Positions 1 through 64,000 of a stretch of 64,000 bases of DNA are shown here, in pieces. Origin of the DNA: Pseudomonadota bacterium (GTDB lineage Bacteria > Pseudomonadota > Gammaproteobacteria > Acidiferrobacterales > Acidiferrobacteraceae). A model generated the notes under the pieces. It was not told the DNA's origin. It made no database searches and worked only from the letters and a program-made list of their open reading frames with translations. The position numbers were made by a program, and so were the translations under genes. Positions within the stretch are counted from its first letter, which is position 1. Every line of letters begins with the position of its first letter. The stretch spans positions 1 through 64,000 of the forward strand of contig JAJYRD010000017.1 in NCBI GenBank assembly GCA_021794275.1, read 5' to 3'.

Positions 1-230
1 CGCCGATTTGCATATTACTATCGTACCATAAGGCTTGGACCCCAGACAGAGCGAGGGGCCTGAAACCCTCCGCTCGACCCCCTCCTGGTCTGCGTCCTAG
101 GAAGGGGAATGCGCGGAGCAGTGTTCAAGGGCGAAGATTTCGGACACACGGACTTGGTCTCCACCCTGCCCCGGGGCGCGGGTTGAGATCTGAGACCGCG
201 TGGCGCCATCGCGGGGTCGCGCCACGGCAC
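1..230. other. No gene recognised; AT-richer window edge
   Basis: The first 50 bases are clearly AT-richer than the rest. No convincing reading frame, RNA or repeat is visible before the end of the relaxase gene at 231. The short frames here have no coding character I can recognise. Confidence 0.4.
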
Positions 231-989
231 TCAGCGGTCACGGCCAAGCCGCCTTCGTGGCGCCCGCGCGCCTCTCTCTCGTTCCTTGCGCCGCAACCGC
301 ACCCGAAGCCATGGGGGTTGATAGTTCCCGAAGGGGCGCGCAGCCAACGCCCGCAGGGCGAGCCGCCCTTGCGAAAGACGGGTTACGACCCCGCGCCCTC
401 CAAGCGCGCAGGCCGCGGCAAGCGCACCCACGCTGTTCTGGTTTGGCGTTATGCCGTCCACCACGCCTTGACGTTCGCAGTGCCGCCGCCACAGGGCGCG
501 TAGCGTGGCAGCCGTCATTCCCTCGGGCGATGGCCTTTCTGGCAGCTTCGAGCCCTGGGTCCCCATCCAAGGGGGGCTTACGAGGGCGTGGGCGTGAAGG
601 TTCCGCTCCCGATCGTAATGGATGGACCAGTCGACGGCGCGCCCCTGCGCCACGAACGCTTCCTCAAGGAAGCCCCGGACGAAGGCCGCATGCGCGAGCA
701 AGGGCCGGCCGCGGGGGAGCCCCATGATGATCTCGCGGGCAAGGCCCACGCGGCCCCATGGGCCCCCGGACTCCACCGAATTCCATAGCCGTTCCGGATC
801 GACCAACCCCCCTGGGGCCCCTGTGGGCAGGACGATCTGCGACCACGCGAGACCGGGGCGGCCGGAAAAGTCGTACCCCCTCGCGCGAGCGCTATCATAA
901 AGCCGCCGTCGCCCGCCGTAGGCGGCACGGGCCACGACCCCCGGTCCTCGGTCCGTCCGCAGTCGTCGTAGAGAAAGGACAGGTATCAC
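231..989 (-). CDS. MobA/MobL-type relaxase (short form)
   Basis: This is a likely DNA-nicking relaxase that starts conjugative transfer by cutting at oriT. The 252-residue protein shows a three-histidine HUH metal site, with His124 followed by His132 and His134 in the stretch RERNLHAHALV. This matches the MobA/MobL family. The start is a GTG at 989 with only a weak GGGG upstream. The length covers the relaxase domain alone, with no helicase or primase extension, and the arginine-rich C-terminus may bind DNA. It is divergent from the coupling-protein gene at 1065, so the two probably share a control and transfer region. No mating-pair-formation genes are visible, so it is either a mobilisable-element remnant or the edge of a larger element extending beyond base 1. 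The N-terminal tyrosine/histidine arrangement is not fully clear to me. Confidence 0.75.
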   Translation of the reverse strand: MIPVLSLRRLRTDRGPGVVARAAYGGRRRLYDSARARGYDFSGRPGLAWSQIVLPTGAPGGLVDPERLWNSVESGGPWGRVGLAREIIMGLPRGRPLLAHAAFVRGFLEEAFVAQGRAVDWSIHYDRERNLHAHALVSPPWMGTQGSKLPERPSPEGMTAATLRALWRRHCERQGVVDGITPNQNSVGALAAACALGGRGVVTRLSQGRLALRALAARPFGNYQPPWLRVRLRRKERERGARAPRRRLGRDR

Positions 990-1064
990 GTGGCCCCGGC
1001 TTATCCAGGATAGGCGCGGGATGATACCGCCCGTTAGTCTCGGCTTTTATCAGGAGATTCCCGG
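982..1064. promoter_or_regulatory. Possible oriT / divergent control region
   Basis: The 75-bp gap between the divergent relaxase and coupling-protein genes holds a 7-bp inverted repeat, GGTATCA (982-988) and TGATACC (1022-1028), and a small palindrome TATCCAGGATA near 1003. Relaxase oriT sites usually lie next to the relaxase gene and carry inverted repeats, so this is the natural candidate. The repeat overlaps the relaxase start. The role is inferred from position only. Confidence 0.35.
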
Positions 1065-2681
1065 ATGCCTGTCGATCCCCGCGCATGGGCCCGTGCTTTA
1101 CGTAGCCGCGCGCAGCAGAGGCGCCTGCGGGCCTTGCTCGACTTGGGTGAGGAACTCGAGGCGCGCGGCCTGCTGGACGAGGCGATTCGCTTGGCGGCCG
1201 CCCGGGGAAGACCCGCGCCGCCGTCCGCGTGTCCCGATGCGTCCCTACCCGCGCCCTGGAACCGAGAGGAGGGGGCGGTTCTTGGAAGGCCGGTCGCGCA
1301 GAGAGGCCCGCGCGAGCGCGCGTTTGGCGCGCTTCTCGTCTTTTATACACCGCTCGCGCTGCTTTTGCGTATTTTGAAACCGCGCGGTCGCACCACCTCG
1401 CGCGCCTCCCGCGGGGCGCGCCTGTGGCTGGGTGCGGCCGAGGGCCTGCTGCATCGTCGTGGGGCCTGGCAAGACAAGGGCCGTCGGCCTCTCGTGCTCG
1501 ATGCCGCGGACCTCGGCCAGAACCTGCTCGTCTTGGGCGGCATAGGCTCGGGCAAGACGACTTCCGTCATTCAGCCGGCCCTGCTCCAGTGCCTTGCCCA
1601 AGGCATGGGCGGCCTCTTGTTCGACATCAAGGGGGACTTTGGCATCGCCGCCGCAGCCCTCGCCAAGAGGACTGGACGGGAACTTGTCGTCATAGGGCCC
1701 GGACGTCGCGCCTTCAATCTCCTGCGCGGACTCACCCCGGAGGCCGCCGCGGGCTTCCTGAAGTCCGCCCTCTTGCTAAACGGCGCGCCCGGCGATCCGT
1801 TTTGGACCGAGACTGCCGTGGAACTCTGTCGCAACGCCTTGGGCGTGCTCTCCTTCCTGCCCGATCGCTACAGCCTGGCCGGTCTCTACGCCTATCTTTT
1901 CCAGGATGACGCGCGCGCCGAGTGCGACCAGAGATTGCGCGACGAGGCCGCAGGTCTCGCCCCCACGGCCTTGAGGCTACTGCGCGGCTACCAGTCTTAC
2001 CACGAAGGCGTCTTCACGCGCTTCGATGCCAAGGTCGTGGCCGGCGTCCTCGCGAGCGCAGCCCAGGTCCTCACCCCATTCACGCACCCCGATCTCATCG
2101 ACGCCTTCTGTCCGCCCGCCGATGCCGTCGCCATCGAGACCCTAAGCGCGGGCGCGGTCTTCCTCGTGGATCTGCCACTTGCCGTCTGGGGGATAGGCGC
2201 CAAGGTCATCTACACCTTCATCAAGCTCCGATTCTTTCAGTACATGCAAAGGCGTCCGGTGGCCGAACGTTCGCGCCTCGTCCTGTTTCTGTGCGATGAG
2301 TATCAGGAGATCGTAAGCGCCAACAAAGACGGGCTCTCCGATCTCAATTTCTGGGACAAGGGCCGCGCCTTCGGCACGGTCGGTATCATCTCCGCGCAGT
2401 CGATCGCGAGCTTCTACGCGGCCTTGGGCGATCGCGATCTCGCCGACACGCTCTTGCAGAATTTTCGCCAAAAGCTCTGCTTGCGCACCGAGGACTGGCA
2501 TACCGTGCACTTCTTTGAACGCCTTCTCGGGCGCCCAGCGGACCGAACACGGCGCCCGCGCCCGCTCGTGCCAGCGGCGCTCATGCGGCGGCTTTATCGG
2601 CGCCAGGCCTTGGCCGTGGTCTCGGTAGGGGGAGAGGCCGTTGAAGAGATCGTCGACCTGCCAGCCGTGTTCGTCGATTAG
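1065..2681 (+). CDS. VirD4/TraG-type conjugative coupling ATPase
   Basis: This is a type IV coupling protein that would link a relaxase-DNA complex to the secretion channel using ATP. The 538-residue product has a Walker A motif GGIGSGKTT at about residues 158-166 and a Walker B-like LVLFLCDEY near 404-413 (Asp411, Glu412). There is one probable membrane segment near residues 88-106. ATG 1065 is preceded by AGGAG with good spacing. The QSI..FY.AL and TLLQNFRQK stretches fit the C-terminal core of the TraG/VirD4 family. It is divergent from the relaxase, which supports a mobilisation module. There is no other type IV secretion gene nearby. The next gene, AsmA-like, is 59 bp downstream and functionally unrelated, so the element border probably lies between them. 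Confidence 0.85.
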   Translation: MPVDPRAWARALRSRAQQRRLRALLDLGEELEARGLLDEAIRLAAARGRPAPPSACPDASLPAPWNREEGAVLGRPVAQRGPRERAFGALLVFYTPLALLLRILKPRGRTTSRASRGARLWLGAAEGLLHRRGAWQDKGRRPLVLDAADLGQNLLVLGGIGSGKTTSVIQPALLQCLAQGMGGLLFDIKGDFGIAAAALAKRTGRELVVIGPGRRAFNLLRGLTPEAAAGFLKSALLLNGAPGDPFWTETAVELCRNALGVLSFLPDRYSLAGLYAYLFQDDARAECDQRLRDEAAGLAPTALRLLRGYQSYHEGVFTRFDAKVVAGVLASAAQVLTPFTHPDLIDAFCPPADAVAIETLSAGAVFLVDLPLAVWGIGAKVIYTFIKLRFFQYMQRRPVAERSRLVLFLCDEYQEIVSANKDGLSDLNFWDKGRAFGTVGIISAQSIASFYAALGDRDLADTLLQNFRQKLCLRTEDWHTVHFFERLLGRPADRTRRPRPLVPAALMRRLYRRQALAVVSVGGEAVEEIVDLPAVFVD

Positions 2682-2740
2682 GCCGAAGAGGGGATACCGG
2701 GCGCGGGCGCGTGCGACTACGATCCTCTGAGGAGGATGAC

Positions 2741-4702
2741 ATGGCCGTGAAGCGCTTACCGTTATGGGCCAAGATCGCGACCGCCGTAGTCCTGTCGCTC
2801 GTGATCGTCATAGGGATTGCGATGGCCTTGGCGCCGCCGATCCTGAAGCATTTGATCGAGCGCGAAGGGACCGCCAAGCTGCACCGCCGCGTCGTCATCC
2901 ATGGGCCCCTCAGTATCGATTGGTCGCTCACCCCTCGTGTCACGCTGAATCGCGTCACGGTCGCGAACCCGCCTTGGGTTAAGGGGCCCATGGTCGTCGT
3001 GCGCCAGCTGCGCGTCAGGATCGCCTTGGTGCCACTGCTCCACGGGCATGTAGTCCTGCCCTCGCTCGTCCTGCGCCGCCCCATAATCCATTTGTACAAA
3101 CCGACACCCACCCGCGCCAATTGGGTTTTCGCGAAGCCTAAGACGGCGGCCCACAAACCGCCTGCCGTGCCGCGCATAGGCCGGCTAGTCATAACGCATG
3201 GAGATGTTACAGTCCGCGACGCCCCAGCCTCCACGGACCTCGCCTTAAACATCCGCAGCGTCAAGCCGTCCACGCGTCTGCTGCTGTCGGGGCACGGCCG
3301 TTACAAGGGATCGCCCTTCACCTTGACGGGGGCCCTAGGCTCACCTACCAAGGTCGAGAACGACAAGAGCCCATACCCCGTGCTCGTCACGGTCCACATC
3401 GGCCGCTTTTTGGCGCGCATAGACGGCACCTTGATTGCGCCCATGGCTTTGAAGAACGTCAATCTTCACGTCCTGCTCGAGGGGTCCGGGCTCGGCCGCG
3501 TCAACAAGGCGGTCAATCTCCCGCTCCCGCAGACCGGTCCCTTCAAGATATCGGGCCGGCTCACGCGCCATGGGCAAACTTGGAATCTGACTCATTTCCA
3601 TGGCCTCGTCGGCAAGAGCGATCTCGAGGGCACGATAAGCGTCAAGCCCGGCCACCCGATCTTCATGCGCGCAAACCTTGTGTCCCGCCACCTGAATTTC
3701 AAGGACCTCGCCGGTTTCGTGAAGGCCAAGCCAAAAAAGGTCGGCGGTCACGTCAAGGTCGCAGCCCATGCGCGGAACGCGAAGAAGGCGCTCCCGGCTA
3801 AGCCTTATAAGCGCAACCATCTCATGAACCTGGACGCAAACGTCGTCTTCCGCGGCGAGCATGTCTATGCCTCCCATATGCGCATACAGGACCTCTACGC
3901 CCACCTCATCATCCACCACGGCATCGTCCACATCGCACCTTTGAACTTCGGCGTGGCGGATGGTCTCGTTGCGGCGACCTATACAATGAACGCGACGGAC
4001 CCTGTCTATCGAACGGAGCTGACGGCCAAGGCGCGCGGGCTTCGGTTGCGACTATTGTTCCCGAAGATCAAGTTCAAGGCCGCTGGCACCGGCAAGATCG
4101 GCGGCCGCCTGCACCTGATGGGCCGCGGAAATTCGATAGCGGCCATGTCCGCGGATGCTACCGGTCATGTAGGCCTTGCCCTTGCAAACGGTTCTGTAAA
4201 CAACCTTTATGTTGCTTTGGCCCAGTTGCATGTAGGTAACGCGGCCCTGGACTGGATCTCTGGCATGAAGCAGGAGCGCATCCCGTGCGCGGTAATACGC
4301 CTGGGGGCACGCAATGGCCTGGTGAAGACCCGCACCTTCCTGATCGATACACCGTCGGCCAACATCCTTGGGCGCGGCACGGTCAATATGAAGAGCCAGG
4401 CGCTCCATCTCACCGTGTACACAAAGCCAAAACACATCACGATCGTGAGCGCGCGAGGACCCTTGCACATCGGCGGCACGTTCAAAAAACCCACCTTCAG
4501 CGTATCGCGCACCGCCCTCATAGAGCGAGCCGGAGCCGCTGTGGCCTTGGGCGCGCTTCTGACGCCCGCCGCCGCGCTCTTGCCATTGATCGACACGGCG
4601 CCCGGACACAAAGTCGACTGCCCAGCCCTTTTGAACAACGCGGGCCCCAAGGCGCGCGCCGAGGCCCTGAAGGGGATTGCAAAACACTCCAAGGCCCACT
4701 GA
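2741..4702 (+). CDS. AsmA family protein
   Basis: This is an AsmA-like protein, a family thought to help outer-membrane assembly or lipid transport between the membranes. Here 653 residues are predicted from ATG 2741, chosen because GGAGG sits at 2731-2735; an upstream in-frame GTG at 2711 has no such site. One N-terminal membrane anchor (about residues 8-30) is followed by a long beta-rich periplasmic part. The phrase SLTPRVTLNRVTVANPPW near the N-terminus is typical of AsmA domains, and so is the repeated G.L.G.G..NMKSQALHL pattern near the C-terminus. The protein is unusually rich in His and Lys, which may reflect an acidic periplasm. It appears to be a single gene with no operon partner. 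Confidence 0.8.
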   Translation: MAVKRLPLWAKIATAVVLSLVIVIGIAMALAPPILKHLIEREGTAKLHRRVVIHGPLSIDWSLTPRVTLNRVTVANPPWVKGPMVVVRQLRVRIALVPLLHGHVVLPSLVLRRPIIHLYKPTPTRANWVFAKPKTAAHKPPAVPRIGRLVITHGDVTVRDAPASTDLALNIRSVKPSTRLLLSGHGRYKGSPFTLTGALGSPTKVENDKSPYPVLVTVHIGRFLARIDGTLIAPMALKNVNLHVLLEGSGLGRVNKAVNLPLPQTGPFKISGRLTRHGQTWNLTHFHGLVGKSDLEGTISVKPGHPIFMRANLVSRHLNFKDLAGFVKAKPKKVGGHVKVAAHARNAKKALPAKPYKRNHLMNLDANVVFRGEHVYASHMRIQDLYAHLIIHHGIVHIAPLNFGVADGLVAATYTMNATDPVYRTELTAKARGLRLRLLFPKIKFKAAGTGKIGGRLHLMGRGNSIAAMSADATGHVGLALANGSVNNLYVALAQLHVGNAALDWISGMKQERIPCAVIRLGARNGLVKTRTFLIDTPSANILGRGTVNMKSQALHLTVYTKPKHITIVSARGPLHIGGTFKKPTFSVSRTALIERAGAAVALGALLTPAAALLPLIDTAPGHKVDCPALLNNAGPKARAEALKGIAKHSKAH

Positions 4703-4739
4703 AGCATAGAAACCCTGCGCGGGGCGGAGGCTATAGGAT

Positions 4740-4898
4740 ATGGCGGTCCGCCACCGCGAGGCCCTAATGGCTTCGTATGACGAGGCGGGCGCCAATGTCC
4801 CCCCGCGTCCGTTCGCAGACCCCCTTCTGGCGCGCCGCGTCCACGAATTGCGCGACCGCCCGCGGGCCGCTCTCTGGCCTGCCCTCGAAAACTGTTGA
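4740..4898 (+). CDS. Possible small protein (52 aa)
   Basis: A 52-codon frame runs from ATG 4740 to TGA 4896-4898, with GGAGG ten bases upstream. The predicted peptide is soluble, with FADPLLARRVHELRDRP in its second half, and looks amphipathic. I recognise no family. Its stop codon overlaps the TTGACA element of the likely promoter for the next operon. It is reported because it has a good ribosome-binding site and protein-like composition. It could equally be chance in GC-rich DNA. Confidence 0.3.
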   Translation: MAVRHREALMASYDEAGANVPPRPFADPLLARRVHELRDRPRAALWPALENC

Positions 4899-4923
4899 CA
4901 GATGCGCGCGTATCGCATACAAA
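4895..4923 (+). promoter_or_regulatory. Sigma70-like promoter for the Ehr-type operon
   Basis: TTGACA at 4895-4900 and TACAAA at 4918-4923 are separated by 17 bp, followed by an AT-richer stretch. The first operon gene starts at 5047, so the 5' leader would be about 115 bases. This is the only near-consensus -35 box in the 344-bp gap. Confidence 0.5.
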
Positions 4924-5046
4924 CATACCATATTCGCATGGCGATGGAGTTCGCCACGAACCGCCGGCCGACGGCTGATGACTCCTACGGGTTCCGCTTG
5001 CGAGCGGAGTGCTTGTTACGTGTGAGGTCATGAGGGGCTGGCGCGT

Positions 5047-5994
5047 ATGACGACCCTGGCACCGCCTGTGCTGCAAGTCGGTCAGGTCCTGGCCATACTG
5101 CTGCTCTCCCCATTGCTCCACGGTTTCCTGGTCACCACGGAAGAGCGCGTCCAGCGCGGAACCGGGCCCTCCGTTCTCCAGCCTTATCGCGACTTGTGGA
5201 AATGGTTCCATAAGGAATCGGTTGTACCGGAGACCGCTAGCTGGTTGTTCTGGGCCGCGCCCTTCGTTGCGTTCACGGCCATGCTGATCGTCCCGATGTT
5301 GATTCCGGTGCTTACCAACTACCCGCTGCCTTTGTCCGACATGGGTGACATCCTGGGCGGCGGGCTGGTGCTTACGCTCGCGGGGTTCTCGCTCCTGCTC
5401 GCCGGTCTCGATACCGGACACCCTTACGGGGGCCTGGGCTCGAGCCGCGAGACCATGCTGACCATCCTCGCCGAACCGACCTTGATCCTTGTGTTCGTCG
5501 GCATCACCCTGCTCGCTCGGGCCATGCTGCCGTTCGTGGTCAACCATCTCCTGGTCGCGGAGCCCGCCGTGTACTGGTCACCGGCGCACCTGTTCCTGGT
5601 GGCCGCCTTCTTCATCCTGCTGACCGTCGAGACCGAGCGCCTGCCGATTCACTCGAGCATTCCGTGGGAGGTCTACATGATCGGCGAGGCCCGCATCCTC
5701 GAATATTCGGGTCCGCTCCTGGCGCTGCTCCGCTGGGCCTCATGGATGAAGCAGGCCATTCTCTACACGATATTTCTCAATGTGTTGACCATCCCGTGGG
5801 GCCTGTCGGCGCAAGGCACGGCGCTTGGCATTGCGGCGAGCACGGTCGCGCTGTTCGGCAAATGGATGCTGGTCGCGCTTCTCATGGTTGGCGTCGATAC
5901 GGCGCAATCGCGATTGCGCTTCTACCGCTACCAGGAGCCCTTGGCGCTGTCCTTCCTGCTCTCGCTGCTCGCCATCGTCGCGTACCAACTATGA
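5047..5994 (+). CDS. HyfC/HycD/NuoH-like membrane subunit
   Basis: This is the membrane subunit that links the soluble redox module to the ion-translocating arm in group 4 hydrogenases and complex I. Its 315 residues have about eight hydrophobic segments. The loop RETMLTILAEPTLILVF and the charged IPWEVYMIGEARILEYSGP stretch match HyfC/HycD, where conserved Glu residues form part of the quinone or proton path. ATG 5047 follows AGGGG. It is the first gene of a tight operon with hyfE-, hyfF-, hyfG-, hyfHI- and hyfB-like genes. Because the large subunit downstream lacks Ni-Fe ligands, the partner reaction is unlikely to be hydrogen production. Confidence 0.88.
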   Translation: MTTLAPPVLQVGQVLAILLLSPLLHGFLVTTEERVQRGTGPSVLQPYRDLWKWFHKESVVPETASWLFWAAPFVAFTAMLIVPMLIPVLTNYPLPLSDMGDILGGGLVLTLAGFSLLLAGLDTGHPYGGLGSSRETMLTILAEPTLILVFVGITLLARAMLPFVVNHLLVAEPAVYWSPAHLFLVAAFFILLTVETERLPIHSSIPWEVYMIGEARILEYSGPLLALLRWASWMKQAILYTIFLNVLTIPWGLSAQGTALGIAASTVALFGKWMLVALLMVGVDTAQSRLRFYRYQEPLALSFLLSLLAIVAYQL

Positions 5995-6004
5995 GGACGC
6001 TGCC

Positions 6005-6685
6005 GTGTTGATCTTTCATCTCGACCCTCTCGTGGCCTCGTGGTTCAGCCTGCTCGTGATCGTCGCGCTGACGCTGTCTTTCGTGATGCTGGGTTCGCAC
6101 TGGCTGAAGAACCACATCTGGGCTTTCGCCGCCGAGTCCTGGGTTATCGCGGCGTTATCGATAACGGTTGGCGCGTATGGCCATTATCCCCAGCTCTATG
6201 CCATCGCCGGACTCACCATAGTGGTGCGAGGGCTGTTGCTCCCCCGTATGCTGCTGCGCATCGTTGGGGATTTGAGCGTGGAGCGCGAGATCCACTCCCG
6301 CTTGAGCGCGGCGCGAAGCCTGGTGTTGGGTGTCGCCTTGGTCCTGTTCTCTTATGAGGTTGCGGCGCATCTCGGTGGACAGCTCGGTCTCGCCGACAAC
6401 ATCGCCGTCATGGCCTTGATGGCCATGTTTGGGCTCAAACTGATCGGCTTTTTGATGATGATGCTGCGCACGGAGGCGGTGAGCCATATCCTGGGCCTTT
6501 TGCTCATAGAGAACGGGATATTCCTGGGCTCGCAGATCCTCGTTCCAGGCATGCCCTTACTTCTTGAGCTCGTCATCCTGTTCGATCTGCTCCTGATCGT
6601 GAGCACCTTCGGCCTGCTCACGCGCTACCTGAAGACGCATGTCGGCAGCACAAGTTCGCGCGACCTGCAGCGGCTTGTGGGATGA
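6005..6685 (+). CDS. HyfE-like membrane subunit (NuoK-like C-terminal half)
   Basis: This is a small integral membrane subunit of a Hyf/Ehr-type complex. About 226 residues are predicted from GTG 6005, chosen because GAGGA lies just upstream inside the stop region of the previous gene; TTG 6008 is an alternative. Six to seven hydrophobic segments are visible. The sequence LLIENGIFLGSQILV is the hallmark NuoK/HyfE glutamate-containing helix. The end overlaps the next start by four bases, so translation is probably coupled. Confidence 0.8.
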   Translation: MLIFHLDPLVASWFSLLVIVALTLSFVMLGSHWLKNHIWAFAAESWVIAALSITVGAYGHYPQLYAIAGLTIVVRGLLLPRMLLRIVGDLSVEREIHSRLSAARSLVLGVALVLFSYEVAAHLGGQLGLADNIAVMALMAMFGLKLIGFLMMMLRTEAVSHILGLLLIENGIFLGSQILVPGMPLLLELVILFDLLLIVSTFGLLTRYLKTHVGSTSSRDLQRLVG

Positions 6686-8160
6686 GCGGCATGCCGTCGC
6701 CCCTGTCCGCCATTACTTTGATCCTGGCCGCTCCCGCCGCCGTCATCCCGCTTTCGCTGGCGATTGCGCGACCGCGGTGGGCCGAATACCTCAATTTGGC
6801 CGCCGCGCTGCTTGTGTTCGTGTTCGGCGCACCGTTGCCATGGCGCATCCATGGAAGGCTCGTATGGGGGCACGGCTATCTCATGATCGACCCCTTTGGG
6901 GCTTGGGTCACTCTCTGCACGGCCGCGGTCTACCTGCTCGCCTCGCTGTATTCGATCGGCTATCTGCGGGGCATGACCGGCGTGCGCCACATTCTGCATC
7001 GCTACTACGCCTTGTTCGCCGCCTTCGGCCTCACCATGCTGCTTGCGCCACTACAGAACAATCCGGGGCTCTATTGGATATGTGTCGATCTCACTACCAT
7101 CGTAAGCGCCTTTCTCGTGGGGTTCCAACGTGAACCCGAATGCATAGAGGCGGCATGGAAATACATCGTACTGGTCTCGGCGGGCCTGTCTCTGGCCCTG
7201 CTCGGCACCGTGTTGTTCTATTGGGGCGGGACCTTCACGCTCGGCCCGGCTTATGCCATGACCTGGCAATCGCTACGGGCGGTCGCGCCGCATGTCGCGC
7301 CGCCCCTGTTGATCCTCTCGTTCCTCCTGGTGCTGATAGGCTTCGGCACCAAGGTCGGGTTGGCGCCCATGCACACTTGGCTTCCAGACGCGCATAGTGA
7401 AGGTCCCGCGCCGATATCGGCCATGCTCTCCGGGGCTCTGCTCAACTGCGCCGTGCTCGGTCTGGTGCGTTATCTTGGTGTGCTCGAGCACGCGGGCCTC
7501 GGCGCCTTTCCGCACATGCTGCTGATCGTTTTCGGTCTATTTTCCTTGTTGGTGGCCGCGCTGTTCATCACCCGCCAGACCGGGGCCAAGCGCCTCATGG
7601 CCTATTCGAGCGTCGAGCACATGGGCGTGGTGGCACTTGGCTTTGGGTTCGGCGGACCGCTCGGGGTCGCCGGCGCGCTCTTCCATATGTTGAACCACAG
7701 TCTCAACAAATGCCTGATGTTCTTCGGCGCCGGCAATATGATGCACGCCTATGGCAGTAAGGACATGCGCGCCATGCGTCGAGTGGGAGACTACTTTCCG
7801 GTCACCGGGACCCTCTGGCTTGCGGGCGCCGTGGCAATTACCGGAACCCCGCCTTTTGCCTTGTTCCTGAGCGAGTTCACCATCCTGCGCGCGGGGTTCT
7901 CCACTTCACAATGGTGGGCCGCGCTTGGGCTGGGGGTGCTGCTCATCGTCATCTTCGTCGGCTTTCTTGCCCATTTCCGGCGCATGTATTACGGCGCGGC
8001 CCCAGGTCATCCGCCCCACGGCACCGTCAGCATCTGGCAGACCGCCCCTATGTGGTTGAGTCTCCTGCCTTTGCTCGTGCTTGGCCTGTGGCCGCCACAC
8101 AGCCTCTGGACGCTGTTTCGGCACATAGCGCTCGGCATCCGCGTAGGTGGTGCGCCGTGA
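6682..8160 (+). CDS. HyfF-like proton-conducting subunit (NuoM/NuoN family)
   Basis: This is an antiporter-like subunit expected to move protons or Na+ across the inner membrane. Its 492 residues form about 14 hydrophobic helices. The family motifs are visible: GFGTKVGLAPMHTWLPDAHSE (key Lys and His/Asp), then YSSVEHMG and HMLNHSLNKCLMFFGAG. ATG 6682 overlaps the hyfE-like gene and the end overlaps the hyfG-like GTG start. Two such antiporter-like subunits are encoded in the operon, the other at 10544, as in Hyf and in Ehr complexes. All recognisable proton-path residues appear kept, so pumping is likely intact even though the catalytic subunit is altered. Confidence 0.88.
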   Translation: MSGMPSPLSAITLILAAPAAVIPLSLAIARPRWAEYLNLAAALLVFVFGAPLPWRIHGRLVWGHGYLMIDPFGAWVTLCTAAVYLLASLYSIGYLRGMTGVRHILHRYYALFAAFGLTMLLAPLQNNPGLYWICVDLTTIVSAFLVGFQREPECIEAAWKYIVLVSAGLSLALLGTVLFYWGGTFTLGPAYAMTWQSLRAVAPHVAPPLLILSFLLVLIGFGTKVGLAPMHTWLPDAHSEGPAPISAMLSGALLNCAVLGLVRYLGVLEHAGLGAFPHMLLIVFGLFSLLVAALFITRQTGAKRLMAYSSVEHMGVVALGFGFGGPLGVAGALFHMLNHSLNKCLMFFGAGNMMHAYGSKDMRAMRRVGDYFPVTGTLWLAGAVAITGTPPFALFLSEFTILRAGFSTSQWWAALGLGVLLIVIFVGFLAHFRRMYYGAAPGHPPHGTVSIWQTAPMWLSLLPLLVLGLWPPHSLWTLFRHIALGIRVGGAP

Positions 8161-9653
8161 GCGCGCGGGAGGTCGTCGACGTCGAGGCGCGGGCGCTGCC
8201 CGGGCTTGTGCAAGCGGTCTTCAGTGATGCGCATTCCCGTACACCTTGCCCGCGCATGCAGATGGCCTATGCGATCCAGAATGGAGGCGCGCGCGAGGCC
8301 CGCTACCTGCTCTCCCTTGGCGCCGGAAGGCCATTCACGGAGTGGCGTGTTCCCGCCGAGGGGCCGCTGCCCTCGCTCGCGCACCAGCTACCGATGTTGT
8401 CCTGGTACGAGCGCGAGATGGTCGACCTTTTTGGCATGACCTTCGAAGGGCATCCCCATCCGCAGCCCTTGGTGCTGCACGAAGGGGTGAAATGTCTCGC
8501 GCCGCCCATGGTGGGGGCCGTCTCTGAGGCGCCGCTCGATTACCCACCTGTCGCAGCTTGGACGCCGACGCTAGACAATCCGGCCATCCAGCATCTGCCG
8601 TTTGGACCGATACGTGCCGACGTGGTCGAATCCGCCGAGTTCCAGTTCCTCTACATTGGCGAAAACATCCTGCATTATCACCCGCGCCTCTTCTGGAAGC
8701 ATCGCGGCATGGAGAAACGCTTCGAGGGCTGCGCGTGCGTGCCGGCCGTGATCCTCGCCGAGCGCGTTTCCGGCGTGGGCAGCCTGGCGCACGCCTTGGC
8801 CTACTGCCAGGCGGTGGAAGACGCGCTCGTAGTCGAGGTTCCGGAGCGTGCCGGCTACCTGCGCCTGATCCTGGCGGAGCTTGAGCGCCTCTATAACCAT
8901 CTGCACTACTTCGGCCACCTCTGCCAAACTACGACGCTCAAGGTGGGCGAGGCCCAAGGTCTACTGCTCGAGGAGCAGGTCAAACAGATCATCGGTCGCC
9001 ATACCGGAAGTCGACTGCCGCGCAACCTGCTCGTGCCCGGCGGCCTGCGTCGCGATCTCGACCTGGCGGGCCTTGATGGGGCGTTACGCGCGCTGGCACC
9101 CCTTATAGACTCCTATCTGCGCCACATGGAAAGGACGCGCAGTCATCTCGACCGACTCATCACCACGGGCCCCCTGACGCGCGAGCTCGCCTATGATCAG
9201 GGCGCTACGGGTCCCGTCGAACGCGCCTCGGGCATCGATCGCGACGCCCGCCGTGACCACCCTTACGCCGCCTATGCTGCGCTGCGTGTCGATGTGCCGG
9301 TCGAGGAGGGCGGTGACGCCTATGCCCGTGCGTGCGTCCGCGGGCGCGAGCTGAGAGCGTCGCTCGGTCTGATCCATCAGGCGTTGACGCGCCTCAAGCC
9401 TGGCGCCATCCGCGCGCCCCTGCCCCCGGTGATGGCCGGCGCCGAAGGTCTCGGCTGGGCGGAGTCTCCTCGGGGAACGCTCCTTTACGCGGTATCGTTC
9501 CGGGCCGACGGCCGGCTTGCGCGGGTCAAGATCAAGTCACCGTCCTTTTCCAACTGGCGCGTGTTTCCTTACACGGTCCATGACAGCAATATGATGGATT
9601 ACGCCATCAACGAAGCGAGTTTCGGCATCACCGTGGCCGGGTGCGACCGATGA
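8157..9653 (+). CDS. HyfG-like large subunit without Ni-Fe cysteines (Ehr-type)
   Basis: The N-terminal part resembles the NuoC-like domain (LPMLSWYEREMVDLFGM) and the rest resembles the [NiFe] hydrogenase large subunit/NuoD. The protein is 498 residues from GTG 8157, whose start overlaps the previous stop. In real group 4 hydrogenases the first ligand motif reads RICGIC; here residues 203-209 read RVSGVGS, so both cysteines are gone. The surrounding text (SLAHALAYCQAVED, PERAGYLRLILAELERLYNHLHYFG) aligns well. The C-terminal DPCxxC motif is also missing: the protein ends in ITVAGCDR with a single Cys496. This is what is known for energy-converting-hydrogenase-related (Ehr) complexes. Catalysis of H2 chemistry is therefore not expected, and quinone or another substrate may occupy the site. 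Confidence 0.88.
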   Translation: MSAREVVDVEARALPGLVQAVFSDAHSRTPCPRMQMAYAIQNGGAREARYLLSLGAGRPFTEWRVPAEGPLPSLAHQLPMLSWYEREMVDLFGMTFEGHPHPQPLVLHEGVKCLAPPMVGAVSEAPLDYPPVAAWTPTLDNPAIQHLPFGPIRADVVESAEFQFLYIGENILHYHPRLFWKHRGMEKRFEGCACVPAVILAERVSGVGSLAHALAYCQAVEDALVVEVPERAGYLRLILAELERLYNHLHYFGHLCQTTTLKVGEAQGLLLEEQVKQIIGRHTGSRLPRNLLVPGGLRRDLDLAGLDGALRALAPLIDSYLRHMERTRSHLDRLITTGPLTRELAYDQGATGPVERASGIDRDARRDHPYAAYAALRVDVPVEEGGDAYARACVRGRELRASLGLIHQALTRLKPGAIRAPLPPVMAGAEGLGWAESPRGTLLYAVSFRADGRLARVKIKSPSFSNWRVFPYTVHDSNMMDYAINEASFGITVAGCDR

Positions 9654-9762
9654 ACGCCTCGCCTCTGCTGTTCGGCGCGTTCCGCCGGCAGGCGCCGGGA
9701 TCCTGCCGCGCCGTCGGCGGGCGGCAGGCCGGAAACGCCCACCCCCGCACAGGAGAAGCACC

Positions 9763-10557
9763 ATGCCTTTCTGGACCTTGATGGGTTTGCGCGCCGGACG
9801 CGCCACCACTCGCTGGCCCCTGGGCGAAGGCCCGGACGGACAGGATGGCGTGGTGGGGATGCCGCGATTGCATAAGGAAAGGTGCGTCCCCCACTGCGCC
9901 GAGTGCGCGGACATCTGCCCGAGCGGCGCCCTCGGTCTTCGGAACAACCACGACATCACCCTCGACTACGCCCGCTGCATCGCCTGTCAGCTGTGCGTCG
10001 AGGCCTGTCCGCACGGGACCCTCGAGACCACCCGCGATTGGGCCCTCGGTACCTGCGACCGGGCGGCGCTGCAGAGTGACGCAGGGCCCCGCGAGGGGCA
10101 TGCGCGGAAGGCCATCGAGCGTGCCTTTGGTAGGAGCCTGCATGTGCGTCATGTCGACGCCGGCTCCTGTAACGGCTGCGAGTCCGAGATCCAAGCCCTG
10201 AACAACCCTTTCTATAATTTGCATCGCCTTGGCGTCTTTTTCACCCCCTCGCCGCGTTTCGCCGACCTGTTGCTGGTTACGGGCCCGGTCACGCGTGCCA
10301 TGCGCGCGCCGCTCGAGGCCACCTACGCCGCCCTGCCCGAGCCGCGGTGGGTGATGGCCGCCGGCACCTGCGCCACCGGTGGCTACAACGGTGGCGGCTA
10401 TGCGTGTCATAACGGTCTCGAGGAGATCCTGCCCGTCGACCTCTGGCTGCCGGGCTGTCCGCCCAACCCGGCGGCCTTTCTCGATGCCCTGCTTGTGTTG
10501 CTCGATCGCCGGCCGCCCTGGGCGGCTGCGGAAGGAAACTCCCATGGGGGCGATTGA
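9763..10557 (+). CDS. Ferredoxin-small subunit fusion (HyfH + HyfI/NuoB-like)
   Basis: One 264-residue protein combines two electron-transfer subunits that are separate in E. coli Hyf. Residues about 35-95 hold two [4Fe-4S] motifs, CVPHCAECADICPSG and CIACQLCVEACPHG. The second half is NuoB/HyfI-like, with DAGSCNGCESEIQ, AAGTCATGG and LPGCPPNP supplying four cysteines for the N2-like proximal cluster. So the electron wire is intact although the active site in the large subunit is not. ATG 9763 follows an AGGAGA sequence. A 44-codon frame starts at 9650, overlapping the previous stop, and ends just inside this gene; it may only couple translation. Three bases of the stop lie inside the next gene. 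Confidence 0.88.
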   Translation: MPFWTLMGLRAGRATTRWPLGEGPDGQDGVVGMPRLHKERCVPHCAECADICPSGALGLRNNHDITLDYARCIACQLCVEACPHGTLETTRDWALGTCDRAALQSDAGPREGHARKAIERAFGRSLHVRHVDAGSCNGCESEIQALNNPFYNLHRLGVFFTPSPRFADLLLVTGPVTRAMRAPLEATYAALPEPRWVMAAGTCATGGYNGGGYACHNGLEEILPVDLWLPGCPPNPAAFLDALLVLLDRRPPWAAAEGNSHGGD

Positions 10558-12565
10558 CGCCACCTCGTTCTGGTTTGCCCTCGCCGCAAGCCTGTGGGTC
10601 GTTGCCGCCGTGGCCGCCCTGTTCGGCGGGGCCGCGCGCCTAGGCCGTCTCCTGCTCGCCTGTGGTGCCCTCGCGAGCGCCGCGGGCGCCGCGCTCGGTA
10701 TCATGCACGGGGGCAGCGCCACCGCGACGCTCGCCTCATTAGGTGGCTTCCGGGTTCGTTTTCGCTTGGACGTGGCGGCCCTGTGGTTGATCGGCTGGTC
10801 GATGCTCCCCGCGGGCTGCGCGGTCCTCTTGGGCGGGGCCCGGGCGCGCCTCCCATGCGCCGATACGCCCGGTGGACCCCAGCCGCGGCGCTGGGTGTTT
10901 GGCGCCGCGTTGGGGTTGCTCGGCGCCCTGGGCGTCTTCGGTCTGCGCGACAGCGCCGCGCTTTTCATCGCCTGGGAGGCCATGACGCTCGGCGGGGTCT
11001 TGATCCTGCTCGCGGACTGCGGTGACGATGCCGGAGGGCGGGCGGGATTTTTCATGCTCACCCTGCTCGAAATCGGCGCAGGGGCGCTGCTCCTCGCGCT
11101 CGCCGCGCTCAGTGTGTCGGGCCAGGGTTTTGCCGCCATCGCAGCCCGTCTGCATGCCCTGGGCTTCTGGCCGACCCTGATGCTCGACCTGCTCATCATA
11201 GGAGGCGCTGGCGCCAAGCTCGGTCTGCTGCCTTTCTACGAGTGGTTCCCCGACGCCTATGGGCAGGCCCGTGGCAGCAGTGGGGCGCTGTTCTCCGGCC
11301 TGTTCCTAAACGCCGCCTGGTTCGTGCTCGCCCGTGCGCTGCTGGACTGGACGCCGTCCGGTGCGGTGGCGATGATCCTCGGCGTGATCCTCCTCGTGCT
11401 CGGCACGATGTCGGCCATCCTTTCCATTCTCTTCGCGCTCCAGGAAGACGACTGGCGCAGGCTGCTTGGCTATTCCACGGCGGAGAACGCGGGCATTGCG
11501 GTCGTGGCCTTGGGGGCGGCACTGATGTTTCGGGCCCAGGCCTTGCCCGAGCTCGCCGCACTCGCGTTCCTGGTGGGGCTGATCCACCTGGCCGGACATG
11601 CGCTCGCCAAGGGTGCTCTGCTCTTCGCAGCCGACGGCGTGCACGAATCCACCGGCAGTTTCGCTATCGCGCCGCGCGGTTTGCTGCGCCGCGCCCCCGC
11701 AACCTTGGGTTTGGGGGCGATCCTGGCCGGCATGAGTCTCGCCGCCATGCCGCCGACCACGGGCTTCGTCAGCGAGTGGTATCTCTTTCAGACGATCTTT
11801 CACGACTTCGCCCTTCACACCCAGGGCGCACGGATCGCGCTGGCCCTGGCCGGCGCCGGGGTGGCGCTCACGGCGGCGCTCGCGTTGGCAACCTTTGTGA
11901 AGATCCTCGGGGTGGGGCTGCTGGGTCCGGGCAGTCCGGGCGCCGTGCCGCCATCGCGCCGCTACCGGCTGGCCACGCTCATCAACGGACTTGCCGTGCC
12001 CACGCTTGCGCTTATGCTCATCTGGCTCTTGCCGTGGCTCGCAGCCAATCCGTGGCCCCGTCTGCTAGACCGCGCGGCCCCCGCCCTCGTGCACGGCGCC
12101 CTGCTGGTCCCGCTCAGCGCAGGTTTCGCTTTTATTTCCCCCGTCATGTTGGTGGTCGTGGGCCCGCTGCTCGCGCTGCCGGCCGCAGGTGTCGTGTGGT
12201 TTGCCATAGGCCGGCGCGGGATCAGGCGTGTGCCGCTCTGGAGCGGCGGCCTGCCCGTGACGGCGCGCAGCGCCACCACGGCGCTCGCCTTCTCCAACGC
12301 CATGCGTGTGTTCTATGGCTTCATCTATCGCCCCAGCACCACGACGCGGAGAGACTACGGTAGCCGCCGCTACTTTGTTCAGGCGTTACGCTTCGAGTAT
12401 GCCCAGTCCGCGATCTTCACGCCGCTGCTCTTCCGTCCCGCCATGGCGCTCATAGCCCGCCTCGCGCGAGGCTTTCGTCGTCTCCAATCCGGTTTCCTGA
12501 ACGACTACCTGTCCGTGCTGGGGTTTCTGCTCATCGCGGTCTTTGCCGTCGTGTTCTTTTACTGA
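10544..12565 (+). CDS. HyfB-like proton-conducting subunit (NuoL family)
   Basis: This is a large antiporter-like subunit of 673 residues, predicted from ATG 10544 inside the end of the previous gene. Family features are the FIAWEAMTLGG helix, GGAGAKLGLLPFYEWFPDAYGQ (conserved Lys and acidic residues), GYSTAENAGIA and HLAGHALAKGALLFAADG. A long C-terminal extension with further helices and a charged FIYRPSTTTRRDYGS loop fits HyfB, which has a lateral amphipathic arm. It closes the operon after the redox subunits, an order unlike E. coli hyf, where hyfB is first. Confidence 0.85.
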   Translation: MGAIDATSFWFALAASLWVVAAVAALFGGAARLGRLLLACGALASAAGAALGIMHGGSATATLASLGGFRVRFRLDVAALWLIGWSMLPAGCAVLLGGARARLPCADTPGGPQPRRWVFGAALGLLGALGVFGLRDSAALFIAWEAMTLGGVLILLADCGDDAGGRAGFFMLTLLEIGAGALLLALAALSVSGQGFAAIAARLHALGFWPTLMLDLLIIGGAGAKLGLLPFYEWFPDAYGQARGSSGALFSGLFLNAAWFVLARALLDWTPSGAVAMILGVILLVLGTMSAILSILFALQEDDWRRLLGYSTAENAGIAVVALGAALMFRAQALPELAALAFLVGLIHLAGHALAKGALLFAADGVHESTGSFAIAPRGLLRRAPATLGLGAILAGMSLAAMPPTTGFVSEWYLFQTIFHDFALHTQGARIALALAGAGVALTAALALATFVKILGVGLLGPGSPGAVPPSRRYRLATLINGLAVPTLALMLIWLLPWLAANPWPRLLDRAAPALVHGALLVPLSAGFAFISPVMLVVVGPLLALPAAGVVWFAIGRRGIRRVPLWSGGLPVTARSATTALAFSNAMRVFYGFIYRPSTTTRRDYGSRRYFVQALRFEYAQSAIFTPLLFRPAMALIARLARGFRRLQSGFLNDYLSVLGFLLIAVFAVVFFY

Positions 12566-12678
12566 GGCGGGCGAAGGGCTGGTGGCTCTCGGACCTCCGC
12601 GCTGTTGCGCGCGAGCGGCCCGGTGTACTCTAGCCTTCCGCCGCCACAGTCGGCGCCTTTAACCGGAGGGCGGGAACC

Positions 12679-12999
12679 ATGTCCACCGTCAAACTGGTCC
12701 GCATCTATTTCAAGGAAGGCGAGAAAACCAAAGATCACCATAACCTGATGAAGGAGCTGCTTCATTTCCTGCACGACGAGCATAAGGTGCGCGGCGCGAG
12801 CCTGTTTCGCGCGGTCGCGGGTTTCGGCGCCCATGGCGTCGTGCACGCTGACGATCTGCTGCGTCTGAACGTGCATCTTCCGCTGATCCTCGAGGTGTTC
12901 GACGACCCCGACGTCATCGATCGGATCATGCCACGCCTGCGCGAGCTTGTGCCGGCCAAGCACATCATTTGTTGGAAGGCGGAGATCGCTGACGCGTAG
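12679..12999 (+). CDS. DUF190 family PII-like protein
   Basis: This is a 106-residue soluble protein of the DUF190 family. The core VKLVRIYFKEGEK, then GASLFRAVAGFGAHGVVH and LPLILEVFDDPDVIDRIMP, matches DUF190, whose members fold like PII signalling proteins and form small oligomers that probably bind a nucleotide or anion. GGAGGG lies upstream of ATG 12679. It is 113 bp after the hyfB-like gene, so it could be in the same transcript and might sense the energy state for the complex. That link is inferred from position alone. Confidence 0.8.
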   Translation: MSTVKLVRIYFKEGEKTKDHHNLMKELLHFLHDEHKVRGASLFRAVAGFGAHGVVHADDLLRLNVHLPLILEVFDDPDVIDRIMPRLRELVPAKHIICWKAEIADA

Positions 13000-13222
13000 G
13001 CTCCACCCGCGCTTACGCTTCGTTGAGCGCCCGTCGCACCCCCCATTCGCGTCGCGGCGCCTCCCTGTCGGAGGGGGATCGGGGGCGGCCGGGTTTGGGG
13101 GCGCGGCCCTCAAGTTTTGAAGGCTGCGCGGCTTACGAGCTCGAACGCGTACAGGAATGCCGCCGCGGCGCAGGGCCGTCACGGCCATGATGGGCACGGA
13201 CCGGATGCCCGGGGTCCGCGCG
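13000..13222. other. Convergent intergenic region
   Basis: This very GC-rich gap between the DUF190 gene and the convergent methyltransferase gene includes G/C homopolymer runs near 13036-13085. No clear stem with a U-tract was seen. Confidence 0.3.
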
Positions 13223-13924
13223 TCAAGGTTTCACTCCTTCCACGATCAAGAAGTCCGAGCGCTCCAATGCGCCTATGTCGGGTATGCGGCTTACACCGAA
13301 GGGCTTGCGTGCGACGTCCTGGAAGCCGCAACGTTCAAAAAGGTCCACGAGCTGGATTTCGTCGTACTGCCACTTATGGAAGTGGCCGAAGGACTTGAGG
13401 CCGGGCGGCCGCGTGCATATGTCGTCGAAGTACATCTGGACATGCCGGCGCAGGCGCGAGGCATCGCGCACATGTGGTTCCCGGGCCTGCTCCTCGAAAA
13501 AGATGGCGAGGTAGTTTTCCCAGAATTCCACCCCATCCGGGACGCATAGCCGGAGCACGCCACCTTTCTTCAAGACCCGGCGGCACTCCTGGGTGAGGCG
13601 CAGTGCGTCCTCGTACTCGAAATGTTCCCATACCTCGCCTGCGTAGATCGCCGCGATCGAATCGTCGGCCCAGGGCAGGCGTCTGCGCAGGTCGTGGTGG
13701 ACTATGCCCGGCCGGAACGCGCTTGCCCGCAGGAGGCCCAGGCGCACGAGGAGGCGGTCGAGACCGGTGGCGTGCGCGACGAGCCAGGACCTGCGGCTTC
13801 CGTCGACATTGACCCACCCTTTTGGCATGACAGGTCCGCAGCCCAAGTTGACGCGTGGCCCGGAGGGCAAGGCACGCACGGCCAGACCCGCGCGATCGCC
13901 TAATCTTTCGGCTACTGTCGACAT
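13223..13924 (-). CDS. Class I SAM-dependent methyltransferase
   Basis: This 233-residue protein has a SAM-binding motif I of the form VNLGCGPVMPKGWVNVDGS, followed by DLRRRLPWADDSIAAIYAGEVWEHFEYEDALR, the motif II-III region of small-molecule and sugar methyltransferases. GGGAGG precedes ATG 13924. It ends convergent to the DUF190 gene. It lies 234 bp after the sulfur operon on the same strand, so co-transcription is uncertain. The substrate is unknown. Pairs of this type often modify surface glycans, but nothing nearby supports that directly. Confidence 0.75.
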   Translation of the reverse strand: MSTVAERLGDRAGLAVRALPSGPRVNLGCGPVMPKGWVNVDGSRRSWLVAHATGLDRLLVRLGLLRASAFRPGIVHHDLRRRLPWADDSIAAIYAGEVWEHFEYEDALRLTQECRRVLKKGGVLRLCVPDGVEFWENYLAIFFEEQAREPHVRDASRLRRHVQMYFDDICTRPPGLKSFGHFHKWQYDEIQLVDLFERCGFQDVARKPFGVSRIPDIGALERSDFLIVEGVKP

Positions 13925-14158
13925 AAGACCTCCCTGTCGAGCGGGGGCGCACCCCGTCTAGGCTGCTCGGTCGACTATCGCCGAAAGGAGCGGGCGCGTC
14001 CATGCGACCTTGGGAGGAGCCAACCCATCTTTGGAGGCCCGTTGTGCGGGGCCTATGGCGCGGCCCGCGGCCTAGGCGTCGGAGTGGTCCGGTGGGGTTT
14101 TCGTGCGTCGACAGCGCGCGGCCGCGTTCAGGGGTTTCGTTCAAGAGCCCCGCGGTCC
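13925..14158. other. Intergenic, no gene recognised
   Basis: The gap between the helical protein gene and the methyltransferase gene on the minus strand holds short open frames without protein character. It probably holds the methyltransferase promoter, but I cannot point to convincing -35 and -10 boxes. Confidence 0.3.
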
Positions 14159-15331
14159 TTAGTGATCCCGTGCGGGCCCATGGGTCGAGGCCCCTGCGTC
14201 CATCAAGGCCTGAAGCAGCAGCGCCCCCTGGCGCAGACCGTCTTGCACGCGGGCCTCCGTGAGGAGTTGGTAGAGCCCCCTGATGCCGCCCGGTGAATCG
14301 CCTTGTCCGTCTGCGTCGCCCGTGCGAATGCGCCGCCAGCGGTCGAGGACTTGGGAGACGCCCGTCGTGAGGTCCTTCAAGGATTGGCCGTCCGCAGAGG
14401 TCGCCTTTTGAACCTGCTCCAAGGAGGAGGCGAGGCCTGCGAGCGAAAGACCCGTCTCGTGTACGGCGGGAAAGACGCCGGCGCGGCGCCAAGAGGCGAG
14501 CAGCGCGGCTATCTCTTGGGCGAGCCCGACAGCGTCGTGTTGGCTCGCCCAGGCGCTGAGTTCGGTCGCGGCGCGTGCCAGCGCCTCTCCCGTGGGGCCT
14601 TGCCAGATCTCGGCCACGCCACGACCCATGTCCGCGAGGGTGTGGGCAAAGGCGAGGTCCGCACGGGCCTGCTCGAGCACCGGTCCTGCCGCATCGAGCA
14701 GTGATGGCGCGAGACGCGAAAGCCGCGTTACGGTGTCGACGAGGTAGGGCAGGTTGTCGGCGAGGCGCCCGAGGACGCCGGTCTCGGAGAGGGTCTTTAG
14801 AATTCTAAGGAGATCGCGCCCGAGGCCCGTGACGTCAGTATCGCGTGTCGCGTCGAGCAGGCGCACGAACGCCTGCGCCAGTGCCCCCGCCGCAGGACCC
14901 TCGAACCACCCCTCGATCGCCTCCAAGCGGGTGACGAGCCGTTGCGCGGTGCGCAGCTCCTCGCGCAGCTCCAGGACCGTGGCCCCCATCCGCTTGATGC
15001 TTTGGGCATCGACGGCGCGCCCCAAGGTCTCCTTCGCGGGGGACGCGTTCTCGCTGATCGCCGTGAAGACGCCGGCGCGGCTCAAGGCCTGAGCCGCTTC
15101 CAGCACCTCATTTGCGAGCTTCGGCAGGTCATGGTCGCGTAAGAGGCCCGAGGTCTTGAGCGCGGCCTGGGTCGCGACATCCCCCAAAGGGCCGGCTGCC
15201 GCGTCTTCGAGGGCCGCGTAACGCTCGGCCAGGCGCGCCAGGGCCTGCCATTGACGCGCATCGAGCTCGCAGGCGCCGGTCGGAACCCGGGTCGAGCCTT
15301 CCGGGCCGGTCTCGGGTAGGGGTCCGCTCAC
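14159..15331 (-). CDS. All-helical protein in the sulfur operon (DUF1641-like)
   Basis: This 390-residue, Ala/Leu/Arg-rich protein has no signal peptide or membrane segment. It appears to be built of repeated amphipathic helices; near-repeats with the pattern LARLAERYAALED, RLADNLPYLVDTVTRL and GVAEIWQGPTGEALARAATEL can be seen. Such proteins (DUF1641-type) are often encoded beside SQR-like flavoproteins and may be scaffolds or membrane recruiters. That family name is my recollection, not a search result. The gene is three bases after the SQR-like gene and last in the sor operon, so co-expression is likely. Confidence 0.55.
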   Translation of the reverse strand: MSGPLPETGPEGSTRVPTGACELDARQWQALARLAERYAALEDAAAGPLGDVATQAALKTSGLLRDHDLPKLANEVLEAAQALSRAGVFTAISENASPAKETLGRAVDAQSIKRMGATVLELREELRTAQRLVTRLEAIEGWFEGPAAGALAQAFVRLLDATRDTDVTGLGRDLLRILKTLSETGVLGRLADNLPYLVDTVTRLSRLAPSLLDAAGPVLEQARADLAFAHTLADMGRGVAEIWQGPTGEALARAATELSAWASQHDAVGLAQEIAALLASWRRAGVFPAVHETGLSLAGLASSLEQVQKATSADGQSLKDLTTGVSQVLDRWRRIRTGDADGQGDSPGGIRGLYQLLTEARVQDGLRQGALLLQALMDAGASTHGPARDH

Positions 15332-15334
15332 GAT

Positions 15335-16612
15335 TTAAGCCGCGAACAGTCGTTCGGCGAGGAACTGCGCCGCATCCAGACCCCAGGGCGGGATTTTCCC
15401 CTGGGTCCGGAAAAAGAGATCTTTGTACTGCATCTTCAATAGATACGGTACCCGCCCCATCTTCAAGACCTGCGTGTCCCCCCCATACCAGGAATTGGAG
15501 CGGATGTAGAACGCCTGGTTGTTGCCCATGTCTCCTATGCAGTACACGACGGGCTTCAAGGGTTCCGATGCGGCCGCGTCGCCGATGCGCCCGAGGTCCC
15601 GGGCAATCTGTTTGCCCACGATCTCGCTCTCCTGGTGTCCTATGGCCCCAAGCTTGGGCACGGTGACTGCGGCGGCGTCTCCGCAGGCCAGGATCTCGGG
15701 GTATTTGGGGTTACGCATGAGCATGTCTGTGACCACGAAGCCCTCTTCGTCGCATATGGGCAGCCCCTTCATGAACGGGTGTGGCACCCAGTCCGGAAGC
15801 AGGATCTTGAGCTCCGCATCCAGCGCATCCCCCTGCGTGAACCGCACGCCGTCCCGCGTGACCTCGGCGATGTCCCCTACGTTGTTGCGGTAATGAAATC
15901 CCATCTGGCTTGCGATGCCAAGAAGCGAATTGACCACCTGTTCCCCAGCATCCTCGGCAATCATCTTGCCAGGCGTGAAGACCGTGATCTTGTCGGGGCC
16001 GCCGAGCCCGTGATTCTTGAGCCAGGTAGCCATGGACAACATGATCTCGACCGGGGGGCCCTCGCAGGCGGCGTCCGCCATAGGCACGAGATCCTTGACG
16101 GCAGTGCCCTGATGGAAGCGGGCCGACCCGACCGCGATCGGACCGCCCTTGTATTGGCCCCCGAAGAGCGTCCTGCGCAGCTTGTTTCCGTAAAAGGTGT
16201 CGGAGGCGGCGTGCGCGTATCGCGCGAAGCCTGGGATCTTGTCATAGGCGAGCCGGCAGCCGAACGCGATGACGAGGTAGTCGTAGCCCATGGTCTCGGA
16301 CGGCGCCCCCTCGCGCTCCTTGGGCGTAAAGTCGACGGTCCGGGTGTCGGGGTTGATGGCCCGTACTTCGCCCTGGATGAAGGTCGCCTGCGCGTCAGTC
16401 AACGCCCGCGAGGTGTCCATCTTGAGCGTCGTCGCCGGATCGCGGCCCTCGAAGACCTCGGCCGGGATGTTCGGTATGAAGAGGAGATAGGGGTTGCGGT
16501 CGATCACGGTGATGTCGACCGCATCGCCCGCGTATTCACGGACCTTCTGGGCGCTCGCGAGTCCCGCGAAGTTGCCGCCGAGCACGAGGACGTGGGGTTT
16601 GTTTGATGTCAT
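15335..16612 (-). CDS. SQR-like FAD oxidoreductase
   Basis: This is a 425-residue pyridine-nucleotide-disulfide-type flavoprotein resembling sulfide:quinone oxidoreductase. The FAD motif is VLVLGGNFAGLASA (residues 8-21). The second nucleotide half ends in YPEILACGDAAAV. Cysteines lie at 119, 183 (AACEGPPVEI), 287, 310 and 358 (VVYCIGDMG). Cys183 and Cys358 fit the two catalytic positions shared by SQR-like enzymes. I see no cysteine in the 128-equivalent stretch, so a classic three-cysteine type I SQR is less likely. No helix for deep membrane insertion is obvious, but the C-terminus LPYLLKMQYKDLFF could bind the membrane. It is ten bases downstream of sor. It probably oxidises sulfide or a persulfide made by SOR and reduces quinone. 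Confidence 0.78.
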   Translation of the reverse strand: MTSNKPHVLVLGGNFAGLASAQKVREYAGDAVDITVIDRNPYLLFIPNIPAEVFEGRDPATTLKMDTSRALTDAQATFIQGEVRAINPDTRTVDFTPKEREGAPSETMGYDYLVIAFGCRLAYDKIPGFARYAHAASDTFYGNKLRRTLFGGQYKGGPIAVGSARFHQGTAVKDLVPMADAACEGPPVEIMLSMATWLKNHGLGGPDKITVFTPGKMIAEDAGEQVVNSLLGIASQMGFHYRNNVGDIAEVTRDGVRFTQGDALDAELKILLPDWVPHPFMKGLPICDEEGFVVTDMLMRNPKYPEILACGDAAAVTVPKLGAIGHQESEIVGKQIARDLGRIGDAAASEPLKPVVYCIGDMGNNQAFYIRSNSWYGGDTQVLKMGRVPYLLKMQYKDLFFRTQGKIPPWGLDAAQFLAERLFAA

Positions 16613-16622
16613 GTCGGATCTC

Positions 16623-17588
16623 CTAGCGAACGAGATGGTCCCGCCACGTACCTTCCTCCATCATGGAGGCGAAGAGCATGTAGTAGGGGCCGCGGTTGAT
16701 GTGGGCGAGTACGCCCTGGTCGTGGATACGGCGCGCCTCGACGTTGACGAGAACCTTGCCCAGGCCCTGGTGGGCAAGTTCCGCGGCCTCCCACTCCATG
16801 TGCACGAAGTATTGAGTGGGCGTGGCCGGTGGGATTGGCGGGTGGTCCAGGGGTTTGTCGCCGTAATTGGTGGCGTATTTCGGAGGGTTGGCCCCGAGTG
16901 TCGCCTTGGTCATGCCTTCGGGGTCGAGCTGAAACGACCCGATCGCCGATACCCCGATCTGCTTCAAAAGCATCCATCCGAGCATGCCGGGCGCATGCGC
17001 CATGAGCCAGCCCATGGTAGCGCGCACCCCTTGTTCGAAATCGTCCTCGTGGCCATGCATCACGCTATGATCGCCGAGGGCTATCACGCGGTTGGGTAGG
17101 GCGAGCTTGGGCACCGGCTTCTGCGCGGCCGCCCGTCCCATCATGAGCGCCGGCACATCGGTAAGCCCGATCGAGGGCGGCAGGTCCGAGGCGACGATCT
17201 CGTAAAGCGGCTCCCAGGGGCCTTCCACCACCATCGCGAGACAGTGGGAGCAGAGCTCGTAGATGGTATCGAACTGGAGATAGTGCATCTCCTCGTGTGA
17301 TCGCGCATCCTTCCACACCGTGTACTGAAACATCCCGATCGGGTTCAGCGTCTCGCGCATATCAAGGGCGCCGCCACCGTAGCGCCCGGCCATGGGATGT
17401 ATGCCCACCTGCAGGAGTTGGTCGAAGCCGAGAAAGCCTGGATGGGTCGCGGTCGTGATGCACACCTTGGGCCCGACCTTGTGCATGGCCTCGTAGCTCT
17501 CCGGGCGGTTCGCGATCCGCGCCATATTGATGGCGATGATCGGGTTTTGCGCGCCGGCACCTAGTGTCGGGGCCGCTGTTCCGGGCAT
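16623..17588 (-). CDS. sor: Sulfur oxygenase reductase
   Basis: SOR disproportionates elemental sulfur with oxygen to sulfite, thiosulfate and sulfide in the cytoplasm, without cofactors other than mononuclear iron. The 321-residue product has every expected ligand. His98, His102 (SHEEMH) and Glu126 (GPWEP) match the iron site. Cys43 (KVCITTATHPG), Cys113 and Cys116 (CSHC) match the pocket cysteines. All six sit 12 positions later than the archaeal Acidianus numbers I recall (31, 86, 90, 101, 104, 114). The shift reflects a short N-terminal extension. GGAGGAC precedes ATG 17588. It is first in an operon with the SQR-like and helical genes. SOR is known in acidophilic archaea and a few bacteria such as Acidithiobacillus and Acidiferrobacter relatives. 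Confidence 0.95.
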   Translation of the reverse strand: MPGTAAPTLGAGAQNPIIAINMARIANRPESYEAMHKVGPKVCITTATHPGFLGFDQLLQVGIHPMAGRYGGGALDMRETLNPIGMFQYTVWKDARSHEEMHYLQFDTIYELCSHCLAMVVEGPWEPLYEIVASDLPPSIGLTDVPALMMGRAAAQKPVPKLALPNRVIALGDHSVMHGHEDDFEQGVRATMGWLMAHAPGMLGWMLLKQIGVSAIGSFQLDPEGMTKATLGANPPKYATNYGDKPLDHPPIPPATPTQYFVHMEWEAAELAHQGLGKVLVNVEARRIHDQGVLAHINRGPYYMLFASMMEEGTWRDHLVR

Positions 17589-17973
17589 GGCGTCCTCCGT
17601 GATGCGATCAAGTAGGTAAGCATAACGCGATCGCCGCCGGCCCCCATCCGACGCAGGCCGCGCCCCCTGCCAGGGGACCCGAAATTGTTTGCTCCGCGGA
17701 GCCGGTCGCGGCAGGCGTCGTCAAGCCAGAGGCCAGCGGCGGGCCTCGGCCGCTCAGGGCCCCCTCGCCACCCGAGGCGCGTCGAACGCCGACGAGGGTG
17801 CACGAGGCCCCGTGAGTTTAAGCGCCGGGCGAGGCGAGGGCTCGATGTCTCGCCTATCGCGGTATCCGCCAGGCGTCGCTCGGATCGCAAAAAAGGCGTT
17901 GTCGAGCAGGGGGGGCGCGGGTGCCCCATCGTGGGTCGCAAGCGCGTCTATACTGGAGGGGGAAGGAGGAAAT
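17589..17973. other. Divergent intergenic region upstream of sor and the beta-oxidation operon
   Basis: This 385-bp gap separates two divergent operons. The plus-strand frame stays open through it, but no ribosome-binding site or family resemblance supports coding before ATG 17974. A TATACT element near 17948 could be a -10 box for the fusion gene, with a weak -35. It likely carries both promoters. Confidence 0.4.
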
Positions 17974-20900
17974 ATGGGCCAGGGACCCGAGGTTGTGATC
18001 GTAGGCGCGGGACCGGCCGGCATAAGCGCCGCGTTACGGCTCGCGCGGGCGGGCGGCCGGGTGCTGGTCCTCGAAGGCGCGGAATTCGCCGGCGCGGAGA
18101 ATTGGTCGGGCGGCGTCTATCATGCCGAACCCTTGTTGCGTGAAGACGTCTTAGGCGTCCGCGAATGGGAGCGCGCACCACGCGAACGGCGCATCGTCGG
18201 GCGCTCCCTGTTCGTCCATGGCGGCGACGGCTGCGCCGGATTCGAGGCGCGGGCGGTGACGGGCAACGACTACGGCGAGGCATGGACCGTACTGCGTCCC
18301 AAACTGGACCGCTATCTGGCGAGTCGCGCCATCGCTTACGGGGCCACGCTCCTGCCGCGTACCGCGGTTACGGGCTTGCGATTCCGGGACGGGCGGGTGG
18401 TCGGGGTCGACACCGCGCGCGGGCCGGTCGAGGCGCCCATCGTGTTTCTGGCCGAGGGTGATGCCGCGGGTCTGCTCACGCGCGCCGGGCTCGAGCGCCC
18501 GATCGTCCATTATGCCCAGGGGATCAAGGCGGTGTTCACGCTGCCTGCCCACGACATCGAGGCGCGATTTGGCGTCGGCGCTGGCGAGGGCATTGCCCAG
18601 GAATGGTTGTTGCGCAACGGAATCTGGAGGGGACGCACGATCCCCTTGAACACCACGGGTTTCGTGTACACCAACCGCGATAGTGTGTCGGTGGGACTCG
18701 TGCTCCCGCTCCAGTCTCTCGCCGAGGAGAGTCCGGTCGACCACCCCCAGCTCTTGCGCCGTTTTCTGTGCCTGCCGGAGGTTGCCGCCTTGCTCGAGGG
18801 CGCCACCCAGGTGGCCTATGGGGCCAAGGTCATACGGTCCGGAGGCCTGCGCGAGGGGGTAGTGGGCGTTTATGACGGGCTTGCCGTCGGCGGCGCCTCC
18901 CTGGGTCTCGGGCTCGAATTTCCTTACCCGAATTTCATGGGGCCTGCCGCTATGTCGGGGGTCGCCTTCGCCGACGCGGTGCTCGATCTGCGCGGGCGCG
19001 GCGACTATTCGGCGGCGGCCTTGGCCGAGTCCTATGGGGGTCGGCTACGCCAGAGCACCGAATACCAAAACGCGCGTTTTGCCGCCGCCTGGCCCGAGGC
19101 CCTGCACGCAAGCCCTCTCGTCTTCGACCATCTCCCGGCCCTCGTGGGCTCGGTGATGGCCGGCCGCGCGGCGCATGCGCGGGCGGCCGCGCGTGCCACA
19201 CTATCCGTCCTGCGCGATCGCGCCACGCTCGCGGCGGCAGCCACCGTGCCGCGCGCGGCTGTTAAGACCGACAAGCCGCCGCTTACCGTGACCTTCCTGC
19301 GCGGCGACGGCGGCCGCCTCACGCCGGTAGACGGCACGGGGCCATTCCTTGCGACGCTCGCCCGCGCTCTCGGTTATTTCTACGGGCGCTCGCTGCCGCT
19401 GCTGGAGACCCGCTTGGCCGCGGCTATCCCAGAGAAGGTGCGCTCGCTCGCCGCGCGAGCGCTGGCACGGGGCGCGGGACTTGCCGCATCCGGGGGCGTG
19501 GGTTTCCTGAGCGACGCGGCCGTGGCTGCGGCTGCGGGGCGCTCGAGCCTTAAGGGCGTGGCGTTTTATCGTGCCGAGCGGGTGCTGCGGGTCCGTCTCG
19601 CCCTCGATGGGAGCCCTGCCGATTCTCCCATGGCGTGGCTCGCCCCTTTGGGGCGCCCTTCGCCGGAGCGGCGACACATCCATGTCCCGCGCGACCTCCC
19701 GCCGGACGCGGCCCAGCGCCTGCGTCGTGTCTGTCCCGCCGAGGTCTATAAACCGGGAGGGGCGGCCGGCGGTGCGTGGGCTACATTCGAGAATTGCATA
19801 AAATGCGAGTCATGCCGAATCGCGGTCCGGGCCGTGGACTGGCGCCGCACCGACGGCCATGGGCTCATCTACGAACTGCCTGGAGCCCGGCGCTTCGGGC
19901 TCGATGGAAGCGTCACCTGCGACTTTGCCGCGCGCCCCGCCGGCTCGCAAGAGGATGAGGTCCTGCGGGGGCTCGCCGCGAGTATCGCGACGAGACCCGT
20001 AGCGCCAGGCCCCGTGTTTCGCGACACCATGCGCGAGGCCCTGATCGCCGCGCGCCCGCCGGGGCTCGAGCGCCTGCTTCGGCTCTGGGATCTCGGCGCG
20101 CACGGGGCCGTGCATGACGCACTCCTGGGCCGCCTCCCACGGACCCGCCCAAGCGTGCCCCTCGCGGATATCGAAACGAGCACGAGGCGCGCCCTGCGCG
20201 AGGCGGCGGCTGCGCTCTTTCCGGCTTCGCGTCTGGCCGCCATGACCGAGGCATGGACCGAGGATGATCGCGTCGATCTCGCGCGATTTTTGCGCAGTCG
20301 CCGGGCCTCACCCGAGGATCTCCTGGCGGCTCTTGCGGAGCACGACACCGGACTTGGCTTCGTCGCCATGCACCACTTGCTCGCCGAGGGCAGGCGTGGG
20401 AAACACCTCACGCACCTTAGCGCTGATCTTTGGCGCGAAGCCGATGGCCTGTCCCCGTGGTTTCCGGACGTCGGCGCCGATACGGGGGAGGGGGCAGCCC
20501 TGTTGAATGCGATCGGCGCGCAACGGGCCGTCGGCCTCGATGTCGCGCGCTGCGTCCGTGTCCCTGCCCCGCGGGGCGCGCCGCTTCTGGTCGACGCCCT
20601 GTTCGCCCGTTATCTGATCGCGCTCATGGAAGGGTTTGGCGAGGCGCTCGGGGCGCGCGCCGAGGCCCATGCCAGGGCACGCGTCCAGTTTGCCGGCGGC
20701 TATCGCGATCGCGACGGTGCGGATGCCGTGATCAAGTTCGGCGCGGTCAAGCGTCTGCTCGCGGTCATCGAGTACGCGCTCATGCTTGCTCATCGTCTCC
20801 GTGGCTGGTGCGATCGTAAGCCGCAGGCCGTGGTTGCGTTGCTCAAGGAGCGCTTTGGTGTCTCCCAGGATGGGGTCGCATGGTGCGCGGGTCAGGTATT

Positions 20901-23900
20901 CGGCGGCATCGCCTACTCCGAGGACGATATCCTGAGTCGTCGCTACCGGGACGCGATGGTGCTTGCGCAGTGGCCGGCGGGCCACGACGGGCGCGCGTAC
21001 GGCGCCTGGGAGCGGGACTTGTGGGGGGGCCCCGACGATGCCCCGGCAGCCTTGTTTTTGCGCCACGGTTTCTTTGAAAGCCCACGGCCGAGCGTGACGG
21101 GCGTGGTACGTGGTCGTCCGCCGGTAGCGCCTCGCCCCACTGCGGTCTTCGCCTACCGAAGCGGGGCCTTTTTGTCTGGGGAGCTTCTGGGCGCGACGGA
21201 CGTTTTCGTCCCGGAGGACTTTCGGGCCGATCCCGCGCTACGGCGTATGCGCGCGCAGGTCCTGCGCCTCGTGCGCGGCGGGTTTCGTGACCCAGGGGGC
21301 GGAGCGTATGGTCGCTACATCGATGAGCGCCATGGGGTGCCGGGCTCCGATGTCGAGCGTCTGAAGACGTTCAAGGCCTTTGCCACCGTAATTCCCGAGA
21401 GCCTGGGCGGGCGCGGCTTGAGCAAGGCTGAGTACGCCGTGCTTGCAGGCCTTCTCATGGGCCGTGTCGACCCGTCGGTGGGACTCTTGGTCATGGCAAG
21501 TACGAGCATCGGTACCATGCCGGTGTTGCTGGCCCTGCAAAAGGATATCCCGCGGCTGGTCCAGGAACTCGGCGAACTCCCACCCGGCGCGTTCGAAGAC
21601 CTGCGGCGCGCGGCGCGCAGGCTGCGCGCCTTGAGCGAGCGTCCGCGGCCGGCGGCCATCAAGAAGACCCTGGAGGCCATGGCGGCGCTCGTGAAGGCGC
21701 GCTTCCTGAAACCCGGCTCGGTCCTGAAGTACCTGGCCCGCGAGCTGCTTGGCGACTTCGAGACCTTGGTGGCCGTCGCGCGTGCCCGCGACCTGGACGG
21801 CCTCGCGACCCACGCGCTCGCCTTCCAGGAAGCCCTCGCGCGCCTGTCCACGAGACTGGCCGAGGAGCGCGCGCGCCTCCCCGAGCGCATAGCCGCCCAC
21901 GAACGCTTCCTACGTTTCCTCGCCCACCGCCAGATCAGCGCATTCGCGCTCACCGAACCCTCGGCCGGTTCCGACACGGGAGCAGTCACCACCCGCGCCC
22001 GTCGCGTCCGCGCGTCACTCGCGCAAGCCAGCGCCGGCCTCTGGCGCTTCAGTGCGCCACAGGGAACGCGGATATTGCTGGATGAGCGGCGCCTCGAGTT
22101 TACGGACGCCGGGATCCACTACCGCCTGCCGGACGGCGGTCTGGCGCGTCTCGACGACAGCGCCTGGGATGCCGGGCAGGGCCGTCGCCGCGTAGTACTC
22201 GAATCCGGGATCATGCACGACTACGACGATATGGGCGTGCCGGTGGAAACCCTGGAGGGCCCGGTCTATGAGTACTTCGAGTTGTCGGGCGCGAAGATGT
22301 GGATAACGAACGGCTCGATCGCCGATCGCTACTGTCTGTATGCCCAGGCGGCGGGGGGCGAGACCGGATTCATGGTCGATCGGCGCTCAGAAGGGTTTGC
22401 GGTGGGGCGCGACGAACGCAAGCTCGGCCAGCGTGCCTCGCCCACAAACGAACTGGCTTTATCTTCCGTCCGCGTGTGCGCAAGTCGCATCATAGGTTTC
22501 GAGGGACATGGGCAGGTGAGCGCCCTGGAGACCCTGAGTGTGGGGCGCGGTGGCCTCGTGGTCGGTGCCGCGAGTCTCCTGGAGCGCCTGATCGAGGACT
22601 ACGAGGACCGCTTCGAGGCCGGGTCCGAGGTGGCGGCGGTGGCGCGTTCCGAGTACGAGCGGGTACGCACCTTGGGCGCGCGCCTCGTGGGCCTCATGGA
22701 CCGCGCCGACTTGCGCCGCGGGGACTTTCGGATCGAGGCGGCGCTATCCAAGTTCTTGGCCTCCGAGGGCCTGCATCGCGTGCTGCTCGCGCTCGAGCGC
22801 GCCTGCGGCCCTCAGGCGGCCGCCGTGTCGGAGCCGATCGAGAAGTGGCGGCGCGACGCCCGCATCCTCAACATTTACGAAGGCACAAACGAGATTCAGC
22901 GCTTCCTCGTGTTGAAGGATCTCGCGCCACTCTTGGCCCGATTTACGGAGATGCGTGCGACGCAAAGCCCGCCCCTCGATCGGGCTTTGCGGGTCTTCGC
23001 GGATTTCGTGCGCCCGCGCGTGTCCGGGCTCAAGGCCCGCCTCGGGGGCGACGGCGACGCCCAACTCCTGTGGTTCCCCGTGGTCGATTGGGTGGGCGAG
23101 CTTTATGTTTGGGCAGCGCTCGTCGAGCGGCGCCTGGCGCTTGCATCCCGTGGCGCCGACGAGCGCGCCCAAGGCCCCCTGCGCGCCCTCGAGTCGGCCT
23201 GCGAGGAGGGAGTCGGCGGCCGCGCCCAGGCCGTCGCCGCTTTGTTCGATGCAGCCGCGGCCTACGAGGAGGCGGTGGTGGTGCTTGCCAACCGCAGGGC
23301 CGATCGGCGCACCCGGCCCATGGTGGCGTTCGGGGCGTTCGATGGCCGCGTCGTAGTACTCCTGCGCAACGTCGCGCATCCCGATGGGACGGACATACGG
23401 CTGGATGGTGGGGACCGCGCCGCCCTCGACCAGGCCCTCGAGGCCCGGGATCGCGTGCCCACATTGCGTCTCACGACCGTGGTCTTGTCCGCCGGGGCGT
23501 GCCCCGATCTCGTGCAACGCCTGCGCGCCGCGGGCGCCAATCCGCTTGCCGTGACTACGGGGGGGCTCGCAGACCCGGCGGCCGTGGCCGGCCTCCTTGC
23601 GCCGCTTATGCCGGCGCTGATCCTCGCAGGCCCCCAGGAACCGGCCTTTCTGGAAGCCTTGGGGGGCGCTTTGGGTGCTGAGTTCGTCGACGGCGTGGCC
23701 GGTTTCGCCGGGGCTGGCCGCCGGGGTTATGTCGTGAGGCGCGGCCATGGTGCGCCTTTTCGCGTCGGCCATGGACGAACGCTCGTGGCATCCGGTCGCT
23801 TCGACGCCACCGGCCGCGGTGAGGATTTTACAATCGGCGATTGGCTCGAGGCCTTGAAGAGCCTCCCGCAGGAACGGAGGCTCACGTCCGCTTTGGCGAC

Positions 23901-24972
23901 CAGCTGCCCTGAGGCGCCGACCACCGCTTCCGCGCCGGCCGTGATGGATAGGCCCGAGGACCTCGTGGCGTGGCTTTTCGCGCAGATCGGGGGCGGCCCG
24001 GTGGAGGCGCCGAGGGTTGTACGCGGCAGCGCCACGCTTGCGGCGGTGATGTTGATCGCGGGCTCCGGCGCGCTCGGGCGTGGTCCGGGAGCGCTGGCGC
24101 GCAGCCTGGGACCCGCGATGGGCGCTGTGTGGCTCGCGCACGATAGCGGGGACGGGCCCCCCGAGGGTGTCGATGGGCCGCTTTTTCGGCTGATGGTGCC
24201 CGACGCCCCCGAAGCTTGCGCGGCGCCCCTCGCTGATCATCTGGCCCAGGCCGCATATATCGTCCTCGGGCCCGAACACGCGGGGCTTGCAGGCGCCTTG
24301 GCCAAGCGTCTGCGCCGTCCTCTCTATACGGGCGTAGTCGCCCGGCGGGGCGACGATCTCGTCTGCGAGCGCGACCGGGGTTCCTGGCTTACCCCCTGTC
24401 CCGACCGCGCGGTCCTGGTCACAGGCCGCGCCCCCGCCGCGGGCCCCGCGCGTACCGGCGGAATCTGTGTCGTGGAGGACCTGGCGTCTCCCGCCGCGCG
24501 GCCAGGCGGCTTGGCCCGCGCGCTGCGCAGGCACCGCGCCACGGGTCTTGCGGCCGCCGAGGTGGTCATCGATCTGGGGCAGGGTGTGGCCGATAGCGTG
24601 TTCTTCAAGAGAGAGCTTATGAGGCTTAAATCGGGGCTCTCGGATATGATGGGATGCGAGGTTGCGTTCGGCGCGACCCGCAGGTTCGTGCAGGAGAGCG
24701 GGATTTTGTCGTCTGAACACCAGATCGGGCAGACTGGGCTCCAGGTGGCGCCGCGGATACTGTTTGCATTGGGCGTCTCCGGGGCGCCACAGCATATGGC
24801 CGGTATCGCGCCCGAGACGCAGATCGTCGCCATCAATTGCGACCCGGAGGCGCCGATCTTCGGTGCGCGGGCGGGCGCGCGGCCGGTTGTGCGCTGCGTG
24901 GGCGAGGTGAGGGCCTGGGTCGGAGCCCTGTTGACGGCGCTCGCCCGGACGGGGATGGAGGAGGCGACATGA
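17974..24972 (+). CDS. Giant fusion: ETF-QO (FixC) + FixX + acyl-CoA dehydrogenases + ETF beta + ETF alpha
   Basis: One 2332-residue protein carries a whole acyl-CoA oxidation electron chain. Residues 8-430 are FixC/ETF-quinone-oxidoreductase-like, with VIVGAGPAGISAA at 8-20 and YPNFMGPAAMSG near 320. Residues 565-640 form a FixX-type [4Fe-4S] domain with Cys587, Cys608, Cys611 and Cys614. Residues about 640-1070 look like an acyl-CoA dehydrogenase remnant, with the telltale QVFGGIAYSEDDILSRRYRDA. Residues 1075-1670 are a complete acyl-CoA dehydrogenase, with AFALTEPSAGSDTG, GAKMWITNGS and the catalytic-base motif IYEGTNEIQR (Glu1636). Residues 1780-1985 resemble ETF beta and 1998-2332 ETF alpha, including the FAD stretch SSEHQIGQTGLQVAPRI. 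ATG 17974 follows GGAAGGAGGA. The stop overlaps the thiolase start. Normally these are four or five separate proteins. Confidence 0.88.
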   Translation: MGQGPEVVIVGAGPAGISAALRLARAGGRVLVLEGAEFAGAENWSGGVYHAEPLLREDVLGVREWERAPRERRIVGRSLFVHGGDGCAGFEARAVTGNDYGEAWTVLRPKLDRYLASRAIAYGATLLPRTAVTGLRFRDGRVVGVDTARGPVEAPIVFLAEGDAAGLLTRAGLERPIVHYAQGIKAVFTLPAHDIEARFGVGAGEGIAQEWLLRNGIWRGRTIPLNTTGFVYTNRDSVSVGLVLPLQSLAEESPVDHPQLLRRFLCLPEVAALLEGATQVAYGAKVIRSGGLREGVVGVYDGLAVGGASLGLGLEFPYPNFMGPAAMSGVAFADAVLDLRGRGDYSAAALAESYGGRLRQSTEYQNARFAAAWPEALHASPLVFDHLPALVGSVMAGRAAHARAAARATLSVLRDRATLAAAATVPRAAVKTDKPPLTVTFLRGDGGRLTPVDGTGPFLATLARALGYFYGRSLPLLETRLAAAIPEKVRSLAARALARGAGLAASGGVGFLSDAAVAAAAGRSSLKGVAFYRAERVLRVRLALDGSPADSPMAWLAPLGRPSPERRHIHVPRDLPPDAAQRLRRVCPAEVYKPGGAAGGAWATFENCIKCESCRIAVRAVDWRRTDGHGLIYELPGARRFGLDGSVTCDFAARPAGSQEDEVLRGLAASIATRPVAPGPVFRDTMREALIAARPPGLERLLRLWDLGAHGAVHDALLGRLPRTRPSVPLADIETSTRRALREAAAALFPASRLAAMTEAWTEDDRVDLARFLRSRRASPEDLLAALAEHDTGLGFVAMHHLLAEGRRGKHLTHLSADLWREADGLSPWFPDVGADTGEGAALLNAIGAQRAVGLDVARCVRVPAPRGAPLLVDALFARYLIALMEGFGEALGARAEAHARARVQFAGGYRDRDGADAVIKFGAVKRLLAVIEYALMLAHRLRGWCDRKPQAVVALLKERFGVSQDGVAWCAGQVFGGIAYSEDDILSRRYRDAMVLAQWPAGHDGRAYGAWERDLWGGPDDAPAALFLRHGFFESPRPSVTGVVRGRPPVAPRPTAVFAYRSGAFLSGELLGATDVFVPEDFRADPALRRMRAQVLRLVRGGFRDPGGGAYGRYIDERHGVPGSDVERLKTFKAFATVIPESLGGRGLSKAEYAVLAGLLMGRVDPSVGLLVMASTSIGTMPVLLALQKDIPRLVQELGELPPGAFEDLRRAARRLRALSERPRPAAIKKTLEAMAALVKARFLKPGSVLKYLARELLGDFETLVAVARARDLDGLATHALAFQEALARLSTRLAEERARLPERIAAHERFLRFLAHRQISAFALTEPSAGSDTGAVTTRARRVRASLAQASAGLWRFSAPQGTRILLDERRLEFTDAGIHYRLPDGGLARLDDSAWDAGQGRRRVVLESGIMHDYDDMGVPVETLEGPVYEYFELSGAKMWITNGSIADRYCLYAQAAGGETGFMVDRRSEGFAVGRDERKLGQRASPTNELALSSVRVCASRIIGFEGHGQVSALETLSVGRGGLVVGAASLLERLIEDYEDRFEAGSEVAAVARSEYERVRTLGARLVGLMDRADLRRGDFRIEAALSKFLASEGLHRVLLALERACGPQAAAVSEPIEKWRRDARILNIYEGTNEIQRFLVLKDLAPLLARFTEMRATQSPPLDRALRVFADFVRPRVSGLKARLGGDGDAQLLWFPVVDWVGELYVWAALVERRLALASRGADERAQGPLRALESACEEGVGGRAQAVAALFDAAAAYEEAVVVLANRRADRRTRPMVAFGAFDGRVVVLLRNVAHPDGTDIRLDGGDRAALDQALEARDRVPTLRLTTVVLSAGACPDLVQRLRAAGANPLAVTTGGLADPAAVAGLLAPLMPALILAGPQEPAFLEALGGALGAEFVDGVAGFAGAGRRGYVVRRGHGAPFRVGHGRTLVASGRFDATGRGEDFTIGDWLEALKSLPQERRLTSALATSCPEAPTTASAPAVMDRPEDLVAWLFAQIGGGPVEAPRVVRGSATLAAVMLIAGSGALGRGPGALARSLGPAMGAVWLAHDSGDGPPEGVDGPLFRLMVPDAPEACAAPLADHLAQAAYIVLGPEHAGLAGALAKRLRRPLYTGVVARRGDDLVCERDRGSWLTPCPDRAVLVTGRAPAAGPARTGGICVVEDLASPAARPGGLARALRRHRATGLAAAEVVIDLGQGVADSVFFKRELMRLKSGLSDMMGCEVAFGATRRFVQESGILSSEHQIGQTGLQVAPRILFALGVSGAPQHMAGIAPETQIVAINCDPEAPIFGARAGARPVVRCVGEVRAWVGALLTALARTGMEEAT

Positions 24973-26261
24973 GTGCCAAGGTGTTTATTGTGGATGGGGC
25001 GCGGACGCCGTTTCTGAAGGCGCGCGACGAACCCGGGCCGTTCAGCGCCGCGGATCTCGCGGTGATGGCCGCGCGCGCCCTCTTGGCGCGTCAACCCTTT
25101 GACGCGGAGGAGCTCGACGAGGTGATCCTGGGCTGCGTCATCGCCGCCCCCGACGAGGCCAATATCGCGCGCATCGTTGGTCTTCGCGTGGGCACTGGCT
25201 TTGCGGTCCCGGCCTATACGGTCCAGCGCAACTGCGCCTCTGGGCTCCAGGCGGTGGCGAGCGCATACGATGACATCCGGTCAGGACGCGCCCATCTGGT
25301 GCTCGCCGGGGGCGCTGAGGCCATGAGCCGCGCCCCCATCCAATGGAACATGGCCATGAGCCGGTGGCTCGCGCGCCTGTATCGCGCCAAGACGCCAGTC
25401 CGACGCCTGCGGGCGCTCGCTGATTTCCGCATGGGGCATCTGCGGCCGGTGTTTTCGCTTCTGCTCGGTCTGCGCGACCCGGTGGTGGCGCTGTCCATGG
25501 GGCAGACGGCTGAGATCGTCGCGCATCGCTTCCATATAGGACGGCTCGCGCAGGACAGTTACGCCTTGCAGAGCCATCAGCGGGCGGCGGCGAGTCAGGC
25601 CGACGGGCTCTTGCGGGACGAGATCGAACCCCTGTACGGCTCGCGCGCCGACAGTTATGGCCAAGACGATGGGGTGCGCCCCGACACCGACCCAGAGAAG
25701 CTCGGCCGCCTGAAGCCTGTATTCGATCGGCGTTTCGGAGGCGTGACCTCGGGTAATAGCTCGCAGATCACAGACGGCGCGGCCGTTCTTGTGCTGGCAA
25801 GCGAGGCTGCGGTAAAACGCCGGCGCCTTTCGGTGCTAGGGGAGATCGTGGACCATGCCTGGGCAGGCGTGGACCCCGCGCAGATGGGGCTTGGGCCGGT
25901 GCATGCCACTGCCAAGCTCTTGCGCGCCCACAAGCTTGGCATCGGGGATCTGCGTCACGTGGAGCTGAACGAGGCGTTCAGCGCCCAGGTGCTGGCTTGT
26001 CAGGCCGCGTTCGCGAGCGAGGCCTACGCGAAACAAGAGCTCGGACTCGACGCCCCCTTGGGCGCGATCGACGCCGCGCGCCTGAACCCCCATGGGGGCG
26101 CGGTGGCCATCGGCCACCCGGTTGGTGCCACAGGTGCCCGGTTGGTCTTGCATCTGGCGCGCTCCTTGCGTGACGAGCCGGGGGCGCTCGGGCTTGCGAC
26201 CTTGTGCATAGGCGGGGGCCAGGGAGGAGCCATGCTCATACGGGGGGGCGGCGCATCATGA
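24969..26261 (+). CDS. Thiolase (acetyl-CoA acyltransferase, FadA/FadI type)
   Basis: This enzyme cleaves 3-ketoacyl-CoA with CoA in the last step of beta-oxidation, or runs in reverse. The 430-residue protein has the acyl-accepting Cys89 in QRNCASGLQAV, His375 in NPHGGAVAIGHP, His383, and the proton-shuttling Cys413 in LCIGGGQGG. ATG 24969 overlaps the stop of the fusion gene by four bases, so translation is coupled. The position next to the FadJ-type gene and the length of its loop region point to the long- or medium-chain FadA/FadI group rather than biosynthetic PhaA. The chain-length specificity cannot be read from the sequence. Confidence 0.93.
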   Translation: MSAKVFIVDGARTPFLKARDEPGPFSAADLAVMAARALLARQPFDAEELDEVILGCVIAAPDEANIARIVGLRVGTGFAVPAYTVQRNCASGLQAVASAYDDIRSGRAHLVLAGGAEAMSRAPIQWNMAMSRWLARLYRAKTPVRRLRALADFRMGHLRPVFSLLLGLRDPVVALSMGQTAEIVAHRFHIGRLAQDSYALQSHQRAAASQADGLLRDEIEPLYGSRADSYGQDDGVRPDTDPEKLGRLKPVFDRRFGGVTSGNSSQITDGAAVLVLASEAAVKRRRLSVLGEIVDHAWAGVDPAQMGLGPVHATAKLLRAHKLGIGDLRHVELNEAFSAQVLACQAAFASEAYAKQELGLDAPLGAIDAARLNPHGGAVAIGHPVGATGARLVLHLARSLRDEPGALGLATLCIGGGQGGAMLIRGGGAS

Positions 26262-28282
26262 CCGGCAAGAACTGGACAATTTCGGAGAAGGACGACATCG
26301 TGGAACTCGTCCTGGATGTGCCGGGTCGGCGCCACAACGTGCTGTCGAGCGAGGTCCTGGGCGATCTCGACCAGACGCTCGCCGAGATCGAGACCCGACC
26401 CCTGCGCGGGCTGCTCATCCGGTCGGGCAAGCCCGAGGGCTTCGTGGTCGGCGCCGACGTGCACGAATTTCGGCGCATCCTCGACGCCGCCCGCGCCGCC
26501 GAACTTACGCGCGCGGGTCAGATGGTCCTCGAGCGCCTTTCCCGGCTCCCCTACCCGTCGGTGGCGGTCATCCGTGGGCCGTGCCTCGGCGGCGGTCTCG
26601 AGCTCGCGCTCGCCTGTAGTTACCGTATTGCCTGCGACGATGAGCGCACGAGTCTCGCGCTGCCCGAGGTCAAGCTCGGCATCCACCCAGGTTTCGGCGG
26701 GACCGTGCGGCTGCCGGCCTTGATCGGGGCCTTGCCGGCGCTTTCCTTGATGCTCGGCGGACGCGCCGTGTCGGCGCGCCGCGCACGCGGCCTCGGGCTC
26801 GTGGACGAATGCGTGCCCGACCGTCACCTGGAGACCGCGGCGCGCGCGCTGTTGCGCGAAGTGCCGCCGAGGGCGCGTCCTCCGTGGCACCAGGCGTGGG
26901 TCGGGGCGCCGTTCCTGCGGCCCTACTTGGGTGCGTTCATGCAGTGGCGCCTGAAGGCGAAGGTCGACTGCCGTCATTATCCGGCCCCGTGCCGCGTCGT
27001 ATCCCTGTGGACGCGTCAAGCGTCCTTCGAGACCGAGGCCCTGTCGTGCGCCGAGATGCTCGTGACCCCCGCGAGCCGGCACCTCGTGCACTTGTTCGAG
27101 GTATCGGAGGGCCTGAAGCGCCGTGCGCGCGAACAGATCCACGGGATCCGGCGCGTGCATGTGGTGGGCGCCGGGGTGATGGGGGCGGACATCGCGGCCT
27201 GGGCGGCCCTCAGGGGTTTTCAGGTGAGCCTCCAGGATCGCGCGCCCGAGGTGCTTGCGCGCGCCATCAAGAAGGCCCACGGACTTTTCGCTCAGCGCCT
27301 GAAGGGCCGCGCCGCGGAGGCCGCGCGCGATCGCCTGATGCCGGATATGCGCGGTGGGGGCTTGTCGCGGGCCGACCTCGTGATCGAGGCGATTGTCGAA
27401 GATCGGGCCGCCAAGCGCGCGCTGTTTGCGCAGATCGAGACGCAGGTAGCGGAACGCGCGATCATTGCGACCAATACTTCCAGCATACCTCTGGACGAGC
27501 TCGCCACCGGGCTTGCTGTCCCCGGACGCCTGGTCGGCCTGCATTTCTTCAATCCCGTGGCCAAGATGCCCTTGATCGAGGTAATCGGCGGGGCCGCGAC
27601 TGCGCCCGCCACGCTTGCCGCCATGCGCAGCCTCGCCGTGAGCCTCGATCGCTTGCCGGTGGACGTCAAAAGCTCGCCCGGCTTCCTCGTAAATCGTGCC
27701 CTTATGCCTTATTTGCTCGAGGCCGTGACCCTTGCGGAGGAGGGCGTGGCGCTCGCCGACATCGACGAGGCGGCCACCGATTTCGGCATGCCCATGGGAC
27801 CGATCGCGCTTGCGGACACGGTGGGACTCGATGTCTGCCTGGCGGTAGCGCAGACCCTGGGCGCAGCCCTCGACATGCCGGTCCCGGCGCTGCTTGCGCG
27901 CAAGGTCGAGGTGGGGGCTCTCGGAAAGAAGTCCGGTCAAGGCTTCTACCGGTACCCCCGCCCGCGGCATTTCGCCTTGCGGCGGCGGCCGGTGCCAGAC
28001 TCCGCCATAGGCGAGCGGCTCATCATGCGGCTCGTAAACGAGGCGGCGCGCTGCCTGCGGCTTGGTGTCGTGGATGATGCCGACATGGTGGACATCGGCT
28101 TGGTCTACGGTACGGGCTTCGCGCCGTTTCGCGGTGGACCCTTGGGCTACGCCGCAGCCCTGGGGGCGGGCGAGGTGCGTAACCGGCTTTTGGAGTTGAC
28201 CGAGCGCCACGGGCCGCGCTTCACACCCGACGAGGCCTGGTCGCAAGGGGAGCTCCTTGCGCGCCGGTCCCCCAGCCTGTGA
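26258..28282 (+). CDS. FadJ/FadB-type enoyl-CoA hydratase / 3-hydroxyacyl-CoA dehydrogenase
   Basis: This is a bifunctional beta-oxidation enzyme of 674 residues. The N-terminal crotonase part shows the oxyanion-hole GPCLGGGLELALACSYRIA and the acidic ALPEVKLGIHPGFGGT. The dehydrogenase part starts near residue 300 with the NAD-binding VHVVGAGVMGADIAAWA. It continues with ATNTSSIPLDELA and LHFFNPVAKMPLIEVI, which carries the catalytic His, and the C-terminal helical region SSPGFLVNRALMPYLLEA. ATG 26258 overlaps the thiolase stop. It is the third gene of the fatty-acid operon. It is slightly shorter than E. coli FadB (about 729 residues) and closer to FadJ. Confidence 0.93.
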   Translation: MTGKNWTISEKDDIVELVLDVPGRRHNVLSSEVLGDLDQTLAEIETRPLRGLLIRSGKPEGFVVGADVHEFRRILDAARAAELTRAGQMVLERLSRLPYPSVAVIRGPCLGGGLELALACSYRIACDDERTSLALPEVKLGIHPGFGGTVRLPALIGALPALSLMLGGRAVSARRARGLGLVDECVPDRHLETAARALLREVPPRARPPWHQAWVGAPFLRPYLGAFMQWRLKAKVDCRHYPAPCRVVSLWTRQASFETEALSCAEMLVTPASRHLVHLFEVSEGLKRRAREQIHGIRRVHVVGAGVMGADIAAWAALRGFQVSLQDRAPEVLARAIKKAHGLFAQRLKGRAAEAARDRLMPDMRGGGLSRADLVIEAIVEDRAAKRALFAQIETQVAERAIIATNTSSIPLDELATGLAVPGRLVGLHFFNPVAKMPLIEVIGGAATAPATLAAMRSLAVSLDRLPVDVKSSPGFLVNRALMPYLLEAVTLAEEGVALADIDEAATDFGMPMGPIALADTVGLDVCLAVAQTLGAALDMPVPALLARKVEVGALGKKSGQGFYRYPRPRHFALRRRPVPDSAIGERLIMRLVNEAARCLRLGVVDDADMVDIGLVYGTGFAPFRGGPLGYAAALGAGEVRNRLLELTERHGPRFTPDEAWSQGELLARRSPSL

Positions 28283-28290
28283 GGATCGCC

Positions 28291-29958
28291 ATGCCGAATG
28301 CCCCGGCTACGCTTGGCGGGCTATTCGCCCGCCGCATCGCCACGACCGCCGATGAGCCGGCCTACCGGGGTTATGATGGCCGAAGGTGGCGCGCCTGGAG
28401 CTGGGGCGAGGCCGGGCGCGAGGTCGCGCGGGTGCGTGCGGCCTTCGCCGCGAGCGGATTGTCCCCCGGGGATCGCGTGGGCATCTGCGCCTACAACGCC
28501 CCCGAGTGGGTGTTCTGCGATATCGCGGCGCTGTCCCTGGGGCTTACAGTCGTGCCCTTGTTCTTCAACGACCGTCCGGAGAATATCGCCTATTGCCTGA
28601 GAGACGCGGGCGTGCGCTGGCTGTTCATTGATCGCCCGCCGGCCCCCGAGATCCTCGCCTGCGAACTTCAGGGCATCGTGAGCTTCAAGGACGTGCGTGG
28701 CGTCGTACCGTTCCGAGAGTGGCTGGCGGCCGGCCACAAGGCGCGCCCGGGGTCGCGCGAGCCGGAGGCCGACGATCTTGCGACCATCGTCTACACCTCG
28801 GGGACCACGGGTCGACCCAAGGGCGTCATGTTGAGTCACCGGAATATACTGGCCAACGTCGGTGCCTTGCTTGCGGCCATCCCCGAGGTCGCGATGCAGT
28901 CGCACCGCTTTCTATCGTTTTTGCCCCTGTCGCACATGCTCGAGCGGACCGTCGGGGAATTCGTGGCCGTGGCCATGGGTGCCGAGACCGTGTTCTCGCG
29001 CGGCATTACGGAGCTCGCTGCGGACCTCGAAGCCGCGCGGCCTACCATTCTTGTGAGCGTACCCAAGATCTTTGAGCGGACCTACGCCAAGATGCAGGAG
29101 GAGATGAAAGGATCACCGCGCCGAGAGCGGCTCCTGGCGCGTGCCTCTGCGGCAGGTCTGGCGGTCTTCGAGGGGCGCGCCCACGGACTCGAACGTCTGT
29201 CCGCCCGGCTCTATGATGCCTTGGTCGGCCGCGCGGTACGGCGCCGTCTGGGAGGAAAGCTGCGCTACGTGTTCCTGGGGGGTGCCCCGGCGTCGCCCCG
29301 TCTGCTCGCCTACTTCACGGGCCTCGGCCTGCGTTTCTTGCAGGGATACGGGCTCACCGAGACCGCTCCTGTGATCAGCTGCCTTCGCCTTGCTGATCGC
29401 GATCTTGCTTCCGTGGGCCGGCCCCTTGCGAACCTCACCCTGCGCTTCTTGAACGACGAGATCTGCGTCAAGGGTCCGAGCGTCATGCAAGGGTATTGGA
29501 ATCAACGGGAGGCTACCGCCGAGGTCATCGACACCGAGGGATTCCTCCATACCGGGGACCTCGGGCGCCTCGAGAACGGTCTTTTGTACCTAACCGGACG
29601 GGCCAAGGACATCATCGTCCTCTCGAACGGGGAAAAGGTCGCGCCGGCCGACGTCGAGCAGGCCATCCTCCAGGACCGCGCCTTCGAGCAGGCCCTCGTG
29701 GTGGGGGAGGGGCGTGGTGCCCTGGCGCTGCTGGTAGTAAGCGACATAGAGGACGAAACGGCTCTGCGCGACCGGGCCAACGAGCAGCTGCACGCCTTTC
29801 CGGGATACACCCGGATCCGCCATGTGCTGCGCGTCAACGGTCCCTGGACGATCGAAAATGGCTTCCTCACACCCACTCTGAAGGTCCGGCGCCAATGGAT
29901 AGAGGAGCGCTACCAGGCGGCCATAGACGGCCTCTACACCGCCGGCCGCGACGCTTGA
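28291..29958 (+). CDS. Long-chain acyl-CoA synthetase (AMP-forming)
   Basis: This enzyme activates fatty acids to acyl-CoA at the start of the pathway. The 555-residue protein carries the AMP-binding P-loop YTSGTTGRPKGVMLSH, the substrate motif GYGLTETAPVISC, and the FACS signature HTGDLGRLENGLLYLTGRAKDIIVLSNGEKVAPADVE. ATG 28291 is preferred because GAGGA is spaced about five bases before it; an in-frame GTG at 28279 overlaps the previous stop. It ends the operon, so the whole route from free fatty acid to acetyl-CoA and reduced quinone is encoded in 12 kb. No transport protein or FadR-like regulator is nearby. Confidence 0.9.
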   Translation: MPNAPATLGGLFARRIATTADEPAYRGYDGRRWRAWSWGEAGREVARVRAAFAASGLSPGDRVGICAYNAPEWVFCDIAALSLGLTVVPLFFNDRPENIAYCLRDAGVRWLFIDRPPAPEILACELQGIVSFKDVRGVVPFREWLAAGHKARPGSREPEADDLATIVYTSGTTGRPKGVMLSHRNILANVGALLAAIPEVAMQSHRFLSFLPLSHMLERTVGEFVAVAMGAETVFSRGITELAADLEAARPTILVSVPKIFERTYAKMQEEMKGSPRRERLLARASAAGLAVFEGRAHGLERLSARLYDALVGRAVRRRLGGKLRYVFLGGAPASPRLLAYFTGLGLRFLQGYGLTETAPVISCLRLADRDLASVGRPLANLTLRFLNDEICVKGPSVMQGYWNQREATAEVIDTEGFLHTGDLGRLENGLLYLTGRAKDIIVLSNGEKVAPADVEQAILQDRAFEQALVVGEGRGALALLVVSDIEDETALRDRANEQLHAFPGYTRIRHVLRVNGPWTIENGFLTPTLKVRRQWIEERYQAAIDGLYTAGRDA

Positions 29959-29995
29959 GGACTGCGCCCCACTCCTTCCCGCCTGCATGCCACCC

Positions 29996-30024
29996 TTGAC
30001 AGCGGCCGCGTCCGGCCCCCTAAT
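29996..30024 (+). promoter_or_regulatory. Possible sigma70 promoter
   Basis: TTGACA (29996-30001) and CCTAAT (30019-30024) are 17 bp apart and about 32 bases upstream of the small secreted-protein gene. The -35 is consensus and the -10 matches at four of six positions. Confidence 0.4.
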
Positions 30025-30055
30025 CTCCCTATCTCCCCAAAGCGGCGCAACGGAC

Positions 30056-30499
30056 ATGGCGAAAATCGGACGCATAGCCTTAGGAATCACGACCTTGGCG
30101 TGGGCCCTGCTGGCCGCAGCAGCCCAGGCGCCGCAGATAGTGGCTGGCGAATGGCGGATGACGGCTCGCACGCCGGGAGGTCCCATGCATTACTCGACGT
30201 GCCTGCGGGGGGGCCACATAACCGCGCGGAAGATCCTGCAAAACGAGGGGAGCCATTGCCGCATGGCCAGCCCCGTAAACGTTCAGGGGACCTTGATCAC
30301 GGTGAGCGAGGTGTGTCGTCTGAGCCAGGCGGGTGGGCACGGCGCGATCCGCGTGCATGTCTCGGCACGCCTGCGTCTGGGTCCCGGGGGCCGCAGCTTC
30401 GCGGGCCGTACGCGCGCGGTCATCACCACGGCCCTGGGCAACGTGACCGAGCATCAACGCATCGCTGGCGTGCGCACGGGGGTCTGCACGGGCCGTTGA
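30056..30499 (+). CDS. DUF3617-type small secreted protein
   Basis: This 147-residue protein has an N-terminal signal peptide (about residues 1-24, ending near AAAAQA). The mature part has the pattern GEWRMTARTPGG and four or more cysteines spaced as in DUF3617 periplasmic proteins (YSTCLRGG, SHCRMASP, SEVCRLS, GVCTGR). The function of this family is unknown. Start ATG 30056 gives the signal peptide directly; the longer upstream frame from 29987 lacks one. It is 97 bp after the acyl-CoA synthetase with its own possible promoter. Confidence 0.65.
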   Translation: MAKIGRIALGITTLAWALLAAAAQAPQIVAGEWRMTARTPGGPMHYSTCLRGGHITARKILQNEGSHCRMASPVNVQGTLITVSEVCRLSQAGGHGAIRVHVSARLRLGPGGRSFAGRTRAVITTALGNVTEHQRIAGVRTGVCTGR

Positions 30500-30557
30500 C
30501 GGGGCTGCGGTGCTTGCGGGCAGCGCAAATTGCATTGCTACCCGGGATGCGAGGACA

Positions 30558-31457
30558 CTATTCGTCGCTTGCGAAGTCCCAGAGATCTTCTCTATGCCAG
30601 TAGCCGACGCATTCGTCGTCCGCGGAGGCGAGCCACAGGAAGGGCTCGTCGGGGAAGCGGGCCTCGAGTGCCTCGCGGCTTGCCCCGACTTCCAGGACCA
30701 GGCGCCCGTCGTCCGTGAGATGCGTCGGCGCTTGCCGGAGTATGGGTAGCACCAGATCGAGCCCCTCGGCGCCCGCTTCGAGCGCCAAAGCCGGCTCTTT
30801 GCGGTATTCCCGCGGCAGAGAGGCCATCTCGGCCGCGGAGACATAGGGCGGGTTGCTCAAGATGAGGTCGTAGCGTCGTCCTGCCAGCGCGCCGTAGAGG
30901 TCCGAGGCAATGAGCCGCACACGATGCCCGAGGCCGTGGAGACGCACGTTACGCGACGCCACCTTGAGGGCGTCTTGCGAAATGTCGACCGCATCGACCT
31001 GCGCCCCTGGGAAGGCGCGTGCCGCGGCGATCGCGATCGCCCCGCTGCCCGTGCAGAGATCGAGGATGGAGCGGATGTCGGGATCGGCGAGCGGTGAGGC
31101 CCCGTCTTCCGGCAAGAATTCACCGATCAGGGATCGTGGAACGATGACGCGCGGGTCGACGAGGTAGCGGCGCCCCATGAACCACGCCTCGCCGAGCAGG
31201 TAGGCGAGCGGCTGGCGGGTGCGGATGCGTGCGGCCAGAAGCGTGCGGATGCGGGCCGCCACCTTGCGACTCGGGGTCTCGGCAAGCCTTGCCGCAAGTC
31301 CATTCGGTGGGATCCTCAAAGCCCCGGACACGAGCCACGCCGCCTCGTCGCGGGCGTCCTCGGTGCCGTGTCCGAAGACGACATGCGCGGCCTTGAGCCG
31401 ACGCTCCACGTACAGGACGTGGTCGCGGACTGTGCGGGGGGCGCCGTAGACCATCAA
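30558..31457 (-). CDS. prmB: Ribosomal protein L3 N5-glutamine methyltransferase
   Basis: PrmB methylates a glutamine of ribosomal protein L3 during 50S assembly. The 299-residue protein has the SAM motif ILDLCTGSGAIAIAAARAFP, the acidic VDAVDISQDAL, and the N5-glutamine methyltransferase signature LILSNPPYVSAAEM. The N-terminal helical domain, with the RQPLAYLLGEAWFMG stretch, distinguishes PrmB/PrmC from other methyltransferases. The position in an operon with rpmE and a malic enzyme gene favours PrmB over PrmC, which normally follows prfA. ATG 31454 is an alternative start. Confidence 0.85.
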   Translation of the reverse strand: MMVYGAPRTVRDHVLYVERRLKAAHVVFGHGTEDARDEAAWLVSGALRIPPNGLAARLAETPSRKVAARIRTLLAARIRTRQPLAYLLGEAWFMGRRYLVDPRVIVPRSLIGEFLPEDGASPLADPDIRSILDLCTGSGAIAIAAARAFPGAQVDAVDISQDALKVASRNVRLHGLGHRVRLIASDLYGALAGRRYDLILSNPPYVSAAEMASLPREYRKEPALALEAGAEGLDLVLPILRQAPTHLTDDGRLVLEVGASREALEARFPDEPFLWLASADDECVGYWHREDLWDFASDE

Positions 31458-31590
31458 CGACCCACCCGTTCCCGGTCCGCGACCGCCGGGCCCCCGATCG
31501 GGTTCTTCATGCGACTTCTCTGAAGGGATTTCTGTTTACGGCCGATCCGGCTCGACATCGCGTCCATATTGGATTGTGACGCAAGCGCGA

Positions 31591-32853
31591 TCAGGCCGAT
31601 CGATCCGGGCGTGGCGGGTAATGTTTGGGGTAGGATGCCCGCGCGACGCCCGTGTCGATGGCGGCTTGGGCGACGGCCGGCGGCACCGCGCCGCGCAGGC
31701 GTGGGTCGAGGGGCTTTGGTATGAAATAATCCGCGCCGTATGCCAGGTGATCGAGCCGATAGGCCTGCAAGACCTCGGCCGGCACCGGCTCCTTCGCGAG
31801 CGCGCTCAGGGCATGCACCGCGCCGAGCTGCATGGCCTGGTTGATGGTCCGGGCCCGCACGTCGAGTGCCCCGCGGAATATGAACGGAAAGCCCAGGACA
31901 TTGTTCACCTGGTTGGGATAATCCGAGCGGCCGGTGGCCATGACGAGGTCCGCGCGCGCAGCATGGGCGACCTCCGGCAGGATCTCCGGGACCGGGTTTG
32001 CGAGCGCGAACACGATGGGGCGCGCCGCCATGCTTTGCACCATGGCCGCGTCCACGAGATCGGCCGCCGCCACTCCGACGAAGACGTCCGCGCCGGCCAT
32101 CGCATCGCGCAGGGTTCTGAGCGGTGTGATGTGGGCGAAGGGCCGCTTATAGTCGTTCAGGTCGGCCCGCTCGCTGTGCACCACGCCGCGGCTGTCGACC
32201 AGGATGATGTTCTCCATGGCCGCGCCCAGGCTCATGAGGAGCCGCATGGACGTGATGCCGGCGGCGCCCGCGCCCAGACAGACGATACGCGCGGTCTTCA
32301 AGGATTTTCCCTGGAGTTCGAGGGCGTTCAGCAGGCCTGCGCACACGATCACGGCCGTTCCGTGTTGATCGTCGTGAAAGACCGGGATCGACAGGCGTTC
32401 GCTCAAGGCCTTTTCGATGGCGAAGCAGGCGGGCGCGGCGATGTCTTCGAGGTTGATGCCCCCGAAGGTCGGCTCAAGCGCGGCCACGATCTCGATGAAT
32501 TGTTCCGGGGATTGGGCGTTGATCTCGAGGTCGAAGACATCGATGTCCGCAAACCGCTTGAACAGGACGCCCTTGCCCTCGAGGACCGGTTTCGAGGCCA
32601 GCGCCCCGACGTTGCCAAGACCCAGCACCGCGGTCCCGTCGCTCACCACCGCCACAAGGTTGCCCTTGGCGGTGTAGCGGTAGGCGTCCTCGGGGTTGGT
32701 CGCGATGGCGCGTACGGGCTCCGCGACGCCGGGCGTATAGGCGAGCGCTAAGTCGCCCTGCGTCTCACAGGGCTTCGTCGGTATTACTGCGATCTTGCCC
32801 GGGGGGCTTGCGGCATGATACGAGAGCGCCGCTTCTCGTGCTTTCTCCGTCAT
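31591..32853 (-). CDS. maeB: Malic enzyme, short MaeB type
   Basis: This enzyme oxidatively decarboxylates malate to pyruvate with NAD(P). The 420-residue protein starts at ATG 32853. The longer frame upstream reads into the rpmE region and is not coding. Visible features are [14 protein letters not shown], the substrate region [40 protein letters not shown] (metal-binding Asp residues), and the nucleotide fold [16 protein letters not shown]. It lacks the C-terminal phosphotransacetylase domain of E. coli MaeB. It lies between rpmE and prmB on the same strand. Confidence 0.92.
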
Positions 32854-32866
32854 GCCGGTTCCGGGT

Positions 32867-33076
32867 CTATTTGCTGCGCAGACCGTATTTCTGGCGGAAC
32901 TTCTCGACGCGGCCTGTGCTGTCGACGATCTTTTGCTTGCCCGTGTAGAACGGATGGCAAGCGGAGCAGACTTCGACAGCCAGATCATGGCCGAGCGTGG
33001 AACCCGTCTTGAAGACGTTCCCGCACGCGCATGTGACCGTGATGGTCTGGTATTCGGGATGGATGTCGGCTTTCAT
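32867..33076 (-). CDS. rpmE: 50S ribosomal protein L31, zinc-binding type
   Basis: This is a 69-residue protein starting [19 protein letters not shown], with a second [13 protein letters not shown] motif. The four cysteines make it the zinc-binding (type A) L31, as expected where zinc is not scarce. ATG 33076 is the only sensible start; the upstream in-frame segment is not protein-like. The stop is 14 bases before maeB, so the two are probably co-transcribed. A MITE lies 80 bp upstream of the gene and about 10 bp beyond its promoter. Confidence 0.97.
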
Positions 33077-33119
33077 GGTGCGCCTCGGTAAGGGCGTTAT
33101 GCTGATACAAAGACCGCGC

Positions 33120-33148
33120 ACTATAAGGAAAACGCCGTGCCCGCGCAA
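33120..33148 (-). promoter_or_regulatory. Sigma70-like promoter of rpmE
   Basis: Read on the minus strand, TTGCGC (33148-33143) and TATAGT (33125-33120) are 17 bp apart. The start codon of rpmE follows about 44 bases later. The MITE target site begins nine bases beyond the -35 box. Confidence 0.55.
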
Positions 33149-33156
33149 GTCCCGTC

Positions 33157-33350
33157 CTTATCGGCCAGCAATTCTCAATGTGGCAATGGCCAATGAGTAT
33201 CCGGTGGCTTGGGGTGTGCTAATGAGCGCCAACGTCCGGTATGGACGCCCTCAAACACCCTTGTCCCGATGCCGTCACCGGGCGTTTCGGGTTCTCCCAC
33301 CATAGCTCCGAGGCCTTACAACTTCACATTGAGAATTGCTGCTTATCGGC
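33157..33350. mobile_element. 176-bp MITE with perfect 17-bp inverted ends and 9-bp target duplication
   Basis: CAGCAATTCTCAATGTG at 33166-33182 is the exact reverse complement of CACATTGAGAATTGCTG at 33325-33341. Directly outside both ends is the same 9-bp sequence, CTTATCGGC, at 33157-33165 and 33342-33350. Together this is the classic sign of a transposed element. The 176-bp interior holds no transposase, so it is a non-autonomous MITE mobilised in trans. A 9-bp duplication fits several IS families, such as IS4- and IS5-like groups; I cannot name the parent. It inserted just upstream of the rpmE promoter. Confidence 0.88.
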
Positions 33351-33589
33351 CGCTATAGGGCCATGAGGACGCATTCGATCACAGGGGTCGCTGGAGGCGG
33401 CACGCCGAACCTGCTCAAACCCCGAACGCGGTCCGTGCGGATGTTACCCCTCAGTGCCGATACGTATTGCAATTTGATACCTTCCTGCAGGCGATCACCG
33501 GGCGGCCAAAGCCCGTTTCGGAGTTGGTGGCATTGGCGCGTCGGCAAGCCCTTTGGGAAGCAGGCAAGCGAAAAGGCAAGAGCTGAGCT
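33351..33589 (+). other. Short unexplained frame upstream of the GNAT remnant
   Basis: A plus-strand frame, free of stops from 33359 to the TGA at 33584-33586, encodes a peptide ending QALWEAGKRKGKS with no ATG start. Its stop is three bases before the GNAT-like frame, in the place where a toxin gene's antitoxin partner would sit. No antitoxin family is recognisable, so this may be its remnant or chance. Confidence 0.25.
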
Positions 33590-34063
33590 TTGATTCTGTC
33601 CGGGCCGGAGCCGCTCACGGCCGACCATGACGTGCCGCAGTTCTCTTGCAGCAAATCAGCACTGGGTCAGTGGCTGAAGGGGCGTGCATGGTCGAATCAG
33701 CGGAAGGGATTTACTGCGGTTCTTGTCGTCCACGACCGAGGTCCGGGGGTCGCCTACCATGGCTTGGCGCCGACGGCGGTTGCGCCGGGAGCGCTTCCCC
33801 GCTCGATGCGGACAGGACAACCGCCCGATCCTGTGTCATGTCTTTTGCTCGGGCAGCTTGCGACGGACGCCCGTTCGGCCGACAGGGGTGTCGGCGCCGG
33901 CCTCGTCAAGCACGCCTATCCCATGACGTGCCCTGGTTTCTCGTCGGACGGTGCGCGGTCTTTCCCTTGGCGGATACAGGTGCGCGGCCGTCTTTTGTAT
34001 CATGCGGACCGGTTCGTACCGCCATCGCCCCGATTTCTGAGAACCCAAGGGAGTGTGCCGTGA
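33590..34063 (+). pseudogene. Decayed GNAT acetyltransferase, TacT-like toxin
   Basis: The frame begins SGPEPLTADHDVPQFSCSKSALGQWLKGRA, which is the typical opening of TacT-type GNAT toxins (PEPL..HD...F.C....LD.WL). It continues with YHGLAPTAVAP and LLLGQLATDARSADRGVGAGLVKHA, the acetyl-CoA-binding region. After that the family text (normally a further 35-40 residues ending in FYEHCGFVPSP) is broken. Only LLYHADRFVPPSP resembles it, after an unrelated stretch. I read this as an internal deletion or frameshift. The start would be TTG 33590. The 3' end overlaps the next gene by four bases. Confidence 0.5.
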
Positions 34064-35892
34064 GCGCTTTGATCGAAGATTACGCCCTGATCGGAAACAC
34101 GCATACGGCAGCGCTCGTCGGACGCGACGGGTCTATCGATTGGTTATGCCTCCCGACCTTCAGCTCGCCCGCCTGCTTCGCGAAGCTTCTGGGCAGCGAG
34201 GACAATGGCCGGTTTCTGCTGGCGCCCGCCGGTCCCGTCAGGCGCGCCGGGCGGGCCTATCGTGAAGATAGCCTGATTCTGGAGACCCATTTCGAGACTG
34301 AGGAGGGGGCGGTCGATGTCGTGGACTTCATGCCCTCCCCGCGCCCCGACGGCGTCACCGATCTCGTCCGCATCGTGCGCGGCCGTCGCGGCATGGTCCC
34401 TATGCATCTCGCCCTCAAACTGCGCCCGGAGTACGGGTCAGTAGTCCCGTGGGTGCAGGTCGAGGGCCGCAAGCTCCATGCCTTTGCCGGTCCCGACGCG
34501 TTCTTCCTGTATTCCCCCGTGCCCTTGTCCAGACAGCATGCCGAGGCGCGTGCGGAGTTCACCGTGTCGGAGGGCGATGAGGCGGTTTTCATGTTGACAC
34601 GCGCGGCATCGTATCGTCCGGAGCCCGGCGACCGCGATGCCCACGAGGCCCTGGCGCGCACGGAGGCGTTTTGGCGCAGGTGGAGTGGGCACATGCCCAA
34701 GGAGGGCCCTTATGCGAAGATGGTGCGACGATCGGCGATCACGCTGAAGGCCCTCACGTTCAATCCCACGGGTGGGATCGTGGCGGCGGCGACCACGTCG
34801 TTGCCCGAGAGTCTCGGGGGGCCGCGCAATTGGGACTACCGCTTTTGCTGGCTGCGCGACGCGACCTTCACGCTCTATGCCCTTGGGCTTGCGGGCTTCC
34901 GCAAGGAGGCGCGCGCGTGGCGCGATTGGTTGTGCCGGGCGGTGGCAGGTGAGCCGGGGCGCATTCAGATCATGTATGGCCTCGGCGGGGAGCGCAGTCT
35001 GGAGGAGCGCGAGGGGCCCTGGCTTGCCGGTTACGCCGACAGTCGCCCGGTGCGCTTCGGTAACGCCGCCTACAAGCAATGCCAGATAGACGTCTATGGG
35101 GAGGTGATGGATGCCCTGCACCTAAGCCGCGCCCAAGGATTCAAGGACGATGAGGACAGTTGGGGGATCCAGCGTGGACTCATGGATTTCCTTGAGAGCG
35201 GGTGGCAGAAGCCGGATGCGGGCCTTTGGGAGGAGCGCGGCGGCGCCCGTACGCACGTCTATTCGCAGGTCATGGCCTGGGTGGCGGCCGACCGCGCCGT
35301 GAGGGCGGTGGAACATTTTGGACAGGAAGGCCCGGTGGATCGGTGGCGCGCCTTGCGCAGTCGCATCCATGAGCATGTGTGTCAGAAGGGGTACAGCGAA
35401 AAGAAGCAGGCCTTCGTCCAGGCTTATGACAACGAGCGGCTGGACGCCTCTCTGCTTCTGCTCCCTCTCGTGGGCTTCCTCTCGCCCCACGACGAGCGAG
35501 TCGTCAACACCACGCGAGCCATCGAGCGCGAGCTCACGGAAGACGGCTTCGTGCGGCGTTACGAGACCGACGGCCAGGACGGCCTCCCTACGGGTGAGGG
35601 GGCTTTTCTCGCTTGCACCTTCTGGCTCGCCGATAATTACGCGCTCATGGGGAACAAGGCCCGGGCCCAGGCGATCTTCGACCGCGCGAGCGGTGTAGCC
35701 AACGACGTGGGCCTCCTGGCCGAGGAGTACGACCCGAAGCAGAGACGTCTGCTCGGCAATTTCCCCCAGGCCTTCTCCCACGTAGGCCTCATCAATACCG
35801 CCCACAACCTGGGCGCCAACGGCCCCGCCCAGCATCGCGCGCAGGCCGCGCGGGCCGCTTTACGAGGGACATGGGTGACCGACGAGCTCTGA
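34060..35892 (+). CDS. Glycoside hydrolase family 15 (glucoamylase/trehalase-like)
   Basis: This 610-residue enzyme is expected to hydrolyse alpha-glucosidic bonds in trehalose, maltodextrin or glycogen. The N-terminus IEDYALIGNTHTAALVGRDGS and the (alpha/alpha)6 barrel text PESLGGPRNWDYRFCWLRDATFTLYAL are diagnostic of bacterial GH15. The general acid region and the C-terminal AEEYDPKQRRLLGNFPQAFSH, with its Glu, supply the expected catalytic pair. GTG 34060 is chosen because AAGGGA lies upstream and family alignment begins there; the frame is open further upstream through the GNAT remnant. No signal peptide is present, so it acts in the cytoplasm, possibly in trehalose turnover. Confidence 0.88.
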   Translation: MSALIEDYALIGNTHTAALVGRDGSIDWLCLPTFSSPACFAKLLGSEDNGRFLLAPAGPVRRAGRAYREDSLILETHFETEEGAVDVVDFMPSPRPDGVTDLVRIVRGRRGMVPMHLALKLRPEYGSVVPWVQVEGRKLHAFAGPDAFFLYSPVPLSRQHAEARAEFTVSEGDEAVFMLTRAASYRPEPGDRDAHEALARTEAFWRRWSGHMPKEGPYAKMVRRSAITLKALTFNPTGGIVAAATTSLPESLGGPRNWDYRFCWLRDATFTLYALGLAGFRKEARAWRDWLCRAVAGEPGRIQIMYGLGGERSLEEREGPWLAGYADSRPVRFGNAAYKQCQIDVYGEVMDALHLSRAQGFKDDEDSWGIQRGLMDFLESGWQKPDAGLWEERGGARTHVYSQVMAWVAADRAVRAVEHFGQEGPVDRWRALRSRIHEHVCQKGYSEKKQAFVQAYDNERLDASLLLLPLVGFLSPHDERVVNTTRAIERELTEDGFVRRYETDGQDGLPTGEGAFLACTFWLADNYALMGNKARAQAIFDRASGVANDVGLLAEEYDPKQRRLLGNFPQAFSHVGLINTAHNLGANGPAQHRAQAARAALRGTWVTDEL

Positions 35893-35895
35893 TTT

Positions 35896-37230
35896 TCAGA
35901 ACCGACCGGTCATGCGCCGGTAGGTGATCTTCAGGGCTTGCGCATCGCCGACGTTGCCGGGAAAGATCACGATCGGCATCTGCGGGTGTCGCGGGTGATC
36001 CTTGGGGCAGCAGACCACGGAGCAGCCGGGCAGTATCTGACCCACGACCTCGCAGGTGTCCAGGGCAAGCCCGGTGCTCAGGATGTCATTCGACGTGATC
36101 CCTCCCTTGCTGATCAGAAAGCCCGTGGTCTTCGGCAGCGACTGTACGACGCGCATGAGGAAGTTCGAGACCCCTACCCCGAAGCGCAGACGTTCTTGGC
36201 GGTCCGCGAACTGACGTTCTGCGCGGCTCGTGAAGATGACCGCGGTCTTGTGGGCGGCGTGCGCGGCATCGATCTCGCCCAGGACCTGGGCCACGAAGGC
36301 GGGGTCCGACCTTTGGGCGCGGTCGACGTCGATTTCAATCGCCCATACGCCGGGATCGAGCATGAGCGCACTCAACTGCTCGGTGGTCTTGCGCACATGC
36401 GAGCCCACCACGACGACGCCCACGGCACCGCGCGCATAGCCCGACATCGCTTCCGGAGGGACCGGCTGAGGGGGCAGGTTCGCAAACGATGTGAGAAGGC
36501 TTGCCGCACTACGAAACAGGAAGCGTTGCCCGGCATCGACGGCTTCGAAGACCGCCCGTGTAAACTGGTCGAGGTCGCTTTGCTGGACGGCGTCAACCAC
36601 GCAACAGGCATTGTCGGCAAGCCCTTTCAGGCGCGTGCCGCAGCCGGCACGCACATCCGGCAGCGCAAAGAGCGTCACTTCATCGGCACCGATGCGGCCG
36701 CCGGTTTTCTCCGCGACATATTCGCGGAGATCGCTGTTGCGGTAGCCGAAGACCGTGTCGCGCGCGAACTCGGTCTCATGCACCGGTACCGGAACCCCGT
36801 CCATCAACACGTAATGGCGGCCGCCGCGCGTTACGCGCCCGCCCTCGAAGAACGCCGGGACCAGAAAGTGGGCATCGAATGGACCCAGTTCCTCGCTCAT
36901 GACGTCGGTCTCGACCGGATAATGGCCACGCAGGGTCGAGTCGGAGCGACTGACGAAGATGGGCCGTACCGCCACGCCCTCGCGGGCCAGTTCATCCAGG
37001 GCCGTGCGCAGGTTTTGGCACACGTCGCGCACCGTCGCGGCGGCCTCGTCGGGTCCCATGCTGCGCGTGTTCGTCAGGATGAAGAAGAGGGGGGATTCGG
37101 CGCGCAGCGCCTTCCCCAGCGTGGTGGTGTCCCAGCGCGTGAGCAGGAGGCAGGAATGGACGGTTTGCGATCCGGTCGGGTCGTCATCCAAAACGATGAC
37201 TTTGCGCCCCCCGGCGCCCTGGGCACCCAC
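35896..37230 (-). CDS. Four-carbon acid sugar kinase-like protein (DUF1537/OtnK family)
   Basis: This is a 444-residue kinase of the family that phosphorylates four-carbon sugar acids. The N-terminus shows VIVLDDDPTGSQTVHSCLLL, FILTNTRSM and FVSRSDSTLRGHYP, the substrate half. The C-terminal nucleotide half shows FLISKGGITSNDILS and PGCSVVCCPKDHPRHPQMPIVIFPGNVGD. GTG 37230 follows the stop of the upstream TPP-enzyme gene by one base, so the two are translationally coupled. It lacks the aldolase and dehydrogenase neighbours usual in tetronate pathways, so its true substrate may differ. It ends convergent with the GH15 gene, three bases apart. Confidence 0.8.
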   Translation of the reverse strand: MGAQGAGGRKVIVLDDDPTGSQTVHSCLLLTRWDTTTLGKALRAESPLFFILTNTRSMGPDEAAATVRDVCQNLRTALDELAREGVAVRPIFVSRSDSTLRGHYPVETDVMSEELGPFDAHFLVPAFFEGGRVTRGGRHYVLMDGVPVPVHETEFARDTVFGYRNSDLREYVAEKTGGRIGADEVTLFALPDVRAGCGTRLKGLADNACCVVDAVQQSDLDQFTRAVFEAVDAGQRFLFRSAASLLTSFANLPPQPVPPEAMSGYARGAVGVVVVGSHVRKTTEQLSALMLDPGVWAIEIDVDRAQRSDPAFVAQVLGEIDAAHAAHKTAVIFTSRAERQFADRQERLRFGVGVSNFLMRVVQSLPKTTGFLISKGGITSNDILSTGLALDTCEVVGQILPGCSVVCCPKDHPRHPQMPIVIFPGNVGDAQALKITYRRMTGRF

Positions 37231-37231
37231 C

Positions 37232-39448
37232 TTATTCGTCCATGGCGAAGACTTGGGCCGCGATACCGCCCGCGTCGAGCCCGTTATAGTCCAGGAGCTC
37301 CCCAGGCGAGGCGGCGGTGTCACCGCGTCTCCATGCGAGGGTCGCTCGCCTCGGGGTTTTCGTACGCAACAGCACAGGCTCAAGCGAGCCCGAGGGTCCA
37401 CCACTTATTGCCACCAAGCGATCGCCGTCGAATAGCCGCGCGAACTGCGCGTCTCCCATGAAGCCGCCGTCGGGTTCGGCGACGGTGCCAGAGGCAACGT
37501 CGGAGGGCCGGTACAGTTGCCGCGGATTTACGACCGCCACTATGCGCACGCCGAATCCTTCCGCCTCCAGCCGCTCCTTGGCGGCGAACACCGACAACAG
37601 GATCATGTCCCCGGCCGCCGCCAAAACGACTCGGCCGCGCCGCCCGTCGGGGCCTTCGTAGAGGACCGCGGCGCCCTCGCGCACCGCGCGCCGCGCCGCC
37701 TCCATGCTCATATAGACTGGGAGGGGGCTCTTGGAGGCGATGATGGCCATACCCTTATTCCAGCTGGTCGCCGCGTATTCGTAGGCCGCTTGCGCGGCAT
37801 TGGCGTCGGGGGGGAACAACAGGTAGACGTTGCCGTTACGCATCTGTGCTGCGATGTAGTTCTCGATCTCCGGCCGTTGGTGGGTCCAGCCATTGCGCCC
37901 CTGCTCAAGGGCGCCTGCGGTAAACAGGCAGACGGCAGACGGCGTGCGGCGTCTGAGCTCGGCCATGGCCTGGGTCACGGTCTGATAGATGGGCCACCCG
38001 TTGATGGCGAAGGATTCATAGGAAAGCCAGAGACTGCGGCTGCCAAAGAGGGCGAGTCCGGCGGCAAGGCCCGCGCAGGCGTCCTCGCTCAGCGGTTCAT
38101 AGACCTGCCCTCCGGGTTCCTGGTTGTAGAGGGGGTCCGAAGTGGGGTGCCGGATCTTCAACGCGTCGTTGATGTTCTTAAGCCCCGAGGCCTCGTTGCC
38201 GTCGGCGTTCGTGACGACGAATCGCGGGTCCTTCCCGCCGAGCCACGCGACCAGCGCCCCGACCGCCGTGGACGAAACAGCCTTCTCGGTCGGGCCATAT
38301 TCCTTGACAGGAAAGCCCCCCGGATCGTGAAGCTCCAGGGTTTGCTCCGTCACCATCGTCTGGGCCGCCGGACCTCCTCCCGCCCGCATGAAATTTTCCC
38401 GCACTAGGGCCCATGCCTCCGGGCTTAAGGCGCGCGCCGCGAGCGCCGCCTCGATATGCGGCTTATCGAGCGTGTCGCCCGGGTAGAGGTTGTGGGATTT
38501 CGCCCCTTGGGCATGGACACCGGCGCCCTTCAGCTGCTTTATGATGAGGGCTGTAAGCGTCCCGCCAAGCGCACTGCGCGCGGCCTCGTCGGTGGCGGCG
38601 AGCACTGCTTGGCCAAAGGCCATGCGCTGGGCGAAGGAAAACCGGGTCGAGTCCACGTAGCGCCCGACCTGACCCGCGTCGTCAAAGTCCTTGGCATCGA
38701 CCAGGACCACGCGCCCGAAGCCATGGGCCTCGAAGTAGCGGCGCATGTCGCTGTTGGAGAGCTCCGATACCATGGAGTGGTGCTCTTGACTGTAGCCGTT
38801 CCAGACCAGCGTGGGCAGGAAATTCGTGGTCGCCGGATAGCTCGTGTGAAAGTGCTTGATCGCGCTCAGGACATAAGGTTCGCCGAGTCCGCCATCGCCT
38901 ATCGTCACAGGAAAGAGCAGGCCCGGATGGAGAAGGGCGCCCGCCATGGCGAAGTGTTGGCCCTGGCCCAGCGGACCCGCGGGGGCCAATATCCCAGGGA
39001 TCGCCCCCGACAGGTGTCCGAGCAGACCGTGCTGTTCGCGAAAGCGCCCCATGAGGTCGGCCATGGTGCGGATCCCGAGCGTTTCCAGAGATCCGTCCAG
39101 AAACATAGCACTATAAAAGCCCGGTGCGTGATGGCCGACTTCCGTGACTACGTGCGTGTGCCCAAGCATGACAAGGGCTGCGTAGGCTTCGGCGCTGGAC
39201 GCAAAACCCCCCGGATGCCCCGAGGCCTTGGACGCGCACATCTGAAGCGTGACGTAACGGAGCGCATCGGCCATGAGCAAGGTCTGGTAGGCGGCCTCCT
39301 TGGAGCCCGCGTCCTTGATCGCTCGGGCGTTCTCGGGGATGGCCGGGCGCGACCCAAGGGTCGCAAAGTCGGGCCATGGCGCACCGAAGGAATGCATCCC
39401 GGTGCAGAAAGCGGGCGCGGCGGGCGGGGAAGCGCTCTTTGAGGTCAT
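37232..39448 (-). CDS. Transketolase/phosphoketolase-like TPP enzyme
   Basis: This 738-residue thiamine-diphosphate enzyme has a transketolase-like layout. The N-terminal half has KASGHPGG, GHHAPGF, PLGQGQHFAMAG and a TPP motif of the form IGDGGLGEPYVLSAIKHF with a following NGYSQEHHS. The pyrimidine-binding half has NADGNEASGL and YEPLSEDACAGLAAGLALFG. The EQGRNGWTHQRPEIENY stretch is phosphoketolase-like. It is shorter than known xylulose-5-P phosphoketolases (about 790-850) and lacks their opening segment. Databases sometimes label relatives 'xylulose 5-phosphate 3-epimerase'; that is a recollection and doubtful. ATG 39448 is the chosen start. It is coupled to the sugar-acid kinase gene, so the kinase product is a plausible substrate. 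Confidence 0.68.
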   Translation of the reverse strand: MTSKSASPPAAPAFCTGMHSFGAPWPDFATLGSRPAIPENARAIKDAGSKEAAYQTLLMADALRYVTLQMCASKASGHPGGFASSAEAYAALVMLGHTHVVTEVGHHAPGFYSAMFLDGSLETLGIRTMADLMGRFREQHGLLGHLSGAIPGILAPAGPLGQGQHFAMAGALLHPGLLFPVTIGDGGLGEPYVLSAIKHFHTSYPATTNFLPTLVWNGYSQEHHSMVSELSNSDMRRYFEAHGFGRVVLVDAKDFDDAGQVGRYVDSTRFSFAQRMAFGQAVLAATDEAARSALGGTLTALIIKQLKGAGVHAQGAKSHNLYPGDTLDKPHIEAALAARALSPEAWALVRENFMRAGGGPAAQTMVTEQTLELHDPGGFPVKEYGPTEKAVSSTAVGALVAWLGGKDPRFVVTNADGNEASGLKNINDALKIRHPTSDPLYNQEPGGQVYEPLSEDACAGLAAGLALFGSRSLWLSYESFAINGWPIYQTVTQAMAELRRRTPSAVCLFTAGALEQGRNGWTHQRPEIENYIAAQMRNGNVYLLFPPDANAAQAAYEYAATSWNKGMAIIASKSPLPVYMSMEAARRAVREGAAVLYEGPDGRRGRVVLAAAGDMILLSVFAAKERLEAEGFGVRIVAVVNPRQLYRPSDVASGTVAEPDGGFMGDAQFARLFDGDRLVAISGGPSGSLEPVLLRTKTPRRATLAWRRGDTAASPGELLDYNGLDAGGIAAQVFAMDE

Positions 39449-39528
39449 GAACAGTCTCGGGCCTTGATAGGGAGTTGTTACTTTAAGGAGAGATGGGGTG
39501 CGAGGCAAGGCGCGAAGCCCAGAAAAAA

Positions 39529-39564
39529 GGCGCACAAGCCGCATGGGTAAGCGACTGGTGCGCC
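39529..39564 (-). terminator. Rho-independent terminator of the first substrate-binding-protein locus
   Basis: On the minus strand a 14-bp stem with two mismatches (39564-39551 pairing with 39542-39529) and an 8-nt loop is followed by six T residues. Its relative with 13 perfect pairs is at 44082-44117. The two terminators share sequence around the stem, which shows that the loci are duplicates. Confidence 0.7.
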
Positions 39565-39575
39565 ACGGGCGTTCC

Positions 39576-39640
39576 CCTGGCGGCGCAGCCCGGCCGGGTT
39601 CAGGATGCCCGTGAAGTTGCGCGGCCTTCGGGTTTTTGGA
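39576..39640 (-). pseudogene. C-terminal remnant of a substrate-binding protein gene
   Basis: The 35-bp stretch near 39580-39614 matches 44165-44200 with about four differences and would encode FTGILNPAGLRR, against FTRILNQDGLRRP at the end of the intact gene at 44159. It sits in the same place relative to a terminator. The rest of the gene is gone. Confidence 0.6.
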
Positions 39641-39707
39641 GTATCCCGAGGCGCCGCCTGAGGTTAGGCAGACGCCTTCTTTCGTTTCCGTGTGTCAGTG
39701 TGGCCCA

Positions 39708-40619
39708 TTAATCGGTGCTAAACCCTTCGCGTTTGGCGTCTTGCTTCAGGTAGCGGCGGATGCCGGACGCATAGATCGTGCTCCACTGCGCGCTCAATCC
39801 CGTGTCGACGTTCCGGTATTGGCTCGCGTGCCCGGCGACCAGGGGGCGGCCATGCGCGAAACGTTTGCGCAAGCGTGTCATGGCCTTTTCTCCGGCCGGG
39901 CTCAAGAGTGCGCGCACGATGGCCGCGCGGACCTTCTCAGGGAGCTTGGCGCTTACCGAAAACCCTTGGTTTGGGAAGTGGCGGCTGCGCCGCAGGACGG
40001 TGACCTTCGCGTGCTGGGGATCCAGGTAATGGAGGCTAAGCTTCGGGCCTATGCCAAGAGTACATTGGTGGTTGGCCACTGCCTTGAATATCCGCTTCCA
40101 GCCGTGCATGTTGTGGATATAGGGCTGCCGGGCGGGGTTTGGGAAAAGCCTAGCCACCCAGAGCGTTCCGAAATTCGGCACGGGCGGGGCGCAGAGCACG
40201 GCCCCGGTCGACGCTTCCTCGAGATTCTTTACGGGCGAGCCCTTCCAGGTATAGAGACGCCAGTCCTGTGTCTGCGGCACGCGCGGTCCGAGTGTCTGGT
40301 GAAGGTAGTGCAGGCGCCAGGCGATGAACTGCGGGCCATCGAAATAAATGTCGCCATGATCTTTCCATATCCAGAGCTCATAGGTGAGCCAGCCATCCGG
40401 ATGCTTGTAGACCACCGGATGATGAAGCACCTTCGTGAGAAAGGCAGCGACGGGCCCATAGTCCCGTTGTCCGCGCGCCACGGTCTCGCGCGGTGCCGCG
40501 ACCAGGAGGTAAGGTTTGGTCGATACGACCGATGCCCGCGCGCCGACCGAGATGGTTGCCGCCGACGCTACGGTCAGCGCCAGCGCGGACAGCGCCCCCC
40601 ACGATTTTTCGTGCTTCAT
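39708..40619 (-). CDS. PhnD-like periplasmic substrate-binding protein
   Basis: This 303-residue protein has a signal peptide (about residues 1-28, ending near VGARAS). The mature part resembles PhnD-type binding proteins for phosphate, phosphite or phosphonate. Visible pieces are PYLLVAAPRETVARGQRDYGPVAAFLTKVLHHPV at the N-lobe, a central DIYFDGPQFIAWRL, and a C-terminal LLSPAGEKAMTRLRKRF. ATG 40619 follows GGGAG. No ABC permease or ATPase is nearby, so it may serve an orphan sensor or transporter. A truncated paralogue is at 45271. It is the intact member of the first duplicated locus. Confidence 0.68.
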   Translation of the reverse strand: MKHEKSWGALSALALTVASAATISVGARASVVSTKPYLLVAAPRETVARGQRDYGPVAAFLTKVLHHPVVYKHPDGWLTYELWIWKDHGDIYFDGPQFIAWRLHYLHQTLGPRVPQTQDWRLYTWKGSPVKNLEEASTGAVLCAPPVPNFGTLWVARLFPNPARQPYIHNMHGWKRIFKAVANHQCTLGIGPKLSLHYLDPQHAKVTVLRRSRHFPNQGFSVSAKLPEKVRAAIVRALLSPAGEKAMTRLRKRFAHGRPLVAGHASQYRNVDTGLSAQWSTIYASGIRRYLKQDAKREGFSTD

Positions 40620-41030
40620 GTCTTTAAACTCCCACACCGCAGTGATTGTCTTTTGGGGCCGCGAGAGGGGCCCAAGCGGGTAACCTTAGCAGGTCTTTGC
40701 CGAAGAGCCAGAGGTCGGCCCCATGCGTTTCTTGTGTGCCGCGAGCAATGACGTTCGCATAGCCGGATTTCGCGGCCGAGGGCCGTAGAATGCGAACAGT
40801 TTGTCCCGCTCCCGCGTGCCATGGCGCACCGTCGCCCGCTGCCGGCATCGGATCGAAGCGGCCCGTGGCCCCTGGGTGTTGGGGGCCGCCCCCGTCGCCG
40901 GCTAGGCGGCCTTTGCACGCCGGGGCTGCCAAGCAAATTCCCTGTTCGATGCGCGGACACGTAAAAAAGTCCGCTGTCAAGCTTTGGATGCAGTCGGACA
41001 GCAGCACTAAAGGCTATTCAGGGCAATGAG
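40620..41030. other. Degenerate region upstream of the PhnD-like gene
   Basis: On the minus strand the text WLFGKDLLRLPAW near 40640-40720 resembles EPFGKDPLSLVVK near 45745-45800. Both lie just upstream of a PhnD-like sequence. This is a second sign that the two loci are copies and that another gene once stood upstream. No intact frame remains. Confidence 0.35.
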
Positions 41031-41225
41031 TTAGGCTAAATTCCAGCCGCCGCACGCACTTGGCGACCTACCCTGACGCTCGGGGCACAAACCCCATCCC
41101 ATCTTCGTATGGCGTTCCATGCTCGCGCGAAAGCGCTTGTCCAGCAGGACGGCGCCGGTATCGAGCGCTTTGCCGCAGACCAGGCAAACGTGCTGTTCGA
41201 GGAAAACGTGTGATTTGTCGTTCAT
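41031..41225 (-). CDS. Small zinc-ribbon-like protein, probably 3'-truncated
   Basis: A 64-residue protein begins MNDKSHVFLEQHVCLVCGKA, with further Cys in LCPERQ, so CxxC plus a distal Cys suggests a metal site. Relatives I recall (cysteine-motif proteins ending LCPEHQ..) continue with a specific tail, but here the text after CPERQ turns to an unrelated SPSACGGWNLA ending. The gene therefore looks cut and spliced to other DNA. ATG 41225 follows CCGGAG. It is divergent from the AbiEi gene. Confidence 0.5.
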   Translation of the reverse strand: MNDKSHVFLEQHVCLVCGKALDTGAVLLDKRFRASMERHTKMGWGLCPERQGRSPSACGGWNLA

Positions 41226-41565
41226 GACGATCTCCGGTTGCACGGGCGGAATTGCCCGGAACCGTCGCCAGCACGGCGCAGCGCAAGCAGTCAGGGGGCA
41301 AGGACGGCCAGGAGCCGCAAGCGTGCTTGCACGCGCAGTCCTTGACGGCAAGAACGCCGTGATACGGTGAAGGGAACAGCAAGACCGTCCACACCCCGCC
41401 CGCAGAGACGACGGATAGGCAAGCGCAGCGCGCAGGCCCACGGGGCCGGAGGCGTCAGGGATCAAGGCCGGATGGCCATGACTCGGCACGAGGCATGGGG
41501 CGTAGCCCGCGAGCCCGACGGCGGAACGCCGGGACGACCGTCGCATTTAGGCTACCCAGAAGAAA
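41226..41565. other. Intergenic region, no gene recognised
   Basis: This is the divergent gap between the zinc-ribbon gene and the abiEi operator. Short frames exist on both strands without recognisable family features. Confidence 0.3.
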
Positions 41566-41628
41566 TTCGCTGTGCAGCGAATATGCCGCTTATGCCGAAT
41601 GTTCGGTATGGTTCGCTTATTCGCTGAA
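41566..41628 (+). promoter_or_regulatory. Inverted repeats upstream of abiEi (likely autoregulatory operator)
   Basis: A 16-bp palindrome TTCGCTG-TG-CAGCGAA lies at 41566-41581 and a second, shorter one, CCGAA-TG-TTCGG, at 41595-41606. AGCGAATA near 41576 also pairs with TATTCGCT near 41618. AbiEi antitoxins are known to repress their own promoter by binding inverted repeats, so these are the obvious candidate sites. They lie 20-80 bp before ATG 41647. Confidence 0.55.
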
Positions 41629-41646
41629 CAGGAAATAACGGCCGTC

Positions 41647-42726
41647 ATGACCGAATCGACCCTCGTGGACCATGCTCTGATCGAACAGCTCTTGGAGGCA
41701 CTCTGGAAGTTGCCGGACGTGCACGCCGAGTTGGCTCGATCGGAACCTGCTGTTCAAGCCGCGGGGCGCATCGACGCGAAGATTGATCTGCACGTCGCCG
41801 GCAAATCGATTGTCTTGCTGGTTGAGGCAAAGAAGTCCGTCTATCCCCGAGATGTGCGCCAGGTGTTATGGCAGTTGAAGTCGCTGCAGCATGGTTACTA
41901 CGCCGATGTGCAGCATCTGCTGATCGCCGAGTCGCTCTCACCAGGGGCGAAAGAATTGCTCAGAGCCGAGCGCATCGGCTATTTCGATAGAGGCGGAAGC
42001 GTGTTCTTGCCGGCCGCCGGTGCCTACGTCTACATCGACAAGCCGGCTCCGAAGACTTCGGAAAAGTCGGTGCGGTCGCTCTTCTCCGGGAGACGCGCCC
42101 AGGTTTTGTACGCGCTCCTGGTCAATCATGAGGAGTGGTTTGGTGTTACCGAAGTGGCCGAACGGGCGCAGGTGGCTCCATCCACGGCCTCGGACGTACT
42201 AAGCGAGCTGGAGCGGTTGGACTGGTTGGGGTCGCGAGGACAGGGGCCGAGCAAGGAGCGGCATCTGCACGAACCAACTGCGCTGCTCGATGCTTGGGCG
42301 AAGCAGCTCGCTACGCAGCGCGCGCCCGCGCTGCGCCGATACTTCGTGCCCGGATTGAAGTCTGGTGCACTGGTCGAGCGGCTCGGCCAGATGCTCGATG
42401 CGCATCAGGTCGCTTACGCGGTGAGCTACGAAGCCGCTGCACGGCGCTACGCCCCCTTCTTGTCCGGCATCTCACAGGTGCGAGTTCGGCTGCTACCCGG
42501 CACCAGTGCCGAGACGACAATGGCTGAGCTGGGTGCGCGCGTCGTCAATGAAGGGGCGAACCTCGCGGTCATTGAGACGAAATCGGCGGGAGAACTCCTG
42601 TTTCGGCAAAACGCCGGGGGTGTTTGGCTGGCCAGTCCGGTCCAGGTTTATCTCGACCTCTTGCGCGGGGAAGGCCGCGCCAAGGAAATGGCCGCGCACT
42701 TACGCAAGGAAAGGATTGGCTTCTGA
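41647..42726 (+). CDS. abiEi: AbiEi-type antitoxin (type IV toxin-antitoxin)
   Basis: This 359-residue protein is the antitoxin and transcriptional repressor of an AbiE system. A winged-helix segment is visible near residues 150-200: VNHEEWFGVTEVAERAQVAPSTASDVLSELERL. The N-terminal part resembles a nuclease-like fold (GRIDAKIDLHVAGKSIVLLVEAKKS), and the C-terminal part, ending LDLLRGEGRAKEMAAHLRKE, is the antitoxin domain. ATG 41647 is chosen; an in-frame ATG at 41611 lies within the operator and is less likely. Its partner gene starts at 42726, overlapping by one base, but is truncated. The antitoxin therefore has no functional toxin here. Confidence 0.78.
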   Translation: MTESTLVDHALIEQLLEALWKLPDVHAELARSEPAVQAAGRIDAKIDLHVAGKSIVLLVEAKKSVYPRDVRQVLWQLKSLQHGYYADVQHLLIAESLSPGAKELLRAERIGYFDRGGSVFLPAAGAYVYIDKPAPKTSEKSVRSLFSGRRAQVLYALLVNHEEWFGVTEVAERAQVAPSTASDVLSELERLDWLGSRGQGPSKERHLHEPTALLDAWAKQLATQRAPALRRYFVPGLKSGALVERLGQMLDAHQVAYAVSYEAAARRYAPFLSGISQVRVRLLPGTSAETTMAELGARVVNEGANLAVIETKSAGELLFRQNAGGVWLASPVQVYLDLLRGEGRAKEMAAHLRKERIGF

Positions 42727-42884
42727 TGGCTAAGCCCGCGACGTTTGATGGCTACGGCGACCAGTACACGGTGGACTGCGAACGCGTCCTTGTAACGCTG
42801 CTGCGCGGACTCGGACCGTGGAAAGAGTCCGTCTACCTGATCGGGGGACTCACGCCGCGGTATCTCGTTGCTGCACGGCCGCCG
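42726..42884 (+). pseudogene. AbiEii toxin gene, first 53 codons only
   Basis: The frame begins MAKPATFDGYGDQYTVDCERVLVTLL and contains the opening of the nucleotidyltransferase domain, YLIGGLTPRYLVAARPP. In the AbiEii family this would be followed by a His/Asp motif (TxDVDI type) that binds metal. Here the text stops resembling the family at codon 53, where the integrase sequence begins in opposite orientation. The toxin is dead, because the catalytic aspartates lie beyond the junction. Confidence 0.65.
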
Positions 42885-43910
42885 GTCGCCGAGCGGTGGC
42901 GGATGCCGCGCGTCCCCACATGCGTTGCCCCCGCCGCTTTGAGTGCACGGCTCCAGCCCCCGTAATACTCGCCCGTGGTCAGGTGTCGCCCTGGATGTCG
43001 CGGCGACGGTAGTACGTAGGGATTGCCTTCCTGCCTCGGCGCCGTCGAAAGCGGCCGGTAGCCTTCCTCGCTTATGGGCTTGGACATGCCAACGGTCTTG
43101 CTGTCGGGCCAGACGATGCGACGGATTTCCAGATCGACCCACTCCCATTCGAGTGTGACGATTTCGGAGCGGCGGCCGGCGAACTCGAATTGCAAGCGGA
43201 TCGCCAAGGGATTGACGTAGTCCTCCAGCTCTTCGGCCTCGATCTTGTCGAGCTGCCGGAACAGCTTGCCCATGTCCTCGTCGCTGATAAGGTGGGTGGA
43301 TTTGCCGGCAGAGAACATCGGGACATGGCGGCAAGGATTGCTGCCATCAGGCCGATAGCCCCACACCTCGGCCGAGTTGAACATGTTGCGCAGGATGCTG
43401 AACGCCTTGTTCGCCTCGGCCTGCTTGTAGGAAAGTTTTTCCATCAGTCCGGCAATGTCAGGGCGCTTCACGTCGTGGGCCTTCTTGCGGCCCTGCAACG
43501 GAATGACGCAGCGGTCGATGACGCCTTGATAGCCGACACGGGTGCTGGGCTTGTTGCACTTTCTGGAGTCGTCCTCCATGAACTTTTTGCGCAACCCCTC
43601 GACGGTGGGCGCTTTGCGGGCTTCCGCCCCGGCAGCGCCGGGATCACCACCCCGGCGTACCTGGGCTAGCCATTCCTGCACGAGCGAGCGGGCCTGTTCG
43701 ACGGTCAGTTCCCCGTACTGGCCCAAGGCGGCCTTGCGCCGCTCGCCAGCTTTCGTCCGGTATTGGAGCATGAACACCTTGCGGCCCGACGGGGCAATCT
43801 TGCGCAAGAAGCTGGGCACCGGCGTATCCCAGAGTTCGACGGCCTGCGCCTGTGTTTGTGCCGCATCGCCAGCGGACTTGGTGAGCTTGTTTCGCCATGA
43901 TGACTTCTCG
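42885..43910 (-). pseudogene. Truncated tyrosine integrase
   Basis: The minus-strand frame resembles the phage/ICE integrase family with an N-terminal KLTKSAGDAAQ..., the FMLQYRTKAGERRKAALGQYGEL arm region and the catalytic FEFAGRRSEIVTLEWEWVDL (first Arg). It ends at VGTRGIRHRSAT, exactly where the homologous text would go on to the second His and the Tyr. In that motif the first His of HGIRH seems replaced by Arg. The start codon is also out of frame: ATGGCGAAACAAG at 43898 reads in another frame. So both ends are broken and the gene cannot work. It would be transcribed toward the toxin fragment. Confidence 0.72.
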
Positions 43911-44081
43911 GAAAGACCCGGTTCCCAGGAGCCTTCTAGGGGCCAGCAGAGAAGAAGTCGGGTCAAGTTTCGGAAAGCACCGGCATATGATGAACTCGCC
44001 GAAGTTATGGATAAACCTGCCGTATCTAGTCTTGGCGTAGTCCAGCGAAGTGCCGGGCTGGAGTCATGGTGAAATAATAAA

Positions 44082-44117
44082 GGCGCGCGAGTCGCATGGA
44101 ACATCGACTCGCGCGCC
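44082..44117 (-). terminator. Rho-independent terminator of the second substrate-binding-protein gene
   Basis: A perfect 13-bp stem GGCGCGCGAGTCG / CGACTCGCGCGCC, with a 10-nt loop, is followed on the minus strand by TTTATTATTTC. It lies 41 bases after the stop at 44159. Confidence 0.85.
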
Positions 44118-44158
44118 CCCGCAGGACGCCCGCTTACCGTCCTGCGCCCTGGAACTTC

Positions 44159-45241
44159 CTACGGTCGGCGCAGCCCGTCCTGGTTCAGGATGCGCGTGAA
44201 GATAGACGACTCCAGGGTCTTGATGAAGTCCCGGCGCGCCGCACGCTGGCGGTTTGTGAAGTGCCCCTTGATGCGGATGAGGTAGGTTGTATCGACCTCG
44301 TTACCTGGCATGGGCCGCGGATCGGAGACCGTGCCCCCAAGCGGAATGAGCGTAAAGAGGTGTGGGAACACCGCCTTCGTGTACTTGCCGAGCTGGTACA
44401 TGATCACCGCCACATCGGCCCGGCCGTAAGCCACCGACCACGGCTCATCACGGTGATGGATGCGCGCCCCTATGAGCCATTTGTCTTTCACGCGGCTATT
44501 GAAGATCGCGTTGAAAAGCCGGTTTGCCGTCCAGCCTTTCGGCGGGTGCGGATCGTGTTTGGCGATCTCATAGATCGTGGTCGCGTAGTTCAGGAAGGCG
44601 CCGGGCTCGTTGTAGGGATTGGGGGTGACGAGATGCACGTTCGGCCGGCCCAGATCCCAGACACTGTGGATATGGAGGGGATTGCCGTACTTCACGAGCA
44701 GAACGTTGCCGCGGCTCTTCATGAGCGCTATCGGCTTGCCTTCCGTGAATCCGTGGGTCTCGAGCTTATGAATGAGTCGTGGCGCCGCGATGGCTACCTC
44801 GGGCCGGCAATGCAGGTAGAAGTTGCCGAAGCTCAGATCATCGCGATGCAAGAGTTGGGGAAACGCGACCGGCGGGCTCGTCGTGTAGTACCAGCTGCGG
44901 ATGGTCCTTCCATAGCGCGGCAAAAGCACTTTGCGCCAGAGGGTGTTGAGCGCCATGTGGTAGTTGCCCTCTGTGGACACCACCAGGTCCACCTTGCGGC
45001 AGGCGCCCCGTTCTATGCTACCATGTAGATCGAAAAGCAGATCCGCGGTCGGATCGGTGAGATCGGCAGCGGCGGGTCGCGCGTTACGCGGCCACATCAG
45101 CACCTTGGGCGTGTTGACCACGGGGTGGCCATGGATCGCGGGCGCCCCGGGAATTTGTGGTATGCCCTTCGCATACGCGCAGGTCGTTGCAGTGGCGAGA
45201 AGCGCCCCTCCCAGCAGGGTCTTCCATTTGTTTTGTCTCAT
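44159..45241 (-). CDS. Periplasmic substrate-binding protein (family unclear)
   Basis: This is a 360-residue exported protein with a clear signal peptide (residues 1-24, ending TCAYA). The mature part has two lobes and conserved-looking VLMWPRNARPAAADL, LVVSTEGNYHMALNTLWRKVL and IRSWYYTTSPPV stretches. It may belong to the same broad group as PhnD-like or tungstate/molybdate binding proteins; I cannot settle which. It is the intact member of the second duplicated locus. The terminator at 44082 and a weaker paralogous remnant at 39576 prove the duplication. No cognate permease is nearby. Confidence 0.6.
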   Translation of the reverse strand: MRQNKWKTLLGGALLATATTCAYAKGIPQIPGAPAIHGHPVVNTPKVLMWPRNARPAAADLTDPTADLLFDLHGSIERGACRKVDLVVSTEGNYHMALNTLWRKVLLPRYGRTIRSWYYTTSPPVAFPQLLHRDDLSFGNFYLHCRPEVAIAAPRLIHKLETHGFTEGKPIALMKSRGNVLLVKYGNPLHIHSVWDLGRPNVHLVTPNPYNEPGAFLNYATTIYEIAKHDPHPPKGWTANRLFNAIFNSRVKDKWLIGARIHHRDEPWSVAYGRADVAVIMYQLGKYTKAVFPHLFTLIPLGGTVSDPRPMPGNEVDTTYLIRIKGHFTNRQRAARRDFIKTLESSIFTRILNQDGLRRP

Positions 45242-45270
45242 GTCTCGTCCTTTTTATTGGTTTCCGTGTA

Positions 45271-45810
45271 TTAGGGAGCAATCTTTTGGTCAGCCGCGAA
45301 CCCTTCGCGTTTGGCGTCTTGCTTCAGGTAGCGGCGGATGCCCGACGCATGGATCGTACCCTATTGCGCGTCAAGACCATGATCCACGTTCCGGTGCTGG
45401 CTGGCATGCCCGGCGACCAGGGGGCGGCCATGCGCGAAACGTTTGCGCAATCGCATCATGGCCGTTTGTCCCGCCGGGCTCAAGAGTGCGCGCAGGGTGG
45501 TCATGCGGACGGTCTTCGGAAGCTTGCGGCTCATGGTAATGGTCTGGTTGCGATAGTGTGGGCTGAGTTCCACGATGGTTACGTTTTGTCCGTTCGGGTC
45601 CCGATAGCGGACGCCTACGCGTACATCGATGATCGGCAACCCCTTTAGAATATCCGCTTCCCGGTATGCACATTGCGGATATAGGGCCGACGGGCGGGGT
45701 TTGGGGGAAGGCTCGTCGCCCAATAAAAGCTCCCCCTATTGGGCTTTTTGAGCCGCGCGGGCTTTACGACTAAACTTAGCGGGTCTTTGCCGAAGGGCTC
45801 GAGTGTGCGT
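45271..45810 (-). pseudogene. PhnD-like gene with N-terminal deletion, frameshift and amber codon
   Basis: The C-terminal portion KLPKTVRMTTLRALLSPAGQTAMMRLRKRFAHGRP matches the intact gene at 39708. The Trp codon after DAQ is TAG here, and the frame continues with ASGIRRYLKQDAKREGF, which also matches the intact gene. Further upstream another frame carries PPNPARRPYIRNVHTGKRIF, equal to FPNPARQPYIHNMHGWKRIF of the intact gene, so a frameshift lies near 45650. The N-terminal half of the gene is missing and the text joins the FGKDPL sequence. The gene is not functional. Confidence 0.75.
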
Positions 45811-45883
45811 CGTGTGCCATACCGAGACATCCTGAACAACCTCGAGAAAGGCGTCGCGCGTTGGATGATAGCCGAACCATTGT

Positions 45884-46420
45884 ATGGTTTCCGAGAAGAG
45901 AGGCTCATGCTTCAACGGCACGGAAGGTTCTGCGTTTGCGCGATGTGGCCCCCTTCTTGTGGCAACGGCGTGGGCGGGCAAGCCCGTGATCACTGTCGGG
46001 ATCGTCCCACAGCGGTCGGCCCGGACCACGGCGTTGGCGTGGACGTCTCTGCTGCGCGCTGTTGGGCGTACGGCCGACCGTTACCTACACTTTGAGACTG
46101 CTCAAGATATTCCCACGTTCCAGGCGCGGGTATTCGCCGGCCGCCATGATATCACCTATCTGAATCCCAATCGGCACGTGGTCGCCCACAAGCGGTGGGG
46201 CTGTCGCACGCTCTTTATCGGCGCAGCGCGCTTGCAGTCCGTCATCGTGGTTCCGCAAAAAAGCCGGCCGCGAGCGCCCCAGGCCTTGCGCGCCTGCCGA
46301 AGTTCATGCACGCCGTTTACGCGGGCTCACACGAATCGGTCGATCAGGGCCTGACCGCCGATATCTTCCCCGAGAGACGGTGGTATCGTGAAGGCCTTGC
46401 GGTATTATCTGGCGGCAATC
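45884..46420 (+). pseudogene. PhnD-like substrate-binding protein fragment on the opposite strand
   Basis: One frame reads GKPVITVGIVPQRSARTTALAW, then AQDIPTFQARVFAGRHDITYLNPNRHVVAH and SVIVVPQKS, all typical of PhnD N-lobes (VPQ.S, YL/MNP). From about 46290 the similarity continues in another frame with AVYAGSHESVDQGL, the position of the second lobe. Much of the middle is missing. This third copy, inverted relative to the others, makes the area a graveyard of binding-protein genes. Confidence 0.6.
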
Positions 46421-46834
46421 CGCTGCCGTGCGCGTCTCCTCTAGGTTTGGCTTCCGTTGTCTTCTCACCGGCTCGACGCCTTGCCCCCTCCCCAAGACGC
46501 CGATCTCGCGCTTGCGATCGGCCTCTGTCGCTCTGGCCCACGCTGGCTGCGGGCCGCCTCCTGCCCCGCGCCGATCGGTGCGCGCGCCTTCCCCGGTTGT
46601 CGGGCCCATGGCGTGTCCGTCCACGAAGTTGGTGGCCGCCGCCTTCCCGGGGAGGTCCAGGGCGGGGTGGCGCCCCGTTCTCGCCGGCGATCGCCAGGGG
46701 CGCCGATGGCGCGTCCTTTACCCCGTATGGGCCGGCCGCTATACTCAGCGCCAGGGTTCGCTGGTTTTTGAAGTATTGGACGATTGCCGCTTGGGACGTA
46801 CGAGCGCAGCGTAGGTCGCGGGGAATCATCGATC
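46421..46834 (+). other. Possible frameshifted gene upstream of darA
   Basis: The plus strand carries two overlapping frames that look protein-like in turn: DALPPPQDADLALAIGLCRSGP in one, and GDRQGRRWRVLYPVWAGRY in another, ending at a TAG at 46812-46814, 21 bases before darA. This pattern suggests a real gene with a frameshift, but I recognise no family. It could also be spurious frames in GC-rich DNA. Confidence 0.3.
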
Positions 46835-47797
46835 ATGGCACCGTCGCACGCCGCTAAACGCATACTCGTCGTCCACTATTCGCAAACAGGCCAGCTGACC
46901 CGGGCCGTTCAGTCCTTCGTCGCCCCTCTGCGAGAGTGCCCGGACATCGAGGTCGTGGACGCGGCCATCACTCCTCGTGAGCCCTATCGGTTCCCGTGGA
47001 GTTTTCTGGATTTTCTGGATGCCTTTCCGGAATCGGTCTATTTGGATCCCCCGGCGATCGCGCCCGTAGCCTTCGATCCGGACGAGCACTTCGACCTGAT
47101 TATCCTGGCCTATCAGGTCTGGTTCCTGTCCCCCTCCCTGCCGATCACGGGCTTTCTGCATTCGGATGCCGCCCGCGTGCTCGCAGGCCGGCCCGTCATC
47201 ACCCTTATTGCCTGTCGGAACATGTGGCTCACCGCCGAGGCGAAGATGGTTGCGCTCCTTGAGCGGCGCGGCGCGTGGCTCATAGACAACGTGGTCCTGG
47301 TCGACCGCGGGCCGCCATGGAGCACCTTCATCACGACCCCGCGCTGGCTCTTGACCGGGCGCAAAGACGCCTTTTGGAAGATCTTTCCCGAAGCCGGCGT
47401 GAGTGTCGCGGACATCGAGGGGGCGGCGCGATTTGGTCGCGCCTTGCGCGCGGCGCTGCCATCGCTGCCAGAGAAACCCATGCAAAGCTTGCTGGGTGGC
47501 TTGGGTGCCGTACGGGTCGACCCGCGCTACATCGCGAGCGAACGCATAGGGCATCGGAGTTTCCTGATCTGGGGCCGGCTCTTGCGGCGTATCGGTCCTC
47601 CAGGTTCCCGGCCGCGTCGGGCAGCCTTGGTGTTTTACGCGGTGTTTCTCGCGACCATGATCATCACCGTGCTGCCTTTGACCCTGATGGTGGCATGGCT
47701 TCTGCGACCCTTTCTGTCGGGACGCCTGCGCGCAGCGGCGCGGCGCCTCGAAGCCCCCTCCGGCAGCAACCGCGATCGCTGTGGTGAATTTTTGTGA
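46835..47797 (+). CDS. darA: Dialkylresorcinol condensing enzyme DarA
   Basis: DarA works with DarB to form the aromatic dialkylresorcinol ring. It is a 320-residue protein with a flavodoxin-like N-terminus (VVHYSQTGQLTRAVQSFV). The family texts YRFPWSFLDFLDAFPES, DLIILAYQVWFLSPSLPI and CRNMWLTAEAKM all match DarA of flexirubin and dialkylresorcinol clusters as I recall them. One C-terminal hydrophobic segment (about residues 270-295) suggests membrane attachment. ATG 46835 is used, following GGGGAATC. It is the first gene of the cluster and overlaps the darB start. Confidence 0.85.
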   Translation: MAPSHAAKRILVVHYSQTGQLTRAVQSFVAPLRECPDIEVVDAAITPREPYRFPWSFLDFLDAFPESVYLDPPAIAPVAFDPDEHFDLIILAYQVWFLSPSLPITGFLHSDAARVLAGRPVITLIACRNMWLTAEAKMVALLERRGAWLIDNVVLVDRGPPWSTFITTPRWLLTGRKDAFWKIFPEAGVSVADIEGAARFGRALRAALPSLPEKPMQSLLGGLGAVRVDPRYIASERIGHRSFLIWGRLLRRIGPPGSRPRRAALVFYAVFLATMIITVLPLTLMVAWLLRPFLSGRLRAAARRLEAPSGSNRDRCGEFL

Positions 47798-48954
47798 AAG
47801 AATCCGTGTTGCGGCCTGTCTTCATAACCGGCCTGGGCGCCTTTTTTCCAAACGCGCCTGTCGAAAACGACATGATGGAAGCGGTGCTCGGCATGGCTGG
47901 CGGCGCCCCGTCCAGGGCCCGCCGACTGGTCCTGGCACGAAACGGCATCAAGCGCCGCTTCTACGCCATCGACCCGCAGAGCCGCGCCCTGACCCACAGC
48001 AACGCCGATATGGCCGCCGAGGCTGTACGGCTCGCGCTCACGCGCGCCGATGTGCCCCTCCATTATGTGAACTGCCTGGCCTGCGGCACCAGCAGCCCGG
48101 ATCAGTTGAAGCCCGGGCATGCGCACATGGTGCAGGGCGCGCTTGCGGCGCCGCCCATGGAGGTGAGCTCCATTGCCGGTGTCTGCACGGCGGGCGCTAC
48201 AGCGCTTAAGTATGCCTATATGGCCGTCGCGGGCGGCGACGCGAATGTCGCCGTGAGTACGGGCTCGGAGCTCGCCTCAAGCTTCATGCGCGCCGAGAAC
48301 TTTGACGCCGAACCTGATATCGAGACGCTTGAGCGGCGACCGGTACTGGCCTTCGAGCAGGACTTTCTGCGTTGGATGCTGTCGGACGGCGCGGGCGCGG
48401 CGGTCCTCCGCGCAGTGCCGGCGGCCCCGCCGGGTCTGTCTTTGCGCATCGATTGGGTCGATTGCCTTTCCTATGCCGGTGAACTCCCGGTGTGCATGTA
48501 CAGTGGCGCGCATAGGGATGCGGACGGGCGGCTGCGCGGATGGCGAGAGGTGCCGCCTGGGGTGGCGAGCCGCGACCGCTACTTTACCGTCAAACAGGAC
48601 ACGCGCGTGTTGGATCGGCATATAGTCGAGGCAGCCGTCACGCGCCCCCTCGCGGCCATCGCCGCCAGACGCGGGCTTAGTGCCCGGGACGTGGACTGGT
48701 TTCTGCCCCATTACTCCTCCGAGTACTTCCGACCGCTCTTGAGTAAAGCCCTTGAGGCTATCGGTTTTCCCATCCCCTATGAGAAGTGGTTTAGCAATAT
48801 GCCGCAGAGGGGCAACGTGGGTTCGGCCATGATGTATGTGATGCTGGAGGAGCTTTTGTACGCGGGGGCCCTCCACAAGGGTCAACGCCTCCTCTGTCTC
48901 GTGCCGGAGAGCGCGCGCTTCGCGACCTGCTATGTGCATCTCACCGTCGTCTGA
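47794..48954 (+). CDS. darB: DarB, KAS III-like ketosynthase
   Basis: DarB condenses two 3-ketoacyl chains to give the cyclohexanedione/resorcinol precursor. The 386-residue KAS III-type protein shows the catalytic Cys131 (AGVCTAGATA), the His in WFLPHYSSEY and the Asn in RGNVGSAMMY. The highly conserved RWMLSDGAGA, EKWFSNM and LVPESARFA texts agree with DarB, not FabH. GTG 47794 overlaps the darA stop by four bases. The N-terminus FITGLGAFFPNAPVEND is the standard DarB opening. Homologues are most common in Bacteroidetes and in scattered proteobacteria. Confidence 0.9.
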   Translation: MKESVLRPVFITGLGAFFPNAPVENDMMEAVLGMAGGAPSRARRLVLARNGIKRRFYAIDPQSRALTHSNADMAAEAVRLALTRADVPLHYVNCLACGTSSPDQLKPGHAHMVQGALAAPPMEVSSIAGVCTAGATALKYAYMAVAGGDANVAVSTGSELASSFMRAENFDAEPDIETLERRPVLAFEQDFLRWMLSDGAGAAVLRAVPAAPPGLSLRIDWVDCLSYAGELPVCMYSGAHRDADGRLRGWREVPPGVASRDRYFTVKQDTRVLDRHIVEAAVTRPLAAIAARRGLSARDVDWFLPHYSSEYFRPLLSKALEAIGFPIPYEKWFSNMPQRGNVGSAMMYVMLEELLYAGALHKGQRLLCLVPESARFATCYVHLTVV

Positions 48955-48969
48955 CCGGGAGGCCCGGAC

Positions 48970-49374
48970 ATGAAGGCAGACGAGGTCCCTCAAGATGATT
49001 CGGTCCTTGAGGGTCGGCTACGCGCGTGTTACGCCTTGGACGCGCAGGGCCATTACGTGGTGGTGGCGAGCCGTGGCTGGGAGGTGGAGCGCATCGTCAA
49101 CGAGCACGCCCGGGACGCCCTGCGCGAGGGATTGGAGGCGGTCCGCCTTCGGGTTGTGGCGGGGAAGGCGAGCGCGCTTGCCTACCACATGACCGCCCGC
49201 CAGATGGATTGCCGGCTCCTCGCGGCCAATACCGGGCTGTCGCGCTTTCGCGTGCGCCGTCACCTGCGACCGGGGGTCTTCGCGCGGCTCTCGCAAGCCA
49301 TGCTCGAACGCTACGCCCACGCCCTCGGCCTGTCGGTTGCGGAGTTGAGGCGCCTGCCGGGGGCGGACGGATGA
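48970..49374 (+). CDS. Small protein with possible helix-turn-helix, in the dar cluster
   Basis: This 134-residue basic protein is encoded just after darB, with its stop overlapping the next start. The C-terminal half, MDCRLLAANTGLSRFRVRRHLRP...LERYAHALGLSVAELRRLPG, has the spacing of an XRE-like helix-turn-helix. It could be a regulator of the cluster. The family is not recognised with certainty. Confidence 0.5.
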   Translation: MKADEVPQDDSVLEGRLRACYALDAQGHYVVVASRGWEVERIVNEHARDALREGLEAVRLRVVAGKASALAYHMTARQMDCRLLAANTGLSRFRVRRHLRPGVFARLSQAMLERYAHALGLSVAELRRLPGADG

Positions 49375-50375
49375 GTGTCCCGCGCGCCTTCCCGCATCGG
49401 CATTCGGGGCACTGTGAAACCGGCACGCTCGGGGCGCTCTTGCGCGACCGGGGGCTGGACCTGTCCGAGCCCTTGTGGTTTGGCATGGGCAGCGGCCTCT
49501 TTTTCCTGCACACGGGTTTATTAAAGGTCGGGGGGCTCCCGGTAACCGCCTACCGCGTAGCGCCGCTTGCCATCGTTCGCAGCGCGGCGCGCCGCCTGGG
49601 TATCCGTATGCGCTACGAGCGTTTCCGTGATGCCGGGGCGGCCACGCGGCGGCTTGAGGAACTGCTGTCCCAGGGGCTCGCGGTGGGCCTCCAGGCCTGC
49701 GTCTACTGGTTGCCGTATTTTCCTTCGACGATGCGTTTTCAGTTCAATGGCCACAATCTCGTGGCCTTCGCCCGCGATGATGGCGGCTATTGGCTGAGCG
49801 ACACGGTGTTCGAGGAGGTCGTTTGTTGTCCGCCGGAGGCGCTTGAGCGCGCCCGCTTCGCGCGCGGTGCCTTCGCCCCGCGCGGCCTCCTGTATTACCC
49901 AGAATCGATACCCACTGATCCCGACATCGAAGGCGCCATACGCGCGGGCATCCGATCGACCTGCCGTCAGATGCTCGACATTCCGCTCTTGCCCGTGGGT
50001 GTGCGCGGCATACGGGCGCTCGGACGTGATATCCGCCGCTGGCCCGCGCGCTTTGGTGCCGATCGCGCGCGGGCGCAGGTCGCGCAGATCGTGCGCATGC
50101 AGGAGGAGATCGGGACCGGCGGGGCAGGGTTCCGCTTCCTGTTCGCCGCCTTTCTCGCCGAGGCGGCGACGCGCCTCGCGGTCCCCGGCTTGCAGGATCT
50201 GTCTCGGGAGACAACCGCGATCGGGGATGAGTGGCGGCGGCTTGCGCTGGTGGGCGCCCACATCTGCAAGGGCGCGCGGACCGACGCTAGCGCCTACGAG
50301 GAGCTCGCGATGCTCTTGACTGGGCTTGCCGAACGCGAGGAGCGGTTGTTCCGGGAGTTGAGGGCGGCGATATGA
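49371..50375 (+). CDS. BtrH N-terminal domain protein
   Basis: This is a 334-residue protein. The text HRHSGHCETGTLGALLRDRG, then EPLWFGMGSGLFFLH and FNGHNLVAFARDDGGYWLSDT, matches the BtrH N-terminal family, whose founder BtrH transfers an acyl group from an ACP in butirosin synthesis. Members occur in flexirubin and dialkylresorcinol clusters. The Cys/His pair of the N-terminal motif (GHCETG, GHNLV) is the likely active site. A role in moving the product from ACP to an acceptor is plausible. ATG 49371 overlaps the previous stop. Confidence 0.72.
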   Translation: MSVPRAFPHRHSGHCETGTLGALLRDRGLDLSEPLWFGMGSGLFFLHTGLLKVGGLPVTAYRVAPLAIVRSAARRLGIRMRYERFRDAGAATRRLEELLSQGLAVGLQACVYWLPYFPSTMRFQFNGHNLVAFARDDGGYWLSDTVFEEVVCCPPEALERARFARGAFAPRGLLYYPESIPTDPDIEGAIRAGIRSTCRQMLDIPLLPVGVRGIRALGRDIRRWPARFGADRARAQVAQIVRMQEEIGTGGAGFRFLFAAFLAEAATRLAVPGLQDLSRETTAIGDEWRRLALVGAHICKGARTDASAYEELAMLLTGLAEREERLFRELRAAI

Positions 50376-50487
50376 GCGCGGTTCGCTACCCCATCGCTTG
50401 GCCGACCGCGAGGCCAGGGTGCGCCCGCCAGGGCGGATCTGGGTCTTCGTCTGGCCTTGGCCGGTACGCGCTGCTACCCTTTTGAGC

Positions 50488-51495
50488 ATGGTCGCCTCGC
50501 TCCCAAGATCCGCCCCAGCGCCCTTTGCGCGGCCGCCTGCCCAAGCGGACCTTGCGGTCGATATTCAGGACCTTTTCGGCCGCTACCGGCGCGCCGAGCG
50601 CGATAGCATAGCGGGTGTAAGCCTGGCGGTGAGAAAGGGCGCGCTCCTTGGTTTGCTTGGGCCCAACGGGGCGGGCAAGACCACCCTGCTTAACATGCTC
50701 TGTGCCCTCATGCGTCCGCGCGCCGGTACCATCGCGATCCATGGCTTGCGCTTCGCGGAGGCTCCCGACGCCTACAAGGACCTGGTCGGGCTTGCCCCTC
50801 AGTCGCTCGCCCTCTATCCGCGCCTCACCGCGCGCGAAAATCTCGAGACCTTCGGGCGACTGAGCGGGCTTTCCGGTGCCAAACTTCGCGAGCGCGTGGC
50901 GTTCGGGCTGGAGTTCGCGGGGCTCCAGGATGTCGCCCGCCGACGGGTGGAGACCTATTCCGGCGGCCAGCAACGACGACTGAATCTTGCCACCACGCTG
51001 TTGCCCGATCCGCCAGTGCTTGTCCTGGATGAACCCACGGTCGGCATCGATCCCCAATCCCGCCACGCCATTCACGAGAACCTCCGGGCCTTGAACCGCG
51101 CCGGCAAGACCATCATCTACACCTCACATTATCTGGATGAGGTCGAGCAATTGTGCGACGAGATCGCGGTCCTGGACGGCGGGCGCCTCATCGCCCAGGG
51201 CGGACTCGGGGCTTTGCTCGCGCGTTTCACCGGCAAGCGCATCGAGCTGCGCCTCGATCCCCGCACCGTGGACGCCGCCGCCGACATCCTGCGGACCATG
51301 GCTGGCGTCGAGGACGTGGCGGTCGCGTCGCCCCTTCTTACGCTCCTCACCGATGACCCCTATAGGCGACTGCCGGCCATCCTGAAGATGCTGGCCCACG
51401 TCCGCATTCGGCCGCTCTCGGTGGCAGTCGGGGCGCGCGATCTGGAGCAGGCCTTTCTCGCGCTCACCGGTACGCAGTTACGGGACGAGCCGTGA
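50488..51495 (+). CDS. ABC transporter ATP-binding protein (exporter)
   Basis: This 335-residue ATPase has a Walker A GLLGPNGAGKTTLLN, Q-loop, signature ETYSGGQQRRLNLA, Walker B PPVLVLDEPTVGIDP and switch His in YTSHYLDEVEQL. The C-terminal extension fits ABC-2 export ATPases (NatA/DrrA type). The longer frame starts at TTG 50398, but its extra N-terminus is not protein-like, so ATG 50488 is used, although its ribosome site is weak. It is coupled to the permease gene. Lipid-like pigments and resorcinols are moved to the outer membrane by such exporters. Confidence 0.82.
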   Translation: MVASLPRSAPAPFARPPAQADLAVDIQDLFGRYRRAERDSIAGVSLAVRKGALLGLLGPNGAGKTTLLNMLCALMRPRAGTIAIHGLRFAEAPDAYKDLVGLAPQSLALYPRLTARENLETFGRLSGLSGAKLRERVAFGLEFAGLQDVARRRVETYSGGQQRRLNLATTLLPDPPVLVLDEPTVGIDPQSRHAIHENLRALNRAGKTIIYTSHYLDEVEQLCDEIAVLDGGRLIAQGGLGALLARFTGKRIELRLDPRTVDAAADILRTMAGVEDVAVASPLLTLLTDDPYRRLPAILKMLAHVRIRPLSVAVGARDLEQAFLALTGTQLRDEP

Positions 51496-52694
51496 GGCGT
51501 GCGGCGCAATTGCGGGCGGCGCTGGCCAAGGAGACGCTTGGGCTTTTGCGCGACAAGGAGGCCCTGCTCATGCTGATTGTCATGCCCGCGGTCTTCGTGC
51601 TCATCATGTCGCTCGCACTGCAAGACACCTTCCGCCAGAGCATCCCGAGGCCCATGCGCCTCGTGTTCCTGGCGAGCGAGGGGGCGGGCCCGGAACGACT
51701 GCTCGCCGCATTAACGCGCGAGAATTCCCTGGCGGTGTCGGCGCGGATCTCCAAGGACAACCGCGCCGACCGCGCCCGGGTGCGCACCCAGGTGCGCGAA
51801 GGCCATGCGGCGCTCGCGGTAATATTGGGGGCGGCGCGACACGGGTCCTGGCCCGGCACGGCGACCCTCTACATCAACCCGGCCCTGCCTGCGCAGATGC
51901 GTGCCCTCGGGATCTCGCTCGTGCGTCGCGCCTTCGCGCGCGTCGCCACCGACCAGCTCGCGTCCCTCGTGCGTCGCCTCGCGCCCCGAAGCCCCGGTGC
52001 CGGGCCAGCATCTCTTGCGAGGCCCCCGCGCCTTTTGGTGGCGAAGGGCGGTTTGGATGGCGCGCCTGCGCCCACATCCGCACAGCAAAACGCGCCGGCG
52101 TGGGCGCTGCTTGCGATGTTTTTCCTGACCGTGCCCCTGTCGGTAGCGGTGATCAAGGAGCGTCAGCAGGGCATCATCACCCGCCTGCGCGCGCTGCCCG
52201 TGCCCTCCTGGGTGCTCCTCGCCGGCAAGATCCTGCCCTATTTCCTGATCAACACCATTCAGCTCCTCATGGTGTTGGGTGAGGGCATGTATGTTTTGCC
52301 GCTCCTCGGGGGCGACGCGCTCACGGTCGGCCATGCCCCGTTCGCCCTCGCGGTGGTCGCGGCATCCGCCAATCTCGCGGCGATAGGCTACGGCCTGTTG
52401 CTCGCGACCTTCGTGCAAAGCCAGGAGCAGGCCACGAGCTTCGGGGCCGTTTCCGTCTTGATCATGGCCGCCATCGGTGGCATTTTGGTTCCAAAGATGG
52501 TGATGCCGACGGCCATGCAAGAGCTCTCGGTGGTCTCGCCCATGTCGTGGGGGTTGGACGGGTTCCAGGCGATATTCGTGCGCGGTGACGGGCTTGCCGG
52601 CGTTCTACCGGACACCTTGCGCCTGCTTGGGTTTGGCGCGGCCTGTCTCATCGTGGCGGCCGTACGGTTTCACCGCGAGTTGCGGCCACAATAG
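51492..52694 (+). CDS. ABC-2 type permease
   Basis: This is a 400-residue membrane protein with one N-terminal and about five C-terminal hydrophobic helices and a large periplasmic loop between them (about residues 50-200). That layout is the ABC-2 type. The family motifs PVPSWVLLAGKILPYFLINTIQLLMVLGEGM and MPTAMQELSVVSPMSWGLDGFQAIF are visible. GTG 51492 overlaps the ATPase stop by four bases. It is the single permease and probably works as a homodimer with the ATPase to export the cluster product. Confidence 0.82.
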   Translation: MRRAAQLRAALAKETLGLLRDKEALLMLIVMPAVFVLIMSLALQDTFRQSIPRPMRLVFLASEGAGPERLLAALTRENSLAVSARISKDNRADRARVRTQVREGHAALAVILGAARHGSWPGTATLYINPALPAQMRALGISLVRRAFARVATDQLASLVRRLAPRSPGAGPASLARPPRLLVAKGGLDGAPAPTSAQQNAPAWALLAMFFLTVPLSVAVIKERQQGIITRLRALPVPSWVLLAGKILPYFLINTIQLLMVLGEGMYVLPLLGGDALTVGHAPFALAVVAASANLAAIGYGLLLATFVQSQEQATSFGAVSVLIMAAIGGILVPKMVMPTAMQELSVVSPMSWGLDGFQAIFVRGDGLAGVLPDTLRLLGFGAACLIVAAVRFHRELRPQ

Positions 52695-52707
52695 GAAAGG
52701 GTGGGGG

Positions 52708-52992
52708 ATGGGCGGAGCGAGTGTTGGTGATCGCGATGAGCTCGTGGCTGCGCTAAAGCGGCTGATCGTGACAGCCTGTAACCGGCCCGAGCCCCCCGAG
52801 ACCCTGGATGAGGACGCGCCGCTCATAGGGCCCGCGAGCGCCCTCGGCCTGGATTCCCTGGACGTACTGCAAATCAGCCTGGCGCTAAGTCAGCATTACG
52901 CGATCCGCATCGAAGACAGCAAAGAGGCGCGTCGCGCCTTGCGCTCGGTGCGGACACTCGCGCTCTATCTCCAGGCCGCCGGTGCCGCTTGA
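52708..52992 (+). CDS. Acyl carrier protein
   Basis: This is a 94-residue ACP with the phosphopantetheine attachment site GLDSLDVLQ (Ser50). It follows the permease by 13 bases, with AGGAAAGGGTGGG upstream. The context between the exporter and two ketosynthase genes implies a dedicated ACP (DarC-like role) for the product. It is longer than housekeeping ACP by an N-terminal extension. Confidence 0.85.
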   Translation: MGGASVGDRDELVAALKRLIVTACNRPEPPETLDEDAPLIGPASALGLDSLDVLQISLALSQHYAIRIEDSKEARRALRSVRTLALYLQAAGAA

Positions 52993-54100
52993 TGTGAGGG
53001 TAGCCTTCGCGGGTTGGCACTTGCGCACCCCCTTCGGGCCGGGGTCTGCGGAGATCGTGCGGGCCTTGCGCGAGGGGAGGGCCGCGCCGGCGCGCGGGCT
53101 CCCGGCCTTCCCGGGCCAGGATAGAGGGGATCTCACGGCGGCCATGGACCCCGCCGATTTCACGCCAAGCCCCAGCGGTCTACGCACCGCCCTCGCGGAT
53201 GTGGCGCGCCCGGCGCAAGCCGCGCTCTCCATGCCGGACGCCTGGCTCGTCGTCGGGACCTCCAGCATCTTTTTTCTGGGTGAATACATGGGCTCGGGTC
53301 CGGAGTGGCTCGGATCCTGCGGCGACATAGCCTGCGATCTCGCCCAGGATCTCGGGCTCGAGCGCGCCCCGCTCACCCTGTCCACCGCCTGTTCGTCGAG
53401 CGCCAACGCCTTGTTGTTGGCCGCGCAGGCAATCGCGCGCGAGGAGTGCCCCTCCGCGCTGGTCACGGGTTTCGAGGCTTTGAGCCCGATTGCTTTGAAC
53501 GGTTTTCGATCGCTCATGCTGCTCGATCCGCGCGGTTGCCGGCCCTTCGACCGTCATCGCGTCGGGCTCCATCTGGGGGAGGGCCTGGCGGCCTTGTCAC
53601 TACAAGCATCATCGCTGAAATTCCAAGACCCGCGCGCCGTCATCCTCGGGGGGGCCCATGTGTGCGCCGCCATGGGGCCGGCCGGACAGGCACCGGACGC
53701 GGATGCCATGTATGCGGTCATGACCGAAGCTCTGCGCACGGCTCGATGCGAGCCGTGCGACATCGTGGCTATAAAGGCCCACGGCCTGGGCTCGACTGAG
53801 AGCGACGAGGCCGAGGCTGCTGCCGTCCGCAGGCTTTATGGGTCCCCACCGCCCGTGACCGGCCTCAAAGGGACTCTCGGCCACACCTTGGGGGCGAGCG
53901 GCGCCCTCGAGACCGCGGCTTTTCTCGCCTGTCTCGAGGCGGGCTTCGTGCCCCCGACGGCGGGCTTTGGGGAGGCTGACCCGGCCCTTTCGATGGCCCC
54001 ACTTAGAAAACCCCTGGCGGCCCGGCCTGGCCCCTATCAGCTAAATTTTTTTGGCTTTGGGGCAAGTTACGTCTCTTTGGTCGTGGGCTTCGAATCATGA
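52982..54100 (+). CDS. Beta-ketoacyl synthase (KAS I/II type)
   Basis: This is a 372-residue ketosynthase with the active-site Cys137 (LSTACSSSANAL) and the two catalytic histidines in KAHGLGSTESD and GTLGHTLGASG. It starts at GTG 52982 inside the ACP gene; GTG 52994 is an alternative. The following gene is a partner that lacks the active-site Cys, so the two probably form a ketosynthase/chain-length-factor heterodimer as in type II polyketide and aryl-polyene pathways. It would build the acyl chain supplied to DarB. Confidence 0.85.
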   Translation: MPLDVRVAFAGWHLRTPFGPGSAEIVRALREGRAAPARGLPAFPGQDRGDLTAAMDPADFTPSPSGLRTALADVARPAQAALSMPDAWLVVGTSSIFFLGEYMGSGPEWLGSCGDIACDLAQDLGLERAPLTLSTACSSSANALLLAAQAIAREECPSALVTGFEALSPIALNGFRSLMLLDPRGCRPFDRHRVGLHLGEGLAALSLQASSLKFQDPRAVILGGAHVCAAMGPAGQAPDADAMYAVMTEALRTARCEPCDIVAIKAHGLGSTESDEAEAAAVRRLYGSPPPVTGLKGTLGHTLGASGALETAAFLACLEAGFVPPTAGFGEADPALSMAPLRKPLAARPGPYQLNFFGFGASYVSLVVGFES

Positions 54101-55029
54101 GCCGCGCCGTTTATCTGCATGCACCCACGGCCTTCGCGCATCGCTACACCTTCCATGATCGCGACGGTCAGGACGCCTTCGATCAGGCGCTTGCCCGCCG
54201 TGTCCAAGACCTCTGCGGCCGATCTTTGCGCCAAGCCTCGCGCTTCATCCGCTTAGCCGCCGTAGCCGCGCTCACCTCGGTCCGCGAGGCCGCGCCCCCT
54301 CCGTGCACCGGGGTGTATCTCGCTACGGGACTTGGCGACCAGAGGACCCCCGCGCGGGTCTTCGCGCAGACGCGTGCCGACTTGAACGCGGTCTCGCCAT
54401 TCGATTTCGTCAATATGAACAGCAACACGGCAGCCTATTACATCGCGCGCCTCGCAAGCCTGGCCGGGCCCAATCTCACCATCAGCCAAGGGCTGTTGTC
54501 CTTCGAGTGGGCCCTGCGCCAGGCCACCATTGCGATCCAGGGCGGCCTCGATCATGCCCTGGTCGGGGGCGTCGACGAGAGCGCCCCCTCACCCGCGGAG
54601 CTCGAACGCCGTTACAAACTCCACCCCGGCGAGAGCCCGGGGGAGGGCAGCGCATGGCTCGTGCTCTCGACCGAGCCCGCGCGCGCCATGGGTCGGCTCA
54701 TCGACATGCGCTGGCTCAGCGCCTCCCGCAAGGCCGATTGGCGGCAAGTCCATGAGCGTGTGGGGGCGCTTGCCGCGCAGGACCCCATATTTGTATCAGC
54801 CGGACCGCGCGTGCCGCAGCCCCTTCTCGCCGAGCTTATCGCCGCCTTGCCCCGCGCGACCCCGCGAACCTCTGCGGCAGCCTGCGGAGACTACCCCACG
54901 GCCTCCGCCTTCGCTATCGCCCAAGGCCTGCGCGACGTGTCTCCAAGCCCTGCCACCTTGCTTCATGTATCGGCTGACGACCATGGCCGTTTCGTGACCA
55001 TGCTGTATCAGTCTGGTAACACGCTATGA
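54097..55029 (+). CDS. Ketosynthase-like chain-length-factor-type protein
   Basis: This 310-residue protein has a thiolase-like fold signature. At the catalytic position the sequence reads LTISQGLLSFEW, so Gln131 stands where the ketosynthase Cys would be. That Cys-to-Gln change is typical of chain length factors. It is shorter than ordinary KAS proteins, and the C-terminal His motifs are also not conserved. ATG 54097 overlaps the previous stop. It most likely pairs with the 52982 protein and sets chain length. Confidence 0.72.
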   Translation: MSRAVYLHAPTAFAHRYTFHDRDGQDAFDQALARRVQDLCGRSLRQASRFIRLAAVAALTSVREAAPPPCTGVYLATGLGDQRTPARVFAQTRADLNAVSPFDFVNMNSNTAAYYIARLASLAGPNLTISQGLLSFEWALRQATIAIQGGLDHALVGGVDESAPSPAELERRYKLHPGESPGEGSAWLVLSTEPARAMGRLIDMRWLSASRKADWRQVHERVGALAAQDPIFVSAGPRVPQPLLAELIAALPRATPRTSAAACGDYPTASAFAIAQGLRDVSPSPATLLHVSADDHGRFVTMLYQSGNTL

Positions 55030-55035
55030 ACTGCC

Positions 55036-55063
55036 CCCGCCAAGCCTAGACGGCTATGGCGGG
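55036..55063 (+). terminator. Possible terminator of the darA-CLF operon
   Basis: CCCGCCA (55036-55042) pairs with TGGCGGG (55057-55063), followed by CGTTGTTTCG. It lies seven bases after the last stop. The U-tract is weak. Confidence 0.4.
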
Positions 55064-55080
55064 CGTTGTTTCGTGCTTCA

Positions 55081-55365
55081 TCACCGCAAAACATTCACCA
55101 CTCCACACCCCGGACGGTTCCCGCCCGCGGCCGGAACCATAGGCCGTGCCCCTACACTAAGAGGGTTGTTCACGGCCTGTAATGCCGGGCACTCGGGTTT
55201 CCAGCCACGCAACAGCGCCCGCGCCCCATTTTCATCGCGACCCCAGGTGGCGCCGCAGTCTGGATACTGGTGGTGCCGGTCCCGGATCGTTTTCTTCTCC
55301 TCCGGCCATTGTCGGCACGCACATTGTGGGCCACACGGCCCATGCCAGCCTTGCGTGGGTCTCAA
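55081..55365 (-). pseudogene. Possible transposase (TnpB-like zinc ribbon) remnant
   Basis: The minus-strand frame reads QYPDCGATWGRDENGARALLRGW, which recalls the C-terminal zinc ribbon of IS605/IS1341-type OrfB, where a CxxC..RD.NAA pattern is usual. Only one CxxC half is present and nothing upstream supports a full gene. This reading is tentative; the area is otherwise empty. Confidence 0.25.
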
Positions 55366-55454
55366 CGTCGGCGCGGGCGCCTCCTCCTACCACGACCCAG
55401 CCTCTTCCGCTTTGGTCCTGGTTATCTTGGAAAGTTGGAGGCCAGGACCGCCAC

Positions 55455-55487
55455 GAAGCCCTTTAAGACGAGGGTCCTTCGGGCTTC
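55455..55487 (+). repeat. Inverted repeat before the lipoprotein promoter
   Basis: GAAGCCC (55455-55461) and GGGCTTC (55481-55487) can form a 7-bp stem with an inner AGGGTCCT palindrome. It may isolate the lipoprotein gene from upstream transcription. Confidence 0.35.
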
Positions 55488-55496
55488 TTACGATCA

Positions 55497-55525
55497 TTGG
55501 CACTATCCAGGTTACCTGCTAGAGT
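55497..55525 (+). promoter_or_regulatory. Sigma70-like promoter of the BamE-like lipoprotein gene
   Basis: TTGGCA (55497-55502) and TAGAGT (55520-55525) are exactly 17 bp apart. The start ATG is 37 bases further on, with an AT-rich leader and ACGGAGGAA. Confidence 0.55.
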
Positions 55526-55561
55526 CATTTTCCATTACAAAACACAAAAAACGGAGGAACT

Positions 55562-55972
55562 ATGAAGAAGTGGAAACTATTGGCATTTGCCGCGATAGGC
55601 TCTTTGAGCGCCTGCGCGACCCCGTCGGGCGGTGCTTCAAGCGGATCCGGAAATCATCCGGCAGCGAAGGCGAGGGCCGAACACACCGCCTACCTGAACG
55701 GTAAGCCGCGCCCCGGCAGCAAGTTCGCCAAGATCCGCCCCGGTATGAGCCGGCAAGAGGTTGAGGATCTCATCGGGCCGCCGACTAGCACGACGGGCCA
55801 TATCACCGGCAAGCAATTCATCCCTTTCTATTTCGGCGGAGATACTTACCGAACCGATTGGTACTACAAGGGTGAGGGGGAATTGACGTTCTCGCAACGC
55901 TATTTTGGCAGCCCCGCCGAGGGTCTCATCTATATCCGCGTGAACCCCAAGGAAGTCGGATATCACAAGTAA
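55562..55972 (+). CDS. Small lipoprotein, BamE/SmpA-like
   Basis: This 136-residue protein has a lipobox ending LSAC at Cys18, so it is a lipoprotein. The mature part shows KIRPGMSRQEVEDLIGPPTSTTGH, the hallmark GM....V...IG.P of the BamE/SmpA and OmlA fold. It probably attaches to the outer membrane. It is not the canonical bamE, which is shorter and lies elsewhere. It has its own promoter and is not obviously part of the dar cluster. Confidence 0.75.
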   Translation: MKKWKLLAFAAIGSLSACATPSGGASSGSGNHPAAKARAEHTAYLNGKPRPGSKFAKIRPGMSRQEVEDLIGPPTSTTGHITGKQFIPFYFGGDTYRTDWYYKGEGELTFSQRYFGSPAEGLIYIRVNPKEVGYHK

Positions 55973-56051
55973 CCCCACGGAAGCCGCGGGGCGGCGTGAG
56001 GCCGCTCCGTCTACCGGTGGCTACAGGGGCGACGGTCGCGAGGCGAGAGCC

Positions 56052-57365
56052 CTAGACGCGGATGCTGGTGCGCCGTCGCTGCCAGGCGGCGATTGAACGC
56101 CGCGGGTGGCGCATCTGGTCCCAATAATAGATAGCCTTGAACGCCGCGACCGAACGCCAGATCGGCGTGTCCCCGAAGATATCTCCCGCGAGCACCGATA
56201 GCAGCGCTTCCTTGACCCGGAAGATGTTGCGTGGCCCCATGAAAAGATCGCGCATGGACGGATGATTGATCCGGTAGATGAACCAGGAAAGTTTTTTCAG
56301 GCCTCCGCGCATCGCGCGCTCATAACTCATGAGCGCCCCCGGGGCCTTTTTAGGTTCCCGCAGGCATGTGTCCACGGCATCGGCGGCGGCGAAGGCGCTT
56401 TGCATGGCGAGCAAGACCCCCGAGGAGAAGACGGGGTCTATGAACGACAGGGCATCGCCCACGAGTATGTAGTTCGGTCCGTAGGCGCGTTCGCAGAAGT
56501 AGGAGAAATTGCCGGTTGCCTCCACGGGCGTCACCATCTCCGCCGACGCCAAGCGCGCGGCCAGTTCCGGGGCCTGCGCTATGATGTCTCGAAAGAACGT
56601 TTCGGTATCGGTGTGGCGCGTCTTCATGTAGTAGGGCCAGGTCACGGCGCCCACGCTCGTCGCACCGTCTGGCAGCGGAATGAACCACAGCCACCCGTGC
56701 TGGAACCAGAAAATAGAAATATCGCCCTCGGCCTCGCCTTCCTGCCGGATAGCCCCGCGAAAATGCGCATACAGGGAGGCGCTGTTGTGGCGAGGGTTGC
56801 GATACTTCATGCGCTCGCGGTTGCCCATGAAGGTGCCACGGCCCGAGGCGTCCATGACGTAGCGCGCATGCCACGTCCGCCCGGCGGCTGACCCATCGTC
56901 GGCATGCACGAGCGAACCCGGGTCCGCGGGCGCGTTCTCGACGCTTTGCACCCGGCAGGCCTCGAGGACAGTTGCCCCATTACGCGCGGCGTTTCGCAAA
57001 AGGACCTCATCGAATTCGGAGCGCCGCACCTGGTAGGCATGCGGCATGGTTTTGTCCCATGCGTCCTTGAAGGCGAAGGTTTGACTCCTGTTTTCGTGCC
57101 AGGGCGAGACGAATTGCACCCCGCGTTTCACCATGCCGATCGCGCGTATCTTGTCTGCGACGCCGAGCCGCTCGAAAAGCGGGAGATTGGCCGGTAACAG
57201 CGATTCGCCGATATGAAACCGCGGGTGGCGGTCCTTTTCCGCCAACACGACTCGATGCCCTTTTTGGGCAAGCAGCGTGGCGGCGGTCGATCCCGCGGGG
57301 CCCCCGCCGATTATGAGCACATCGCATTCTTCCACGCGACCCTCGGACTCAGGCAAGCTCGTCAT
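56052..57365 (-). CDS. Halogenase-like FAD-dependent oxidoreductase
   Basis: This 437-residue flavoprotein has the Rossmann motif DVLIIGGGPAGSTAATLLA and the halogenase-family WxWxIP signature as HGWLWFIPLPDG, and it also shows GDALSFIDPVFSSGV. Relatives in flexirubin and aryl-polyene clusters halogenate or oxidise the ring. Whether it is a true halogenase cannot be decided, since the catalytic Lys cannot be placed safely. ATG 57365 follows GAGGACGTA. It is encoded opposite to the other cluster genes, together with the divergent methyltransferase at 57877. Confidence 0.75.
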   Translation of the reverse strand: MTSLPESEGRVEECDVLIIGGGPAGSTAATLLAQKGHRVVLAEKDRHPRFHIGESLLPANLPLFERLGVADKIRAIGMVKRGVQFVSPWHENRSQTFAFKDAWDKTMPHAYQVRRSEFDEVLLRNAARNGATVLEACRVQSVENAPADPGSLVHADDGSAAGRTWHARYVMDASGRGTFMGNRERMKYRNPRHNSASLYAHFRGAIRQEGEAEGDISIFWFQHGWLWFIPLPDGATSVGAVTWPYYMKTRHTDTETFFRDIIAQAPELAARLASAEMVTPVEATGNFSYFCERAYGPNYILVGDALSFIDPVFSSGVLLAMQSAFAAADAVDTCLREPKKAPGALMSYERAMRGGLKKLSWFIYRINHPSMRDLFMGPRNIFRVKEALLSVLAGDIFGDTPIWRSVAAFKAIYYWDQMRHPRRSIAAWQRRRTSIRV

Positions 57366-57628
57366 TACGTCCTCTCTTCTCAAACAGGAATGCCGCGCCG
57401 CTGTTCTTGTGAACCTGCCTCTTTCGCATGATGCGCGGTCGCCCCGCCCCCTAGCGATGCGCGCCACGAGCATGGCACCTCGCGGCGCCCATGATTTGAT
57501 ATCGCTCAAGAAGAAGGGGCGACATCGAATGCGCCTCGCGCTTGGCCCATATGCGTGGATCGTGGCTTCTTGGCGATACAGAGCCTCGATCGCGGCCGTC
57601 CTCTGCGCGCGGGCCGCCACAGGGGGCA

Positions 57629-57647
57629 TTAAGGCGTGAAGCCTTAA
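57629..57647. repeat. Perfect palindrome in the divergent gap
   Basis: TTAAGGC-GTGAA-GCCTTAA at 57629-57647 is a 7-bp perfect stem with a 5-nt loop, between the divergent halogenase-like and methyltransferase genes. It could be an operator or a weak terminator. The 57366-57876 gap holds no gene I can support. Confidence 0.5.
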
Positions 57648-57876
57648 AAGGTTTGCCCGTGCGCCTCGGCCTTTGGCATACTGCCGAGGGTGCTGAAGGC
57701 GAAAAGTGCTCACGGGAGTACGCGATGCGCGCGCAAGGGCGGCGCGGGCACCGTGTGGATTGGGGTGCTGGCCTGAAGCCGGCTGGGATCGATAGCGATT
57801 TTTCCGGGGTTCCGTAAGCAGGTGAGGGTGGGTTGCCTCCAGGCCACGTCGGCCTGGGGCGCACGGGGGGGAGGGT

Positions 57877-58641
57877 GTGCCGAAGGCCGTGATGGACGAG
57901 TTGATTGACGCGGCAGCGGCCCCTTACCGGAACGCTGGCCGGTTTCCCTGGCATTTTGCGCGCGGCAAGTTGGCGCACGACCCTATCTTCGCTGAGCTTT
58001 TGACGCGCGGGCTGATACCGGACGGCGCCCACGTCCTGGATCTCGGTTGCGGCCTGGGTCTCCTTTCGTCCTGGCTCACGGCTGCGCAAGATCTCTGGAG
58101 ACGCGCCGCATGGCCTGCCGCGTGGCCGAAACCCCCGCGCCTTGCCTCTTATCACGGGATCGAGTGGGTCGGACGTGAAGCCACTCGTGCCTGCGAGGCG
58201 CTGAAGGCCGGTATCGTCACGTGCGGCGATATACGCACGAGCGCGTTCGGCGCGGCCAACGTGGTGGCGATCTTCGATGTGCTGCACTACATCGACTGCG
58301 CATCCCAGGATGGTGTCCTGGAGCGTGTACACGAGGCGCTCACGCCGCGCGGCGGACTTCTGCTTTTACGTATTGGCGATGCCGCCGCCGGCTGGCGTTT
58401 CCAGGTCACGCGCCTTGTTGATGTCCTCATGACGTCCATCCGCAGGGCTCGCTGGCAGCGCGTGCACTGCCGCCCCCTTGCGTCCTGGCTTGCCCGCCTC
58501 GATGCCCTGGGCTTCGATGTCGCGGTCGCCCCCATGAGCGACGGAACGCCCTTTGCTAATGTGTTGCTGGTCGCCCGCCTCCCCGCGGCCGATGCGCGCA
58601 GTGTCGTCGATGGCCGCCGCACGACATCGTCGAACACTTGA
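57877..58641 (+). CDS. Class I SAM-dependent methyltransferase of the dar cluster
   Basis: This is a 254-residue methyltransferase with the motif HVLDLGCGLGLLSSWL, VVAIFDVLHYIDCASQDGVLE (motif II-III) and LTPRGGLLLLRIGDA. Closely similar small methyltransferases occur in aryl-polyene and flexirubin clusters, where they methylate the ring or the carboxyl end. GTG 57877 is used because the GGGGGGAG run is just upstream; ATG 57892 is an alternative. It ends the recognisable cluster. Confidence 0.72.
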   Translation: MPKAVMDELIDAAAAPYRNAGRFPWHFARGKLAHDPIFAELLTRGLIPDGAHVLDLGCGLGLLSSWLTAAQDLWRRAAWPAAWPKPPRLASYHGIEWVGREATRACEALKAGIVTCGDIRTSAFGAANVVAIFDVLHYIDCASQDGVLERVHEALTPRGGLLLLRIGDAAAGWRFQVTRLVDVLMTSIRRARWQRVHCRPLASWLARLDALGFDVAVAPMSDGTPFANVLLVARLPAADARSVVDGRRTTSSNT

Positions 58642-59645
58642 TCTCAAAGCCTAGGCCGGGCATCACTAAATACTCGCGCAAGGCCACGCAATGGCATACA
58701 GCCGCCAGCCCTCCGCCAACATCCATATGTCTGCCAATCCGGCGCGACGGTCCGGGTGCCGACTTCTCGACAGAAGCAGGGCGAAAGCTGTGTGGACAGC
58801 TGGCAAGCTCTTACCGCGCGCTGCCGTTATAACTTGCGTGGCCCGGGCCACGGTGCTGGTCTACCACATTGGCCCTACAGGGTCGCTCGCGAGAGATCTA
58901 CGGCAGGCCTATCGTCTGGCACATATACCCTGCCTCCATTGCAGCCAGGGATGCTTCCTTTCGGGGGACGGATTAGGCGGATGGGCCCGTCTATTCATGT
59001 GGTCGCACGCCCCCCGGCCGTGCTTGTAGAGGCGGAGCTTCCGCGTAACGGCAATACGCACACAAGGCGCGCAAGCGCGCGCCCGTGTCCTTTGGTAAGT
59101 TCCGTAACGCACCGGAAGCCGCCGCAGTGGGTATGCCTCGCCTTAAAATCGAAAAGGCTCATTGCCGGCGAGAGGAGTTTGCCGAAGGGCGGCGCCCGAT
59201 CTCATGCCGGGTCGCCCAAGCCCGGTCGTCGGATGCCTCGCACGGATGTCCCCTGGCCGTTTGGGAAGAAAGCGGGGCGCTGTCGGCTCGATGCACAGAT
59301 CGCGCGCACCCTGGAGCGGCGCCAACGTACCGCTGGGCGGCGAATGGGCCATGCGACCCTTCCAAAAAACTAGGAAATATGGCAGATTTACGTGCCGCTA
59401 CACGTCTTGCGCCCGTAGGTGCTGGCGAGCGACGCGGGTTGACCTCTCACCTTTTAGTCGCTAGTTTAAAGAAAGTGGGTGCATGCGGCTATGCCGTCCT
59501 TGCGGCCCCATCCTGCGGCGCCTCAGACCGTCCCCCCACTCGTTCCGGAGACGAAGAGGGACCTCCCTGAATCAGCCAATCCCGGCCTGTGTTATTCGGA
59601 CCTCTCGAACCGTACACGACCACCGCCAAGGAATTACCTTTTGTG
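58642..59645. other. 1-kb stretch without a recognisable gene
   Basis: Several open frames exist on both strands, the longest on the plus strand up to 59373, but none has family text, clear codon bias or a good ribosome-binding site. A weak palindromic run GCGCGCAAGCGCGCGC lies near 59068. The end presumably carries the promoter for the next gene. Confidence 0.35.
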
Positions 59646-60932
59646 ATGAAATGCGTAAACGACTTCCGCCTCCGCCTCGCAGGACGCGAACTGGTACCCA
59701 TCATTGTCGGCGGTATGGGCGTCGACATCTCGGCTGCGTGTCTGGCGCTTGAAGCAGCTCGCATGGGCGGCATCGGGCATATATCGGACGCCATGGTCCC
59801 CACGGTTTCCGATCGGCGGTTTAGGACAAAGTTCGTTGCGGAAAAGCTTAAGCAATACAAATACAACGTGTTGAACAACGATAAGGCCGATGTCCAATTC
59901 AATCTCGCGCGTCTTGCAGAAGCCACTGCCCTGCATGTCGGCCGCACCATGGAGGCCAAAAAGGGTCCGGGGCTCATCTTCATAAACTGTATGGAGAAAC
60001 TCACCATGAATGCGCCGCGCGAGACCTTGCGCGTCCGGCTTATCGCCGCACTCGACGCGGGCATCGATGGAATTACCTTGGGGGCAGGTCTGCACCTGGG
60101 GTCCCTTTCGCTCGTCCAAGACCATCCCCGGTTTCATGACGCAAAGTTCGGGATAATCGTGTCGTCATTGCGGGCCCTTTTGTTATTTTTGCGTAAGAAC
60201 GCCCGGCTCGGACGCCTCCCTGACTACATCGTCGTCGAAGGGCCATTGGCCGGCGGCCACCTCGGCTTCGGTATGGATTGGGCACAGTACGACTTAAAGA
60301 CGATCGTCGCTGAGATACTCCAATACCTCGCGGAACAAGGGCTCGATATTCCCGTCATACCTGCTGGAGGCATATTCACGGGTAGCGATGCGGTCGAATT
60401 TCTGGAGTCTGGCGCGGGCGCCGTGCAAGTAGCGACCCGTTTTACTGTGACAAACGAGTGCGGGCTGCCCGAAAAGGTGAAGCAGGAGTACCTGCATGCG
60501 CGCGAGGAGGACATAGAGGTCAATCTGATCTCGCCAACCGGTTACCCCATGCGCATGCTAAAGGGCAGCCCCGGCATAGGGGCGGCCATACGACCGAACT
60601 GCGAGGCATACGGCTACCTTCTCGACAACTCGGGCCACTGCGCCTACATAGACGCCTATAATAACGAACGTGAAGCCCGGGGCGCCGATGCCGATTTTTC
60701 GGTAAAGGAAAAAAGTTGCCTCTGTACCCACATGCGCAATTTCGCCATATGGACCTGCGGGCATTACGCCTACCGCCTTAAAGATACGACCCATCTTCTG
60801 CCCGACGGGAGTTACGCTCTCCTCACCGCCGAACATGTTTTCCACGATTACCAGTACAGCAAGGAGCATGAGATTCGCCTACCCGTGCCCGTCGGACCGC
60901 CGGAAGCGGGTCCGGTAAGACAGATTCGCTAG
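59646..60932 (+). CDS. Nitronate monooxygenase-like FMN enzyme with Cys-rich C-terminus
   Basis: This 428-residue flavin enzyme is of the 2-nitropropane dioxygenase/nitronate monooxygenase superfamily. The opening LVPIIVGGMGVDISAACLALEAARMGGIGHIS, the middle VVEGPLAGGHLGFG with its active-site His, and IPVIPAGGIFTGSDAVEFLESGAGAVQVATRF define the barrel. The last 120 residues are unusual: NCEAYGYLL, SCLCTHMRNFAIWTCGHY and other Cys/His residues are not typical of nitronate monooxygenases and may bind a metal. ATG 59646 is preferred; GTG 59589 is an alternative. The substrate is unknown. A related role in enoyl reduction (PfaD/FabK-type) is possible. Confidence 0.78.
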   Translation: MKCVNDFRLRLAGRELVPIIVGGMGVDISAACLALEAARMGGIGHISDAMVPTVSDRRFRTKFVAEKLKQYKYNVLNNDKADVQFNLARLAEATALHVGRTMEAKKGPGLIFINCMEKLTMNAPRETLRVRLIAALDAGIDGITLGAGLHLGSLSLVQDHPRFHDAKFGIIVSSLRALLLFLRKNARLGRLPDYIVVEGPLAGGHLGFGMDWAQYDLKTIVAEILQYLAEQGLDIPVIPAGGIFTGSDAVEFLESGAGAVQVATRFTVTNECGLPEKVKQEYLHAREEDIEVNLISPTGYPMRMLKGSPGIGAAIRPNCEAYGYLLDNSGHCAYIDAYNNEREARGADADFSVKEKSCLCTHMRNFAIWTCGHYAYRLKDTTHLLPDGSYALLTAEHVFHDYQYSKEHEIRLPVPVGPPEAGPVRQIR

Positions 60933-61217
60933 TTTATCCTCCCGGCCACCCAGCCTAGGGCCCTCCAGGTTCGCGGCCTGAAGCTTCCAATAAGACATTT
61001 CTTGCTCAGTCCCCGTGGAAGATCGGGTCGCTACAGAACCCGCGGCGGTGGCGACATGCGCGGCATGCATGTGCTGCCATTTTCGGGGCGTTGCTGCCCG
61101 TAGGTGGAAATGCGGGCCAACTTCTGAAATCCCCGCGCCGCTGACTGGAATACCAAGCTTGGCATACGCTTCCACGACGCCTGCAAACAACGACCGGGCC
61201 CTCTGCTCGTTGGACAA
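60879..61217 (-). CDS. Possible small protein (112 aa), convergent with the NMO-like gene
   Basis: The frame starts MSNEQRARSLFAGVVEAYAKLGIPVSG, which looks protein-like, but continues with lower-quality text and overlaps the 3' end of the NMO-like gene by 54 bases. No family is recognised. It may be a fragment of a lost gene. Confidence 0.3.
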   Translation of the reverse strand: MSNEQRARSLFAGVVEAYAKLGIPVSGAGISEVGPHFHLRAATPRKWQHMHAAHVATAAGSVATRSSTGTEQEMSYWKLQAANLEGPRLGGREDKLANLSYRTRFRRSDGHG

Positions 61218-61516
61218 GTGCGCCCGCGCTAGCTTGGCCCCGAGAGCCGCTGGCTCGCACCCGCTTCGCGGCGACCGGCGCGTTCAAGCGTAGCGTAAGC
61301 CGCGACCCCCTTTGGCTCGACCCCGCACCAATACTGGACGCGCAACTCGTTACATGCGCGGGCCGCCTTGATCCAGTCGGCATGCGAGCGGTGGCGATTC
61401 GGGCCGATTCTCCGGCCACTCGCGTTGCGAGCGCGGCACGCGGTGAGGTAATAATCTGCGTCGGCCGACGATCGGTAAGGGCGTGCCCCCGGAGTATGGC
61501 GGCTTACGGGACCGTA
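61218..61516. other. Intergenic, nothing recognised
   Basis: This gap between the small minus-strand frame and the beta-propeller gene has several short frames on both strands. None is supported. Confidence 0.3.
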
Positions 61517-62677
61517 CTACGAGGCAAGCGCAATCCATAAAGGCCCGGACCCCGGGACGGCGGTCGTGGTGCGCACGGGATCGGCCGAGAGTATCCCGTT
61601 TGTGACGGCGTACGAGGCAAGCGTGTCGCCTCCTTCGTTGGTCACATAAACAAAGTGGCCGCGGACCCCCACCACCACGCAAAACGGCGCAGAACCGCGG
61701 ATGGCATTAGTGGTGCTTAGGGGCGTAGCGGCCGGGAGCCCGTTACTTATTTGATAGGAGGCGATGGTACCCGTGCCCTGATTCGCGACATACAGCGTGC
61801 GCCCAGAGGGACCGAGCGCATCTATGAAGGGGCTCGAGCCGTTGACGGGTGTCGTTGTGGTGACCGGGTACGTCGAGAGTACGCCGTTCGTGATCGCGTA
61901 AGTCGATATGTCGCCCGTGCCCGTGTTCACCACGTAGATATCCTGCCCCGACGAGCTGATGGCTATGCCCATAGGGTTGGTGTTGGGGGTGACCGCCGTG
62001 GTGCTCAGAGGCTTAGTTGCCGGGATTCCGTTCGTAACCGTGTACGAAGCGACATAGCCATCGCCAGATGAACCTGAGCTGAGAAAATAAACCGCGTAAA
62101 GGTGGTCGCCGGAGGGGCTTAGGGTGATACCCGCGATGTAGTAGCCTGTAGCCGGTACCGTTGTGCTCACAGGATCGGTCCCCAAAAGGCCGCTGTGGAT
62201 GGCGTAGGCCGAAACGTCTCCCGCCGCTAGGTTGGCAACATAGGCCAGGGTGTGAGCGCTGTTCAGTATGATCTTGTTAGGAGAGGTCCCCGAAATGGGG
62301 GCCGTCGTGCTTACAGGGACAGCCGAGAGGGTGCCCTGATTCACGGTGTACGTCGACACGTCATCAAATCCCATGTTGGCGACGTACGCAAATCCCCCAT
62401 TGAGGGTGATCCATCGTGGCGATGATGCCGCCTCGGTATCCGTAACGCCCGTCGGCGCAGCGGAGAGCTGACCATTGTTGACGGTGTACGTGGCGATGGT
62501 GCCTGCCTCGCTGTTGGTCACGAACGCAAGCGCGGTAGGTGCGACCGTGCCCGTCGACCGGGAGGGCGCCGAGCCCGTCGACGTGCTATTGCGTGAGGAA
62601 TGGCAGGCAGACAGCGCAAGCCCTGTTGCCAGCAGGACAGCAAGAGAGACGAGCCCCGATATCTTGCGCATACCCAT
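61517..62677 (-). CDS. Beta-propeller lipoprotein (7-bladed, lactonase-like repeats)
   Basis: This 386-residue protein has a lipobox ending LSAC after a signal sequence, so it is lipid-anchored. The mature part is made of seven blade repeats of about 45 residues with the core pattern N-G-L-x-x-x-P-x-STT (for example VNNGQLSAAP, VNQGTLSAVP, ITNGVLSTYP, VTNGILSADP). The same text is typical of cytochrome D1-like/lactonase 7-bladed propellers. ATG 62677 is preferred; ATG 62671 is an alternative. The blades are very alike, which suggests recent internal duplication. The protein lacks the metal ligands of true lactonases that I could check, so a binding or adhesion role is likely. Confidence 0.8.
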   Translation of the reverse strand: MGMRKISGLVSLAVLLATGLALSACHSSRNSTSTGSAPSRSTGTVAPTALAFVTNSEAGTIATYTVNNGQLSAAPTGVTDTEAASSPRWITLNGGFAYVANMGFDDVSTYTVNQGTLSAVPVSTTAPISGTSPNKIILNSAHTLAYVANLAAGDVSAYAIHSGLLGTDPVSTTVPATGYYIAGITLSPSGDHLYAVYFLSSGSSGDGYVASYTVTNGIPATKPLSTTAVTPNTNPMGIAISSSGQDIYVVNTGTGDISTYAITNGVLSTYPVTTTTPVNGSSPFIDALGPSGRTLYVANQGTGTIASYQISNGLPAATPLSTTNAIRGSAPFCVVVGVRGHFVYVTNEGGDTLASYAVTNGILSADPVRTTTAVPGSGPLWIALAS

Positions 62678-63079
62678 GCTCCGACGAGAGGGATAGAGAT
62701 TAAGCCGCAGACCGGGCGAAGCCATCAGTCTTTCGGGACTGGCTTGCTAACGCTAAACCCAATACGACACTTGGGGGCCAAGCCACGCGGGTACGCACCG
62801 TTCAGGGACAGCCCTTTTTCGGCGCCAAGACCATGGACCCGCGATCTCCCGGAGAGCTGCGTCCATCCGCACGCCTCACCCATTGCTCGTGCGCTGACAT
62901 CATGCCTGGGCGCGACCTTGGGTTTTTACGAGAGTAAGCTTGGCGCACACCGTCAACAAATTGAACACGCTCGATTCGTCCAACAACCCACCGAATCCCT
63001 CAACCGACGTCCCACGATGATCCAGGGTTATGTCTTCCCATCACCCTGGGCGTTCACGGGACATACGGCTGAGGTAAGT
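62678..63079. other. Intergenic, nothing recognised
   Basis: This stretch is upstream of the lipoprotein gene. Its promoter must be here, but no box pair stands out. No gene is supported. Confidence 0.3.
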
Positions 63080-63200
63080 CTGGGAAAGCGAGAGTCGTAA
63101 CAGGTGCTCGTTATGCACGGCGATGCACTCCTCGATGGCGGTCGTGATCTCCGGGGTGCTGCGAAAGACACCGTGGCACCTACGATCCGTCATGACGTCG
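63080..63200 (-). pseudogene. IS630-type transposase C-terminal remnant
   Basis: The minus-strand text RRCHGVFRSTPEITTAIEECIAVHNEHL corresponds to the end of IS630/Tc1-family transposases (RGVFRSVxEL..AI..YIA.HN), where the last catalytic Glu lies earlier. Only this part remains, with the reading frame breaking right after it. Confidence 0.5.
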
Positions 63201-63732
63201 CGGAAGATGGAATCGGAAGGCAAAATAAGCGCGCATAGATTGCGCGGTCGTTTGTGGAGATCGTCGCCACCATGCGGCGCAGTACACGCGCCTTTCTTGC
63301 GATTCAGGATATTAAGGCAACCCAATATGTGACATCTTACGTCGCCGCACACCGGCTACTTTTGCCATCGCGTGCGACGTCGTAACAACCGTGGCCATTC
63401 TTATCACGGGCAAAAGAGAGCGCTGCACCCTCCGGCGCTTAATTCGGCTGCAGGCCGCCGAGGCGTATAGGGCGTCGCCACTAGGGTCGACGGGTCGTTT
63501 TGCCGTGCTAATGCTCAGCGCGTTGGCTTCTGAGGCGCGGCCGTTGCTTTGGTTTCGGCCTAACCGATGGACTTAGCGCAGGTTTCCCCATCGCTTCACA
63601 CAACACTTCACATAATGCATTTTTTTGGTCTAAGCTACGCCCATGAACAGCGTTTAAGACCCATTCCTCGCGCCCCCTCCTGGTCAAGTCCAATCTCTGC
63701 TGTAAATTCGATCCGGTAATGACGTCCCTTTT
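63201..63732. other. Stretch of possible IS debris
   Basis: Short frames on both strands are unsupported. It lies between two transposase remnants and may include ends of those elements. A run of T7 near 63621-63627 could belong to a terminator. Confidence 0.3.
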
Positions 63733-64000
63733 CTAGCTCAGCGCCACGATATTATCTCCCGTGTGCATGGGTTGCCGAGTCATCCACCACTCGTGGAATT
63801 CATCCATGTCGAGGTAGCGGCGTTGGGCCCAGCGCTCGTTCTGCTCGGCCAGCAGGCTGCCTACGAAGCGCAAGGCTGACTCGGTGTTCGGGAAGATCCG
63901 GATCACCCCGCTCCCGGCGGCGAATCTCTTCGTTCAGGCGCTCTTGCATGTTGGTGGTCCGCAGCCGCTTACGGTATTTCTCGGGCAGCACCAGCACGCT
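63733..64000 (-). pseudogene. IS256-family transposase C-terminus with a one-base frameshift (partial)
   Basis: Entering from the window edge, the minus-strand frame reads LPEKYRKRLRTTNMQERLNEEIRRRER, the signature end of IS256-type (MULE/Mutator) transposases. One extra G in a G-run near 63906 shifts the frame. The expected continuation (VIRIFPNTESALRFVG, then NERWAQRRYLDMDEFHEWW) is present in the next frame up to the TAG at 63735. The 5' part is outside the window. Other IS256 copies may still be intact. Confidence 0.8.

Follow-up and report, generated by a model that had tools for sequence, protein, structure and literature searches.

The operon at positions 5047-12565 (+ strand) of the window, i.e., the whole 64,000-nucleotide stretch of Acidiferrobacteraceae DNA analysed here, encodes six Hyf-like subunits whose genes sit where an earlier note on the sequence had placed them. 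The question raised by this locus is what such a complex could do, since its large subunit lacks the cysteine ligands of the Ni-Fe site. The earlier note had described it as an Ehr-type complex, a kind said to connect hydrogenases to complex I and to have an unknown substrate; to our knowledge, neither a substrate nor a trigger is known for Ehr complexes so far. The features concerned are:

4931-4994, + strand: fluoride riboswitch aptamer (crcB motif; RF01734)
5047-5994, + strand: NuoH/HyfC-like membrane subunit (PF00146, Pfam 101 bits)
about 6005-6685, + strand: HyfE-like membrane subunit, GTG start (NCBIfam NF008556, hydrogenase 4 membrane subunit, E 1.9e-13)
6682-8160, + strand: HyfF-like antiporter subunit (PF00361, Pfam 177 bits)
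8157-9653, + strand: NuoC-NuoD/HyfG-like large subunit, GTG start, without the NiFe cysteine ligands (PF00346, PF00329, PF00374)
9763-10557, + strand: HyfH-HyfI fusion with two [4Fe-4S] ferredoxin motifs and an N2-type NuoB domain (PF01058, Fer4)
10544-12565, + strand: HyfB-like antiporter subunit (PF00361, Pfam 101 bits)
12679-12999, + strand: DUF190 protein at the 3' end of the operon (PF02641, COG1993; Pfam 79 bits)

The window also holds a sulfide:quinone reductase-like gene, a sulphur oxygenase reductase and an ETF/acyl-CoA fusion. A functional tie of the complex to these three neighbours was considered and dropped, because among the related loci only the near-identical G003/L046 share them.

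The large subunit carries ERVSGVGS at the position of DRVCGICG in Escherichia coli HycE/HyfG and ends in ASFGITVAGCDR, as compared with GSLDPCYSCTDR in the E. coli proteins, which bears out the earlier reading that RVSGVGS replaces RICGIC and that a DPCxxC end is missing. All four ligands were also lost in 80/80 relatives, whose large subunits show an ER[VI]SG[VI][GD]S-type motif and an EASFGLTxAGxx tail. Four cysteines elsewhere in the protein, which had been named as the observation that would speak against this reading, were looked for in an alignment of 81 relatives. None of the cysteines was invariant, the best columns reaching 78-79%, and relocation of the ligands within the large subunit can therefore be ruled out. 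The single cysteine left near the C-terminus is one position off and is not conserved. The structure nearest to an AlphaFold2 model of the large subunit was HycE of formate hydrogenlyase (7z0s_E; Z 41, rmsd 2.9 over 482 residues, 28% identity). Confidence of the model was low for the last 23 residues and for residues 150-159, nearest the pocket, and therefore no claim on the pocket was drawn from it.

A fluoride riboswitch lies upstream, its end being 52 nt from the first gene. It scored 62.5 bits against a gathering score of 34 (cmscan, Rfam RF01734; E 1.1e-14), and the pseudoknot helix of the aptamer was 100% paired in 20 homologues with compensatory changes, two of its five pairs being changed on both sides. 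The source genome contains only two fluoride riboswitches, this one and another on contig C6 (position 25216), 123 nt ahead of a tandem pair that comprises the two crcB genes of the genome. The sequence downstream of the aptamer showed no T-run terminator and no recognisable expression platform of the terminator type, and ON-control of the operon is predicted from the usual behaviour of the RF01734 family. Similar riboswitch control is known from Enterobacter cloacae FRM, where knockouts demonstrated that the genes of its fluoride operon (ppaC-uspA-eno-gpmA-crcB), in which no Hyf-like complex was reported, provide resistance (PMC5533749).

The association with fluoride is not restricted to the source genome. 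From 190 relatives in GTDB species genomes, 80 loci were sampled, covering Acidithiobacillia, alpha-, beta- and gammaproteobacteria and Acidobacteria, i.e., two phyla, and the order of the six genes was identical in all of them. Carriers that are not pathogens include Acidithiobacillus ferrianus, Thiomonas bhubaneswarensis, Dyella mobilis and Rhodopila globiformis. An apparent enrichment of the carriers in acid habitats was judged by organism names. The large subunits of these loci, here called class 1, formed one clade (SH-aLRT 100) in a tree that was built without the Geobacter and Margulisbacteria Ehr references and MbxL/MbsL. A fluoride riboswitch headed 66 of the 66 class-1 operon starts having upstream DNA (62 found by script and four by inspection), including loci without crcB nearby, and the related operons in the genus, the family and the order had one riboswitch each. 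The sister clade, class 2, is a cysteine-less Hyf-like complex widespread in Pseudomonadota, with the motif RVSGDST...NKSFNCSYSG, a similar subunit set and a large subunit about 31-37% identical. It differs in its order of genes (HyfB-HyfC-HyfE-HyfF-large-NuoB), in a NuoB that is not fused to ferredoxin, and in having no riboswitch (0/26 loci), crcB or DUF190 nearby. In the long class-1 loci crcB was found at 44/63 and DUF190 likewise at 44/63, compared with 0/26 sister-clade loci in each case (p 1.7e-10 for both), and enolase at 21/63 compared with 0/26. The DUF190 gene keeps its position in those order-level related operons that reach that far, and MutS pairs are frequent neighbours of class-1 loci. 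Copies on Burkholderia plasmids lie in islands with crcB, diphosphatase and MutS, with a ClC-type channel on one plasmid, and each has seven or more fluoride riboswitches. Moreover, 398 evenly drawn Pseudomonadota genomes gave about 71 Hyf-like places, none of them with a fluoride riboswitch nearby; class 1 occurred there in the source genome only, so that this draw controls for Hyf-like complexes of other kinds and is not a measure of prevalence.

The riboswitch-operon arrangement is thus near-universal in the class-1 clade and absent from its sister clade. Regulation of the operon by fluoride is a well-supported prediction, and the complex almost certainly belongs to the fluoride-stress response. 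Other cysteine-less Hyf-like complexes without a fluoride link are indeed common in Pseudomonadota, but a generic Ehr complex without known function whose riboswitch is incidental to one genome is scarcely credible and was rejected, as the riboswitch link extends through the clade over two phyla, includes loci lacking crcB and is absent in the sister clade.

The name formate hydrogen lyase appears among the genes associated with fluoride riboswitches (PMC2864571, PMC11139923), the second of these papers interpreting it as an indication of fermentation, and E. coli HycE of this enzyme is the best match of the large subunit by both sequence and structure. A fluoride-induced formate hydrogenlyase or [NiFe] hydrogenase shifting metabolism to fermentation is nevertheless very improbable. 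Besides the ligands, i.e., the two CxxC of [NiFe] group 4 enzymes, the partners of such an enzyme are missing. HypD had no match in the source genome (92.7% complete) or in six related genomes carrying the complex, so that the absence of hyp genes, which had been claimed for the window, holds genome-wide. Neither the 80 loci nor the genus loci contained a relative of FdhF, the formate dehydrogenase H partner, and the large subunit has no HycE-type C-terminal extension. Compared with E. coli Hyf/Hyc, the subunit types HyfB, C, E, F, G, H and I are shared, whereas the NiFe cysteines, Hyp, HyfD and formate dehydrogenase are lacking, HyfH and HyfI are fused and a fluoride riboswitch is present. 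The identity as formate hydrogenlyase was rejected on the ligands, Hyp and FdhF, and the sequences of these genes are incompatible with a hydrogenase of known type.

Respiratory complex I (NuoBCDHIKLMN) shares the core fold and the pump residues. However, NuoEFG, the NADH module, is absent from the operon and from the gene order conserved among the relatives, and the N2 motif is of the hydrogenase-type C-x2-C. The quinone-site residues of NuoD are also missing at the aligned positions, the His of GPxH being replaced by Arg153 and the Tyr of RIEYLGG by Gly. The complex is therefore not simply a quinone reductase without its NADH module. No electron-donor module is encoded near the operon. What was found instead is the Ehr type: group-4 hydrogenase-type large and small subunits without NiFe ligands, together with antiporter-like (Mrp/NuoL-type) membrane subunits, two of them PF00361 proteins with conserved Lys/Glu, as in Geobacter sulfurreducens and Margulisbacteria (PMC6349859, PMC7894505). 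With the ligands gone and Hyp absent, the Ehr part of the earlier description, a hydrogenase-4/complex-I relative without Ni-Fe chemistry, stands. The complex is not, however, a generic link without functional lead, because of the riboswitch, DUF190 and the single fluoride-linked clade, none of which the earlier note had recorded. Ehr complexes as described have been discussed with formate metabolism, whereas the class-1 clade is tied to fluoride riboswitches.

The cysteines of the Fe-S chain and the residues for ion translocation are retained, as had been suggested for the Fe-S clusters of the HyfHI fusion and for the pumping subunits. All 12 Fe-S cysteines of the fusion are kept at 99-100% in the alignment of relatives. 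The NuoH/HyfC-like subunit has the conserved acidic residues common to HyfC/NuoH, and E170 and E189 of the HyfE-like subunit are invariant and the same in E. coli HyfE. In the HyfF-like subunit Lys224, Lys303, His339, Lys343 and Glu398 are conserved and the TM5 acid is Glu or Asp in all sequences; Glu145, Lys225, Lys356 and Glu411 of the HyfB-like subunit are invariant. As far as these residues tell, the direction of transport is not fixed by them.

Fluoride is known to acidify the cell through HF, and export of F- depends on the proton-motive force (PMC11139923, PMC3755343). The operon probably encodes a fluoride-induced, cysteine-less, Ehr-type energy-converting complex, a redox proton pump aiding F- export. 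HF entering an acid-exposed cell would release H+ and F-, and intracellular F- would bind the leader and switch the operon on. Low-potential electrons would then reach an acceptor in the remodelled pocket by way of the two HyfH [4Fe-4S] clusters and the N2-type cluster. The donor would probably be ferredoxin-like, although a ferredoxin-type donor is proposed only tentatively, and the acceptor could be a quinone, which we regard as rather doubtful, or another small molecule. Protons would be exported via HyfB, HyfF and the HyfC/HyfE channel; such redox-driven outward pumping is slightly more likely than not. The pump would clear HF-borne H+ and keep the cell interior negative, and this potential would drive the export of F- via the CrcB (Fluc) channel.

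Fluoride islands often hold spare copies of fluoride-inhibited enzymes, e.g., enolase and diphosphatase, and the complex could similarly be a fluoride-insensitive stand-in for a sensitive respiratory step rather than a defence of pH or potential. This is improbable, since no homologous fluoride-inhibited enzyme is known as replaced here and the source genome keeps a separate NuoD (contig C88). A less remote, though still unlikely, explanation is that the complex is mainly a cation/proton antiporter (Na+ for H+, correcting pH), or that it runs in reverse and uses the proton-motive force to make low-potential reductant for damage repair. Among the genes under fluoride riboswitches, Na+/H+ antiporters rank directly behind fluoride exporters in frequency (PMC11139923). 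Two subunits of the membrane arm resemble antiporters, the sequences leave the direction free, and the MutS pairs beside class-1 loci would suit repair. However, the strict conservation of the 12 Fe-S cysteines and of the remodelled pocket implies electron transfer, and reverse flow would use up a proton-motive force already depleted by fluoride.

Apart from the term formate hydrogen lyase, the literature searched, which did not extend to supplementary lists, contained nothing that ties the Hyf-like class-1 complex to fluoride. The genes so named are, we infer, this cysteine-less complex; if this is true, the entry in lists of fluoride-riboswitch genes is a misnomer. Based on the results of this study, the class-1 Ehr clade gains fluoride as its predicted specific inducer and a physiological role that can be tested: it is likely a clade of complex-I/hydrogenase-4 relatives specialised as a fluoride-resistance redox proton pump powering F- export. 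Acidophiles meet the strongest HF entry, and a dedicated proton pump would therefore make physiological sense in them; the finding may also bear on the bioleaching of fluoride-bearing ores.

The operon at 5047-12565 comprises six co-directional genes, mostly overlapping or closely spaced, and is preceded by a fluoride riboswitch lying 52 nt 5' of the first start codon (Rfam: 62.5 bits, gathering 34, E 1.1e-14). The relevant features of the source genome (G000; contig C38, which carries the window, unless C6 is named) are as follows.

4931-4994, fluoride riboswitch
5047-12565 (+), operon in the order NuoH/HyfC-like, HyfE-like, HyfF-like, NuoC-NuoD/HyfG-like, HyfH+HyfI-like, HyfB-like
12679-12999, DUF190 gene, beginning 113 nt 3' of the operon
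C6:25216-25278, second fluoride riboswitch, 123 nt 5' of two tandem crcB (Fluc) genes
C6:25401-26507, the two tandem crcB genes

The long-range pseudoknot was 100% paired in 20 homologous aptamers, with compensatory changes in 2/5 pairs, and its signal was lost when the structure was shifted by 1-3 columns. Regulation of the operon by a fluoride aptamer, which the earlier note had missed, is shown at the level of sequence. Only two fluoride riboswitches were found in the whole source genome (2.68 Mb, 89 contigs, completeness 92.7%), and since the other precedes the crcB pair, which probably encodes a heterodimeric Fluc channel, the riboswitch-marked fluoride loci are the exporter pair and the complex.

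The complex is without a hydrogenase site, HypD or a nearby formate dehydrogenase, while its electron wire and pump residues are intact. The earlier note had read the large subunit as lacking NiFe ligands, and this was borne out, with ERVSGVGS in place of DRVCGICG and the C-terminal end ASFGITVAGCDR in place of GSLDPCYSCTDR. No cysteine column exceeded 79% in an alignment of 81 relatives, and therefore the ligands are not placed elsewhere in the large subunit, a possibility the note had raised against itself. Its reading of the HyfHI Fe-S clusters as intact also held (12/12 cysteines kept at 99-100%), and the ion-transfer residues are likewise conserved in HyfF (Lys224, Lys303, His339, Lys343, Glu398; TM5 position Glu or Asp) and HyfB (Glu145, Lys225, Lys356, Glu411). 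The absence of hyp genes it described extends beyond the window, HypD having no match in the source genome or in six further genomes carrying the complex; no formate dehydrogenase gene was found near the operon. NuoD is encoded elsewhere in the source genome (contig C88), which points to a separate complex I. In the alignment, the predicted acceptor site is clade-specific, with Arg153 at the GPxH histidine, Ser/Gly where Cys or Tyr would stand, and INEASFG as the tail.

Fluoride-linked large subunits (class 1) formed one clade (45/45, SH-aLRT 100), set apart from two other cysteine-less clades, class 2 (43/43, 100) and class 3 (4/4, 99), and from E. coli HycE/HyfG/NuoCD, in a tree made by a quick method with long branches, the deep joins of which are unsure. 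The AlphaFold2 model of the large subunit (pLDDT 81, pTM 0.87; presumed pocket-lining tail poorly predicted) matched formate hydrogenlyase HycE best (7z0s_E; Z 41.1, rmsd 2.9, 482 residues), followed by complex I NuoD/NuoCD (Z 36-38). Class 2 (RVSGDST...NKSFNCSYSGxD for the NiFe ligands; loci L035-L040 and L171-L190) is common in Pseudomonadota and has no fluoride link. Class 3 (ERFAGAS...ATWGLSVAEND) is found beside class-1 operons of Acidithiobacillus and of one Acetobacteraceae MAG, and its copies in L125 and L093 each have their own fluoride riboswitch.

L113, 19490-21067, class-3 copy
L115, 19490-20776, class-3 copy
L125, 18924-20501, class-3 copy
L093, 1-1400, class-3 copy

The association with fluoride genes is clade-wide and clade-specific. 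A riboswitch model (R1) built from Rfam-called matches and applied by script placed an aptamer upstream of 63/69 NuoH-like starts. Three of the 69 belong to the tandem class-3 copy, leaving 66 class-1 starts, of which 62 were called by script and four by inspection, so that all 66/66 are accounted for; in L060 and L069 the longest possible reading frame extends into the aptamer, and in L067 and L094 the aptamer precedes a co-directional leading crcB gene. Rfam confirmed the riboswitch in 6/6 re-tested loci. None was found at 26 loci of class 2, the sister clade, a single partial 21.5-bit match being judged intragenic, and at about 71 other Hyf-like places (E <1e-60) in 398 Pseudomonadota genomes the nearest was about 58 kb away. 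Among class-1 loci 12 kb or longer, crcB and DUF190 were each neighbours in 44/63 vs 0/26 sister-clade loci (p 1.7e-10 each), enolase in 21/63 vs 0/26 (p 0.0003) and MutS in 14-16/63 vs 0/26, in a comparison of loci that share kinship and are not fully independent, and one that speaks only to the queried genes because these were drawn partly from fluoride islands.

Besides other genomes of the genus, the complex occurs in G015, which belongs to a different genus of the family, and in G026, from a different family of the order, with large subunits 57-90% identical. The upstream riboswitch occurs in 10/10 of these genomes, window included, with DNA reaching that far. In several relatives crcB and then DUF190 follow the operon; in the window crcB is missing from this position and DUF190 alone is left. 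Among GTDB species genomes, 190 relatives were identified. The best 80 of these include Acidithiobacillus, Thiomonas, Rhodopila, Methylocapsa, Dyella, Frateuria, Pollutimonas, Paraburkholderia, Halothiobacillus, Acidobacteriaceae and numerous MAGs from acid mines or soil, and nearly all complete loci retain the six-gene order. The names of the carriers suggest acidic habitats.

Plasmids carry the complex in Burkholderia and Caballeronia, and one plasmid is typed as conjugative. The islands around two annotated Burkholderia copies contain crcB, inorganic diphosphatase, MutS and DUF190, to which one adds ChrB, Cfa and phosphoglycerate mutase and the other a ClC-type channel; each has at least seven fluoride riboswitches within 25 kb. 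Just 5' of the operon in the window, and likewise in the related genome G003, are a MobA/MobL relaxase (231-989, -) and a TraG/TrwB-type coupling protein (1065-2681, +), which suggests a mobilisable element.

Downstream of the operon are sulfur oxidiser genes and a beta-oxidation set headed by one 2427-aa open frame, which G003 shares (85% identity over the part seen).

15338-16612 (-), sulfide:quinone-reductase-like flavoprotein, adjoining the next gene
16626-17588 (-), sulphur oxygenase reductase (PF07682, 432 bits)
17689-24972 (+), 2427-aa frame: FAD oxidoreductase (ETF-QO-like), ferredoxin-like stretch, acyl-CoA dehydrogenase and ETF-alpha domain
24837-26261, thiolase
26204-28282, FadB-like
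28279-29958, ligase

Entry of HF acidifies the cytoplasm and export of F- requires proton-motive force (PMC11139923; PMC3755343). HF would split inside the cell to H+ and F-, the latter leaving through CrcB driven by the inside-negative potential. F- would turn the operon on, and electrons may pass from a ferredoxin-like donor through three [4Fe-4S] clusters to an acceptor, and the complex would export H+. Acidophiles face HF entry and acidification most severely.

That Hyf-like genes go with the fluoride riboswitch is already known in outline, because published lists of the genes that follow crcB/fluoride riboswitches include formate hydrogen lyase (Weinberg et al. 2010, PMC2864571; 2024 review, PMC11139923); the review treats this as an enzyme of anaerobic fermentation. 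Ehr complexes have been described without Ni-Fe ligands and discussed with formate metabolism (PMC6349859, PMC7894505). No paper connecting the two was found in the literature, and we infer that the riboswitch-linked formate hydrogen lyase genes are the class-1 clade. What is new is the identity of these genes as one cysteine-less clade, not formate hydrogenlyase, the near-obligate riboswitch link, and the mechanism which that link suggests.

Follow-up and report, generated by a model that had tools for sequence, protein, structure and literature searches.

Can the whole path from acyl-CoA to quinone be housed in a single polypeptide? Transfer of electrons from acyl-CoA to electron transfer flavoprotein (ETF) and then to ETF:quinone oxidoreductase (ETF-QO) is a textbook diffusible flavoprotein shuttle that is normally carried out by several separate proteins. 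The question is raised by an open reading frame in the window analysed here, a 64,000-nucleotide stretch of contig JAJYRD010000017.1 from a genome taken to be that of an Acidiferrobacter (assembly size 2.68 Mb, 92.7% complete). The frame occupies 17974-24972 on the forward strand, runs without internal stops from an ATG at 17974, just 5' of which lies a purine-rich, ribosome-site-like ggagg stretch, to a TGA at 24970-24972, and encodes a protein of 2332 residues with a calculated mass of 248 kDa, whose N-terminus (MGQGPEV...GAGPAG) is common to congeners. The initial annotation of the locus had claimed a single 2332-residue frame without frameshift, with FixC, FixX, acyl-CoA dehydrogenase (ACAD), EtfB and EtfA modules in that order. 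The first claim held exactly, and the second held, with retention of the cofactor and catalytic residues in five phyla. Two amendments are required, as the fusion is a widespread protein family and no one-off, and it contains a pair of ACAD units, with the catalytic glutamate retained in the second alone. A degenerate ACAD (approximately residues 780-1003), a VLCAD-like domain (1656-1780) and a hydrophobic linker between FixC and FixX (397-560) had been overlooked. The order of modules is FixC-type ETF-QO, linker, FixX-type ferredoxin, ACAD-1, ACAD-2, VLCAD-like domain, EtfB and EtfA.

All modules except the linker are backed by profile searches and by two AlphaFold models (pLDDT 86 and 85), and the profile, PDB and model matches exclude fortuitous similarity. 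Purifying selection acts on each domain, with dN/dS values of 0.08-0.40 over all fusion domains. A pseudogene, an assembly fusion and a frameshift artefact are excluded, given this selection and the unbroken state of the frame in many independent genomes. The initial annotation had named fortuitous similarity, a stop or frameshift that splits the frame, and separate expression as grounds for its own refutation, and none of these was met. Long open frames are also found on the reverse strand opposite the fusion (22744-24795, 683 aa) and opposite the downstream FadB gene (26024-28246, 740 aa), and are likely to be a by-product of codon usage at approximately 69% GC.

Each of the 14 sampled genomes of the genus to which the window belongs has the fusion; contig ends truncate some of the copies. 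In genus g7, which belongs to a second family (f5) of the same order, Acidiferrobacterales, it occurs in 5/5 genomes at approximately 45% identity. A class-wide draw recovered it in one of 185 genomes, namely the window's own. Beyond this class, the fusion was found in Nitrospirota (16/198 sampled genomes), Acidobacteriota (6/119), Planctomycetota (4/99) and Verrucomicrobiota (1/115), where each count includes the genome on which the draw was centred; no fewer than five bacterial phyla thus harbour the fusion. A search of the PLSDB plasmid database returned no match to the fusion. Unbroken homologous frames range from 2261 to 2902 aa, and the idea that the genes are split in other phyla was rejected, as nearly all copies there are also fused. 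The exceptions lie in Nitrospirota and comprise one in-frame TAG (L058/L082) and two frame breaks (L052 and L070), with the halves remaining in order; these interruptions may be errors of metagenome-assembled genomes, and a natural split is equally undecided. On a phylogenetic tree, a fully supported branch sets FixC of all fusions apart from the canonical FixC that some of these genomes also encode. The tree is consistent with a fusion that arose once and then spread, in whichever direction.

The FixC/ETF-QO flavoprotein module (17974-19161, forward strand; residues 1-396) possesses a FixC-type FAD fold with a GxGxxG motif, is identified by NCBIfam FixC-type models and matches PDB 7koe_C in a direct single-sequence search (E 8e-31). 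A profile of residues 1-640 matches FixC (5e-57), the FixX chain 7koe_D (6e-7) and ETF-QO 2gmh (3e-21). The FixX-type [4Fe-4S] ferredoxin module (19654-19893, forward strand; residues 561-640; PF05187) had been assigned the ligands Cys587, Cys608, Cys611 and Cys614, an assignment that held: the four cysteines are invariant in an alignment of 29 sequences and fit the [4Fe-4S] spacing C-x20-24-C-x2-C-x2-C. FixX and EtfB are too divergent for confident calls on a single sequence and were found with family profiles. Across 16 diverse relatives, PF00441, PF02770 and PF00766 were detected in 16/16, PF01012 in 10/16 and PF05187 in 8/16. The ubiquinone-binding domain PF21162 gave only a weak match (E 0.015 in the window's fusion and 0.006 in one relative). 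The fusion resembles ETF-QO and FixCX (PDB 7koe chains C and D, and 2gmh) in its FAD module, which is approximately 30% identical to canonical FixC, and in its C-x20-C-x2-C-x2-C ferredoxin, but differs in being joined C-terminally to ACAD and ETF and in having a linker of approximately 165 residues with a hydrophobic segment.

This linker (19162-19653, forward strand; residues 397-560) spans the site of a hydrophobic segment that is a putative membrane anchor. Many relatives belonging to other phyla have their most hydrophobic run of 19 residues in this linker, with Kyte-Doolittle values of up to 2.75, where values above 2 are strong. Hydrophobicity is weaker in Acidiferrobacterales (1.1-1.9), and in the window's protein the linker peaks at 1.42, below other segments of the same chain. 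The segment resembles a membrane helix, and attachment to the membrane, the location of the quinone, is inferred to be likely for the strongly hydrophobic relatives in other phyla. For the window's own fusion, with its weakly hydrophobic linker, attachment is a possible inference and no more.

The linker that follows FixX and the first dehydrogenase unit, ACAD-1, occupy 19894-20982 on the forward strand. ACAD-1 (approximately residues 780-1003; C domain 868-1003) gives a profile match to butyryl-CoA dehydrogenase (E 3e-12) and scores above the PF00441 cut-off in several relatives. Motif alignment shows that this degenerate ACAD keeps R903-x-Q905-F906 (RVQF) and Q974-x-F-G-G and lacks the catalytic Glu of the YEGT motif. 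Its C domain has dN/dS values of 0.076 and 0.085 in two comparisons, among the lowest in the protein. ACAD-2 (21154-22938, forward strand; residues 1061-1655) is an active-type dehydrogenase with a three-domain fold that carries TEPSAGSD, WITNG and YEGTNE, the last with the catalytic Glu1636. ACAD middle and C domains were found by direct Pfam search of the window's single sequence, and E1636, TEPxAGSD and the motif residues of both ACAD-1 and ACAD-2 are invariant across phyla. An AlphaFold model of residues 640-1790 (pLDDT 85, pTM 0.82) matches acyl-CoA dehydrogenases at Z scores of approximately 25. Against VLCAD 2uxw, it aligns over 505 residues (Z 23.6) through the C-terminal helical domain, to model residue 1149, which places a VLCAD-like domain at 22939-23313 on the forward strand (residues 1656-1780).

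The FAD motifs RxxFG and QxxGGxG, missing from ACAD-2, are found instead in ACAD-1, within the same polypeptide. In ordinary ACADs such as MCAD, the RVQF and QxFGG motifs reach the FAD of the neighbouring subunit. Motif alignment thus shows ACAD-2 to be a split-motif ACAD and not a typical homomeric one, while its activity is inferred. A comparable division is known from the mycobacterial alpha2beta2 ACAD ChsE4-ChsE5, in which the alpha subunit holds the isoalloxazine, the Glu and the substrate, and the beta subunit holds the ADP-ribose part (PMC11153573). In both systems the Glu/substrate site and the FAD ADP-side motifs lie on different units, whereas in the fusion both units share one chain with ETF and ETF-QO. 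By analogy, ACAD-1 and ACAD-2 may work like the beta and alpha subunits, respectively; no kinship to FadE26/27 is claimed. VLCAD shares with the fusion the ACAD core, the C-terminal helical domain and a catalytic Glu in a YEGT-type motif, but in the fusion a degenerate ACAD comes first in the chain and the active unit is without cross-subunit FAD motifs. ACAD-1 and ACAD-2 are inferred to pair within the molecule as a pseudo-dimer that has a single active site.

The C-terminal tail comprises an EtfB module (23314-24003, forward strand; residues 1781-2010) and an EtfA module (24004-24969, forward strand; residues 2011-2332), the latter with an FAD domain at residues 2192-2278. EtfA is recovered by direct search of the window's protein (PF00766, E 2e-17), and a profile of residues 1780-2332 matches EtfA (1e-34) and EtfB (9e-20). 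An AlphaFold model of the same residues (pLDDT 86, pTM 0.84) has EtfA as its top Foldseek matches and aligns to EtfB structures at Z 18. The EtfA FAD-site residues R2236, Q2250-G2252, S2269-G-A and H2274 are invariant across phyla. Among the parts of the fusion that have diverged most and evolve fast are EtfB and the N-terminal stretch of EtfA. In Acidiferrobacter, the nucleotide site of EtfB, at which AMP or a second FAD would bind, appears eroded when its loop is read by eye. The tail is like EtfAB in its folds and its EtfA FAD-site residues, but unlike EtfAB it is fused, beta then alpha, to the C-terminus of a dehydrogenase, and its EtfB has strongly diverged.

The window's genome contains one other detected ACAD and other ETF genes in the form of a fixABC(X) cluster located between nifV/nifA and nifB (L027, contig C32: 36000-54000). 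As this canonical FixABCX lies among nif genes, it probably serves nitrogenase, and its position suggests that the window's acidophile genome may be capable of nitrogen fixation. In a 99% complete relative (G026), neither an ETF nor an ACAD was detected besides the fusion; no further ACAD was detected in G021, G030 and G034, and no further ETF in several Nitrospirota and Planctomycetota genomes. These relatives' assemblies are drafts, and a missing ETF or ACAD is not proof of absence.

These data bear on the possibility that the ACAD of the fusion uses a separate, soluble ETF, with the fused one retained merely as a structural relic. The fast evolution of EtfB and the EtfA N-terminal part and the presence of another ETF in the window's genome favour a relic, but the invariant EtfA FAD-site residues and the several genomes with no other detectable ETF make it unlikely. 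A second possibility is FixABCX-type bifurcation, in which quinone and a low-potential acceptor would each receive part of the electrons from NADH or acyl-CoA. In its favour, the FixC, FixX, FixA-like and FixB-like modules make up a FixABCX set, and 7koe (EtfABCX) ranks among the best matches. In enzymes of the FixABCX type, the bifurcating FAD resides in EtfB (PMC5861303), but this expected bifurcating module is degenerate in the fusion, its site being judged by eye; a separate nif-linked FixABCX exists in the window's genome, and the operon of the fusion is one of beta-oxidation. Bifurcation is accordingly considered improbable.

That operon consists of four genes, of which the fusion is the first, and each start overlaps the preceding stop. 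The fusion is followed on the forward strand by a 3-ketoacyl-CoA thiolase (24969-26261; NF006030, E 2e-189, over its cut-off), whose ATG overlaps the fusion stop as ATGA, by a FadB/FadJ-type enoyl-CoA hydratase/3-hydroxyacyl-CoA dehydrogenase (26258-28282; NF008363, E 1e-153), which overlaps the thiolase stop, and by a long-chain acyl-CoA ligase (28279-29958; NF004837, E 3e-70), which overlaps the FadB stop as GTGA. This order is kept across the sampled Acidiferrobacterales, and thiolase and FadB genes adjoin the fusion in two Planctomycetota loci and one Nitrospirota locus.

Divergent from the fusion, on the reverse strand, lie genes for a sulfur oxygenase/reductase-like protein (16623-17588; NF047630, E 1e-82, below its cut-off) and a sulfide:quinone reductase (SQR)-like flavoprotein (15335-16612), and both remain beside the fusion in many congeners. 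Elsewhere in the window, a 770-aa reverse-strand frame (37232-39544) resembles xylulose-5-phosphate/fructose-6-phosphate phosphoketolase, by eye only.

A third possibility is that the fusion runs backwards as a quinol-driven enoyl-CoA reductase, for which it can be said that the hosts include probable sulfur-oxidising autotrophs and that the fusion has sulfur oxygenase reductase-like and SQR-like neighbours. However, the fusion shares its operon with genes for acyl-CoA ligase, FadB and thiolase, which favours oxidation. Redox potentials run downhill from ACAD to ETF to quinone, which also favours oxidation, and reverse operation is very unlikely.

The fusion is likely to be a single-chain, membrane-attached acyl-CoA:quinone oxidoreductase for fatty-acid beta-oxidation; its activity, cofactor binding and membrane attachment are inferred, and there are no biochemical data. 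What the computation shows is the modules and their order, the conserved residues, the conservation of the fusion, the operon context, and the lack of a detected alternative ETF or ACAD in some relatives. In the proposed mechanism, acyl-CoA would be oxidised by Glu1636 at the FAD of ACAD-2, with ACAD-1 acting as a non-catalytic pseudo-partner that gives the FAD-binding motifs usually supplied by a neighbouring subunit. From ACAD-2, electrons would move to the FAD domain in the EtfB-EtfA tail, and the tethered ETF domain would pass them to FixC/FixX at the membrane, where quinone would be reduced; the thiolase, FadB-type enzyme and acyl-CoA ligase of the operon would complete the beta-oxidation cycle. 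The bound cofactors, the activity, the membrane attachment, the pseudo-dimer, the electron path, and whether transfer is intra- or inter-chain all belong to inference.

Besides the lack of biochemical data, several points count against this oxidoreductase reading. The divergence of EtfB and the EtfA N-terminal part, together with the eroded-looking EtfB site, leaves it possible that coupling differs; the linker of the window's protein is only weakly hydrophobic; no single model spans all the modules or gives the distances between cofactors, and the electron path is inferred; and the window's genome also has another ACAD and a nif-linked ETF. The initial annotation had proposed that the fusion would let a single molecule carry electrons all the way from acyl-CoA to quinone, which is plausible and unproven; inter-chain transfer in an oligomer is not excluded. 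A bolder reading, to which the balance tips only slightly, is that the tethered ETF swings between the ACAD pseudo-dimer and the membrane FixCX of the same chain without a diffusible carrier, and that the fusion is the first known single-polypeptide acyl-CoA:quinone oxidoreductase and an old family spanning at least five phyla.

Each module of the fusion is known and its chemistry is that of the ACAD-ETF-ETF-QO chain; what is new is the architecture and its wide distribution. No description of the fusion was found in the open-access literature searched, with subscription journals outside the search, and within that scope the earlier claim that no natural fusion of all these modules has been described held. 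Annotation pipelines are liable to overlook a fused ETF. If the proposed function is correct, a one-chain version would permit direct tests of domain-swing transfer and of the need for a mobile ETF pool, and would provide a tethered system in which to model the loose encounters of ACAD with ETF and of ETF with ETF-QO, which are affected in human MADD. It would also account for fatty-acid oxidation by some acidophilic and subsurface bacteria without canonical ETF genes.
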